Origin: Deltaproteobacteria bacterium
GTDB lineage: Bacteria; Myxococcota_A; Polyangia; JAAYKL01
Reading direction: 5' to 3'
DNA: 40,260 nucleotides
Assembly: GCA_016935665.1 (NCBI GenBank)
Contig: JAFGQN010000021.1
Coordinates: 1 to 40,260 of the forward strand
Numbering within the stretch: the stretch's first letter is position 1; each line of letters begins with the position of its first letter. A program made the translations under genes and the position numbers. Positions 1-40,260 of this stretch are shown piece by piece. The notes under the pieces are model-generated. The model did not search any database. It saw nothing but the letters and a program-made list of their open reading frames with translations, and was not told where the DNA came from.

Positions 1-833
1 GCGGCCTGCCTCTTCCAGCCAGGGGGCAACTTCGACTCTGTCGTTGATTCTGACGCCGCCAACGCGTTCCAGGTGTTCATCGTCCCTGGAAGCAGAAGCC
101 AAAGCCGCAGATGTGCCTGCCGGGAGCGAGTTCAAGGGACATGCGGATTTTTATGTGCAGGAGCTGATAATCAAATCACTGACCACCTGCTACAGGCGGG
201 AGCAATGGCTGACACCGGACGGCAAAACGCTAACGGCGAAGCGCCACGAAATAAATCCCAACCTGGTTATCGTAAGTGACGATGTGTGCGGGACAGTTCA
301 ACGTGCTGCTGCACGTCCTGTGCTGGATTCACGCCGAGCGCATACTGGCAAAACTCACAGGTTTCAACGGCACGCAGCGAAACGAGCTTCGGCAGATTCG
401 CACAGCGGTGTGGAAGCTGTACCGCGACCTGAAAGCATATCAAAAGAAACCGACGCCCGAGGCCAAACCTGAACTGGCGCGTCGCTTTAACAAAATCTGC
501 GAGACTCAAAACAGTTTCGCAACGCTGAACAGCGCGCTCAAACGAATGCACAAAAACAAGGCTGAACTGCTGCTCGCCCTTGAGAGACCGGACCTGCCGC
601 TGCACAACAACCTGAGCGAAGGCGATATTCGGGAATACGTGAAGCGCCGCAAAATCAGCGGCGGTACGAGAAGTGAAAACGGTCGCATGGGACGGGACAC
701 TTTCGTCAGTCTTAAAAAAACAAGCAGAAAACTCAAGGTATCATTCTGGGGATTCCTCAATGACCGCATCCGTAAAAATGGCGCTGTCCCGCCGCTCCCC
801 TGCCTTATTGAACAGCCAGCACTCTCTGAATGA
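1..833 (+). pseudogene. IS66-type transposase remnant (internal deletion and frameshift)
   Basis: Two frames carry pieces of one IS66-like transposase. The first piece (about 100-270) reads like the region ahead of the catalytic core, with YRREQWLTPDGKTL, and ends in VIVSDD. The second frame continues directly with AGQFNVLLHVLCWIHAER and runs to the family's C-terminal end (LPLHNNLSEGDIREYVKRRK, then KISGGTRSENGR and a basic tail); the stop is at 831-833. Family knowledge: SDDAGQF and the NLSE..IR segment hold catalytic acidic residues of the DDE core. The join at about 267-272 needs a +1 (or +4, the extra bases GTGT) shift. The distance between the YRREQW segment and SDDAGQF is far shorter than in intact members, so an internal block is also missing. 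The left end lies outside the window. I saw no terminal inverted repeat near 834-900. It is not expected to be active. Confidence 0.8.
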
Positions 834-899
834 CTCCTGTCTTCTACACTCGCTGTCCTTCTCCAGCACTTTTTGAGAAGTTATCCGTATTCTACTTCA

Positions 900-1508
900 T
901 CAGAAGCGCACAGTCAATGCCACGTATAATCCGTCAATTTTTCTCATGCTATTATTAGAAACTGTGGGAGTGACGTAAGGATGCAGCTTATTGCGAATTC
1001 TCTTGTACTTTTTAATGAGGAAAATTCCCCATATTGTCGCGGGAACACTCACAACCGCAGCTGCAACAGCAGCTGCGAAAAAGATGAGTGGAACACCTTC
1101 ATATGGTTCATTGTTGGGTTCTTCATCATCCTGGATATTGGAAGGTGCGAAGAGAACCATCGTTGGGATAGACATAGTGAATGTAATAATTCCAGTAGTA
1201 GTCAGTAGAACTCCGCGGCGATATTTTCGCCTGGCATAACGATATTCGTAGTCAACGAATTGTGGCCATCTGTCCTTGTGATGTTGCCATTTGTAGTAAT
1301 GCCGATCGAGATTTGTACCGCCGTATATCACTTCAATTTCTTGTTGCGATAATGAGCCGGCTTGAAATTCTGGAGCTGTGGTGTCGATTTGTGAATTACG
1401 AGTTGGTGACTGTTTCGCCTGTTCATATTCATGAGTCAGTGGAGACTGAGCATTAGCAACAGTGGTGAAAAGAATAATAGATATGGAAATTAATATATTT
1501 TGCGTCAT
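900..1508 (-). CDS. Hypothetical membrane protein with signal peptide
   Basis: I do not recognise the family. The ATG at 1508 gives a 202-residue protein beginning MTQNILISISIILFTTVANAQ, a good Sec signal peptide with cleavage after NA. A TTG ten codons upstream would place extra residues before it and is less likely. The mature part has a polar N-terminal region of about 85 residues, an RRKYRRG basic patch, a hydrophobic helix (LLTTTGIITFTMSIPTMVLF), a short acidic loop (DDEEPNNEPYE), a second Ala-rich hydrophobic helix and a basic KKYKRIRNK stretch, so two membrane spans are likely. No obvious Shine-Dalgarno sequence is visible. It stands alone, convergent to the transposase remnant. Base composition is AT-richer than the efflux operon next door. 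Function unknown. Confidence 0.6.
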   Translation of the reverse strand: MTQNILISISIILFTTVANAQSPLTHEYEQAKQSPTRNSQIDTTAPEFQAGSLSQQEIEVIYGGTNLDRHYYKWQHHKDRWPQFVDYEYRYARRKYRRGVLLTTTGIITFTMSIPTMVLFAPSNIQDDEEPNNEPYEGVPLIFFAAAVAAAVVSVPATIWGIFLIKKYKRIRNKLHPYVTPTVSNNSMRKIDGLYVALTVRF

Positions 1509-2000
1509 GAGAATATTCTGAATCAAAAACAGTGCCAAATCTCATTATGTACTGTAACGGCTCTAATGTATTATGAATGTGAACACCAGGTACAGTATTA
1601 AATAAAATGCGTGAAAAAAATATACTTGGCGCAAAACAATGAAAAACAGGTCGTGAGGCGTAGCCATAGGGGCAAGGGGAATATGGCAACGATTTTACAT
1701 ACGTTCGTTTTAAGCCGTAAGGCAGCAAATTGCTTGATTTGGCAGGAAAGAAACGGCGAATGGGGTCGTTTTTTTACAATTGATATTTACACAGGAAGAC
1801 GACCTCAAATGTCAATCGTAAAGGAGCTGTTGCCCAAAGCGAGTTGACATGCAAAACTTAAGATAATCACACATTTCTAACGGACTTGACCATGAGGAAA
1901 TTATGATCTGCTTTTACATTATCCAATGTTTGTGCGGCGCTGGGCCTGCAGACGGTGCACGTGCCAGATGGATTGACCCGTCCAATGGTCATGGATAGTC
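1509..2000. other. Intergenic region, no convincing gene
   Basis: About 490 bases between the small membrane protein and the end of the efflux operon. A possible 54-codon ORF (1683-1847, plus) starts at an ATG preceded by AAGGGG four bases upstream and reads MATILHTFVLSRKAANC at its start. It matches nothing I know, so I leave it as a weak possibility only. No clear terminator for the minus-strand efflux operon was found at 1860-2000. Confidence 0.4.
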
Positions 2001-5000
2001 TCAGGCGTTCACCCAGTTTTTAAAACGTCGGATAAGGCCAAGGCCGTCTTCCACAATCATATACAGCGCGGGGACCAGCATCAGCGTGATCAGTGTGGAA
2101 AAAAGAACCCCGAAGCCCAGGCTGATTGCCATGGGAATTAAAAAGCGCGCCTGAATGGACGACTCGGTAATCATGGGGGCCAGCCCAAGGAAGGTTGTTA
2201 AAGAGGTGAGCAGAATGGGCCGAAATCGCCGGGCGCCCCCATGGATGACCGATTCAAAGGCGCTCTCTCCGCTCCGTCGTTTTACATTGATGGCATCCAC
2301 CAGCACCAGCGAATCGTTCACCACCACTCCCGCCAGCGCCACAATTCCCATCACACTGATAAAACTGAGATTGTACCCCATCAGCAGGTGACCCAGGATG
2401 GCGCCCACAAAGCCAAATGGAATGGCCGTCATGATGATTATGGGCTGAATATAGCTGCGGAACGGAATGGCGATAAGTGCAAACATGACCACCAGTGCAA
2501 TGATGAAGTTTATCCCCAGCGCGCTGAACGCTTCCATCTGTTCACGCTGTTCACCGGCCATTTCCCACTTCATCCCCGAATACTTCTTCAGCAGGTTTGG
2601 CAGAATCGTTCCTTTAAGGGTTTTAAGCACTTTTTCCGGCGACGCCACGCCTGGCATCAGCTCTGCTGTAACGTTAACCGTTCGCTTGCCATCTTCACGC
2701 TTGATGGAAGTGGGCGACAGATTTCGTGAGGCCTCGGCCACATATTGCAATGGCACCTGGCCGCCTTCGGATGTGCGAATGAGCATGTTCTCAATGTTGA
2801 ATTCACTTTTCCGGTCGCTTTCGGGATAGCGCACCATCACTTTCAATTCATTGCGTCCCCGCTGCTCCCGCAACGCTTCGGTGCCATAGAATGCGCTGCG
2901 AATCTGCCGCGCAATTTCAAAGGAGGTCAACCCCAGCGATCGGGCTTTGGGCAGCAATCGGTAGTCCACCTGCTTTTTGCCTTCGGAAAAACTGGTTTCG
3001 ATGTCGGTGAGGTCGCTGAATCCCCGAAGCTCGCTGGCCAGCTCATCGCTGGCACGCTGCAGCAAACGCATGTCATCGTGAATCAGCACCACATCGACAG
3101 CCGCGCCGGCACTGGGTCCCACCATGTCCTTAAAGGTAAGAGACTTCAGTCCCGCCATTTTGGGGATGGCCTGTTCCCAGTCGCGACGCAATTGCTCGGA
3201 GCCCACATCCCGCTCGTCGCTGGGCACCAGATTGAGTTCGATAGTCACAAGATGACTTCCTCCCGATCCTGCAGTTCCCGCATGAGGGCCGCGACGACTC
3301 GTGGGTCCCGAGCCCAGATTGGTAAACATGCCGCGCAATATTTTATCGCCACCGTGGGGCGCAAGTATCTTTTTTGCAGCGGCTTCCAGTTGCTTTTGCA
3401 CCTTGATGGTTTCGGCCACCGGCGTCCCATAGGGCAACTCCGCAGTGGCTCTGACCAGGTCCCCTTCGAGAGTGGGGAAAAACTTGAACGGCACGAATCC
3501 ACCAAGCACCGTGCCCACTGTCAAAAGCAGCACCGCGATGGCCCCCGCCAGCACAATGTAGCGAAAACGCACCATGGCTTTGAGAACAGGGCGATACGAT
3601 TTGTCCACGAATTTGTCGAGGGAGCCGGAGATGGCCATCTGAATTTTACTGAAAAGTCCAGAGCGCTTTTCGTTGTCGGCGCCGGTGGAATGGGCCAGGT
3701 GGGCCGGCAGAATGAAAAAAGATTCAAACAGAGAAACCCCCAGCACCAGTATGACAATCAAAGGAATGAGCATAAACAGTTTGCCCATGATGCCTGGAAC
3801 AAAAAGCATGGGTGCAAACGCCACCATGGTGGTGAGAATGGAAAAGGTGATGGGCATGGCCATTTCCCTCGCCCCTTCCACCGCGGCCTGCAGTTTGGGA
3901 ATCCCCTGCTGTACTTTATGATAAATGTTCTCGCCCACCACGATGGCATCGTCCACCACCATACCCAGCGTGACGATAAATGCAAAAAGAGTGAGCATAT
4001 TGATGGAAACGCCCAATGCCGGCAGCATAAAGAAGGCCCCAAGAAACGAAATGGGAATTCCCAGCGACACCCAGAAGGCCAGACGCAGACGCAGGATGAG
4101 CGCCAGCAGCAGCACCACCAGAATGCCGCCGTACTTGGCGTTTTTCACCAGCAAATCGATGCGGTCGGTAAGCAGCTCGGAATCGTCCTGCCACAGTTTG
4201 AGTTCAAAGCCGCCGGGAAGCTTTTTCTGAAGTACATCCACGTACTCGTGCACCTTTTGAGAGACTGCTTTGGGCGTTTCATCCCCCACGCGATACGCCG
4301 TCACTCGCACGGCCCGCTTGCCATTAAAGTACGACGCTGCGTCTGTTTCGGCAAAACCGTCTTTAATTTTGGCGATGTCGCCCAGGCGCACCTGCGATCC
4401 GCTCAGACTGCTGCGTAAAATAATGTCCTCAAACTCCACACCGGCCTTTTTGCGATCGGTCACACGGACCAGCACTTCGCCGGCAGAGGTTTTCACGGAG
4501 CCGCCCGGCAACTCAATGGACGCGGCCTTCACAGCGGTGGCCACCTGCTCCAGCGTGAGCCCATATGTTTCAAGGGTATCCTGCGGAATTTCGATACTGA
4601 TTTCCAAAGCGGGCACCCCTTCGATTTCCACCTGAGTGATTTCGGGGTATTCCAGCAAATCCGACCGGGCCATCTCCGCCGCCTCGTGCAGTTCCTTGAG
4701 CTCCCTGTCCGCTGAGATAACCAGCGAAATCACCCGTGACCTTGGGGCCAGCAGTTTCACCAGTGGTCGTTCCACCTCTTCGGGAAAAGAAGTGATGCGA
4801 TCCACAGCGTTTTTCACATCCTGCAGCACGGAGTCCGCGTTTTCGCCGCTCAGAATCTCAATGGTAACCATACCGGAGCCCTCCGCGGCGGTGGAGGTTA
4901 CCCGCTTGACACCGTCCAGACCGCGGACCGCTTCTTCGATGGCCAACACAATTCCCTGCTCGGTTTCTTCGGGGCTGGCCCCGGGATACGGCACCTGCAC

Positions 5001-5204
5001 CTGAATGGTGTCCAGTGAAAACTCCGGAAACACTTCCTGCTTGCTTTTAAACACGCCGATAAGTCCCCCCAGCAGTATGATGGCCATCAGCAGATTGGCG
5101 GCCACGGAATTGTTGGCCATCCAACCGATAGCCCCTTTTCGCAATCCCTTTTTCAACTCATTCGACGGGGTCTTCTTTTTTTCAGTTTGTTTCTCCGGGG
5201 CCAT
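2001..5204 (-). CDS. RND-family efflux transporter, inner-membrane pump (HAE1-like)
   Basis: Proton-driven pump of a tripartite RND exporter, 1067 residues, the normal AcrB/MexB size. After a Lys-rich cytoplasmic start comes TM1 (NNSVAANLLMAIILLGGL), then the first large periplasmic porter half. TM4 carries GMVVDDAIVVGEN with the adjacent aspartates D418 and D419, the family's proton-relay pair. The second half begins after a cytoplasmic linker, repeats the fold and shows GVVVNDSLVLVDA in the equivalent helix. Early residues VPYPGASPEETEQ and AEGSGMVTIEI fit HAE1-type pumps rather than the metal-exporting HME type, but the substrate cannot be read. The ATG follows AGGAG by eight bases. The adaptor gene ends two bases upstream, so both are cotranslated in the tetR-tolC-adaptor-pump operon. 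Confidence 0.95.
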   Translation of the reverse strand: MAPEKQTEKKKTPSNELKKGLRKGAIGWMANNSVAANLLMAIILLGGLIGVFKSKQEVFPEFSLDTIQVQVPYPGASPEETEQGIVLAIEEAVRGLDGVKRVTSTAAEGSGMVTIEILSGENADSVLQDVKNAVDRITSFPEEVERPLVKLLAPRSRVISLVISADRELKELHEAAEMARSDLLEYPEITQVEIEGVPALEISIEIPQDTLETYGLTLEQVATAVKAASIELPGGSVKTSAGEVLVRVTDRKKAGVEFEDIILRSSLSGSQVRLGDIAKIKDGFAETDAASYFNGKRAVRVTAYRVGDETPKAVSQKVHEYVDVLQKKLPGGFELKLWQDDSELLTDRIDLLVKNAKYGGILVVLLLALILRLRLAFWVSLGIPISFLGAFFMLPALGVSINMLTLFAFIVTLGMVVDDAIVVGENIYHKVQQGIPKLQAAVEGAREMAMPITFSILTTMVAFAPMLFVPGIMGKLFMLIPLIVILVLGVSLFESFFILPAHLAHSTGADNEKRSGLFSKIQMAISGSLDKFVDKSYRPVLKAMVRFRYIVLAGAIAVLLLTVGTVLGGFVPFKFFPTLEGDLVRATAELPYGTPVAETIKVQKQLEAAAKKILAPHGGDKILRGMFTNLGSGPTSRRGPHAGTAGSGGSHLVTIELNLVPSDERDVGSEQLRRDWEQAIPKMAGLKSLTFKDMVGPSAGAAVDVVLIHDDMRLLQRASDELASELRGFSDLTDIETSFSEGKKQVDYRLLPKARSLGLTSFEIARQIRSAFYGTEALREQRGRNELKVMVRYPESDRKSEFNIENMLIRTSEGGQVPLQYVAEASRNLSPTSIKREDGKRTVNVTAELMPGVASPEKVLKTLKGTILPNLLKKYSGMKWEMAGEQREQMEAFSALGINFIIALVVMFALIAIPFRSYIQPIIIMTAIPFGFVGAILGHLLMGYNLSFISVMGIVALAGVVVNDSLVLVDAINVKRRSGESAFESVIHGGARRFRPILLTSLTTFLGLAPMITESSIQARFLIPMAISLGFGVLFSTLITLMLVPALYMIVEDGLGLIRRFKNWVNA

Positions 5205-5206
5205 GA

Positions 5207-6460
5207 CTATTTCTCCTGCCCTTTGTCCATACGGGAGGACAGTTCTCGACCCTTTTTATTATTCGTCTCAACCGGGGCATCTGCCGTTGCCTTTTTGGCG
5301 CTACCGTTCACCCGCGCCACCGGCATGCCTTCGAGAGGGAAGGAAATAGGACTGACAACAATCTCGTCACCGCTCTTAAGACCTCCCGATATAATCACGA
5401 GTTCAGGCTCTTTCCAGGCCACCTGCACCTCTGCTCTCTCCAGACGATCGTCTTTGGAAACACGCCACACGAATTCGCCTTCACGGTGGGCGCCTCTGGG
5501 GATGCTGATAACATCCTGCATGACATCCCCTTCAATCTCTACTTCCACATAGGCTCCCGCCAGCAGCGGCAATCCCGAATCGCCCGAGTCAAATGGCTTT
5601 TGCACTTCGACCAGCAAAGTGGCCGTACGGTTGCGACTGTCCAGTTGTCCCAGCAGTCGAATCACATGTCCATGGCGCACAATCTGTTTGTTGCCGCCCA
5701 CCTTTTGAATGACCTGGGCCACCGAGCCATCCTCCGCATTCAATCCGGGAATGCGAATGGCGTTCAGTTGCTCCACCGGCACGGACACCTCCACCCACAA
5801 CGCCTCGGTCCCCATCAGGGTCATCAGTTGCGAGCTGGGACCCACCACCTGGCCCACGTCCACATTCTTTTGTAGAATCATGGCGTCAAACGGCGCCTTT
5901 ATCACGGTCTTTTGTAAATTCAGTTTGGCCCGTGCCAGACTGCTCTTGGCGGTCTGCTGCTGTTGTTGGGCTTCTTCCAGCTGCGGCTTGCGCAATACCA
6001 GATCCGACCCGGCACCGACAGTGTCGCCACGGTTCACCAGTTCCCATTCCTTTTTGGCCACATGCCCGCGACTCTGCTCCAGCGTCAGATTCAGTTTGGC
6101 CTGTTCCACCTGACCCATCTGCTGCTCCAACGCCAGCTTGTAATCGCGCTTATCGATGCGGGCGATAATCTCTCCTTTTTTAAAGCGACTGCCCGGGATG
6201 AGATTGGGCGACACCCAGGTGATTTTGCCGGTCACTTCGGGCATCATGACAATCTGAGTGGCGGCCTGCACGGCGCCGCTGGCCAGAACGCGCACCGGAC
6301 GGGTTTCCGCAGTTACCTTCATGGTTTCCACCTGCAGTACCCGTTGAGTCGGAGCCACGTGTTTGGCTGTTTTGGCTTTGTTCTTTAAGTGCATCATCCC
6401 AAAGCCACCCAGAGCGATAATAACAACAGGGATAAAAAATTTGAATACGAACGCTTTCAT
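5207..6460 (-). CDS. RND efflux periplasmic adaptor (HlyD/AcrA-type membrane fusion protein)
   Basis: Adaptor of 417 residues linking the inner-membrane pump to the outer-membrane channel. An N-terminal anchor (FIPVVIIALGGFGMM, residues about 9-24) keeps it in the inner membrane and replaces the lipid anchor seen in AcrA. There follow the first lipoyl half (GSRFKKGEIIARID), an alpha-helical hairpin rich in Gln and Glu (about residues 100-185), the second lipoyl half (KAPFDAMILQKNVDVGQVV), a beta-barrel segment and a membrane-proximal domain. The C-terminal tail (KKGRELSSRMDKGQEK) is basic and probably unstructured. The start ATG has GGAG six bases upstream. The stop lies two bases from the pump ATG. 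Part of the same operon as tolC and tetR. Confidence 0.93.
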   Translation of the reverse strand: MKAFVFKFFIPVVIIALGGFGMMHLKNKAKTAKHVAPTQRVLQVETMKVTAETRPVRVLASGAVQAATQIVMMPEVTGKITWVSPNLIPGSRFKKGEIIARIDKRDYKLALEQQMGQVEQAKLNLTLEQSRGHVAKKEWELVNRGDTVGAGSDLVLRKPQLEEAQQQQQTAKSSLARAKLNLQKTVIKAPFDAMILQKNVDVGQVVGPSSQLMTLMGTEALWVEVSVPVEQLNAIRIPGLNAEDGSVAQVIQKVGGNKQIVRHGHVIRLLGQLDSRNRTATLLVEVQKPFDSGDSGLPLLAGAYVEVEIEGDVMQDVISIPRGAHREGEFVWRVSKDDRLERAEVQVAWKEPELVIISGGLKSGDEIVVSPISFPLEGMPVARVNGSAKKATADAPVETNNKKGRELSSRMDKGQEK

Positions 6461-6471
6461 GGGAACTCCAA

Positions 6472-7983
6472 TTATTCAGTCACAAGCTTCCGGGTCCAAT
6501 TGCCACCCAGCGCTTCCAATAGGTTAATTCGGGCCGACAGCAGATTTCGCTCCGCCTGAATGAGGTTTAATTGATTCAGCTGCAACACATCGTTGGCAGT
6601 GAGTACGTTGATGTAGTTGGACAACCCCGCCAAATAGCGACGGGTGGCCTCCTGCACGGTGAGTTCGGACACTTTGGTTTGCGCCTGCAGCGCCGCCAGA
6701 TACTCCCGCTGCGCCCGTTCGCGCTCCTGCGCCGCCCGCACCTGTGTTCGCATCTGCAACACATTGTTTTCAAGCGCATACTGGGCGCTCACGGTTTGTG
6801 CTTTTGCCAGCTGAATGGCCGTGCGGTTGGCACCTCCCATATAGATGGGCACCGTGAGGGTGGCCCCAATCTGCCAGGCCTCGTCGCCATCCCATTCGTT
6901 GATGCGCGTCCAGCCGTAGCCCACCTTCCCCATAAACGCCAAAGAGGGCAGCAGGGCGCGCTTTGCCTGGGTTTCTTTTATTTTCAACGCGTCGAGCCGA
7001 ATGGTGGCTGCCCGCAGTTCGGGTCTGCCCGTCATCAAACGACTGTTGAGTTGATTGTCGGCCTGCACTTTGGGGGCGGCGCCCAGCTCTGGCAATTCGG
7101 CCGGGATTTGGGGCAATGTCTCCACCGGCACATCCAACAGTGCCGCCAGCTGCAATTTGCCGCTTTCGACAATGGTTTTGGCCAAAGGAAGCTGTGCTTT
7201 TTTGGATTCCACCTGTGCCCGCTGCTGCAGCACATCGAGGGACGTGGCCGTTCCCGCATTGAATTGTGCGGTTACCAGTTGAAGCAGTTTCTCGTAGTTT
7301 TCAATCTGGGCCTCGATGAGCTGGACCCGTTTGTTGGCGGCCACAACATCGTAGTAGTTTTGAACCACCAACGACGCAATGGTCATGGCCTGCGCCTGCA
7401 CATCCTCCCTTGATGCGGACACTTCCTTCAGCGACGCCTGACGGGCCATGCGATAGCGTCTAGTGATATCCACTTCGTACTTTGCAACCAACGCGGCCGA
7501 CACAGTTTGCATATAGTTGGGGTAGTCTGGGGAAGGCGCATTCTGCATTGCCCGCAATTGGTTGAGGTTGATACCCAACAAATCTGCGGTTCCCTGATCG
7601 ATATTATCAGCTTCAATAAATGAAAGCAGATTGGATGCAGAGCCGGTAACGGGTGCATCAAAGTCCTTCAGCAGGTACGACCCCTCTGCGTACACCACCG
7701 GGCGCATGGGAGCCAGGGTGGCCTCTGCGGCGGCTTCGGCCACGTTGATGCGGGCGTTAGTGGCATCAATTCCCGGATTTCCCCTGAGGGCACGGTGAAC
7801 GAGGTCGTTTAACACCGGATCATCAAATCCACTCCAGGGAGAACCGGTCACCGCAGCGTCCTTCTGCCTGTCGTTGGACGATGGGCCTGCCATCTGCGAT
7901 TCTGCCGCGATGGCGTCAAACGCTGCAAACATCCAAATAAAACCAAATAAAATAAGAGCATTAGCCGTTCCAACACGATTCAT
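6472..7983 (-). CDS. TolC-family outer-membrane efflux channel
   Basis: Outer-membrane factor of the tripartite pump, 503 residues. The start at 7983 is chosen because it opens a clear signal peptide (MNRVGTANALILFGF..., cleavage near AIAA|ES), has AGGAG eight bases upstream and overlaps the tetR stop in an ATGA. The frame stays open upstream to about 8325, but that stretch lies wholly inside tetR and is not protein-like. The mature protein shows the duplicated OEP pattern: long heptad-rich helices (for example SASREDVQAQAMTIASLVVQ, residues about 185-300, and again 370-480), with beta segments such as YEVDITRRYR and PSLAFMGKVGYGW. There is no Cys after the signal, so it is not a lipoprotein. 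It ends 11 bases before the adaptor ATG. Confidence 0.92.
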   Translation of the reverse strand: MNRVGTANALILFGFIWMFAAFDAIAAESQMAGPSSNDRQKDAAVTGSPWSGFDDPVLNDLVHRALRGNPGIDATNARINVAEAAAEATLAPMRPVVYAEGSYLLKDFDAPVTGSASNLLSFIEADNIDQGTADLLGINLNQLRAMQNAPSPDYPNYMQTVSAALVAKYEVDITRRYRMARQASLKEVSASREDVQAQAMTIASLVVQNYYDVVAANKRVQLIEAQIENYEKLLQLVTAQFNAGTATSLDVLQQRAQVESKKAQLPLAKTIVESGKLQLAALLDVPVETLPQIPAELPELGAAPKVQADNQLNSRLMTGRPELRAATIRLDALKIKETQAKRALLPSLAFMGKVGYGWTRINEWDGDEAWQIGATLTVPIYMGGANRTAIQLAKAQTVSAQYALENNVLQMRTQVRAAQERERAQREYLAALQAQTKVSELTVQEATRRYLAGLSNYINVLTANDVLQLNQLNLIQAERNLLSARINLLEALGGNWTRKLVTE

Positions 7984-8606
7984 TGCGAAAACTCCTGGGT
8001 CACAATACCGCTGCAAAAATTGCGAACGGTGTCCTGAATATAAACATTGTCGTCCTCTATGCCTGTCCCTGGCTGTGACATTATTAATCGAAAAAAAACA
8101 CGTCCCTGCATGGCCCCCATCAAATTCATGGCCAGCACGTCCACATCGACATCGGCGCGAATCTGCCCGTTTTCCTTTGCCCGCCGCACAAACCCGGCAA
8201 TACCTTCGAGCACGCGCAGGGGAGGCGGCTTTTTCATGGCGGAAAAGAATCTTTCCGGAGAAATCAGGCTGCGCTGGTTGTGCATGGCAATAATGCGAGG
8301 CAATATTTCCACCAGTAACGCCCATAGCCGCTGAAACATCTCCGTTAACTGCGGCTCAATGGGCCCCTTTTGGGGATGCGTGGAAAGCCATATTGAGAGG
8401 CCCACCACATTGGTGAGAATCTCCTTGGAGGCCACAGCTGCGATAAATAAATCTTCTTTTGTTTTAAATCGCTTAAACAATGTCGCCTGAGAAATTCCCG
8501 TCTTTTGAGCGATTTCCTGGGTGGACACCTGCGGTCCTTTCTCCAGAAAGCAGTTCCGGGCCACCTCCAGTACTTTCTCGTCGGATACTATTTTGGGTCG
8601 AACCAT
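7980..8606 (-). CDS. TetR-family transcriptional repressor of the efflux operon
   Basis: A 208-residue TetR-type regulator. The N-terminal helix-turn-helix is plain: VSTQEIAQKTGISQATLFKRF followed by KTKEDLF (residues about 27-54). The C-terminal ligand-binding part is helical and poorly conserved, as usual. I chose the ATG at 8606 (MVRPKIVSDEKVL), which has GGAG five bases upstream; the frame runs on to 8639 but that would put codons in the operator palindrome. The stop codon overlaps the tolC ATG (ATGA), so regulator and channel are translationally coupled and the whole operon is probably autorepressed through the palindrome at 8624-8643. A hydrophobic pump substrate is the likely inducer by analogy with AcrR/TtgR-type systems, but this is inference. 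Confidence 0.93.
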   Translation of the reverse strand: MVRPKIVSDEKVLEVARNCFLEKGPQVSTQEIAQKTGISQATLFKRFKTKEDLFIAAVASKEILTNVVGLSIWLSTHPQKGPIEPQLTEMFQRLWALLVEILPRIIAMHNQRSLISPERFFSAMKKPPPLRVLEGIAGFVRRAKENGQIRADVDVDVLAMNLMGAMQGRVFFRLIMSQPGTGIEDDNVYIQDTVRNFCSGIVTQEFSQ

Positions 8607-8623
8607 GGTCACTCCATTCTTTA

Positions 8624-8643
8624 GTAAGTGAGCGCTCACTTAC
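8624..8643. promoter_or_regulatory. Putative TetR operator, perfect 20-bp palindrome
   Basis: The half-site GTAAGTGAGC is followed immediately by its exact reverse complement GCTCACTTAC. It lies 17 bases upstream of the tetR ATG and about 110 bases before the divergent gene at 8752. The core TGAGCGCTCA resembles operators of TetR-type efflux repressors. Its position suits autorepression of the tetR-tolC-MFP-RND operon; an effect on the divergent cluster is possible. Confidence 0.75.
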
Positions 8644-8660
8644 CCATAATGAGACTCCTT

Positions 8661-8688
8661 TTGAAAATTGCAACCCATTGGATCATAT
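8661..8688 (+). promoter_or_regulatory. Possible sigma-70-like promoter for the 8752 operon
   Basis: TTGAAA (8661-8666) and TCATAT (8683-8688) are separated by 16 bases and sit about 65 bases ahead of the ATG at 8752. The match is modest and no other signal supports it. It lies 18 bases beyond the TetR palindrome. Confidence 0.3.
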
Positions 8689-8751
8689 TTTTTTATTTCG
8701 CTTACCTTTTTGAGTTTCTGGCCGACTTACATTCTGAAACCGGAGTGCTCC

Positions 8752-10422
8752 ATGAAACATACACCCGATGAGACAACACTCGATAAGGAACAGATTGCCA
8801 AAGCGTTCGTACATGCCGCGTTTGAAAAGAAACTCCTGGCGGACCAAATCGATGGTCTCTATGAATCTCTGGACAATATCAGTGCGAGTCTGGACATCGA
8901 GTCCAGGCAGCAACTCTTTAAAAATACAAAGGAATATATGGAGAAACTCGCCCACCGCATAAAGGATGTCGAACGGCAGCTGAATGAAATGCTTCCTCAG
9001 GTCATCGCGTTTAATAACGAAACGTTCTTCCTCCATTCCACCGCATCTGACCCCAGGATGGATAACACGCTCTCATTTGCCACTCGAAAACCCAAACGAT
9101 CTGACGAGCCATTTAACGATACGAGCCTGGAAAAACCGCCGGAATCAGAGGAACCCCCTCTGGTCAGAGTGACGCTGGACATGGACGCAGGCGGTGAGAA
9201 GGTTCCGGCGGGCATTCAGCTGCCCCATTATGCGCCCGAAAAACCCACGCTTCTTGCGATGGAGCCCGCCCCTCTGGTGGACGAGAATGATGAACCGTAT
9301 CAGTTTGAAGAAGACGACGACGTTCGGCTGTCCCAGGACGAAATTTTCGACACGCCTCCGCCGGTATTGACACCGTCACAGAATCCCGACTACGTGTTGG
9401 ACGATGCAGTCAAAGCGTTTTCGGAACAGGTGGCTGGGCCGGAGAATAATATCGGGCAGGTGGCAGTGGATAGTTCCGAATCCGCCGACGCAAACCATGA
9501 CGCAAAGATTGAAGATACCCATTGCGCATCGGAATTGTCCGAGACATCCCCGGTGACGGCTCGCGGGCCCAAAGACACGTTTCGCTATGCGGAGCTGCCG
9601 TCGCGCATTCCCGCCCCCGATTCGTCACGGCAAATCGCAAAAATTGATTTGGCACCGGCTAGAGACGTTATTGATGGAACGGAGGAGTCGGTTCCGAAAA
9701 CCGACACACTGCGGCTCGCACAGTCTACCGCCGGCGACACGGATTTACCGGATTCCGACGGCCATGCGCCACACGACAATCTGGCAGGGATGCTGGCGCC
9801 GGACGAAACAGAGGCCGAACCCCCAACTGAACTGCACACTGATCCCTCTGCAGAGATGGCATCAGATGACTCCGATGACGCGACAGAAGCCGCCCCCCGC
9901 GATCGCACAGAGGAAAGTATTCTATTCTGGAAGCAAAGCGCGATTTCATCGCCATCCACTGATGATACTCCGTACAAAACCATCCTGAAAGACGCCACCG
10001 CCATGTTTGACAGACATTTTGCGTTGAGTAGAATTCCCTCGCTGTTGCCGGGCAACGCTGCGTCCTCGGCGCCTCCGGAGCATCCCGCGGCAGACAGCGA
10101 TTCGCCTAAAACACACCAGTTGGATGGTTCCGCAAAGGAATCGGCACAGAACGATGTGTCTCCAGACGCCGAAACATCTGACAGCAATGACGGAGCTTCC
10201 GGCAACGCATACGATGATGTAAATCCACTGGAAAAAGAGCTGTTCGCCATGATCAGCGCCCATATGGATTCCAGCGAAACAGAAGCCAGGTTTTCCTATC
10301 CACCACAATCTCTGACGGACACCGATGCCGTTGCCATTCCTCCAGGTGACGACCTGCCCCCTGCAGAAAATATCGAGGACACCAAACAGGAAGAAACCCA
10401 CTCGAACCGGAGCAACCACTGA
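8752..10422 (+). CDS. Large acidic protein with N-terminal coiled coil, unknown function
   Basis: Not recognised as a known family. The ATG at 8752 (MKHTPDETTLDKEQIAKAF) has GGAG eight bases upstream; the frame opens earlier at 8668, but that would add a segment without a ribosome site. The 556-residue product has no signal peptide or membrane span and should be cytoplasmic. Residues about 10-90 form amphipathic helices (LYESLDNISASLDIESRQQ; YMEKLAHRIKDVERQLNEML) suited to a coiled coil. The rest is very acidic and low-complexity, rich in Asp, Glu, Ser, Pro and Ala, with few hydrophobic blocks, so largely disordered. Its stop shares one base with the next ATG (TGATG), giving tight coupling to the small coiled-coil protein. 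It may act as a scaffold for the membrane complex encoded downstream; this rests on gene order only. Confidence 0.75.
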   Translation: MKHTPDETTLDKEQIAKAFVHAAFEKKLLADQIDGLYESLDNISASLDIESRQQLFKNTKEYMEKLAHRIKDVERQLNEMLPQVIAFNNETFFLHSTASDPRMDNTLSFATRKPKRSDEPFNDTSLEKPPESEEPPLVRVTLDMDAGGEKVPAGIQLPHYAPEKPTLLAMEPAPLVDENDEPYQFEEDDDVRLSQDEIFDTPPPVLTPSQNPDYVLDDAVKAFSEQVAGPENNIGQVAVDSSESADANHDAKIEDTHCASELSETSPVTARGPKDTFRYAELPSRIPAPDSSRQIAKIDLAPARDVIDGTEESVPKTDTLRLAQSTAGDTDLPDSDGHAPHDNLAGMLAPDETEAEPPTELHTDPSAEMASDDSDDATEAAPRDRTEESILFWKQSAISSPSTDDTPYKTILKDATAMFDRHFALSRIPSLLPGNAASSAPPEHPAADSDSPKTHQLDGSAKESAQNDVSPDAETSDSNDGASGNAYDDVNPLEKELFAMISAHMDSSETEARFSYPPQSLTDTDAVAIPPGDDLPPAENIEDTKQEETHSNRSNH

Positions 10423-10787
10423 TGATAACACACCTGGATGTGGAAGAATTGAGCCAGAGCATCATTGACGAAGCGATTCATCTGGCCCGCAACGATCACA
10501 TTCCCGACTGGGAAAGATGTCTTGAGCAACTGGATATACGGATTGCGAATTTAGACGAAGAGGTTCTTCACAAGCCGATAATTCCCCCGGAACTGCAGGA
10601 CGCATATCGGGAGAGGATTGACAATCTGTCGCTGGAGAACACGACACTGCGCACGCGGCTCGGACAGACCAAAGAAGCGCTGGAGCGCGCACGGGAAGCG
10701 TACATGGCAGAGCGGGAACAGACGCGACGACTCCAAACAAAGCTGGAAGAGTTGGAGCAGCGACTTCTGACCTACCTGAGCCATTAG
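10422..10787 (+). CDS. Small coiled-coil protein, unknown function
   Basis: A 121-residue protein with no signal peptide. The first half (MITHLDVEELSQSIIDEAIH) is helical and acidic; the second half from about residue 64 is a continuous heptad pattern (RIDNLSLENTTLRTRLGQT, then KEALERAREAYMAEREQT and KLEELEQRLLTYLSH), a long parallel or hairpin coiled coil. The ATG overlaps the previous stop by one base, and GGAG precedes it by nine bases. The VWA gene begins 24 bases downstream. Such a protein could pair with the coiled coil of its upstream neighbour; no biochemical role can be assigned from sequence. Confidence 0.75.
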   Translation: MITHLDVEELSQSIIDEAIHLARNDHIPDWERCLEQLDIRIANLDEEVLHKPIIPPELQDAYRERIDNLSLENTTLRTRLGQTKEALERAREAYMAEREQTRRLQTKLEELEQRLLTYLSH

Positions 10788-10811
10788 TGTATTTGAAAGA
10801 CAGGAAATATC

Positions 10812-12161
10812 ATGTATAGGCACCACATCGAGCACACTTTCACAACGAAAAACGTTTTGCATCAGCTGCATTTGCGTCGTCCCAGTGTTCAGCTGATTTG
10901 CGCCGCCATTGTCACTGCTATCGTATGTGTCGCTCCGGACACACGGGCGTCAGAAGACCACAGCGCCGACATCATTGTGGTGCTCGATTTGTCAGGCAGT
11001 ATGAAATCCGATGACACTGCTGACCGCTTCAACGCTTTTTTTTCGTGGGCGTCAACCTTTAAGGTCAAGGGAGATCGCATTGGTATCGTGGCCATGGGGA
11101 ATGGGGCCCGCCTCATTGCGCCCCTCACCGAAGCTGCGGAAATAGACTTTGCAAAACTCTCAAACCGACTGAAACGACGCGCCAAATACACCGATGTGGC
11201 CGCAGGACTGGAAAACGCATACTACGAGTTAAAGAACAATTCCAGGCCAAAGGTCGCCAAACTCATTCTCCTGTATTCCGATGCGCAGATTGATATGCCC
11301 AAAGGTACGTGGGACATGGAGAACTCGCTGCGCTATTTACGCGGCAGTCTTATTCCATCCCTCAGTCAGGAACAAATCGGACTTCTCGCCATTGTGCCCG
11401 ATGGACTCAAGGCGAATTTCCCGTTGCTGCAGGAAATGGCAGTTGGGACAAACGGTGTGTACTATCGCGGTTTGCCACCAGACGCTGTGGCCACCAGACA
11501 CAAAATTCTACAAAAGCAGTACTATCAAACCGAAACACCTGCCGCAATCGCAGCAGGGGCGCCCAAAGCGACACCTCACCCCCAATTGCCCCTCCCTTCC
11601 GAATCGCAATCCGAATCCGCCCCCCCAGTACTGAAAACCAAAGCGGAACCATCGGAATCCCCCACGGCAGCGGGCTCCGGCGTACCAAAGGAAGTGGGCG
11701 GCATTGGAATCGGATTTCTGGTACTGGCAGGAGTGCTGCTGATGGGCTTTACGATAATGCTGGTCGCCCTCGCGGTTCTGTTCAGGCGTACCCGTCAACC
11801 GGCGCCGACCCGGAAAGAGGAACTGGTGGATGTACTGCAGGAGCTGCAGTCACTGAAATCTGAAACGGAAAAATCGGGTATGTACGTCAGACAGATTGCT
11901 CATGATATGGATGCCGACGGCGAACCGAATTTTGGCGAGCCCCAGGATGAATTGTCACTGAGTATGGTCACCCCGTTCCTCGATTACGAAGAGGCCAAAG
12001 CGGTCATTCACAGACAGCACCCTGTCGTCGATGAGATTGCAGCGTCTCCGGCGTTTGAGCACAAGGACGCTGAGAATGGGAATCTCTCGGTTTCCACCAT
12101 GGAAACACTGATTGGCACAGCCGCTGCGACAACGGACGACAAAGAGAGGGGACAAGCATGA
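10812..12161 (+). CDS. VWA-domain single-pass membrane protein
   Basis: A 449-residue protein whose ATG follows AGGAAATATC. Residues about 24-46 are a signal peptide (PSVQLICAAIVTAIVCV, cleavage near TRA|SE). The exported part begins with a von Willebrand A domain: the metal-binding MIDAS motif D59-L-S-G-S63, a Thr at the second site (KYTDVAAGLENAY) and LILLYSDAQID as the later strand. A Pro/Ser-rich linker follows (about residues 235-295), then a transmembrane helix (IGIGFLVLAGVLLMGFTIML, about 297-325) with RRTR on its cytoplasmic side, then about 120 acidic cytoplasmic residues. VWA domains bind protein partners through a divalent metal; in Tad systems a VWA is found in TadG-type proteins, but no TadG pilin-like N-terminus is seen. 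The stop overlaps the MinD-like ATG in ATGA. Confidence 0.88.
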   Translation: MYRHHIEHTFTTKNVLHQLHLRRPSVQLICAAIVTAIVCVAPDTRASEDHSADIIVVLDLSGSMKSDDTADRFNAFFSWASTFKVKGDRIGIVAMGNGARLIAPLTEAAEIDFAKLSNRLKRRAKYTDVAAGLENAYYELKNNSRPKVAKLILLYSDAQIDMPKGTWDMENSLRYLRGSLIPSLSQEQIGLLAIVPDGLKANFPLLQEMAVGTNGVYYRGLPPDAVATRHKILQKQYYQTETPAAIAAGAPKATPHPQLPLPSESQSESAPPVLKTKAEPSESPTAAGSGVPKEVGGIGIGFLVLAGVLLMGFTIMLVALAVLFRRTRQPAPTRKEELVDVLQELQSLKSETEKSGMYVRQIAHDMDADGEPNFGEPQDELSLSMVTPFLDYEEAKAVIHRQHPVVDEIAASPAFEHKDAENGNLSVSTMETLIGTAAATTDDKERGQA

Positions 12162-13066
12162 AAAAGCCCGCAATTATACCTGTGGCAGGGGGCAAAGGGG
12201 GTATCGGCAAAAGCATTATCGCCGCCAATATCGCCGTTACGCTGGCAGCTCAGGGACACGATGTGGTGGCCATGGATTTGGACCTCGGTGGTTCCAATCT
12301 GCACGCAATTTTTGGGATTCGAAATTCCGAAAAAAATATTGTGCATTTTGCGACGCATCGGGATGTGGCTCTGGAAGACATGGTGCTGCCCACCAAATAT
12401 GCGGGCACCAGGATAATATGTGGCGCCGCCAACATCGCCGGCGCGGCCGACATTCCCGCGCAACAGAAACTGCGCATCATTCACAATATTGAGACATTGT
12501 CCGCGGAATACGTCATTCTCGATTTGGGCGCCGGCAGTTCGTTCAATGTCACCGATTTTTTTCTCACAGGGGAACAGGGCGTGATTGTGGTCGTTCCGGA
12601 AATCACCTCTCTGATGGACGCGTACAGCTTTTTGAAAACAACACTGTACCGCCGACTGCAAATGGAATGGCAGCATGAGCCGGAAATCAAAATTCTGATA
12701 GAGGAATTTAAAAATCCCGGAAACGATGCTCATATGCAAACAGTTGAAGATTTACTGCGCGCCGTACGCAATGTCAGTATGGCCCATGAGCACGAAATGC
12801 GGATGAAACTGCAAAGCTATGGCGTCAAGGTGGTTGTGAACAAGGTTCGCCAGAAAAAAGATTTCCAGGTGGTGCGCACCATTCAGCAACTGGCGCTTAA
12901 AAATCTGAATCTGGCCGTCTACAATGCGGGCTTCGTCCCCTATGACACCACAGTGGAGCACTCCGTCAACCAGATGGTTCCTTTTGTTCAACTCTTTCCA
13001 CAAAGCGCCGCCACTCACCAGATGGGACAACTGGCCAAAGCTCTAACCGCTACGTCCGCGGCATAA
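12158..13066 (+). CDS. MinD/ParA-family ATPase (TadZ/FlhG-like)
   Basis: A 302-residue P-loop ATPase of the MinD/ParA group. The deviant Walker A motif GGKGGIGKS is at residues 11-19, with both lysines K13 and K18. DLDLGG follows at the switch I/A' position, and YVILDLGAGSS provides Walker B. There is no fused receiver domain, which separates it from full-length CpaE/TadZ and makes it closer in size to MinD/FlhG. No C-terminal amphipathic membrane-targeting helix is obvious. The ATG lies in an ATGA overlap with the VWA gene and has GAGAGGGG upstream. Proteins of this family place or count membrane machines (septum, flagella, pili, chemoreceptors). Here it probably positions the complex encoded around it, including the CpaF-type ATPase 3.7 kb downstream. 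Confidence 0.9.
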   Translation: MKKPAIIPVAGGKGGIGKSIIAANIAVTLAAQGHDVVAMDLDLGGSNLHAIFGIRNSEKNIVHFATHRDVALEDMVLPTKYAGTRIICGAANIAGAADIPAQQKLRIIHNIETLSAEYVILDLGAGSSFNVTDFFLTGEQGVIVVVPEITSLMDAYSFLKTTLYRRLQMEWQHEPEIKILIEEFKNPGNDAHMQTVEDLLRAVRNVSMAHEHEMRMKLQSYGVKVVVNKVRQKKDFQVVRTIQQLALKNLNLAVYNAGFVPYDTTVEHSVNQMVPFVQLFPQSAATHQMGQLAKALTATSAA

Positions 13067-13154
13067 TTCATCTACCCTGGCCGCAGATGAGGCATACCAG
13101 CAACAGTTGCACGAAAAGCAAATGTTTTCGTCTCATTTCATATTGTGCGCTATA

Positions 13155-13940
13155 ATGTTTCACGTGACCCGGATTACCCAACATCTTTTTCTGAATATCG
13201 TGCTGCTCGTCGTGCTGACATGTGGGGCATGCGGACGAATTTCGTTTGAGGATGGCGACACCTCCCATGAATTTGTCGGTGATGGTGATACCGATGCGGA
13301 CAGTTGGGTCACGACGCCAACCGACACTGAGACTGAGGACACCGCGCCGGACAACACTCTTCACTATTCCGGTCCAACCGAAGCCATATCCATCGCTCCT
13401 CCAGACGGTGAGCGTTTTATAGACAGTGCCGGCAACTCGGCTGGCGTACAGGGCATATTCTATGCATACAGCGACGATACGTCCTCTATAGCCGTGTCCA
13501 ATTCCGCAGGTGGGTTTTTCTATCTCAGCGGCCAGGTGGCTGCCGCACCGCCGAATGAATACATGTATATCGGTATGGGCACAGGGCTATGTTTCGATAC
13601 CAACGATACGTATTATCCCATTGGAAACTGTCCCTTTGCCCCCCAGCTGGCAGATCAAATGGTTGGTATTTCATTTGAGATGACCGGCACATATCCCCTA
13701 TTCGGTGTTCTGGAGATAACGTTTATCTGTACCAGTACGGGCAACATGCTGTACTGGCGCATTCCGGCGACCGGAGAACACGAAGTGCTTTTTTCGGACA
13801 TGCAGGTTCGCCAACCCAACATCCCGTTTACTGCCGGAGACATCGACCGGGTGCAGTTTCAGCTCTCCAATACGACCCAGCCCCCTATTTCGTATGATTT
13901 CTTTTTGGGGAATTTCAAGATTCTAATGAGAGCAGACTGA
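13155..13940 (+). CDS. Putative lipoprotein with acidic linker and beta-rich domain
   Basis: A 261-residue product from the ATG at 13155 (MFHVTRITQHLFLNIVLLVV), a hydrophobic signal ending in LTCGACG; either Cys could be lipidated, and the lipobox is imperfect. Earlier starts at 13122 (ATG) or 13107 (TTG) are possible because none has a convincing ribosome site. After the Cys comes an Asp/Thr-rich linker (DGDTDADSW; TDTETEDTAPD) typical of myxobacterial-type surface lipoproteins. The remaining 180 residues are beta-rich and hydrophobic-aromatic, with GIFYAYSDD near the start and FFLGNFKILMRAD at the end, which looks like a jelly-roll or carbohydrate-binding-type sandwich. I cannot name the family. 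It sits between the two halves of the FHA/CpaF cluster and converges with the minus-strand VWA lipoprotein. Confidence 0.7.
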   Translation: MFHVTRITQHLFLNIVLLVVLTCGACGRISFEDGDTSHEFVGDGDTDADSWVTTPTDTETEDTAPDNTLHYSGPTEAISIAPPDGERFIDSAGNSAGVQGIFYAYSDDTSSIAVSNSAGGFFYLSGQVAAAPPNEYMYIGMGTGLCFDTNDTYYPIGNCPFAPQLADQMVGISFEMTGTYPLFGVLEITFICTSTGNMLYWRIPATGEHEVLFSDMQVRQPNIPFTAGDIDRVQFQLSNTTQPPISYDFFLGNFKILMRAD

Positions 13941-13960
13941 CGGAATGGAAAAAACGAAAG

Positions 13961-15100
13961 CTATTCCAATATGGGGACGTCTTCGTCGCTGCAGGCCAGC
14001 TGCACTTTGACCCCACTGACATCGCCATCTTCAAGGGTGGCGCATGCAGCCTGGCAAAACTCAATGGCGGTGTGGCTGCTGTCGCTAAACGTCCAGCCCC
14101 TGTTTTTGGCGCAATTGTCATCGCGTGGAATCGCCTTTCCATCGAAGGTCACCACAACGCGATTGTAATCCACGTTGTCGCTCTGGAAGGTGCCCAGTTT
14201 AAAATCACAGCTGACCACCACAGTCTCTGCGATTTGACTGAGGGCGGACTTCAGCTCGTCCCCATTATCTGCGCTCAGATACTGAGTAAACGGCGTACCG
14301 CCGGCAGCAGCGATGGCATTGAGCTGGTCTGGATCAGCGCCCTCGCCAAAGCCGATAACAATCGTCTTGATGCCTTCGTCATTTCTCAGTGTCGAGGTCA
14401 CTGCCGCCAGTTCCTGCGCCGTGGCGCCACCCTGCTGGTCATAAACACCTTCCGGGCCACATGAATCCTGCCCATCCGAAATAATCACCAGATAACTGCC
14501 GCCTCCAGCGGAAAATGCCGGTGCGTATGCCGAATCTGTATAATTCTGCATAGCCAAAAGGAGCGGTGTTGCATCACCTGGCTCCCACTGACTCAATTCA
14601 TTGGTGATGACAGTGCCGTTGTTCAATGCCACATCGTGCACCACGGACTCTCCCACCGCGCACGAGGAGCCATTGCCGCCACCAGACCTCCCCCCCGGAC
14701 GCGCAAAAAGGTCCAGACCAAAACTGATTTCACTATCGTAGGCGGTCACCATCTCCTGAATCGCGCCCATGGCCAGTGTCCATTTATTGTCTTCGCGCAT
14801 GGACTGGGACTTGTCCTCCAGCAGCATCACACGAGTGGCCACCCGATTTAGTTCTGTTGTGAGTGTTTCGCATGCGACAAAATCATCGCCAATTGTGTTG
14901 TCAAAGCCGTCATCAATAATCCCCCCCAGACCGCCATCGCCGCCAGGCAATCCGGTACTGTTGTCGCCCTCACCGCCCATAATGCCCCCAAGACCAGCGC
15001 CGCCTGCCTGTCCATCTTCTCCCCCCTCCCCTTCGCTACATCCTGACCAGACTCCAACGATAGATAATAGACACAGTAATGCAACCTGATGATGTTTCAT
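13961..15100 (-). CDS. VWA-domain lipoprotein
   Basis: A 379-residue lipoprotein. The ATG at 15100 (MKHHQVALLCLLSIVGVWSG) has AGGAG seven bases upstream; the upstream extension to 15133 is rejected. The signal peptide ends in WSGC, with Cys20 or so as the lipid site. A Gly/Glu-rich linker with repeated GGLGGI-like units (residues about 24-70) is followed by a VWA domain: MIDAS D-K-S-Q-S within MLLEDKSQSM, the second-site Thr in GDATPLLLAMQ, and the strand YLVIISDGQDS. The C-terminal part holds several Cys (VSCDF, DDNCAK, EFCQAACATL, LACSD) that probably form disulfides. Expected at the outer membrane or cell surface. It is transcribed opposite to its neighbours, so it may not belong to the flanking cluster, although a second VWA protein lies there. 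Confidence 0.88.
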   Translation of the reverse strand: MKHHQVALLCLLSIVGVWSGCSEGEGGEDGQAGGAGLGGIMGGEGDNSTGLPGGDGGLGGIIDDGFDNTIGDDFVACETLTTELNRVATRVMLLEDKSQSMREDNKWTLAMGAIQEMVTAYDSEISFGLDLFARPGGRSGGGNGSSCAVGESVVHDVALNNGTVITNELSQWEPGDATPLLLAMQNYTDSAYAPAFSAGGGSYLVIISDGQDSCGPEGVYDQQGGATAQELAAVTSTLRNDEGIKTIVIGFGEGADPDQLNAIAAAGGTPFTQYLSADNGDELKSALSQIAETVVVSCDFKLGTFQSDNVDYNRVVVTFDGKAIPRDDNCAKNRGWTFSDSSHTAIEFCQAACATLEDGDVSGVKVQLACSDEDVPILE

Positions 15101-15502
15101 TTGTTTCTCCTGATGTTGAATGCCCGTGTGCACGCCATTTGCTCTTTTGCGGCGTTGTCTCCATCATCCAATTCTATCAAAAAAAAAGTTTCTGGTGACA
15201 ACAATCTGCAACGCCTCCCGGTGAAACATGTCTCATTGCAGTGCAATTTTCCAATGGACTTTTCACCATCGTTCCCATGTTGGTGGATTGGGGCCCTCAA
15301 ACAGGAAAAATCAGCGTTAACAGAATACCCACATGCAACAAACGCCGCACTTTTACCGATATTGTTTTCCGGAGAACCGACTGACAACACTGCCAAACAA
15401 AAAAACTGCATTTTCAACACGTTAGAACTTTTTTTGTTTTTTTTTGCAACAAAATCAAAAAACGGCCGAAGAGGAGAAGCCATCCAGCGAAAGGAAATTG
15501 GG
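15101..15502. other. Divergent intergenic region, 402 bases
   Basis: Separates the minus-strand VWA lipoprotein from the FHA operon and should hold promoters for both. The plus frame is open through it, but the translation is not protein-like. It contains homopolymer tracts: nine A at about 15179-15187 and two T runs near 15429-15445. I could not find a convincing -35/-10 pair. Confidence 0.5.
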
Positions 15503-16351
15503 ATGCAGGAAATAGAAATAGCGGTACTTATCGATAAAAAAAAACAGGCCACCTATCGATTCAGTGAGTTCCCCCTTGAAATTGGCAGAGACGCCAGCTG
15601 CCATTTTATCATTCGACATAAAGTCATTGGGAGAAAACTGTGCAAAGTGTGGTGGGAGCCGGACGGCATCATTCACCTGGAGGAACACTCCGGATTGACC
15701 AATCCCATTTACGTTAATGGCACACTGGTGGAGGGGGGAATTGCCGCAACATCTCTCTCCGCGCGCATCGGCCCGGTGGGTCTGGAGATTCGCAAGGCAA
15801 CTCGTAATCCGACAGGTACAGCACAAACGCGTCCATCATGGGCCGGCATTTCGTTGCCAGTGCGCGTTGCGGTCGGTGCGCTCACTTTGCTTCTGGCCGC
15901 CATCTGGATTTGGACAGCACCCTCCCGGCCCTCTTCCGGGGTATCCATGGCTGACTTTCCTTTAAAACTGACCTTTACCACGGTGGACGCCGTATCTCCA
16001 GATGCGGAACAGGCCGCTTACGCCGTGCGAATGGCGGAAACCGAATACAGTCGCATGCCAGAGGACATTCAGAGGCGAAAATCCGCGATTGAACAAATGG
16101 ACAAAGCCGCGCATCTACCCCTACCCAATTCCCCATTGTCGGCCCGGGCACGTGTCATTTCAAAGAAATGGAAATCGGAATTGAACGCGGCATATCGACT
16201 CGAGCTGGTAACGCTGTTTCACGCCATCGATAACGACGACGTGAAGCAGATTCAAAAGAGCGCCCCAAAGTTGATTCAGTATCTCGATACCTCCGAGAAA
16301 GGACTCATTTTATGGCTTCAACGCCAAAGCAACATTGGAGAAGAACAATGA
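15503..16351 (+). CDS. FHA-domain single-pass membrane protein
   Basis: A 282-residue protein. The ATG at 15503 (MQEIEIAVLIDKKKQATYRF) is preceded by AAAGGAAATTGGG; the frame is open far upstream but that part lacks coding character. Residues about 5-95 form a forkhead-associated domain: the strand FPLEIGRDASCHF, the R-K-L-C-K-V region in place of the common S-x-x-H, and NPIYVNGTLVEGG. FHA domains bind phosphothreonine; the usual Ser/His pair is replaced here, so binding strength is uncertain. A Pro/Thr linker leads to a TM helix (VRVAVGALTLLLAAIWIW, about 118-136) and about 145 helical periplasmic residues. The topology would place FHA in the cytoplasm. The stop overlaps the next ATG (ATGA). 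First gene of a five-gene chain ending at 19041. Confidence 0.85.
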   Translation: MQEIEIAVLIDKKKQATYRFSEFPLEIGRDASCHFIIRHKVIGRKLCKVWWEPDGIIHLEEHSGLTNPIYVNGTLVEGGIAATSLSARIGPVGLEIRKATRNPTGTAQTRPSWAGISLPVRVAVGALTLLLAAIWIWTAPSRPSSGVSMADFPLKLTFTTVDAVSPDAEQAAYAVRMAETEYSRMPEDIQRRKSAIEQMDKAAHLPLPNSPLSARARVISKKWKSELNAAYRLELVTLFHAIDNDDVKQIQKSAPKLIQYLDTSEKGLILWLQRQSNIGEEQ

Positions 16352-16764
16352 AACCACAATTTCATCACCCCATTTATTTCCCTCAACCCTTGCAGCGAAT
16401 TGCCGGATGGGCGGGTATGCTTTTTCTGCTCTGTCATTGTGGCAGTTCCCCACCCACGTCCCGACATTTTAAAGGGCCCGCAGATTACCTTGAAACCGGT
16501 TTGGCGCTGCGAGACATGGGAGACCATCTGAACGCCAGCTACTGGCTGGAAGCCGCACTGGATCAGTCCCCGGAGCGGGAGACGCACATTCTGCGATTAC
16601 TGGTGGAGGAACAAATACTCGCCGGCCGATTGCTGGCTGCACAAAGCGGTCTGGACAGACTTCGCGTAATTGCTGCGAATGATTCGAGTATTACCATGCT
16701 GGCGATTGCTATCAGCAACGCCACCGCTCATCAGTCCAATGCGATGAAGGAGGCAACGCCATGA
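16348..16764 (+). CDS. TPR-like lipoprotein (TadD-like)
   Basis: A 138-residue product. The ATG at 16348 overlaps the FHA stop (ATGA) and has GGAG seven bases upstream. The N-terminus has a basic/polar start followed by the hydrophobic block GWAGMLFLLCHCGSS, a lipoprotein signal with Cys in an imperfect lipobox. The mature part contains helix pairs in TPR style: DYLETGLALRDMGDHLNASY with WLEAALDQSP, then LLVEEQILAGRLLAAQSGLD. Two or three repeats fit. Tad loci encode a TPR lipoprotein, TadD, needed for secretin assembly; size and neighbourhood agree with such a role, but the similarity is structural only. Its stop overlaps the CpaF-like ATG in ATGA. Confidence 0.75.
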   Translation: MKPQFHHPIYFPQPLQRIAGWAGMLFLLCHCGSSPPTSRHFKGPADYLETGLALRDMGDHLNASYWLEAALDQSPERETHILRLLVEEQILAGRLLAAQSGLDRLRVIAANDSSITMLAIAISNATAHQSNAMKEATP

Positions 16765-17771
16765 TTCCCCAGGGCATATTTGAGCATTCCATCACGCGCT
16801 ATCTGCAACCCATAGCAGGGCTGCTGAACGACGACAACATCAGCGAAATCATGATTAATGGTCCAGATGAAATCTGGATTGAAAAAAAAGGGGTGCTGCA
16901 TCCCACGGATCTTCGCTTTCCCAACACACAGGCGCTGGATGCGGCATTAACCAATATTTCACAATACTGCGGCAGGCCCTGGGATGAAAACCATCCCATA
17001 TTGGAAACACACCTGCCCGACGGTTCCCGTCTCGAGGCGGTAATGGCCCCAATTGCCAAAAATGGTCCCACCGTGGCCATTCGTCGATTCTTCAAATCCA
17101 AACTGACCGTGGCCGATTTGATTCAAAACAATACCATCAGCGAAGCCGCTGCCCTTTACCTGGCCAAAGCCATCGCGCAAAAACAGAATGTGGTGGTCTC
17201 CGGCGGAACGGGCAGCGGAAAAACATCTTTGTTATGCGCATTGTCATCCTTCTTTGTAAAACGGGAACGTATTGTTGTCATCGAAGACACGCATGAATTG
17301 GATTTACAGCAACCACACGTTGTTTATCTGGAGAGTCGTTCTGCGGACGAAAAGGGGCGCGGTGAAATCCGCATTCGGGATCTGCTCCGTGCCACATTGC
17401 GACTTCGGCCCGACCGCATCCTGATTGGTGAAGTCCGTGGAGACGAAGCGCTGGACCTGATTCAGGCAATGACCAGCGGCCACGCCGGCTCCATGACCAC
17501 CGTTCATGCCAACACACCTCTGGATGCGTTGCACCGGTTCGAAACAATGATACTCAGTTCACAGTCCAATATTCCGCACCAGGCTATTTGTGCGCAAATC
17601 GCATCCGCCATCGATATAATTGTGCAAATCAAAAGAGGGCACACAGGAAAACGAATGGTGAGTGATATCAGCACCGTTTCATCTGCGGTAATGCAGGGGC
17701 ATTACAGCGTCACGCCGATTTTCAAACGCGACTTTGATGGGCCACTGTGTTACGTGGAGACTTCCAAATGA
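16761..17771 (+). CDS. CpaF/TadA-type secretion ATPase
   Basis: A 336-residue cytoplasmic hexameric ATPase of the type II/IV secretion superfamily, CpaF/TadA/VirB11 branch. The N-terminal domain has ISEIMINGPDEIWIEKKG, the hallmark start of CpaF proteins. Walker A GGTGSGKT covers residues 148-155 (K154). VVIEDTHEL is the Asp/Glu box, DRILIGEVRGDEA is Walker B, and GHAGSMTTVHANTP is the His box. All catalytic motifs are intact. The protein is shorter than classic CpaF (about 450 residues) because the long N-terminal extension is missing. These ATPases normally drive pilin assembly through the membrane proteins TadB and TadC, neither of which is encoded in this window. ATGA overlaps join it to both neighbours. 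Confidence 0.95.
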   Translation: MIPQGIFEHSITRYLQPIAGLLNDDNISEIMINGPDEIWIEKKGVLHPTDLRFPNTQALDAALTNISQYCGRPWDENHPILETHLPDGSRLEAVMAPIAKNGPTVAIRRFFKSKLTVADLIQNNTISEAAALYLAKAIAQKQNVVVSGGTGSGKTSLLCALSSFFVKRERIVVIEDTHELDLQQPHVVYLESRSADEKGRGEIRIRDLLRATLRLRPDRILIGEVRGDEALDLIQAMTSGHAGSMTTVHANTPLDALHRFETMILSSQSNIPHQAICAQIASAIDIIVQIKRGHTGKRMVSDISTVSSAVMQGHYSVTPIFKRDFDGPLCYVETSK

Positions 17772-18382
17772 CAGACATCCGTTCCATCGATTTGAATGAA
17801 ACGCGGGTGTGTCGGGTAGATCCGGTGTCGGGTGAAGAACTGCCGTCCCTCGACAAAACACGGGTCATGCCAAAGGGGAACCATCATTTCGATGCCACGG
17901 TCCAGGCCGCACACCCGTACGCGGAGCCACCGGCGACCTCTGCTTTTGTGGCCGAATATGTTCCCATTACCAGTCACGGGGCGTCCGGCGACGCCACTGC
18001 GCTGTGGACACCAACTACCGCACAGCTTCAAAAAGTCGCCGCATGGTTCTCCCGAAATCGACGGCGAATCATATTGCTGCTGGTCAGTGTGGTGATTGCC
18101 ATTGCCGTCCCATTTGCAACTCTGCAGGCAAATTCCGACGACACAACCCCTCGTCACTCTTTGAGAAGGAAAAAGAGCACGCCTCCCAACCAGCCCTCTC
18201 CTCGAAAAAGCGACACGGAAGTAATAACTGGCGCCACAGCAATACAGGCGGCTACATGGTTGAACAACGGCGATTACAAAAAGGCCAGAGCGGCATACAG
18301 CTTTCTTGCGAAACGGCATCCCGAAAACAAATCCTATACACTGGCAAAATCCATACTTGAAAACCAGGAGGAATATCAATGA
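17768..18382 (+). CDS. Single-pass membrane protein with TRV motifs and TPR-like tail
   Basis: A 204-residue protein. The start at 17768 (MTDIRSIDLNETRVCRVD) has GGAG nine bases upstream and overlaps the CpaF stop. About 97 cytoplasmic residues are low in predicted structure and contain two Thr-Arg-Val motifs (NETRV, T12; DKTRV, T31). A basic patch RNRRR precedes the TM helix (IILLLVSVVIAIAVPFATLQ, about 99-120), which supports an N-in orientation. The periplasmic part has a basic linker and a single TPR-like helix pair (AATWLNNGDYKKARAAYSFL, then AKRHPENKSYTLAKSILE). I know no named family. The TRV threonines are acidic/basic-flanked sites of a kind phosphorylated by Ser/Thr kinases and could be bound by the FHA protein three genes upstream; this is inference. 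Confidence 0.75.
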   Translation: MTDIRSIDLNETRVCRVDPVSGEELPSLDKTRVMPKGNHHFDATVQAAHPYAEPPATSAFVAEYVPITSHGASGDATALWTPTTAQLQKVAAWFSRNRRRIILLLVSVVIAIAVPFATLQANSDDTTPRHSLRRKKSTPPNQPSPRKSDTEVITGATAIQAATWLNNGDYKKARAAYSFLAKRHPENKSYTLAKSILENQEEYQ

Positions 18383-19041
18383 TAGTCATTTGGGCACTGC
18401 TCATTTTCGGGTTGGTCAGCTGCGATGCAAAAACACGGCTGGAGCCATTTCGCATCGCCATACACATCCACAACGAGGAAAACGTGCCAATGTCCGATAT
18501 CCCGGTTCAACTCGGAAAAACGCTCATCCGAACAGACCACACCGGTAGTGCCACCTTCAGGTTCGAAGGAAACGAGGGCGACACCGTAACCATCTCAATT
18601 GAATGTCCAAAAGAACACCGGGCCCACCCCGCCGGCAGCGCGCGCACTGTTCTGAAGAAGATAAACGCATCTGATAAACCCATTCCCGTTCCGGTTGACA
18701 TGGAATTCGCATGTGTCTCGTTGAAGCGGGAACATGTTCTTGTGGTAAAAACGAATCGAAGCGACTTGCCTGTAAAAATAAACGGGCGAACAGTGACTCA
18801 TACCAATGCGGACGGGGTTGCGCATGCCGTTGTCCGCGGTAAAACAGATGAAACGATGCACCTGAGAATCGACACGGAACGGCATCCTTCGCTGCGCCCG
18901 CAAAACCCTTCGCTTACCTTAGCCCTGCCGCCAAAGCGAAAATTCCTGTTCTTCGATCAGCAATTCGAAGAAATGACCCGTCCTGCAAAGTCGAAGAAAA
19001 AAAAGAAACGCGGCGCGTTCGCCGGCCCCAGGCGGCTATGA
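18379..19041 (+). CDS. Lipoprotein with beta-sandwich repeats, unknown function
   Basis: A 220-residue lipoprotein that starts in an ATGA overlap and has GAGGAATATC upstream. The signal peptide is short (MIVIWALLIFGLVSC), with a good lipobox LVSC and Cys15 as lipid site. Two beta-rich modules follow: residues about 24-110 (IAIHIHNEENVPMSDIPVQL, then GKTLIRTDHTGSATFRFEG) resemble carboxypeptidase-regulatory-like or Ig-like folds with the D-x-x-G-x-A/F turn, and residues about 118-175 (VKINGRTVTHTNADGVAH) look PEGA-like. The C-terminus is strongly basic (KSKKKKKRG), which might contact peptidoglycan or membrane lipids. It is the last gene of the FHA/CpaF chain; the opposite-strand roadblock gene ends 41 bases downstream. 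Confidence 0.75.
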   Translation: MIVIWALLIFGLVSCDAKTRLEPFRIAIHIHNEENVPMSDIPVQLGKTLIRTDHTGSATFRFEGNEGDTVTISIECPKEHRAHPAGSARTVLKKINASDKPIPVPVDMEFACVSLKREHVLVVKTNRSDLPVKINGRTVTHTNADGVAHAVVRGKTDETMHLRIDTERHPSLRPQNPSLTLALPPKRKFLFFDQQFEEMTRPAKSKKKKKRGAFAGPRRL

Positions 19042-19081
19042 TTCGCGTCGACCCGATGGATTATGAAGACCTAATATCCAT

Positions 19082-19483
19082 TCAGATGTTTATCTCGCGT
19101 CGAATATCTCGAATGATCTCAATCAGTTTTCGATAAATCATCTGATTGAGATGCCCGGAGGTTACAATGACGGATAAAAATAAATCGTCGCCCATGGACA
19201 TGGTGATACTGTCCAGTTTTTCCGCGTGAATTTCGATTTGTTCCACTTCCCCCAGATTCAGAGAGTCAAAGCGGCGAGCCGCCGAAGCGGCGATGACCCC
19301 AATATGGGCCGCGGCCAAACGCGTATCGAATGGTTCAAGATACGAATGATAATCGATGGTCTCGCCTTCACTATCATAAAATACAGCGGCGCGAAATCCC
19401 GGACAGACACCATCGATGTGGGACAGTATTTCGGCAAAGGCCGAACGCTCCATATCTCTGTGGAGTTCGCCAGGCTTCTTCAT
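19082..19483 (-). CDS. Roadblock/LC7-domain protein
   Basis: A 133-residue cytoplasmic protein matching the roadblock/LC7 fold: helix AFAEILSHIDGVCPGFRAAV, strand FYDSEGETIDY, helix TRLAAAHIGVIAASAARRF, strands QIEIHAEKLDSITMSMGDDL and FLSVIVTSG, and a final helix. Family members such as MglB act with Ras-like GTPases to set polarity or gliding motility; others are energy sensors. No MglA-type GTPase is encoded in this window, so the partner must be elsewhere. The start overlaps the stop of the PpiC lipoprotein (ATGA), making it the last gene of the mcp-tat-ldt-ppiC chain. It converges with the FHA/CpaF operon. Confidence 0.8.
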   Translation of the reverse strand: MKKPGELHRDMERSAFAEILSHIDGVCPGFRAAVFYDSEGETIDYHSYLEPFDTRLAAAHIGVIAASAARRFDSLNLGEVEQIEIHAEKLDSITMSMGDDLFLSVIVTSGHLNQMIYRKLIEIIRDIRREINI

Positions 19484-20439
19484 TGCCGACCTGTTCCTTT
19501 GCCTGTTTCTGCCAGAATCTCATCGTACACAAACACATTTCCCCGCTGATAAACATTTTCGATATAATTTGCAACATGCTGTCGTTTTTCTTCCGGCAGC
19601 AACTCTTCGGCAATACGCGGTGCGGCCTCTTCGAACGACACATTCGATTCAGCCTCTTCTTTGTCGATAAAAATCACGTGCATGCCAAATCTGGTTTCCA
19701 CAATGGAGGAAACCCGCGTGTTGGGATATGCCACAGCAAATGTGCCCGCCACAAATGAACGCACAAATCGCTCGCTTTGCGCATCAAACGGCGGCAGTTT
19801 TTCAACAACGATTTTGCGATGCGGATACATCGCCTTCACCCTGTCAACCCCGTTTCGAAACTCACTCTCGGTAACCGAATCTTTAGTTTCCTCATAAATT
19901 TTTTGCGCCATCTTCCGCAATTCACCCGATGATGTATCTTCCCCTTTTTTCTCCACCAGCGCATGGACGACGGTGCGCAACCGGTCGTGCACATATCGCC
20001 CCCTGTTCTTTTCATAGGTCTCTTTAATTTTCGATTTGGAAATACTTTTTGTGGTAAAGGCATTCCCCTTTTGGACCAGTTGCTGTAATGCAAGCGCTTT
20101 TTTAAATTCCGAAACGACCAACGGAGCTTTCGCATACCCGCGACGTCTGGCCTCATCTGCCAGCAAAGTGTCGCGAATCACCATGTCCAGCGCCTTCTGT
20201 GGAGTTTCCATCGTCATTCCGGATTCCAGATAATGGGCAATGTCCTCTTTATAAATGGGATTGCCATTCACGGTTGCAAGGACTCGAGAAGAATCCACCT
20301 CGCTTCTTTCCAATCCCGCATCGAATGCGTCCAGCCTGTTTTGTGCACTCTCAGGTGGTTTCTCATCGGAACAGGCCAATACACTGACTAATGTCAGCCC
20401 GTAAATCAACCTGATTCCGTATGCTTTGCTCATCCACAT
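19480..20439 (-). CDS. PpiC/SurA-type peptidyl-prolyl isomerase lipoprotein
   Basis: A 319-residue lipoprotein foldase. The ATG at 20439 (MWMSKAYGIRLIYGLTLVSV) is preferred, with an ATG two codons later as an alternative; a TTG at 20463 would touch the upstream stop codon. The signal ends in SVLAC. The N-terminal part has the SurA-like segment LATVNGNPIYKEDIAHYL and helices KALDMVIRDTLLADEARRRG. The rotamase domain occupies about residues 160-275, closing with VSSIVETRFGMHVIFIDKEE, the family's conserved F-G-x-H-V end. It should help fold outer-membrane or periplasmic proteins from its lipid anchor. It starts 24 bases after the L,D-transpeptidase stop and overlaps the roadblock gene by four bases. 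Confidence 0.88.
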   Translation of the reverse strand: MWMSKAYGIRLIYGLTLVSVLACSDEKPPESAQNRLDAFDAGLERSEVDSSRVLATVNGNPIYKEDIAHYLESGMTMETPQKALDMVIRDTLLADEARRRGYAKAPLVVSEFKKALALQQLVQKGNAFTTKSISKSKIKETYEKNRGRYVHDRLRTVVHALVEKKGEDTSSGELRKMAQKIYEETKDSVTESEFRNGVDRVKAMYPHRKIVVEKLPPFDAQSERFVRSFVAGTFAVAYPNTRVSSIVETRFGMHVIFIDKEEAESNVSFEEAAPRIAEELLPEEKRQHVANYIENVYQRGNVFVYDEILAETGKGTGRQ

Positions 20440-20463
20440 AAATTTCAAACGGCCCTGCAGCAA

Positions 20464-21792
20464 TCAACGGACACGGACCAGCGTCCCCTTATCTGTTTCG
20501 GTCGCATAGACGGACCACCACCCATCCGGAACGTGTGGCGACGTCCATTCATAAAACCATTTGGCATCCTGTGGCGCCATGTTCACGCATCCGTGGCTTT
20601 TTCGGTTTCCAAACCGATTATGCCAATATACCGCATGTATGGCATAACTCTCGTGAAAAAACTGTGTCCAGGGCACATCCTGGAGGGAATACAGTTTTCG
20701 TTCCACGGAAGTGCCTAAAGACGTCTCCGAGTCCACCACAACGATTTCAGTATCCGTATCCAACTCCTCTTCCTCATCGGTGTTGTCCATGGCGATGGCC
20801 GCCACTTTTACCCATATTCGAAACCGTCCTTTTACAGTACGGGATCCGCCATAGCGACCGGTGGATACCATGGTCGCATACACCGGCGTTTCCCCTTCGT
20901 ACGCGGTCATGATCTGTTGCACCACATCCACATCCACCCAGCGCTCGTTTTCCAAAACCTCTGCCGGCTTCTTTGCCGATGTGGCCACGCGAACGTCCTG
21001 GCCAGAAATCCATTCCTTTTCACCAATTCTATAGTAAGTATGCCGCGAACTTTTGGTCTGTTCGAATACTTTGAAAAAATCGTACCGCGCCAATTTTCTA
21101 ACTCGCGTCGATTTTGCTCTCGACGCGTCCGAATGAACCCAGGCGTCACTCGCATTCACCCATCCCACAGGCCAGTTGTCTGCCCGGCTTAACGCCACGC
21201 CCTGGAATGTGGAAACCCGTCCGGACAGTCGCGCCGCGTGGGTGGGAATCAGTTTGCCCTCCGGTGTTTTGTAGTATCGCTCGCCGTCTATGGTGACACG
21301 TTTTTCAACGCCAAAGCCAAAGCCTTTAAAAATTTCGCGAACTTCTTCGAGCCACCCAAACCTGGACCACTGATATTCGATGGCGCTGTCACCAATAAAC
21401 GCGTAGGGCCAGGGGGTCACGGTATCTGAAGTCATCGGTGGTTGCGCGGTCGCACGGGGGACGTCCTTCACCAACCGCACGTCGTCCCCGCAGACCCATC
21501 CGTCCTCATGAACCTGGTACCAGATACCCGCATCGCACCCATCGCCTTTTTGAGACGCCAATACCGGCAATCGCGACCCCTTTACAGCGATGCCTCGCAA
21601 TTTAAATTTGCGTGAAGGTCCACGCTTGATAGTGGTTCGGTTATGCAATACCTCAAGCGAGCCGCCACTGTTCGCCGCATTCGGTGTGACGGATTGAGCC
21701 ATGGCAATGGCGCCAAACGCCATCAAACTCAATCCGGTCCAGATAACTACAGTGGGTTGCCATCGTCCGAGGCAACATCGGTTCAATCGCAT
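20464..21792 (-). CDS. L,D-transpeptidase (YkuD domain) with SH3-like N-terminal region
   Basis: A 442-residue exported peptidoglycan enzyme. The signal peptide covers residues 1-32 (WTGLSLMAFGAIAMAQ). An SH3-like module follows (residues about 45-105, VLHNRTTIKRGPSRKFKLRG, with paired Cys in GDGCDAGIWYQVHEDGWVC), then a second one near residues 215-270. The catalytic YkuD domain lies at about 285-425 and ends with HAVYWHNRFGNRKSHGCVNM, giving the family motif with catalytic Cys402. Such enzymes form 3-3 cross-links or attach lipoproteins to peptidoglycan through a Cys thioester. An acidic loop (NTDEEEELDTDTE) interrupts the domain. It starts three bases after the tatC stop, so it belongs to the tat operon. 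Confidence 0.92.
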   Translation of the reverse strand: MRLNRCCLGRWQPTVVIWTGLSLMAFGAIAMAQSVTPNAANSGGSLEVLHNRTTIKRGPSRKFKLRGIAVKGSRLPVLASQKGDGCDAGIWYQVHEDGWVCGDDVRLVKDVPRATAQPPMTSDTVTPWPYAFIGDSAIEYQWSRFGWLEEVREIFKGFGFGVEKRVTIDGERYYKTPEGKLIPTHAARLSGRVSTFQGVALSRADNWPVGWVNASDAWVHSDASRAKSTRVRKLARYDFFKVFEQTKSSRHTYYRIGEKEWISGQDVRVATSAKKPAEVLENERWVDVDVVQQIMTAYEGETPVYATMVSTGRYGGSRTVKGRFRIWVKVAAIAMDNTDEEEELDTDTEIVVVDSETSLGTSVERKLYSLQDVPWTQFFHESYAIHAVYWHNRFGNRKSHGCVNMAPQDAKWFYEWTSPHVPDGWWSVYATETDKGTLVRVR

Positions 21793-21795
21793 TTT

Positions 21796-23355
21796 TTACT
21801 CATCTCTCTTTCGACGCCGTCCCATGAAGAACACCACCCCAATGGACAGATAATACAGAATGACCAGGGGCGTGGCCAGGAGGATTTGGGTGATGACGTC
21901 CGGCGGAGTCAGAATGGCAGCCACCGTTAGAGACAATACCACGAACCACCGCCCAAATCGAATGAGTTGCATGTAATCCACAATCCCCGCATATGCGAGA
22001 AAGAATATAAGGATGGGCAGTTCAAACACCAACCCGAACGCCAGCATCAGTTTGACGGCAAAATCGAGGTAGTCTTTTACCATCAGAACAGGCAACAGTT
22101 TTTGCGCCGCTTCTCTAACCACTTGCAGTCGGTAAAACACAGGAGTGGTGAAATGGCTGGAATCGAGGGTCTGATACGTGGCTTCCGTGTCGGTTTCTCC
22201 AATCAGGCTCATCGTCAAATCCAGCGGTCTATCATTCCGCTCCAAATGCAGAGAAAAAGGCTTTTTACCGCATCGTTCGATGGAGAAAATGTATTTCAGT
22301 TGAATGCCCTCGTTCAGCGGGGTCACTTGAAACTCACCACAATCGCCCCCCAAAAGTTTTTGCTGCGCCCATGCGTACAACCGCCGAACCCGCTCCCATT
22401 TGCCATGCTCCGCCGAACCGGCCCTGGCTGTGCCGACGGAACTGTTCTTTTTTTGGACCTTTGTTTTGCTTTCGGGGACGTCTTTGGGCACGCCATCCGC
22501 ATCCTGTTTGGCGCTATTCGAAGCAAGGTCCTGTGTACCTTTGTTTTCCAATACGGAGTCATCATCCCCGCTGTCCATTGCGGTTGAATCACTGGTGGCA
22601 GTGTCGATGGCCGTATCGTCTGTTGCACTATCCGGCGGGCTGTTTTCGCCATTAGTCGTGTCCGGTTCCAGCGCTACGGTTTCTGTTGCAGCTGCCGCAT
22701 TTTCCATTTCGGTGTTGTCTTTTGGATTTAAAGACTCGGAATTCCGGCGAGCAACGGGCGTCGGCCTGGATTCGGACGGCTGGCCAGCGACGTTGAGGGG
22801 CGTTTCATCTGCCTCAGGAACCGCCTGTGCGGATGGTCCCGCGGCCAGAGCCATCACTTTTTCGCTTTCAAGCGAATCCACCGTGCCACCGGAAGAAAAC
22901 TGAAGAAAAAAGGAAAACCCAATGGGAAAGACGTATGCATAGGCACCGGAAGACCCAATGACAAATAGCGCGGATGATATTAAAACAAACGGCAACGCCA
23001 TGCGTTTTTCGTTGCGGTACAACCCCGGAGAAACGAACCGCCACAACTGAAAGAAAATAATGGGCGACGCAAAGAACACGCCGCCAATGCCCGCAATTTT
23101 CAAGTACGCCACAAAGGGCTCCATCAGACTGGTGAAGTTGAGGGGAGATGGCGCCGGCAATCCTGGCACAGTTTTCCAGGCTGCGTACAGCGGGGCTTCG
23201 AGGAACTGACGCAATTCCTCTCTGAAAAACCAACATACCAGAACGCCCACGATGACGGCAACAAGACACTTGATGAGGCGCTGACGCAGCTCTTCGAGGT
23301 GCTCCATAAACGTCATCGTATCATGAGATTCTGCTTTCTGTTCGCGCTCAACCAT
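21796..23355 (-). CDS. tatC: Twin-arginine translocase TatC with a ~260-residue periplasmic insertion
   Basis: TatC is the membrane receptor for folded Tat substrates. The N-terminal motif MTFMEHLEELRQRLIK and SPLNFTSLMEPF are diagnostic. TM1-TM3 and the TM2-TM3 loop (FQLWRFVSPGLYRNEKR) are normal. After TM3 (FPIGFSFFLQF, about residue 150) normal TatC reaches the DYLDF segment within some 15 residues; here it appears only at about residue 420 (VKDYLDFAVKLMLAFGLVFE), so the protein is 519 rather than about 250 residues long. The insert has an acidic Ser/Thr/Asp-rich, presumably disordered first part (about 160-315) and a more ordered second part with two Cys (GGDCGEF; SIERCGKK). TM4-TM6 follow and end in RRRKRDE. 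The reading frame is clean and the flanks match TatC, so this is not a frameshift artefact. Confidence 0.95.
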   Translation of the reverse strand: MVEREQKAESHDTMTFMEHLEELRQRLIKCLVAVIVGVLVCWFFREELRQFLEAPLYAAWKTVPGLPAPSPLNFTSLMEPFVAYLKIAGIGGVFFASPIIFFQLWRFVSPGLYRNEKRMALPFVLISSALFVIGSSGAYAYVFPIGFSFFLQFSSGGTVDSLESEKVMALAAGPSAQAVPEADETPLNVAGQPSESRPTPVARRNSESLNPKDNTEMENAAAATETVALEPDTTNGENSPPDSATDDTAIDTATSDSTAMDSGDDDSVLENKGTQDLASNSAKQDADGVPKDVPESKTKVQKKNSSVGTARAGSAEHGKWERVRRLYAWAQQKLLGGDCGEFQVTPLNEGIQLKYIFSIERCGKKPFSLHLERNDRPLDLTMSLIGETDTEATYQTLDSSHFTTPVFYRLQVVREAAQKLLPVLMVKDYLDFAVKLMLAFGLVFELPILIFFLAYAGIVDYMQLIRFGRWFVVLSLTVAAILTPPDVITQILLATPLVILYYLSIGVVFFMGRRRKRDE

Positions 23356-23357
23356 GG

Positions 23358-23747
23358 TTACCCCTTCAGTTCCCTTTGCTCACCCCGATTCTCTCCTTTG
23401 GCCAACGCATTGGTCGCGTCTTTTTGGGTTTCATCCAGGTCCGTTTTTAGTGCCGTCTTCACGTCGTTCACGTCGTCCTGCAGCGATTTATACTCATCAT
23501 CCATAGCCCGCGCTTCGGCGTACAGCTTATCTGTCTGCGCTTTCATTTCGGTGGTGAAATCGGCCTTCACCTGTCTGATTTCAGCCAGTTCATCGTCTAT
23601 CTGATGTCGCAAATCCTGGCTGGCGGAGCGCAATTGGGCGATGACCCAGGCGATTTTCCGAAACAACTCCGGCAGTCGCTGTGGTCCAACAAAAATGAGA
23701 AGGATAAGCGCGATCACTAAAAACTCGGTCCAACCAATCCCTGACAC
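23358..23747 (-). CDS. tatB: TatA/TatB-family translocase subunit
   Basis: A 129-residue protein with the Tat hairpin: a short TM helix (EFLVIALILLIFVGPQRLPE) with the conserved G-P-x-x-L-P hinge, then an amphipathic helix (KIAWVIAQLRSASQDLRHQI) and a long charged helical tail. Length, the Glu early in the TM (E8) and the extended tail fit TatB better than TatA. The start is a GTG at 23747, preceded by AAGGA; no ATG is available before the hinge. It lies two bases before tatC and 29 bases after the chemoreceptor gene. No separate tatA is present in the window, so either it lies elsewhere or this subunit serves both roles. Confidence 0.9.
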   Translation of the reverse strand: MSGIGWTEFLVIALILLIFVGPQRLPELFRKIAWVIAQLRSASQDLRHQIDDELAEIRQVKADFTTEMKAQTDKLYAEARAMDDEYKSLQDDVNDVKTALKTDLDETQKDATNALAKGENRGEQRELKG

Positions 23748-23776
23748 TGTCTATTATTCCTTATGAATTGCTTAAA

Positions 23777-25384
23777 CTATTCCTGGGCAGCAATCTGCTT
23801 CATTTTGGAATGAAGCTGTTTGACCATTTGAAGGGCAGCATCGTTCCGGTCCATGGTATCCCCCAGTTTGGCCACACGCTCAAGCACTTCGCCGGTATTT
23901 TTGTTGTATTGATGGTGGTACATATTCAGTTGGCTGACCATCCTGGAAATGGACTCGATGGCCTCCGTAATCTGCCGCCCGCCCTTCGCCTGCTCGATAG
24001 TGGATCTTTCCACATGCTGCGTAATGGAACGCATTTTCTCTGCACCGTTAATAATAATCTCCGAGCCCCGCGCCTGCTCCGATGTGGCCAGCGCAATCTG
24101 CTGCACCGATTCCGCGATGCGGCTGATGGTATCGGTCACCTGTTTGGAACCTTTGGATTGCTCCACTGTGGCCCGTGCAATGGAACGCATCATGCTGGTT
24201 GATTTTTGTGAGCTCTCCAGAATCTTCCGCAATGCCCGCTCGGCGTCGTCAGACACCTGAACGCCCTTGTCCACATTTTGATTGCCCCGCTCCACCGCCG
24301 AGATGGCATTGAGCGTTTCGGATTGAATGGCTTTAATCAGACTGGCGATTTCCTTGGTGGACACCCCGGACCTTTCCGCCAAATCCTTGATTTCGTCTGC
24401 AACCACCGCAAACCCTTTGCCATGCTCTCCGGCCTGGGCCGCGATAATGGCCGCATTCAGGGCCAGCAGATTCGTTTGCTCCGCCACATCGTCAATCACA
24501 CTAAGAATCTGGCCAATGGCTTCAATCTTTTTACCCAGATTCAAAATCACATCCATCGCCTCCTGAGATGACCCTTTGGCCTCCTTGATAACGGCGATGG
24601 TTTTCGCCACGGCATCCGCGGACCTCTCTGCGTCCCTTGCCACACCTTCGGAAATAATGGCAGTCTCGTTGGCATTGGTCTGCACCTGATTGATGGAAAC
24701 GTCCATTTCATTCATGGCAGAGGAGGTTTCTTCCGCAGTGGTGGAGAGCTCGTCCACGTTGGCGGCCACCTCTTTTACGGACATGGCCATTTCGCCAATG
24801 GAATTAACAGTCTCCCGAACCGAAACGCCCATGGCGGTCATATTTTCAGCCACTTCCTCGTTGGTGGTGGTCATTTGTAAAATGGAAGACGCCCCCTGCT
24901 CTGCTGCAGAAGCCAGAATTTCAACATGGGATGCAATCTCCGCAAACGAAACCGACATTTCCTTTACGGCTTTTTCCGCCGCTAAAACATCGGCTTGCTG
25001 ATATTTTAAATCCATGTCGTATTTTTCGAGGGCTTCGTTCAGATCCGCAACAGTTTTTCGCAATTCTGCGATGGTGCGATTGGAACGCTGGCTATCACTC
25101 TGAGACACACGCACCAAACCGCTGATTTTTTCGGAAAGAAAAGCAAGCGCGTTGCCCGTTTCAGGGGCTGGCCGCTCTGCACTCGCGCCAGCTGCCAGCC
25201 ACTTGCCCAATGCTTCGATATCCCGCTGCACCATTAGCCGGGTGGCCAGAAGAAACAACACCCCCAGCGTAGAAACCAGCACAATCCCAATCAGGGTATC
25301 CCGGGATGGCGAAATGAGAAGCCCCGTCAGTAGAAGCCCAACCGTTACAATTGACACAAAAATCTCAGGCAACCCTCGTTTCAT
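23777..25384 (-). CDS. Methyl-accepting chemotaxis protein without a periplasmic sensor
   Basis: A 535-residue chemoreceptor. The ATG at 25384 ([16 protein letters not shown]) has GGAAGG upstream. Two TM helices near the N-terminus ([15 protein letters not shown] and [16 protein letters not shown]) are joined by only a few residues (SPSRDT), so there is no periplasmic ligand domain. After a short helical stretch comes a long coiled-coil signalling domain with the hairpin tip [19 protein letters not shown] followed by [19 protein letters not shown], which binds CheA/CheW. The tip has Ile where many receptors have Glu, as in other delta-type receptors. No CheA, CheW or CheR is encoded here. It is the first gene of a tight minus-strand chain ending with the roadblock gene, with tatB 29 bases downstream. 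Confidence 0.93.
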
Positions 25385-25621
25385 TCCTGTACTTCCTTCC
25401 AAGCAATTTCAAACAATATGTGCGGCGCGCGAAAATGGCACCAATTTTGATACAATATACCTGCAATTTGCCAATGCGCACTCCGAATGTCTTCACATTA
25501 TACAAATGTCTTCTTCAATTCCCAGTATTATGCATCGAAAATTACAAATAGAATTGTAGACAAGTTGCAAAGTTCTGATAGCGTCCTTACGATTCGGGCG
25601 AACGTTCAACAGGAGGTAGCC

Positions 25622-26173
25622 ATGTCCATTAAAGTATTGGTCCCAATTTCAACGGGTTTTGAAGAAATTGAAACCACCACGATCGTAGATGTTTTACGCC
25701 GGGGAGGAATCAATGTGGTTTTGGCCGGGGTGACGGAGGGACCCATCCAGGGGCGATCCGCCATCCGCGTTCTGCCGGATTGCACCCTCGATGAAGCGCT
25801 TAAAGATGCCTCCTTCGACGCTCTGGTGCTGCCGGGAGGGCAACCCAACGCGCAAACACTGACCGATGACTCCAGAATCATCTCCCTTTTAAAATCTATG
25901 AATAACAGCAACCGGCTCGTTGCCGCCATCTGTGCGGCGCCGACAGCTCTGCACGCGGCGGGATTGCTCAAAAATCGCAAGGCTACCATATTTCCCGAAT
26001 GCAGGGATGATATTCCCAAAGAAAGTTATGTGGAAGAAGATGTGGTGATTTCAGACGGCGTCATTACCAGTCGCGGTCCGGCCACAGCCATGTCTTTTTC
26101 GTTGACTCTGATTGAAACCCTGCGCGGCAAAGATGTTGCCGACAAAGTGTCAGCCGCAGTACTGGCATCTTAA
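25622..26173 (+). CDS. DJ-1/PfpI-family protein (YajL-like)
   Basis: A 183-residue protein of the DJ-1/ThiJ/PfpI superfamily. The start ATG at 25622 has an ideal AGGAGG five bases upstream; upstream in-frame codons are ignored. The N-terminus (SIKVLVPISTGFEEIETTTI) carries the acidic residue of the family active site (E15 region), LPGGQPNAQTL matches the loop before the nucleophile elbow, and LVAAICAAPTALHAAGLL gives the reactive C104. The end ITSRGPATAMSFSLTLIE is also conserved. Length and layout match YajL/DJ-1, implicated in protection from carbonyl or oxidative stress; the exact activity of this group is disputed. The recN start lies 10 bases downstream. Confidence 0.92.
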   Translation: MSIKVLVPISTGFEEIETTTIVDVLRRGGINVVLAGVTEGPIQGRSAIRVLPDCTLDEALKDASFDALVLPGGQPNAQTLTDDSRIISLLKSMNNSNRLVAAICAAPTALHAAGLLKNRKATIFPECRDDIPKESYVEEDVVISDGVITSRGPATAMSFSLTLIETLRGKDVADKVSAAVLAS

Positions 26174-26183
26174 CAAACCAAAC

Positions 26184-27848
26184 ATGTTATCCCATCTCCA
26201 GATAAAAAACCTCGTACTGATTGAAGAGATGTCCCTCTCGTTTTCTCCTGGATTCAATGTGCTGACCGGTGAAACCGGTGCGGGAAAATCATTGATAGCC
26301 ACCTCCCTCGACTTGCTGCTGGGAAAGCGGGCTTCCAGTAATCTGGTGCGAAAAGGCGCACAGGAAGCGGAGGTGGAAGGTATTTTTGATATTGCGGACG
26401 AACCAGAGGTCAAAGAACGCCTGCAACTGGCCGGTCTGCCCGATGACGATGAACTGCTGATTCGCCGCATCATCCCGGCAGAGGGGCGCCACAGGGTCTT
26501 CGTAAATGGAAAACTGGCGTCTCTGGCGGTGCTTTCCCAACTGACAGAAGGTTTGGCCAGTGTGATGGGGCAACACGAACAGTTGGATTTATTCGAAAAC
26601 CGCCATCAGCTCTATCTCATTGATGGTTTTGCCAATCATGAGAACCTCGTGCGCCAGATGAAGGATGCGTTCCATGGATACCAGCTGGCCCGCGACTCCC
26701 TTTTTGAATTGCAGGGCAAAGAAAAGGATCGCACCAGCCGTATCGATTATCTGCGGTTTCAGCTCGAAGAGCTTATCGCTGCGGCGCCGGAAATGGGCGA
26801 AGTGGAAAGACTGGAAAAAGAACTGAGTATTCTGAAACACCAGACCACACTGCTTGAAACCACCAGTCGCTGTGCAGAGGAACTGTACGAATCCGATGCA
26901 TCCATCTTTGAACGTCTGGGGCAACTGGCCGGTTCGCTGGAATCGCTGACGCGCTTTGACGCCACCCTGGAAGACGATGCCAAACAGCTGCATGAGGCAA
27001 CTATCATTGTTGAAGAGGCCGCTCGAAATCTGAGTGCCTACAGCCAGCGTCTGGACACCGATCCGGCCAGGCTGGATGAAGTGCAGGAACGACTGGAAAC
27101 CCTTTCAAAACTGGCGCGAAAGCACAGTATATCGGAAGATGATTTGCCTAAGTTGCAAGCGGACCTGGAGCAGGAACTCAACGAGCTTGAAGGCTTTGAG
27201 CTCAATGAACAGCGTCTGGTCAAAGAATGTGAAAGGTCGCGCCAAAAGGCGCTGGAAGCGGCGCGTGCGCTTTCGGAAAGTCGCGCCCGTGCAGCCCAAA
27301 CGCTCGGGAAGACGGTTTCGGGCGAATTGGCGGATTTATCATTTGAAAAAGCAGTCTTTAGCGCCAGTCTGGATACCGACGAGAACGCCCTTGGGGATTC
27401 TGGAATGGATCGCGCCGAGTTCACTGTGGAACTGAACCCCGGCGAAGGCGCGTGGCCGCTGCGCCAGGTAGCCTCTGGCGGTGAGTTATCCCGGATTATG
27501 CTGGCCGTAAAGCGTGCGCTGGCGGGTGTGGGTCCGGTGGGCACATACGTTTTCGACGAAGTGGATGCCGGCATTGGTGGCGCCGTGGCCGTGGCTGTGG
27601 GCAAGAAACTCGCCATCGTATCGGAACACCATCAACTCATCTGCATCTCCCATTTGCCGCAGATAGCCGCCATGGCCGACGCTCATTTTCACATATCCAA
27701 AACACAAAAAGGCCATCGCACCCACACGCAGGTGATGCGTCTGGAATCCAATCAGCGCGTGGTTGAATTATCCAGAATGCTGGGGGGCGATGCAGATAAC
27801 AAAAAAATGCTGGCCGCAGCCAAAGAGCTGCTCAAAACGTCAGCGTAA
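26184..27848 (+). CDS. recN: DNA repair ATPase RecN
   Basis: SMC-like ATPase for double-strand-break repair, 554 residues, the normal RecN length. From the ATG at 26184 the protein opens MLSHLQIKNLVLIEEMSLSF, the standard RecN start. Walker A GETGAGKS is at residues 29-36. GQHEQLDLFENRHQLYLID is the RecN-specific motif after the head's first part. A coiled-coil arm spans about residues 160-370. The C-terminal head has the ABC signature ASGGELSRIMLAV, Walker B YVFDEVDAGIGG and the His-loop CISHLPQIAAMAD. No good Shine-Dalgarno sequence precedes the ATG, so translation may depend on coupling to the DJ-1 gene 10 bases upstream. Confidence 0.97.
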   Translation: MLSHLQIKNLVLIEEMSLSFSPGFNVLTGETGAGKSLIATSLDLLLGKRASSNLVRKGAQEAEVEGIFDIADEPEVKERLQLAGLPDDDELLIRRIIPAEGRHRVFVNGKLASLAVLSQLTEGLASVMGQHEQLDLFENRHQLYLIDGFANHENLVRQMKDAFHGYQLARDSLFELQGKEKDRTSRIDYLRFQLEELIAAAPEMGEVERLEKELSILKHQTTLLETTSRCAEELYESDASIFERLGQLAGSLESLTRFDATLEDDAKQLHEATIIVEEAARNLSAYSQRLDTDPARLDEVQERLETLSKLARKHSISEDDLPKLQADLEQELNELEGFELNEQRLVKECERSRQKALEAARALSESRARAAQTLGKTVSGELADLSFEKAVFSASLDTDENALGDSGMDRAEFTVELNPGEGAWPLRQVASGGELSRIMLAVKRALAGVGPVGTYVFDEVDAGIGGAVAVAVGKKLAIVSEHHQLICISHLPQIAAMADAHFHISKTQKGHRTHTQVMRLESNQRVVELSRMLGGDADNKKMLAAAKELLKTSA

Positions 27849-27866
27849 CCTGGGGGAGGACGCGTT

Positions 27867-28349
27867 TTGCATTGGAAGGTGAGACGAGATTTTCTTGGAC
27901 GGCTTGAAATTTTCAAAGAACTGGGAAATCGGGAATTAAAGGCCATCGCCAAGTCCTGCAGTGAATCCGACTACGAATCCGGAGAGTACCTCTGTCGACA
28001 GGGCGAGAGAGGCATCGCCGCTTTTCTGATTGTTTCAGGCGAGGTGGAAGTAGTGGAACATTTTGACAAAAGCGATGACGAAGTGGTGGTCACAACGTTG
28101 GGCCAGGGTGCATTCGTAGGAGAGTTATCTATTATTGATGGCGCCCAGCGCGTCGCCTCCATTCGCGCCAAAGACGACGTAAAAGCACTGATACTCACCC
28201 AATGGGCCATGCTGGGCCTTATAAAAAGCCGCCCCTCCATTGCGGCGGCCATGCTGCCCGTCATCGTCAAACGATTCCGCCAAACCACAAAGGAACTTCG
28301 GGAACACTTCGCCGAATCCGAGCACAGCCGCAAATCCGTTTTGGATTGA
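27867..28349 (+). CDS. Cyclic-nucleotide-binding-domain protein
   Basis: A 160-residue protein made of one cNMP-binding (CRP-like) beta-roll plus a C-terminal helical tail. The start is a TTG at 27867 with GGGGGAGGA six bases upstream; no ATG is nearby. Visible family elements: helix LEIFKELGNRELKAIAKSC, strand YESGEYLCRQGERGIAAFLI, VSGEVEVVEH and the phosphate-binding cassette region AFVGELSIIDGAQRVASIRA, with the G-E-L core and an Arg at the phosphate position. No DNA-binding domain follows; the tail (KRFRQTTKELREHFAESEHS) is a charged helix. It may be a stand-alone regulator or sensor subunit. It follows recN by 18 bases, so probably the last gene of the DJ-1/recN operon. Confidence 0.88.
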   Translation: MHWKVRRDFLGRLEIFKELGNRELKAIAKSCSESDYESGEYLCRQGERGIAAFLIVSGEVEVVEHFDKSDDEVVVTTLGQGAFVGELSIIDGAQRVASIRAKDDVKALILTQWAMLGLIKSRPSIAAAMLPVIVKRFRQTTKELREHFAESEHSRKSVLD

Positions 28350-28419
28350 CGCATAATGCCGGCACAAAGAATGACATCAACGCTGATCTTTAAAAGTCTC
28401 GACCTGAATGTGACTAAAA

Positions 28420-28448
28420 AAAGTGTGACAACACTATAAAAAAAAATT
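28420..28448 (-). terminator. Weak hairpin with a T run on the minus strand
   Basis: Read on the minus strand, AGTGT-TGTC-ACACT is followed by TTTTTTT. The stem is only five base pairs and no minus-strand gene ends just upstream, so its function is doubtful. Confidence 0.2.
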
Positions 28449-28479
28449 TCCAACGTTTGAATGCACTCATTGCAACACC

Positions 28480-29272
28480 ATGGATAACTACACGATAGAC
28501 CCGGTGTCGTATGCGCCGCTTAGCACAGAGATTATCCGGCTGCTTACCAAAGGTAAGATAGCCCCCTGGTGGCATTACCCAAAAGGGGAGTCGCCTCATT
28601 ATCGGCAACTCTAAGCTGTGGGACGGAACAGTGGTCCGCCGACCATCGCTGGCGCTTGCGCATCTTCAGGAGCTTGCCGAAAGCAATCCTGAAAATGGTG
28701 AGGCGTGGTGTCGTCTGGGCAACGCGCAGGAACAATTTGGACAGCTGCCCAACGCTGAAATCTCCTGGCGCAAGGCCCTAATTGTGTCGCCTGCAGATAT
28801 GAAAGCCGTCTGCAGTCTGGCTGGCGCTCACGCGAAACGGGACGAGTGGCCTGAGGCAGCGCGTTTTATCCGAACGGGTCTGGCATCGTTCCCCAAAAAC
28901 AAGGACCTTGATAAAGACACGCTTTTCACTCAAACCCGCAATCTTCTCGGCCTTTTGGCTGAAAGTCTGAACATTACAGACGAGCCACTCGCACTCTATG
29001 TGGCATGGCGACAGGGCGAAACAATTAAAAAAGAACCTGTGTTATCGGTGAGTTCAATTGATTTGCGTAAAGTGCCGGTTTGGGATGACCTCGCCGAATC
29101 TATGGTAAATGAAGAAATCGTGGCTATCGATTTAATATCATCGCTACCCGACGACGACATTCCAACCATTCTGGAAAGCCGACTGGCTGGCAGAGGCAAC
29201 TTCGACGATTATAAGACACAGCAAATTATTCGCCCTGCTCAAGTTGTTCATTCCACACCTCAGAGCATCTGA
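28480..29272 (+). pseudogene. TPR-like protein gene with a frameshift at a C tract
   Basis: The ATG at 28480 opens MDNYTIDPVSYAPLSTEIIR and LLTKGKIAP, then runs into a stop at about 28612. The +1 frame continues to 29272 and carries the rest of a coherent protein (SRLIIGNSKLWDGTVVRRPS, then TPR-like helices PENGEAWCRLGNAQEQFG and NAEISWRKALIVSP). Reading four rather than five C at 28562-28566 joins the two frames seamlessly into about 263 residues. The fused product has a TPR pair at about residues 70-135 and a C-terminal region I cannot place. This is either a true disruption or a homopolymer sequencing error. If the upstream part is ignored, the intact piece would need a GTG near 28631. I see no signal peptide. 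Confidence 0.6.
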
Positions 29273-29358
29273 CAGGCAAAAAGAATCCTGTGCATGTCTC
29301 CTGGTGCCGTCCCTGCGCTTTAATCCCTGCGCCATGAAAACATAAGAGGCAAAGCCAT

Positions 29359-30121
29359 TTACTCCAGAATTATATTTATTGCTTCCAGCCCCATACCGCC
29401 TGGATATGCGTAGGAACTGTAACTGTCGTTTCCGACCACAAGCACATTGATTCCTCTTTTGCTCTCGGCGCTCATGATAGTATGCACGCCATCCTGAACG
29501 GGGACTCTGGCAACCTGATAATCGCTCTTTGCCACATCCACGAAAAGCGCGTCGTCCACCAGCTCACCGTCGAGCAGCACGCCGGTGTTCGCGCTGCATG
29601 TGATAGCCAGATAATTGCATTCCCACAGCATGGGCACCAGCACCACGTGCCTCCGCAGGAACTGCTCAACGGGGCTCATGTATTTTGCGCTGATATAAAA
29701 ATCTCCTGGAGTCTCCCACGGTCCGGACGTATACAACTCGGTGGTTTCCCCGCGATTGAGCGAAACGGATTGCCCGGGCATTCTCGATGCGACAACTGCA
29801 TTTCCCCAAAATCGCATTCCAGTCAACTGCTCCTCGGTGTAACTATTGGCACGGTTGAGACAATTTTATATGGCAATTTTTTTTGTCTGCACATGCGCAA
29901 TCCGAACATGCGCATTAAAGGTCTTCAAGCTCAAATACTTCCAACGCCATGGGGGCGACACGTCTTTCGCCCACCAAATCCCATTGTCCAGTGAGCGGAT
30001 TGTCTTCGTATACCGTCACCGTTGCTGGCGATTTCTCATTCACATTGGATTATGGGACGCCAAACGGATATCCTTCTTCTGCGGTGGATTCCATCAGGTC
30101 TGTGGCAGAAAAACACGTATC
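29359..30121 (-). pseudogene. Decayed IgGFc-binding-type surface protein
   Basis: The C-terminal piece (29359 to about 29865) reads NRANSYTEEQLTGMRFWGN, then GDFYISAKYMSPVEQFL, SDYQVARVPVQDGVHTI and SYSSYAYPGGMGLEAI, which is the closing part of IgGFc-binding-domain proteins common in myxobacteria. Upstream in the coding direction, the same protein continues in broken form: an in-frame TAA at 29866-29868, a one-base frameshift near 29915-29918 (FELEDL then NAHVRIAHVQ), the segment SPATVTVYEDNPLTGQWDL at about 29976-30033 and another in-frame TAA at 30050-30052, with recognisable residues to about 30121. No start codon or signal peptide remains. Several independent lesions make sequencing error unlikely; the gene is a relic, truncated at its 5' end. 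Confidence 0.65.
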
Positions 30122-30415
30122 TATTAATTCGCTAATAAATATATGGCAGCATCGCTTCGTATACAGTCGTGTGCACAGTTATGGCTGCAGAACTGGACAG
30201 GTTGAATGCATGTAATCCTTTTCATTGCTTCTGTTTTTGCAATTTTCCAGTTTTTTAAATGATTATATCATCATTCGCTGCAGTCATTAAACGAACAAAT
30301 TTTGATATAACCAGGATATGGGTTGAAAATCATGTGTAAGAATTTTTTTTGGGCATACATGCACGGACGCGCTTTCAGGGAATGTCCGCCATGTATCGAA
30401 GGAAGGAAACCGAAA
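30122..30415. other. Intergenic, AT-rich, no gene
   Basis: About 290 AT-rich bases between the decayed IgGFc gene and the propeller lipoprotein. They may hold the lost 5' end of the former and the promoter of the latter. I found no RNA gene or clear promoter. Confidence 0.4.
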
Positions 30416-32101
30416 ATGCGTGTTTGGATAATATGTCTTTTGCTGATTTTAACAGCTGCAATGATTGGTTGCAGTTCAACGCAAAACGGGAAAAACGAAA
30501 ACGGAACCGATGAATACGATACTGAACAGACAGATAATTTTAACGACTCCGATTCGAATACCCATTCTCAAAACGATACTCCGACGGACTCATCTGTTGA
30601 TTCAGGTGATACATCGAGTGATTCTAACGACGTTGCGAATCCACAGCGCGAAACGGTCAACAGTGATTGGCCGGCGACAATTGCCACCGACAGCAAGGGA
30701 AATATTTATGTGTCTGGTTATTCCGATTTCACATGGAAGGGACCGCACGGTGAGTCGCCGCTGCACGAACACAGTCGCATCCTTGAAACCGAGGCGGACT
30801 GCTGGTGGGAGAGCGGGTGCGAAGATGCATTTATTCTTAAACTGGATGCAGCAGGCGCCTATCAGTGGCATACATTTTTTGGCCACTACAACGGCGGTGA
30901 TTTCGCAAACCACATTCATATCGATGAAAGTGGCAATCCAACGATAATTGGCAACTCCAGACGCGGGTGGCCCGGACCAGACGGTGAAGCGCCCCGCCAC
31001 ACCTTTACAGACAATTCTGACTACAACTCGTTTCTGATTCGCCTTGACAGCAACGGCGCATATCAGTGGCACACATTTTATCCTGAGACGGCCATTCTGG
31101 CAGACGGAGATTCCAAGGGAAATACATTTGTTTTGGCCTATTCAAACAGCGCGCAACCAGGGCCTTCGAACGAGGCGCCAATACACTCGTTTCCAGGACC
31201 TGAAAATGGTGAAACCAATATGGTCCTGACCCGTTACGATTCCACTGGCGCATATAAGTGGCACAGCTACTTTGGCGGGGACTCAAAGGAGCAGGTCAAC
31301 GCAATGAATGTGGACAATAATGGCAATGTTTCGCTTTCGGGATTTACAGTTGGTCCATTTAAAGGTCCTGACAATGAATTACCTATAAGGGAATTCACCT
31401 CTGTGAGCGGTGCTGAGATTTTTGCACTGAAGGTAACCGGTGATGGCGACTATTTGTGGCATACGTTTTTTGGAGCCGGCGAGGATGACACCGTTGTACC
31501 GCGAGCAATGACCGTGGATAAAGACGGCAGCGTTTATTTGACCGGATACGAGTCTTCCCGGTTTGCTGGTGCGGATATTGGCGCGCCGATCGAAGACGAA
31601 GGGTATCTGTTTGTAATAAAACTCGATGAGGCGGGTCAGTATCAGTGGCACACAACATGTGGACCAAAATCAATTCAAGCTGAGGCGAAAATAGCAGTGG
31701 ATGATTCAGGCAATGTGTATTTGACCACCATCGCTGACAAGGAATGGAATGGTCCAGGCGGACAAACATCGATTAACCCCTACAGCGCTGGCGAAGATGA
31801 CATGTTCAATGATGATATTCTGATTATTCGTTTGGACAGCACTGGGCATTATCAGTGGCACACTTTCCACGGCGCCATCGAGCATCCGGAGGACAGCACC
31901 GGCGTCGATATTTCCCCTTCGGGCAACATTGTCATAGCCGGCAATACCATTTATTCAACATGGACCGGGCCCAAAGGAGAGCAGCCGTTGAATCCGTTCA
32001 GCGGATTTGATGACGTACATATTCTTTCACTTGCCGGCACCGGCGATTATCAGTGGCATACCTTTTACGGAACCAGTCAGTATGCGCTATATGGAAAATG
32101 A
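30416..32101 (+). CDS. Beta-propeller (SBBP-like) repeat lipoprotein
   Basis: A 561-residue lipoprotein. The ATG at 30416 (MRVWIICLLLILTAAMIGCS) has AAGGAAA ten bases upstream and a clear lipobox, MIGC. A linker of about 55 residues rich in Asp, Asn, Ser and Thr follows (TEQTDNFNDSDSNTHSQND). Then come seven repeats of about 63-70 residues, each with D-x-x-G-N-x-x-x-x-G, an acidic or Pro-rich loop with W-x-G-P or similar, a strand such as FILKLD or FLIRLD, and the closing signature G-x-Y-x-W-H-T/S. The TATCAGTGGC-like DNA marking each closure occurs at 30860, 31061, 31253, 31451, 31640, 31850 and 32048. Seven units suit one closed seven-bladed propeller. It should be surface-exposed; the ligand is unknown. 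Confidence 0.88.
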   Translation: MRVWIICLLLILTAAMIGCSSTQNGKNENGTDEYDTEQTDNFNDSDSNTHSQNDTPTDSSVDSGDTSSDSNDVANPQRETVNSDWPATIATDSKGNIYVSGYSDFTWKGPHGESPLHEHSRILETEADCWWESGCEDAFILKLDAAGAYQWHTFFGHYNGGDFANHIHIDESGNPTIIGNSRRGWPGPDGEAPRHTFTDNSDYNSFLIRLDSNGAYQWHTFYPETAILADGDSKGNTFVLAYSNSAQPGPSNEAPIHSFPGPENGETNMVLTRYDSTGAYKWHSYFGGDSKEQVNAMNVDNNGNVSLSGFTVGPFKGPDNELPIREFTSVSGAEIFALKVTGDGDYLWHTFFGAGEDDTVVPRAMTVDKDGSVYLTGYESSRFAGADIGAPIEDEGYLFVIKLDEAGQYQWHTTCGPKSIQAEAKIAVDDSGNVYLTTIADKEWNGPGGQTSINPYSAGEDDMFNDDILIIRLDSTGHYQWHTFHGAIEHPEDSTGVDISPSGNIVIAGNTIYSTWTGPKGEQPLNPFSGFDDVHILSLAGTGDYQWHTFYGTSQYALYGK

Positions 32102-32144
32102 ACCAGGTTGCTCACCGGCGTCACTTTGAAAACAGGGTACCTGG

Positions 32145-32435
32145 CTAACGCAAAACCGCCTGCATTCGAGGACAATCGGGCGGCGATGGCAGGTCCAACG
32201 TTTGACAGAGACGAACGACAAGATGGGGCATGCAATGATCCGCATTCATTAGCGACACAATGGCTTCCGGCGTTGACGCAACCATTTGTGCCATGTCGTC
32301 GACATCTATATTTTGCGCGGTCATCTTTTCAAATATTTTCACGGTATATGCACAAACATGGCACTCTTTGTCGAACAGGTCACAAAATGCCGTGTCATTC
32401 AGTTTGGTTTGAAAGTAATGTCTAAATTGCTTCAC
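32145..32435 (-). CDS. higA: HigA-type antitoxin with HTH domain
   Basis: A 96-residue protein encoded directly downstream of a HigB-type toxin. I place the start at the GTG 32435 (VKQFRHYFQTKLNDTAF), because GGAGGG lies nine bases upstream; an ATG at 32465 lacks a ribosome site and overlaps the toxin more deeply. The C-terminal half has an XRE-like helix-turn-helix (NIDVDDMAQMVASTPEAIVS, then MNADHCMPHLVVRLCQTL). The N-terminal half carries Cys residues (FCDLFDKECHVC), unusual for the family. The genes overlap by 14 bases in toxin-first order, as in higBA loci. It would neutralise the toxin and repress the promoter. Confidence 0.75.
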   Translation of the reverse strand: MKQFRHYFQTKLNDTAFCDLFDKECHVCAYTVKIFEKMTAQNIDVDDMAQMVASTPEAIVSLMNADHCMPHLVVRLCQTLDLPSPPDCPRMQAVLR

Positions 32436-32820
32436 GGACAATTCCCTCCAGCTCACCGGGCGCATTGCGACTCATGAAGTCGTTCCGATACGCGATTACT
32501 TTATTTATCAGTGTTTCGGGGACACGGCTGGTGTTTTTTACAAAGCCATAATAGAGAACAATATACTTTTGGTAGCAAAAAAAATACAGAAGTCGAATCT
32601 GCTCTCCAGAGAGTTTTATTCGGAGTTCATGAATGCCGTCATGCAATACGTCCGCATAGGGTCTTTGCAGGGTGGGCCCCATCTCTTCGAGCAAATCCAG
32701 GAAACGAATAATTTTCACTTGATGTTTGGGCTGGCAGTCATCGATGAACTCCGTCACTGGACAATGCCGAATTGCCCTGTCGCAGTAGAGCAGATGCCAT
32801 TTTCGGTCGAAATTTGTCAT
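32422..32820 (-). CDS. higB: HigB/RelE-like toxin (phage Gp49-like family)
   Basis: A 132-residue protein of the Gp49/HigB branch of the RelE superfamily. Evidence: VTEFIDDCQPKHQVKIIRFL with DLLEEMG, DVLHDGIHELRIKLSGEQIR, then LLYFFCYQKYIVLYYGFVKN and TSRVPETLINKVIAYRNDF, the usual order of helix, helix, ELR strand, R-x-L-Y-F strand, G-F-x-K and closing helix. Family members cleave ribosome-bound mRNA; basic residues K/R in the ELRI and GFVKN segments are in place. The ATG at 32820 has no strong ribosome site. The antitoxin overlaps its 3' end. The pair sits in the decayed accessory stretch at 28-33 kb. Confidence 0.85.
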   Translation of the reverse strand: MTNFDRKWHLLYCDRAIRHCPVTEFIDDCQPKHQVKIIRFLDLLEEMGPTLQRPYADVLHDGIHELRIKLSGEQIRLLYFFCYQKYIVLYYGFVKNTSRVPETLINKVIAYRNDFMSRNAPGELEGIVREAI

Positions 32821-33146
32821 TTGTCGTCGCTTTCAGCGTCAGTTTCAGGCCAAACCACACCATATTCAGATAAAAACGAGTTGGCAACGGATTTTATATG
32901 TTCGGAATTTGGCCAATGAAAAGACAATGGCACACCTGAAGGTGTTGGCCGATTGTCAGCCCCCCTGGAGACGCTCGGTGCTGCGATGCCTGGGCCCCTG
33001 CAAAATGGCGCCCCAGGATGCATCGGGGATTGTGTCGGCAGGATCGCCCGTTTTTTCCTGATTTCCGCTCCGGCGGTCGATGGTTGCCCGCATTTTTCTC
33101 AGCCTGCGATTGCCGTTTACACTTCAAAAAGGTATAGGATTGCCGG
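32821..33146. other. Divergent intergenic region between toxin and acyltransferase genes
   Basis: 326 bases with no supported gene. A minus-strand frame ending in an ATGA overlap with the toxin start (32817-33023; PNSEHIKSVANSFLSEYG near its end) is visible, but its upstream half is Pro/Gly-rich and lacks a start site; I do not call it. Confidence 0.4.
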
Positions 33147-35618
33147 ATGCGACTTCGAAACAGTTCAAAAACGGCCCTTATCCATCACAATGTACCGTTC
33201 TCTTTCAGCGAGGTCATCGCCTCAATCCACCTCCTGGCCCAACGGATTCCGCAGAGTACCACAAAGGTGGCCATTCTCTGTGAAAACAGGCCCGAGTGGG
33301 TATACGCGCTTTACGCCATATGGGTTAACAAGTGCGTGGCGGTTCCGATAGATGCACTGAGTACTGCCGAAGAAATCGCCTATATTCTGAAAGACTGCAC
33401 TCCGGAGGTGCTTTTTGTTTCGAGCGACCTTGTGGCCAGGGCCAATGAAGCCTTCTCCCTGTTGGCGCATCCTCCCGAGCTGCAATTACTCGATGACCAA
33501 CTGCAGAACGCGACAGTTGCGGGTGACAGTCCCGGAGAAGACATTTCGGTCCATGACCAGAACGCAACCGCGTTAATCATATATACATCCGGAACCACCG
33601 GATCCCCCAAGGGCGTCATGCTCTCGTTTGCCAATCTGGCCTTCATGGTGGAAGCCGTCACCGGTAATATATACCAGAGTTCCGACCGGGTCATGGCCCT
33701 GCTCCCTCTGCACCATATTTACGCACTCCTTGGAACCGTACTCATCCCCCTGGGAATCGGCGCCACCACCGTTTTCTGTCCGTCACTGTTGTCAGAGGAT
33801 ATTCTCCACACACTGAAGACATCTCGAATCACAATCATCATTGGCGTTCCCCGCCTCTATGAAACCATCATCCGGGGAATCCGCGCAAAGATCAATCAGT
33901 CCGCCGTTGCGCGCATGTTTTTTTCCGTTGCGAAAAAAGGGAAGTCTCCGGCCATTTCAAAACTGCTCTTCGGCAGCGTGCATCGAAAATTCGGAGGGAA
34001 GGTCAAGTACCTCATCAGTGGTGGTGCCGCACTCGATGCCAACATCGCTTCAGATTTTCAGACCATGGGATTCGAAATTCTGGAAGGGTACGGAATGACC
34101 GAAACCTCCCCCATGATTTCATTCAGCCACCCGGGAAAAGCAAGGCCGGGAAGTGCCGGTTTCGTACTGCCCGGCGTCGCGGTGCAGGTGATGGATGGAG
34201 AGATCTGCGTCCAGGGACCGAATATCATGCAGGGGTACTACAACCGCCCCGAAGAAACCAACGATGTCATCGCGGATGGGTGGCTGCATACCGGCGATGT
34301 GGGTCACGTGGACGAGGCGGGATATCTGTATATCACCGGACGCCGCAAAGAGATTATCGTCCTGTCCAATGGCAAAAACATCAACCCCGAAGAGATGGAG
34401 AAAGCCTTTCTCCACGCCAATCCGCTTTTCACCGACATGGGAATATACACAGGAGACGACCGCCTGCGGGCAATTCTCACCGGCACCGCTCAGATTCACA
34501 AAGGTTCGGCATTCGCCTCGCCAGACGCCCTGTGCAAGGCGGCAATTGATGACTGGAACAGAAAGTCGTCGCCGTACAAACGACTTTCGGGGTTTACATT
34601 CACCGAAAAGGAACTGCCGCGCACCCGCCTTGGTAAACTGAAGCGATTCGATTTGCCGGCCATGGCGACCACCATCGATCGCGCCGGTGAAAGACAGGTG
34701 CCGGACCCCGATTTCGCCGACTATTTCAAAATCAAAGCCTTTCTGGAAGCGGAGACGGGAAAACCGGTTTTTGCAGGGGACCACCTGGAGATCGATCTGG
34801 CGCTGGATTCTTTGGCCAAAGTCTCGCTGCAGAGTTTTCTTGACTTCGCCTTTGGCATGCATCTCTCCTCTGACGAGATAGACAACCTGAGCACCGTATC
34901 GGCCCTGGCCTACCATGTACGGGAGCACAAACAACATACGAACGAAGGGATAACCGACTGGAAGAGCATCATCAACGAACAGGTAACCGTCTCCCTGCCT
35001 CGTGCCGCACTGACTCTGAAGCTATTTCACATAACAGCCAAAGCGTTTATCCGATTTCTGTTCCGACTTCGAGTCACCGGCGAAACGGAATTGCCAAAAG
35101 CGCCATGCATTCTCGCCCCCAATCATCAAAGCGCCATGGACGGACTGATCGTTGTCGCGCCACTCTCCACCCAAACCATGTACCGCACCTATTTTCTGGC
35201 AAAAATAAATCACATCCGAAATCCCCTGCTGCGCAGACTGGCAGACACGAACAACGTGATCATCGTGGATGTAAAGAATAATCTGAAAGACTCAATTCAA
35301 CGACTGGCATCAGCCCTGCGTAAAGGAAGCAATGTTATCATTTTTCCAGAAGGCACCCGCAACAGTGACGGTCGTCTGGGATTGTTCAAAAAGACCTACG
35401 CTATCCTGAGCAGAGAACTGAATGTGCCGGTTGTCCCCGTGTGCATCAGCGGCTCCGGCAAAGCCCTGCCTTCAAAATCCCGTATTCCGCGGTTCTTCTC
35501 CCGCATTTCGGTGGACTACCTCCCCCCTGTCTACCCCGGACAACGGACCGTGCAGGAAATCAACGATCAGATTCACCGACTGATCGCCGAAAAACTGAAC
35601 TCTCCCTCCAATGGGTGA
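33147..35618 (+). CDS. Acyl-CoA/ACP synthetase - carrier protein - PlsC acyltransferase fusion
   Basis: A 823-residue three-domain enzyme. Residues about 1-510 are an AMP-forming acyl-activating domain: IIYTSGTTGSPKGVML (P-loop), EGYGMTETSP, GWLHTGDVG and ITGRRKEIIVLSNGKNINP with the late Lys region. Residues about 525-600 are an acyl-carrier domain with the phosphopantetheine site DLALDSLAKVSL (S555). Residues about 630-823 are a PlsC glycerolipid acyltransferase with NHQSAMD (H660, D665) and FPEGTRN (E735-G736). The fusion resembles Aas (acyltransferase/acyl-ACP synthetase) with domain order reversed and an ACP inserted, so it can in principle load a fatty acid on its own carrier and pass it to a lysophospholipid. 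No TM span is strong. ATG at 33147, AGGAT upstream. Confidence 0.93.
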   Translation: MRLRNSSKTALIHHNVPFSFSEVIASIHLLAQRIPQSTTKVAILCENRPEWVYALYAIWVNKCVAVPIDALSTAEEIAYILKDCTPEVLFVSSDLVARANEAFSLLAHPPELQLLDDQLQNATVAGDSPGEDISVHDQNATALIIYTSGTTGSPKGVMLSFANLAFMVEAVTGNIYQSSDRVMALLPLHHIYALLGTVLIPLGIGATTVFCPSLLSEDILHTLKTSRITIIIGVPRLYETIIRGIRAKINQSAVARMFFSVAKKGKSPAISKLLFGSVHRKFGGKVKYLISGGAALDANIASDFQTMGFEILEGYGMTETSPMISFSHPGKARPGSAGFVLPGVAVQVMDGEICVQGPNIMQGYYNRPEETNDVIADGWLHTGDVGHVDEAGYLYITGRRKEIIVLSNGKNINPEEMEKAFLHANPLFTDMGIYTGDDRLRAILTGTAQIHKGSAFASPDALCKAAIDDWNRKSSPYKRLSGFTFTEKELPRTRLGKLKRFDLPAMATTIDRAGERQVPDPDFADYFKIKAFLEAETGKPVFAGDHLEIDLALDSLAKVSLQSFLDFAFGMHLSSDEIDNLSTVSALAYHVREHKQHTNEGITDWKSIINEQVTVSLPRAALTLKLFHITAKAFIRFLFRLRVTGETELPKAPCILAPNHQSAMDGLIVVAPLSTQTMYRTYFLAKINHIRNPLLRRLADTNNVIIVDVKNNLKDSIQRLASALRKGSNVIIFPEGTRNSDGRLGLFKKTYAILSRELNVPVVPVCISGSGKALPSKSRIPRFFSRISVDYLPPVYPGQRTVQEINDQIHRLIAEKLNSPSNG

Positions 35619-35645
35619 CGCGATGGCAGTCGGGTTCAGTTTTTT
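35590..35645 (+). terminator. Possible terminator after the acyltransferase fusion
   Basis: AAAAACTGAAC at 35590-35600 is the exact reverse complement of GTTCAGTTTTT at 35634-35644, with a 33-base loop and a T run at the end of the stem. The large loop and the overlap with the last codons of the gene weaken the call. Confidence 0.35.
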
Positions 35646-35792
35646 CTCCGGGAACGCAGCGCTCCAGCCCCGCAACCTGCCTGAAAGAAGCCGGGCACAG
35701 GCCTTTGGATTTTATTGGTACTATTCGATCCCGATTCCGAATGGTGATTATTGTTTTATGGGCTATACACGCTGCGAGGAGCAAAAACTGAA

Positions 35793-37133
35793 ATGAATAC
35801 ACTATCTGATTTTTTTACATATTTTCTAAGTTTTCAATCTTATGTAATGTTGCCAATTATCGTTTTTATTCTGGCAATGATTTTTCGCATAAAATTTGTG
35901 GTTGCGATTAAATCTGCATTGCAACTGGGTATTGCGTTTATTGGCATTTTCATGACATTCGATTTTTTTGTGAGTTTTGTGAATCCCGCCATGAAAGCGT
36001 TAATCGAAAACTCAGGATTAAACATGCCAGTCCTCGATACAGGTTGGCCTCCCCTGGCAGCCATTGCCTGGAGTTATGACTGGGCGCCGATTCTGCTCCT
36101 CATTTTTATGGCAATAAATGCGGTTTTGTTGGTTTTGCGTTTAACCAGCACCATCAATATCGACATCTGGAATTATTGGCATGTAATTTTTTTGGCGGCA
36201 CTGATTCATTTTGCAACCGGAGAAGTGTGGATGGCTATCGTTTTTGCCTCCATCAGCTTCATACTGGTTTTAAAACTGGCGGAATGGAGTGCACCGCTGA
36301 CCAATAAACTGTCTGGAATGAAAGGGATCTGCATTCCTCATCTTTCCGGGATTATCCACTTTCCGATTGCGGTTTCACTGAACTGGCTGCTGGATAAAAT
36401 TCCATTTCTTCGCAAGTCAAAATCTGATCCGGAAACAATGAAGAAAAAGTTGGGCCTGCTGGGAGAACCCATGATCCTGGGACTGATCATGGGCGTTGTT
36501 CTCGGGATCTTTGCCGAATACGATGTTAAAGGCATCCTGAATATTGCCTTTCAGTTTGCAGCAGTCATCTTTATATTGCCCATGATGGGTGGTGTCCTCG
36601 GATCTGCGCTTGTGCCTATTTCAGAAGGAATGAAGACCTTTATTGAGTCCAGATTCAAAAAAAGTTCTGGTACATTCATTGGCCTGGATGTGGCAATCTT
36701 ATTTGGAATCCCTTCTGTGCTGGTAGTCGCAATTTTACTGATGCCGGTTTCCATACTGCTGGCAATCGTATTGCCTGGCATCAATTTCATACCCATAGGT
36801 GATCTGACCAATTTACTTGTTCCGATAGGTATCATTTCTGTGGCAACCCGCGGGAATATGCTGAAGTCATTCCTCATTGGCATTCCTGTCGTTATCATTA
36901 ATCTGTATTACGCCTCCATGTTTGCGCCGGTGGTCACCGAAATGGCAGCGGCTACGAATTATACAATTAAAGGATATGATGGCGTATTCACCAGCTTTCT
37001 CGATGCCGGAAATCCATATCGCTCCTGGCTGACGAATCTGCTGCAGGGGGATACAACCAGTATCGCTCTTCTTCCCGCAGTGGTTGCTTTAATTATTTTC
37101 ACCTGGCGGATGAGCAAGAAATCCAACGCATAA
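35793..37133 (+). CDS. PTS EIIC, galactitol-type (GAT family)
   Basis: A 446-residue integral membrane permease of the phosphotransferase system. The ATG at 35793 (MNTLSDFFTYFLSFQSYVML) lies about 12 bases after GAGGAG. About ten to twelve hydrophobic helices are visible. Family landmarks include IIVFILAMIFRIKFVVAIKS near the start, FFVSFVNPAMKALIE, GWPPLAAIAWS, the H-x-x-G-x-x-H segment IPHLSGIIHFP and LLGEPMILGLIMG, as in GatC/SgcC transporters. EIIC needs EIIA and EIIB partners plus EI and HPr; none is encoded in the window. The gene is AT-richer than the neighbouring housekeeping genes and stands alone, so it looks acquired. It converges with the methyltransferase locus. Confidence 0.88.
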   Translation: MNTLSDFFTYFLSFQSYVMLPIIVFILAMIFRIKFVVAIKSALQLGIAFIGIFMTFDFFVSFVNPAMKALIENSGLNMPVLDTGWPPLAAIAWSYDWAPILLLIFMAINAVLLVLRLTSTINIDIWNYWHVIFLAALIHFATGEVWMAIVFASISFILVLKLAEWSAPLTNKLSGMKGICIPHLSGIIHFPIAVSLNWLLDKIPFLRKSKSDPETMKKKLGLLGEPMILGLIMGVVLGIFAEYDVKGILNIAFQFAAVIFILPMMGGVLGSALVPISEGMKTFIESRFKKSSGTFIGLDVAILFGIPSVLVVAILLMPVSILLAIVLPGINFIPIGDLTNLLVPIGIISVATRGNMLKSFLIGIPVVIINLYYASMFAPVVTEMAAATNYTIKGYDGVFTSFLDAGNPYRSWLTNLLQGDTTSIALLPAVVALIIFTWRMSKKSNA

Positions 37134-37161
37134 ACACATGGGGCGTATAACGACGTCCCCA

Positions 37162-37365
37162 TCAGGATTGTTTGCAGTTGGTGGCATCGGCGCTGTAGTA
37201 TCTGACGCGGACTGTCTTTGTGGCGTCGCCCTTGAATTTGATGACGGTGCGGCAGTTTCCAACCTTCAGTAAGCCCTTATGCGCCGCGTCATCAATTGAA
37301 TAGGCATAAATGCGCGGCCGGACAGAATGCTTAAGAGCAAGGTTCTCTTCAATGGATTTAGTCAT
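37162..37365 (-). pseudogene. Truncated start of a GIY-YIG/helicase restriction subunit
   Basis: The ATG at 37365 overlaps the end of the methyltransferase gene by eight bases. The first ~43 codons read MTKSIEENLALKHSVRPRIY and AYSIDDAAHKGLLKVG, which is the start of large T5orf172/GIY-YIG nuclease-helicase proteins that usually follow this type of Eco57I methyltransferase. Directly after LLKVG, where those proteins continue with Q-T-T-R-D-V-x-x-R, the sequence changes to an unrelated 25-residue tail (NCRTVIKFKGDATKTVRVRY and on) ending at 37162. The rest of the gene, normally more than 2 kb, is absent, so a deletion has fused its 5' end to other DNA. The nuclease function is lost. Confidence 0.7.
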
Positions 37366-38983
37366 CGTCAGAAGCTCCATTGATCTCCATCGGCCGGACA
37401 ACCTTTTCGATGAACGCAATTTCACTCTCTGAAATGCCATACTTCGCGTAAAGATCCTCGTCCGACCATTGTTTTGTCCAATCCTGAGTTGGTACGAAGG
37501 TATAAACCTTTCGTGTTGTGTCCTGGGATGGTTTGTGAAGGAGAATCAGAAGACGCGTCAGTCGACACGTAAGATAGGACAAAGCACTCTCAGCCTGACT
37601 TTGGGTATCAAATGGTCCAATGCACAAATATGTTTCTGATGATACGGTATTGGGCTCACCAAGGAATGGCGTACTAATAATTCTATGCGGATAGGTATCT
37701 CTGTTACCAGTCCCCGGTGCAGCCCTGCCTGCGAAAATCTTCCAGCAATCTATAAGGTGAGTACCGGTCGATAATTTACTTTTAGCAATGTATCCCGTAC
37801 CGCCATTCTGATAGACCTTTACATCATTAGCAGCTTTGGCAGTTTTGCCTTTGAACGTTGTTGTCAGTCCAAACGGTTTTCTGGAACTAACCAGCTGTTC
37901 GAATCGCTTTTCCATAGGCAATGACAGAGAGTTTGCTCCCTTGCTCTCTATGGCAGCTACTTTTCCAAGAATCGATACCCCTTCATTAAAACGAATGAAT
38001 ACGTCGACACCCTCTTCCAAGAGTGAGCGATTTGCCGACGACACAGGCCAATCTTTAAAGTGGGTGGTGACACGGCATTCCCCAGGATTATCGCGATCCC
38101 ATAGAAAGTAACAAATCCCTCCCTTGAGCCCAACTCCGGGAAAAACATCTGAGGCACTCAAAAAATCGTCAATTGAACGCAGATGTTCATCTGAAAGCAT
38201 CGATTTTCTAAAATCATCGAGACCTTTACCACCCGCGAACCAACGGGCAGGTATTACCATTGACAAATAGCGCGGCTCCAACGCCTTTGCTTGCTCTACA
38301 AAATGTTGGTAGATTGGAGCTGCGCTCTTTCCAAAACCTGAATCACTAAGCTGATACGGTGGGTTCCCAATTATTACATCAAACTGCATATCGTCTCCAG
38401 GCAACTCGGCCATCCGAGTTTTTATGTCGTAGGTGTGAATGAACGCATAAGCATGAGTTTCGAGGTTTTCATCCCGATCAAAAGTCGTCTGGCTTGCGCC
38501 ACAGTGGCTGCACTTACCTCCAACCCAGGTATGCTCTGTACGCGCGAACCATATATTGCCCTGTTCGTTGGATAAAGATTTTGCGATGGAGTGCGGTCCA
38601 TTGCCGTGCTTCGAACAATACACGCTGCGGCGCGCCGGCATACCGGTAAGTTTCGTGATGCCAATACCAAACACCTGCCTTGGCAGGATGTGGTCAACTC
38701 GCTTCTGAAGATCGGGAATTTCAGCGAAGAGGCCGTTGGTAAGACGACTGGTAATCTCACGAAGAAAAACCCCTGATTTTGTACATGGGTCCAGGAACCG
38801 AACCGATTTATCGGCCCAAATATTTGCGCCGTTACTGTTTGCCGCCCACGCGTCAGCGAGACTATCCAACATCCTGTTCGCAAACTTCGACGGCGTGAAC
38901 ACCTCATCATTGGAGAGATTGGCGATACACGTCAATACATCGGGGTTGCGGCCTTTGAGCGAAAAGGCTGCCTGACTTGTCAT
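37358..38983 (-). CDS. Eco57I-like DNA methyltransferase, large subunit
   Basis: A 541-residue N6-adenine-type methyltransferase. SAM motif I is VRFLDPCTKSGVFLREI (residues about 60-77); catalytic motif IV is DVIIGNPPYQLSD (N-P-P-Y) near residue 205. Between them sits a Cys/His cluster (YCSKHG ... GKCSHCG) that could bind zinc. The C-terminal half (YQNGGTGYIAKSKL; ETYLCIGPFDTQSQAESALS; LYAKYGISESEIAFIEKVVR) is the target-recognition-like part seen in this family. The protein is shorter than Eco57I (about 1000 residues) because no nuclease is fused. It starts in an ATGA overlap with the small methyltransferase gene and is followed by the truncated nuclease start. Confidence 0.9.
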   Translation of the reverse strand: MTSQAAFSLKGRNPDVLTCIANLSNDEVFTPSKFANRMLDSLADAWAANSNGANIWADKSVRFLDPCTKSGVFLREITSRLTNGLFAEIPDLQKRVDHILPRQVFGIGITKLTGMPARRSVYCSKHGNGPHSIAKSLSNEQGNIWFARTEHTWVGGKCSHCGASQTTFDRDENLETHAYAFIHTYDIKTRMAELPGDDMQFDVIIGNPPYQLSDSGFGKSAAPIYQHFVEQAKALEPRYLSMVIPARWFAGGKGLDDFRKSMLSDEHLRSIDDFLSASDVFPGVGLKGGICYFLWDRDNPGECRVTTHFKDWPVSSANRSLLEEGVDVFIRFNEGVSILGKVAAIESKGANSLSLPMEKRFEQLVSSRKPFGLTTTFKGKTAKAANDVKVYQNGGTGYIAKSKLSTGTHLIDCWKIFAGRAAPGTGNRDTYPHRIISTPFLGEPNTVSSETYLCIGPFDTQSQAESALSYLTCRLTRLLILLHKPSQDTTRKVYTFVPTQDWTKQWSDEDLYAKYGISESEIAFIEKVVRPMEINGASDDD

Positions 38984-39624
38984 GGGGATACCTCCAATGC
39001 AGCAGCAGCAATCTCGCCAATAGACATCGGCGGATAGGTTCGGGTCGGCTTAAAAATCTCATGCTTTGCTAGATGAGCAAAAAGAGACCCCTCTTTTTGT
39101 AAATCTGACATCTGCGTCAAAGTGTCCAAACGGAAATCTCTCCGCTGATACTTGCCTTTTCCTAAGTAGCCCCATTCGGCGAAAGTAATTGGCTGATCGT
39201 CGATGGTGCGCATCGTCAAAGCATCGCCATGAATAAGATTTTGCGAAAGCACATATGAGGCGGACCGATATAATTCATCCGACTCTTCCAGCGTTAAATA
39301 ATCCGCAAAAACCTCCAGCATGTTCGCCCGGCACTCAGCGATATTGTCCATCAGAAGTTCAATTCCATAACTGCACATCAACGCAAGAAGTGCGTAATGC
39401 CGTTTTTCAAAATCGGACTTTCCAAACTTTAGTTCAACCGCTGCAAGTTTGCGTTGCAATATTCGTATAAGAAAATTGCCGCTTCCGCATGCAGGCTCTA
39501 AAAAGCGCGAATCAATGCGCTCAGTCTCACCTTTAACAAGATCAAGCATGGCATCCACCATCCACGCTGGTGTGAACACCTCACCATGATCTGCGACACG
39601 TTTCTTTGATTTAATTAATTTCAA
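38980..39624 (-). CDS. N6-adenine methyltransferase-like small subunit
   Basis: A 214-residue protein with the N-6 methylase opening KRVADHGEVFTPAWMVDAML and SAM motif I SRFLEPACGSGNFLIRIL (residues about 40-57). Helices ALLALMCSYGIELLMDNIAE and the segment VLSQNLIHGDALT (motif III region) follow, but no N-P-P-Y motif IV is present, so on its own it is unlikely to be catalytic and probably acts with the large subunit. The start is a TTG at 39624 with AGGG six bases upstream; the ATG at 39628 is in another frame and stops quickly. The locus order small subunit, large subunit, nuclease-helicase is typical of this split restriction-modification type. Confidence 0.85.
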   Translation of the reverse strand: MKLIKSKKRVADHGEVFTPAWMVDAMLDLVKGETERIDSRFLEPACGSGNFLIRILQRKLAAVELKFGKSDFEKRHYALLALMCSYGIELLMDNIAECRANMLEVFADYLTLEESDELYRSASYVLSQNLIHGDALTMRTIDDQPITFAEWGYLGKGKYQRRDFRLDTLTQMSDLQKEGSLFAHLAKHEIFKPTRTYPPMSIGEIAAAALEVSP

Positions 39625-39900
39625 TCATAGCCCTGTTTTCAATATTTATACATTAATCACAGTATAAAAAAATCCGATACGGGAACGATAGAATATTGGC
39701 GAAATCATGCTAACCGATTCACTCCAATGATTCCGAACATCATTATCCAAAGATACCGGTGTAACACCCGCAGACATCCTACAATTGCCGAACGAAATTG
39801 AACAGTGCAACTTACTGTTTTTTATGGTGCATTACTCCGTTGTTCTCAAATGCTTATTATTTGCGTACTATTGAAAAACCAACCCGATACACCAAAAAAC
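39625..39900. other. Intergenic region before the tRNA fragment
   Basis: About 275 AT-rich bases upstream of the methyltransferase operon; it should contain that operon's promoter. I see no gene or clear promoter. Confidence 0.4.
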
Positions 39901-39936
39901 AAAAACCCCGTAACCCATCAGAATTACGGGGTTTTT
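39901..39936 (-). terminator. Strong hairpin terminator downstream of the tRNA fragment
   Basis: AAAAACCCCGTAA (39901-39913) and TTACGGGGTTTTT (39924-39936) pair perfectly over 13 bases with a 10-base loop. The T run works in both directions. It lies four bases beyond the tRNA 3' end on the minus strand and is most likely the original tRNA terminator. Confidence 0.88.
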
Positions 39937-39940
39937 AGCG

Positions 39941-39982
39941 AGCCAACACGGGGACTTGAACCCCGGACCTACGCATTACGAA
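39941..39982 (-). tRNA. 3' half of tRNA-Thr(CGT), probable attachment site
   Basis: On the minus strand the sequence reads anticodon loop TTCGTAA (39976-39982, anticodon CGT), 3' anticodon stem TGCGT, variable loop AGGTC, T arm CGGGG-TTCAAGT-CCCCG, acceptor 3' strand TGTTGGC and a discriminator T. The 5' side of the anticodon stem should be ACGCA but is CCTGA, and no D arm or 5' acceptor strand (GCCAACA) follows, so only the 3' half is present. No CCA is encoded (CGCT follows). Such halves are left at the far end of elements inserted by tyrosine integrases into tRNA genes. Confidence 0.8.
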
Positions 39983-40101
39983 TCAGGTTAAAAGTAGAAC
40001 TCAACAGTAATGTGCAGATAATAAAAGCAATGATTCTGGGAGGTTATGGTGTAGCGCTTTTCTGGTGATTACTGCCATTTACTGGTGAATCAAGGTGGCA
40101 A

Positions 40102-40131
40102 TTACCCCTCAGTTACCCCTCGGAACCCCTC
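40102..40131 (+). repeat. Three helically phased ACCCCTC repeats
   Basis: TTACCCCTC (40102), TTACCCCTC (40113) and GAACCCCTC (40123) are spaced 11 and 10 bases apart, one helical turn each. They lie 120 bases inside the presumed element end, where arm-type integrase or excisionase sites are expected. Confidence 0.55.
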
Positions 40132-40252
40132 AAAGCGAAAATTTCATTTTGCATGTTTCAGCAAGATGTGACCTTTGTATCCGTCCTGTGAACACGCGCG
40201 CGAGAAAATTTTTTTGATGGTGTAGATTCATGCCCGAAATGGAGGTGTGACA

Positions 40253-40260
40253 ATGAAAAA
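40253..40260 (+). CDS. Start of a gene running off the window
   Basis: An ATG at 40253 follows GGAGGTGTGACA, a strong ribosome site. Only the first two codons and part of a third (M-K-) are visible, so the product cannot be named. It would be the first gene inside the presumed element right of the tRNA fragment. Confidence 0.5.

Follow-up and report, generated by a model that had tools for sequence, protein, structure and literature searches.

Myxobacteria use the Kil-type gripping pilus to kill prey in a contact-dependent manner; its secretin is short and lacks N0. The Kil type has been reported in Myxococcales, Bdellovibrionales and Bradymonadales (Seef 2021, PMC8460266; Herrou 2025, PMC12075869). 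As described in Myxococcus xanthus, Kil has a single ATPase (PMC8460266), and its pilus has been observed to retract (PMC12075869). Tad pili are said always to use one bifunctional ATPase (PMC13170226). In Caulobacter CpaF, E331 lies within the predicted platform contact, the quadruple mutation E331K/G332A/S333A/G334A abolishes function, and loss of NTD0 lowers retraction (PMC11300603). Our literature search for a second Tad ATPase, which covered few subscription journals, found none. Here we analysed a 40,260-nucleotide stretch of DNA from a Deltaproteobacteria bacterium (hereafter the window), which carries two gene blocks, the second encoding a CpaF. We conclude, with a probability of about 0.7, that block 2 makes up the distal half of an FHA-rich Kil-type Tad pilus that lacks TadZ and has two CpaF proteins, of which the second, CpaF2, is most likely a retraction motor. 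There is good support for placing block 2 in a pilus system with two motors; the PilT-like role of CpaF2 is suggested by analogy.

All nine genes listed for the two blocks in the initial annotation are present and open, and the ATGA or 1-base overlaps joining most of them were confirmed (Table 1). Block 2 (FHA2-TPR2-CpaF2-TM2-LIP2, 15497-19041) has four junctions, each an ATGA 4-base overlap, at 16348, 16761, 17768 and 18379. The true start of FHA2 is most likely 15497 and not 15089, because its homologues begin there. The Pfam FHA match is just over the cut-off (E = 2e-4), and the fold is borne out by an AlphaFold model (pLDDT 88.7) with a TM helix at 120-140 followed by periplasmic helices. 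Since FHA2 of the window's family has other residues in place of both the Ser and the His that bind phospho-threonine, the phospho-threonine control first proposed appears doubtful for this protein; such control may be possible for CpaF1 on contig C3, whose fused FHA domain (E = 1e-10) has an intact GR/SRxH/NG motif. TPR matches, weak in TPR2 itself, are strong in its orthologue at L054:10343-10951, and most TPR2 orthologues have a lipobox. Class relatives of TM2 bear an N-terminal FHA domain, which the TM2 of the window lacks. The LIP2 model (pLDDT 92.4) gave Foldseek matches to CnaB/pilin-type domains, and the lipobox Cys is invariant among the 31 sequences of the LIP2 alignment (A4).

Table 1 Features of the two blocks and of the gap between them (window coordinates).
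Feature	Position	Strand	Support or remark
Acidic low-complexity protein, coiled-coil N-terminus, outside the pilus system	8752..10422	+	
Small coiled-coil protein, outside the pilus system	10422..10787	+	
VWA protein bearing a signal peptide and a TM helix; not TadG	10812..12161	+	VWA_2 E 3e-11
MinD/ParA ATPase; not TadZ	12158..13066	+	CbiA/ParA E 1e-16, MinD models
Lipoprotein gene between blocks	13107-13940	+	
VWA lipoprotein gene between blocks	13961..15133	-	VWA E 9e-5, just below cut-off
FHA2: FHA domain in the cytoplasm, single TM helix, helical domain in the periplasm, 284 aa	15497..16351	+	Pfam FHA; AlphaFold
TPR2: TPR-like lipoprotein, TadD-like layout	16348..16764	+	ATGA overlap; weak TPR matches
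CpaF2: second CpaF/TadA-type motor ATPase without NTD0/NTD1	16761..17771	+	T2SSE; separate clade
Walker A of CpaF2, GGTGSGKT, residues 148-155	17202..17225	+	Kept in 22 orthologues
Central Loop of CpaF2, D196-E-K198-G-R-G	17346..17363	+	K198 aligns with Caulobacter E331
Walker B Glu of CpaF2, E224	17430..17432	+	Conserved 56/56
TM2: single-pass protein, C-terminal TPR-like part	17768..18382	+	
LIP2: lipoprotein, tandem CnaB-like beta-sandwiches, basic C-terminal tail ending GPRRL	18379..19041	+	

In relatives, block 2 is contiguous with Tad genes; the initial suggestion that it belongs to a Tad-like apparatus was right. More than 20 loci, read directly, share the order CpaB-secretin-FHA·CpaF1-TadB-TadC-FHA2-TPR2-CpaF2-TM2-LIP2, with FHA2 orthologues coming after TadC. 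This ten-gene arrangement is of the ancestral type; in the window's family the locus has been broken up. The two-motor loci hold up to three FHA proteins, and no TadZ/CpaE was present in those read. CpaF2 was found in 62 of 284 Myxococcota genomes, and in 32 of these another CpaF lies 3.0-5.3 kb upstream on the same strand. A Kil-type CpaF1 accompanies it in 57 of the 62, with one further partial match; in the remaining four, genome completeness is 77-87%. In a subgroup (G014, G020, G022, G028, G036 and G038), no FHA2, TPR2 or LIP2 could be recognised beside CpaF2. Two CpaF clades per locus stand against the one-ATPase rule for Tad pili (PMC13170226).

CpaF2 matches T2SSE (E = 6e-52) and the CpaF structure 8rkd in the PDB (E = 8e-111); its best NCBIfam match is to the TadA family, and TIGR03819 gave E = 5e-83, below the curated cut-off of that model. 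Its clade is distinct (99% SH-aLRT; separating branch 100/100), and the catalytic residues are complete in all 56 CpaF2 sequences. At the platform-contact position (331 in Caulobacter numbering), glutamate is present in 45/45 CpaF1 and 79/86 other CpaF proteins but in only 2/56 CpaF2, which usually carry Arg or Lys there (Lys in the window). The residues possible before NTD2 number 16 (median) in CpaF2 versus 164 in other CpaF proteins. PilT-like traits seen in CpaF2 are its intact ATPase motifs and a length shorter than that of the presumed extension motor, with the sharing of a platform added by inference.

No signature specific to retraction is known for CpaF2, and its intact motor motifs would also be compatible with an extension motor, with hexamers mixed with CpaF1 or with a role outside the pilus. 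It is conceivable, though rather unlikely, that CpaF2 is a second motor on the extension side or forms mixed hexamers with CpaF1, serving another pilin tip or providing more force, and is not for retraction. All of its catalytic residues are kept, it belongs to one operon with CpaF1, and type IVa pili have PilU-like helper motors. However, CpaF2 lacks NTD1, and most CpaF2 proteins have lost the E331 contact, whose mutation together with its neighbours abolishes Caulobacter pili.

In the two-motor mechanism that we prefer, CpaF1, with its FHA and N-terminal domains, would drive pilus extension. Both CpaF1 and CpaF2 would act on a single TadB/TadC platform, because no further TadB/TadC pair was found for CpaF2: the genome has no orphan platform, and CpaF2 has none of its own. 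CpaF2, a shortened ATPase that looks active and whose platform-contact loop is changed, would be the second motor, most likely for retraction, like PilT beside PilB. FHA2 and TM2 may couple periplasmic TPR domains to the motor, with TPR2 and LIP2 possibly acting on the outer-membrane side. More tentatively, the Tad/Kil-type pili of Myxococcota, and perhaps of some Planctomycetota, might have independently evolved a dedicated second motor, a PilT-like retraction ATPase that came from the CpaF family through loss of N-terminal domains and rewiring of the platform contact, and that is governed by membrane FHA proteins rather than TadZ.

A role for CpaF2 in assembly or signalling seems unlikely. 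Such an ATPase would replace TadZ and, without moving pilins, place or load the machine at contact sites through FHA2 and TM2. The abundance of FHA proteins in loci without TadZ fits this idea, as does the dynamic assembly of Kil upon prey contact (PMC8460266). But CpaF-type hexamers work on platform proteins, CpaF2 retains its motor motifs, and FHA2 in the window's family has lost the residues that bind phospho-threonine.

As initially annotated, TadB, TadC, a secretin and a prepilin peptidase are absent from the window; a search of the genome found all of them elsewhere, with FHA·CpaF1-TadB-TadC on C3, the secretin on C131, and CpaB and the prepilin peptidase (Peptidase_A24) on C157. TadE-like matches on C157 fell below the cut-off. 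The secretin is an open frame of 412 aa with a weak match to the pilus N-terminal region. The Kil-type gene set, with extra FHA proteins and lipoproteins, is spread over C3, C131, C157 and C249. Because the missing core lies on C3, C131 and C157, the reduced Tad-like apparatus proposed earlier is ruled out, and the organism has a Kil/Tad-type system that is dispersed and includes two CpaF motors. Since its pieces sit on separate contigs here, the case for joint function rests on the relatives. A scan with generic ATPase motifs returned, among the matches listed, mostly other CpaF proteins.

C119 carries a separate, ordinary Tad locus, with its own CpaF and the only TadZ of the genome. The C131 secretin and C157 CpaB are closest to those of two-motor loci, and their C119 counterparts to those of ordinary Tad. 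The presence of this locus might suggest that block 2 is a dispersed spare copy of a one-motor Tad system, its CpaF a duplicate with no role of its own; this is highly improbable, as C119 owns both CpaF and TadZ, the C3/C131/C157 set contradicts it, and CpaF2, an old clade in its own right, has stayed with its neighbours in many families. The initial annotation had named, as grounds for refutation, a Tad locus elsewhere that lacks these genes; this applies in part, as the block is a dispersed component, but one of an unusual system with two motors.

Blocks 1 and 2 are not contiguous, as a lipoprotein gene and an opposite-strand VWA lipoprotein gene intervene, the latter staying beside block 1 in G001 and G002. 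Within block 1, the VWA and MinD genes overlap by ATGA at 12158 and the two coiled-coil genes by 1 base. Its MinD protein had been likened to TadZ and its VWA protein to TadG. Neither likeness survived: the former has MinD-type matches, no CpaE/TadZ N-terminal domain, and strong orthologues only in G001, G002 and G010; the latter has VWA alone, without a TadE-like N-terminus, and its TM helix follows the VWA domain. Block 2 is widespread, whereas block 1 occurs in 4 of 39 relatives versus more than 20 for block 2; in G001 the blocks lie on different contigs, and the claim that they form a single system was rejected. Although they adjoin in G000 and G002, the proposal that both make up a separate envelope-spanning machine under phospho-threonine control is largely refuted by these distributions and because relatives have the block 2 genes contiguous with CpaB-secretin-CpaF-TadB-TadC.

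A two-motor Tad locus conserved in many Myxococcota is open to genetic testing, and it allows FHA and lipoprotein genes that had lacked an explanation in Kil-like predation systems to be named and placed in an operon. It also illustrates how, in a fragmented genome, an isolated CpaF block can represent one half of a pilus system. With canonical Tad (T4c) systems such as Caulobacter Cpa, the system shares CpaB, secretin, CpaF, TadB/TadC and prepilin peptidase (PMC11300603, PMC13170226); it differs in its two CpaF motors, a locus without TadZ/CpaE, and the added FHA-TM-TPR proteins and LIP2. As in the type IVa PilB/PilT pair, two paralogous hexameric ATPases would serve one platform, the second being shorter and without the N-terminal domain of the first; unlike PilT, to which its retraction role is ascribed by analogy, CpaF2 arose within the CpaF/TadA family. 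The M. xanthus Kil system is similar in the N-terminal FHA domain of its ATPase, its other FHA proteins and lipoproteins, and the spread of its genes over several clusters. It differs in having, by its published description, a single ATPase, whereas here a second, distinct CpaF lies in a conserved five-gene block. What appears to be new, as read from the sequences, is this second conserved CpaF motor beside CpaF1 in a pilus of the Kil/Tad type, a class described as single-motor.

All the genes named in the initial annotation were recovered from the window when genes and domains were re-checked, with two corrections. The start of the FHA gene is most likely at 15497, and the five genes of block 2 (FHA2, TPR2, CpaF2, TM2 and LIP2) are linked one to the next by ATGA overlaps, four in all (16348, 16761, 17768 and 18379). 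Block 1 encodes two coiled-coil proteins, a VWA protein and a MinD protein. The window spans the entire contig C249, one of 249 in a genome of 8.16 Mb. By eye, the window also has what looks like an RND efflux operon that includes a TetR-type regulator (2001–8639, minus strand), and a 519-aa TatC-like protein in which a long insertion of low complexity separates membrane helices (21796–23355, minus strand). Convergent with LIP2 is the gene of a small Roadblock/LC7-like protein (19082–19483, minus strand; Pfam E 0.013, below the cut-off), which stays beside the CpaF2 block in several genomes of the window's family, f1 (loci L057–L060, L122 and L123).

Layout of the two blocks and the genes between them.
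Feature	Position	Strand
Block 1	8752-13066	
Lipoprotein gene between blocks 1 and 2	13107-13940	
VWA lipoprotein gene between blocks 1 and 2	13961-15133	opposite to the blocks
Block 2	15497-19041	

A conserved locus combines a single TadB/TadC pair with two CpaF paralogues, one on either side of it. The gene order of block 2 proved to be kept in relatives from other families, where the block lies immediately 3′ of the Tad core and continuous with it on a single strand: CpaB, secretin, FHA-fused CpaF1, TadB, TadC, FHA2, TPR2, CpaF2, TM2 and LIP2. This order was read in loci L051–L054, L231–L250 and L266–L270, including the complete genome G207; contig ends interrupt some of these loci, and TPR2, TM2 or LIP2 falls below the profile threshold in some. 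A phylum-wide search found CpaF2 in 62 of 284 genomes, 32 of which, from ten families, encode another CpaF 3.0–5.3 kb upstream on the same strand. Kil-type CpaF1 occurs in 57 of the 62, with one further partial match; the four CpaF2 genomes without it are 77–87% complete. Co-occurrence of the two gave a Fisher p of about 1e-37, uncorrected for shared ancestry. By score, nineteen genomes carry CpaF1 without CpaF2; four of them were read (L261, L262, L264 and L265), and their loci have TadZ instead of CpaF2. These four loci, from families f36, f39, f40 and f54, are arranged CpaB-secretin-TadZ-CpaF-TadB and encode a long-frame CpaF (about 730–790 aa, one 1251). CpaF1 and CpaF2 are apart in f1 and f27.

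TadB, TadC, secretin and prepilin peptidase, noted initially as absent from the window, are present on other contigs of this genome. Contig C3 carries FHA-CpaF1, TadB and TadC; C131 has a secretin near its end, and the end of C157 has CpaB, prepilin peptidase and weakly TadE-like genes. The C131 secretin and C157 CpaB are most like those of the two-motor loci, and the orientations of these contig ends suggest that CpaB and secretin could adjoin across the break. C119 holds a Tad locus of the ordinary kind, which has a TadZ and a CpaF to itself; its secretin and CpaB resemble those of ordinary Tad loci in other phyla. Genome-wide, the TadB/TadC-type genes are four T2SSF-domain pairs, on C116, C88, C119 and C3; C116 and C88 were assigned to T2SS and T4aP by their neighbouring ATPases and secretin. 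Since these four pairs account for every TadB/TadC-type gene, no separate platform is left for CpaF2. On C157 (L276:6785-10576), the prepilin peptidase and CpaB flank genes for two weakly TadE-like proteins and a 649-aa protein with a hydrophobic N-terminal helix; these may be minor pilins of the tip, as in Kil.

The suggestion that blocks 1 and 2 form a single machine did not hold: they differ in distribution among relatives and occupy separate contigs in G001 (C197 and C297, each block well within its contig). Relatives of the block 1 VWA protein were found in only 4 of 39 genomes (this one, G001, G002 and G010), the same ones that carry strong orthologues of its MinD protein (58–85% identity); block 2 is present in more than 20 of the same relatives. 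As a candidate TadZ, the MinD protein was rejected because its sequence opens directly with the P-loop and matches MinD models. The VWA protein has a TM helix C-terminal of the VWA domain, and a domain search found no TadE part in it. The stretch 8752–15133, made up of the two coiled-coil genes, the VWA-TM gene and the MinD gene together with the VWA lipoprotein gene, is rare and confined to one genus and G010.

CpaF2 proteins form a separate CpaF clade (99% SH-aLRT; separating branch 100/100 in a careful tree), which also takes in a few Planctomycetota sequences and one from Rhizobium. Members outside Myxococcota lie in or near Tad loci (L125, L128, L131 and L174; hosts Phycisphaerales, Planctomycetaceae, Rhizobium lusitanum and an uncultured bacterium). 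A Chloroflexi locus, L191, has two CpaF genes, neither within the clade. All 56 CpaF2 sequences keep the Walker A Lys, Asp-box Glu, Walker B Glu and His-box His, together with the equivalents of R347 and R359. They have neither an FHA domain nor NTD0/NTD1, with a median of 16 residues possible before NTD2 versus 164 in other CpaF proteins. Caulobacter E331 lies in the Central Loop and is a predicted platform contact (PMC11300603). Glu occupies this position in 45/45 CpaF1 and 79/86 other CpaF proteins but in 2/56 CpaF2, 42 of which have Arg, Lys or His. Position 329 is Asp, not Asn, in 55/56 CpaF2, and position 198 is Asn, not Arg, in 50/56. In Caulobacter, the quadruple mutation E331K/G332A/S333A/G334A blocked phage infection and pili, and CpaF without NTD0 showed reduced retraction (PMC11300603).

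In the FHA2 model (pLDDT 88.7), a single TM helix lies between an FHA domain and a helical domain; the model most resembles FHA domains and also the cytoplasmic domain of PscD, a T3SS protein. In f1, FHA2 has other residues in place of the Ser and His that bind phospho-threonine. Most class relatives have a degenerate motif, but f24 and f27 retain it, and it is intact in the FHA domain of the C3 CpaF1. Most class relatives examined have an N-terminal FHA domain on TM2, which is missing from TM2 of the window. TPR2 is a TPR lipoprotein of TadD-like layout, and LIP2 is a lipoprotein modelled as two CnaB-like beta-sandwiches (pLDDT 92.4). In an alignment of 31 sequences, LIP2 (18379–19041) has a basic C-terminal tail whose last few residues are family-specific (GPRRL in f1, IRIN-like in f14, IDLW in f27).

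We propose that CpaF1 and CpaF2 both act on one TadB/TadC platform. FHA-fused CpaF1 would be the extension motor; its Myxococcus counterpart, KilF, is needed for pilus formation (PMC12075869). CpaF2, trimmed and with its contact loop rewired, would most likely oppose CpaF1, by analogy with PilT beside PilB. Less probably, CpaF2 would be a helper motor or take part in mixed hexamers. Another weaker option is that CpaF2 serves as an assembly ATPase in TadZ's stead. Among the loci read, TadZ and CpaF2 seem to exclude each other. This mechanism is a proposal. We regard the two-CpaF Tad/Kil locus as a new variant of a known system, because no report of a second CpaF within a Tad locus was found in the literature searched, whose coverage was limited. 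The closest known system is Kil, which has been described with a single ATPase (PMC8460266), whereas the conserved locus encodes two CpaF proteins.
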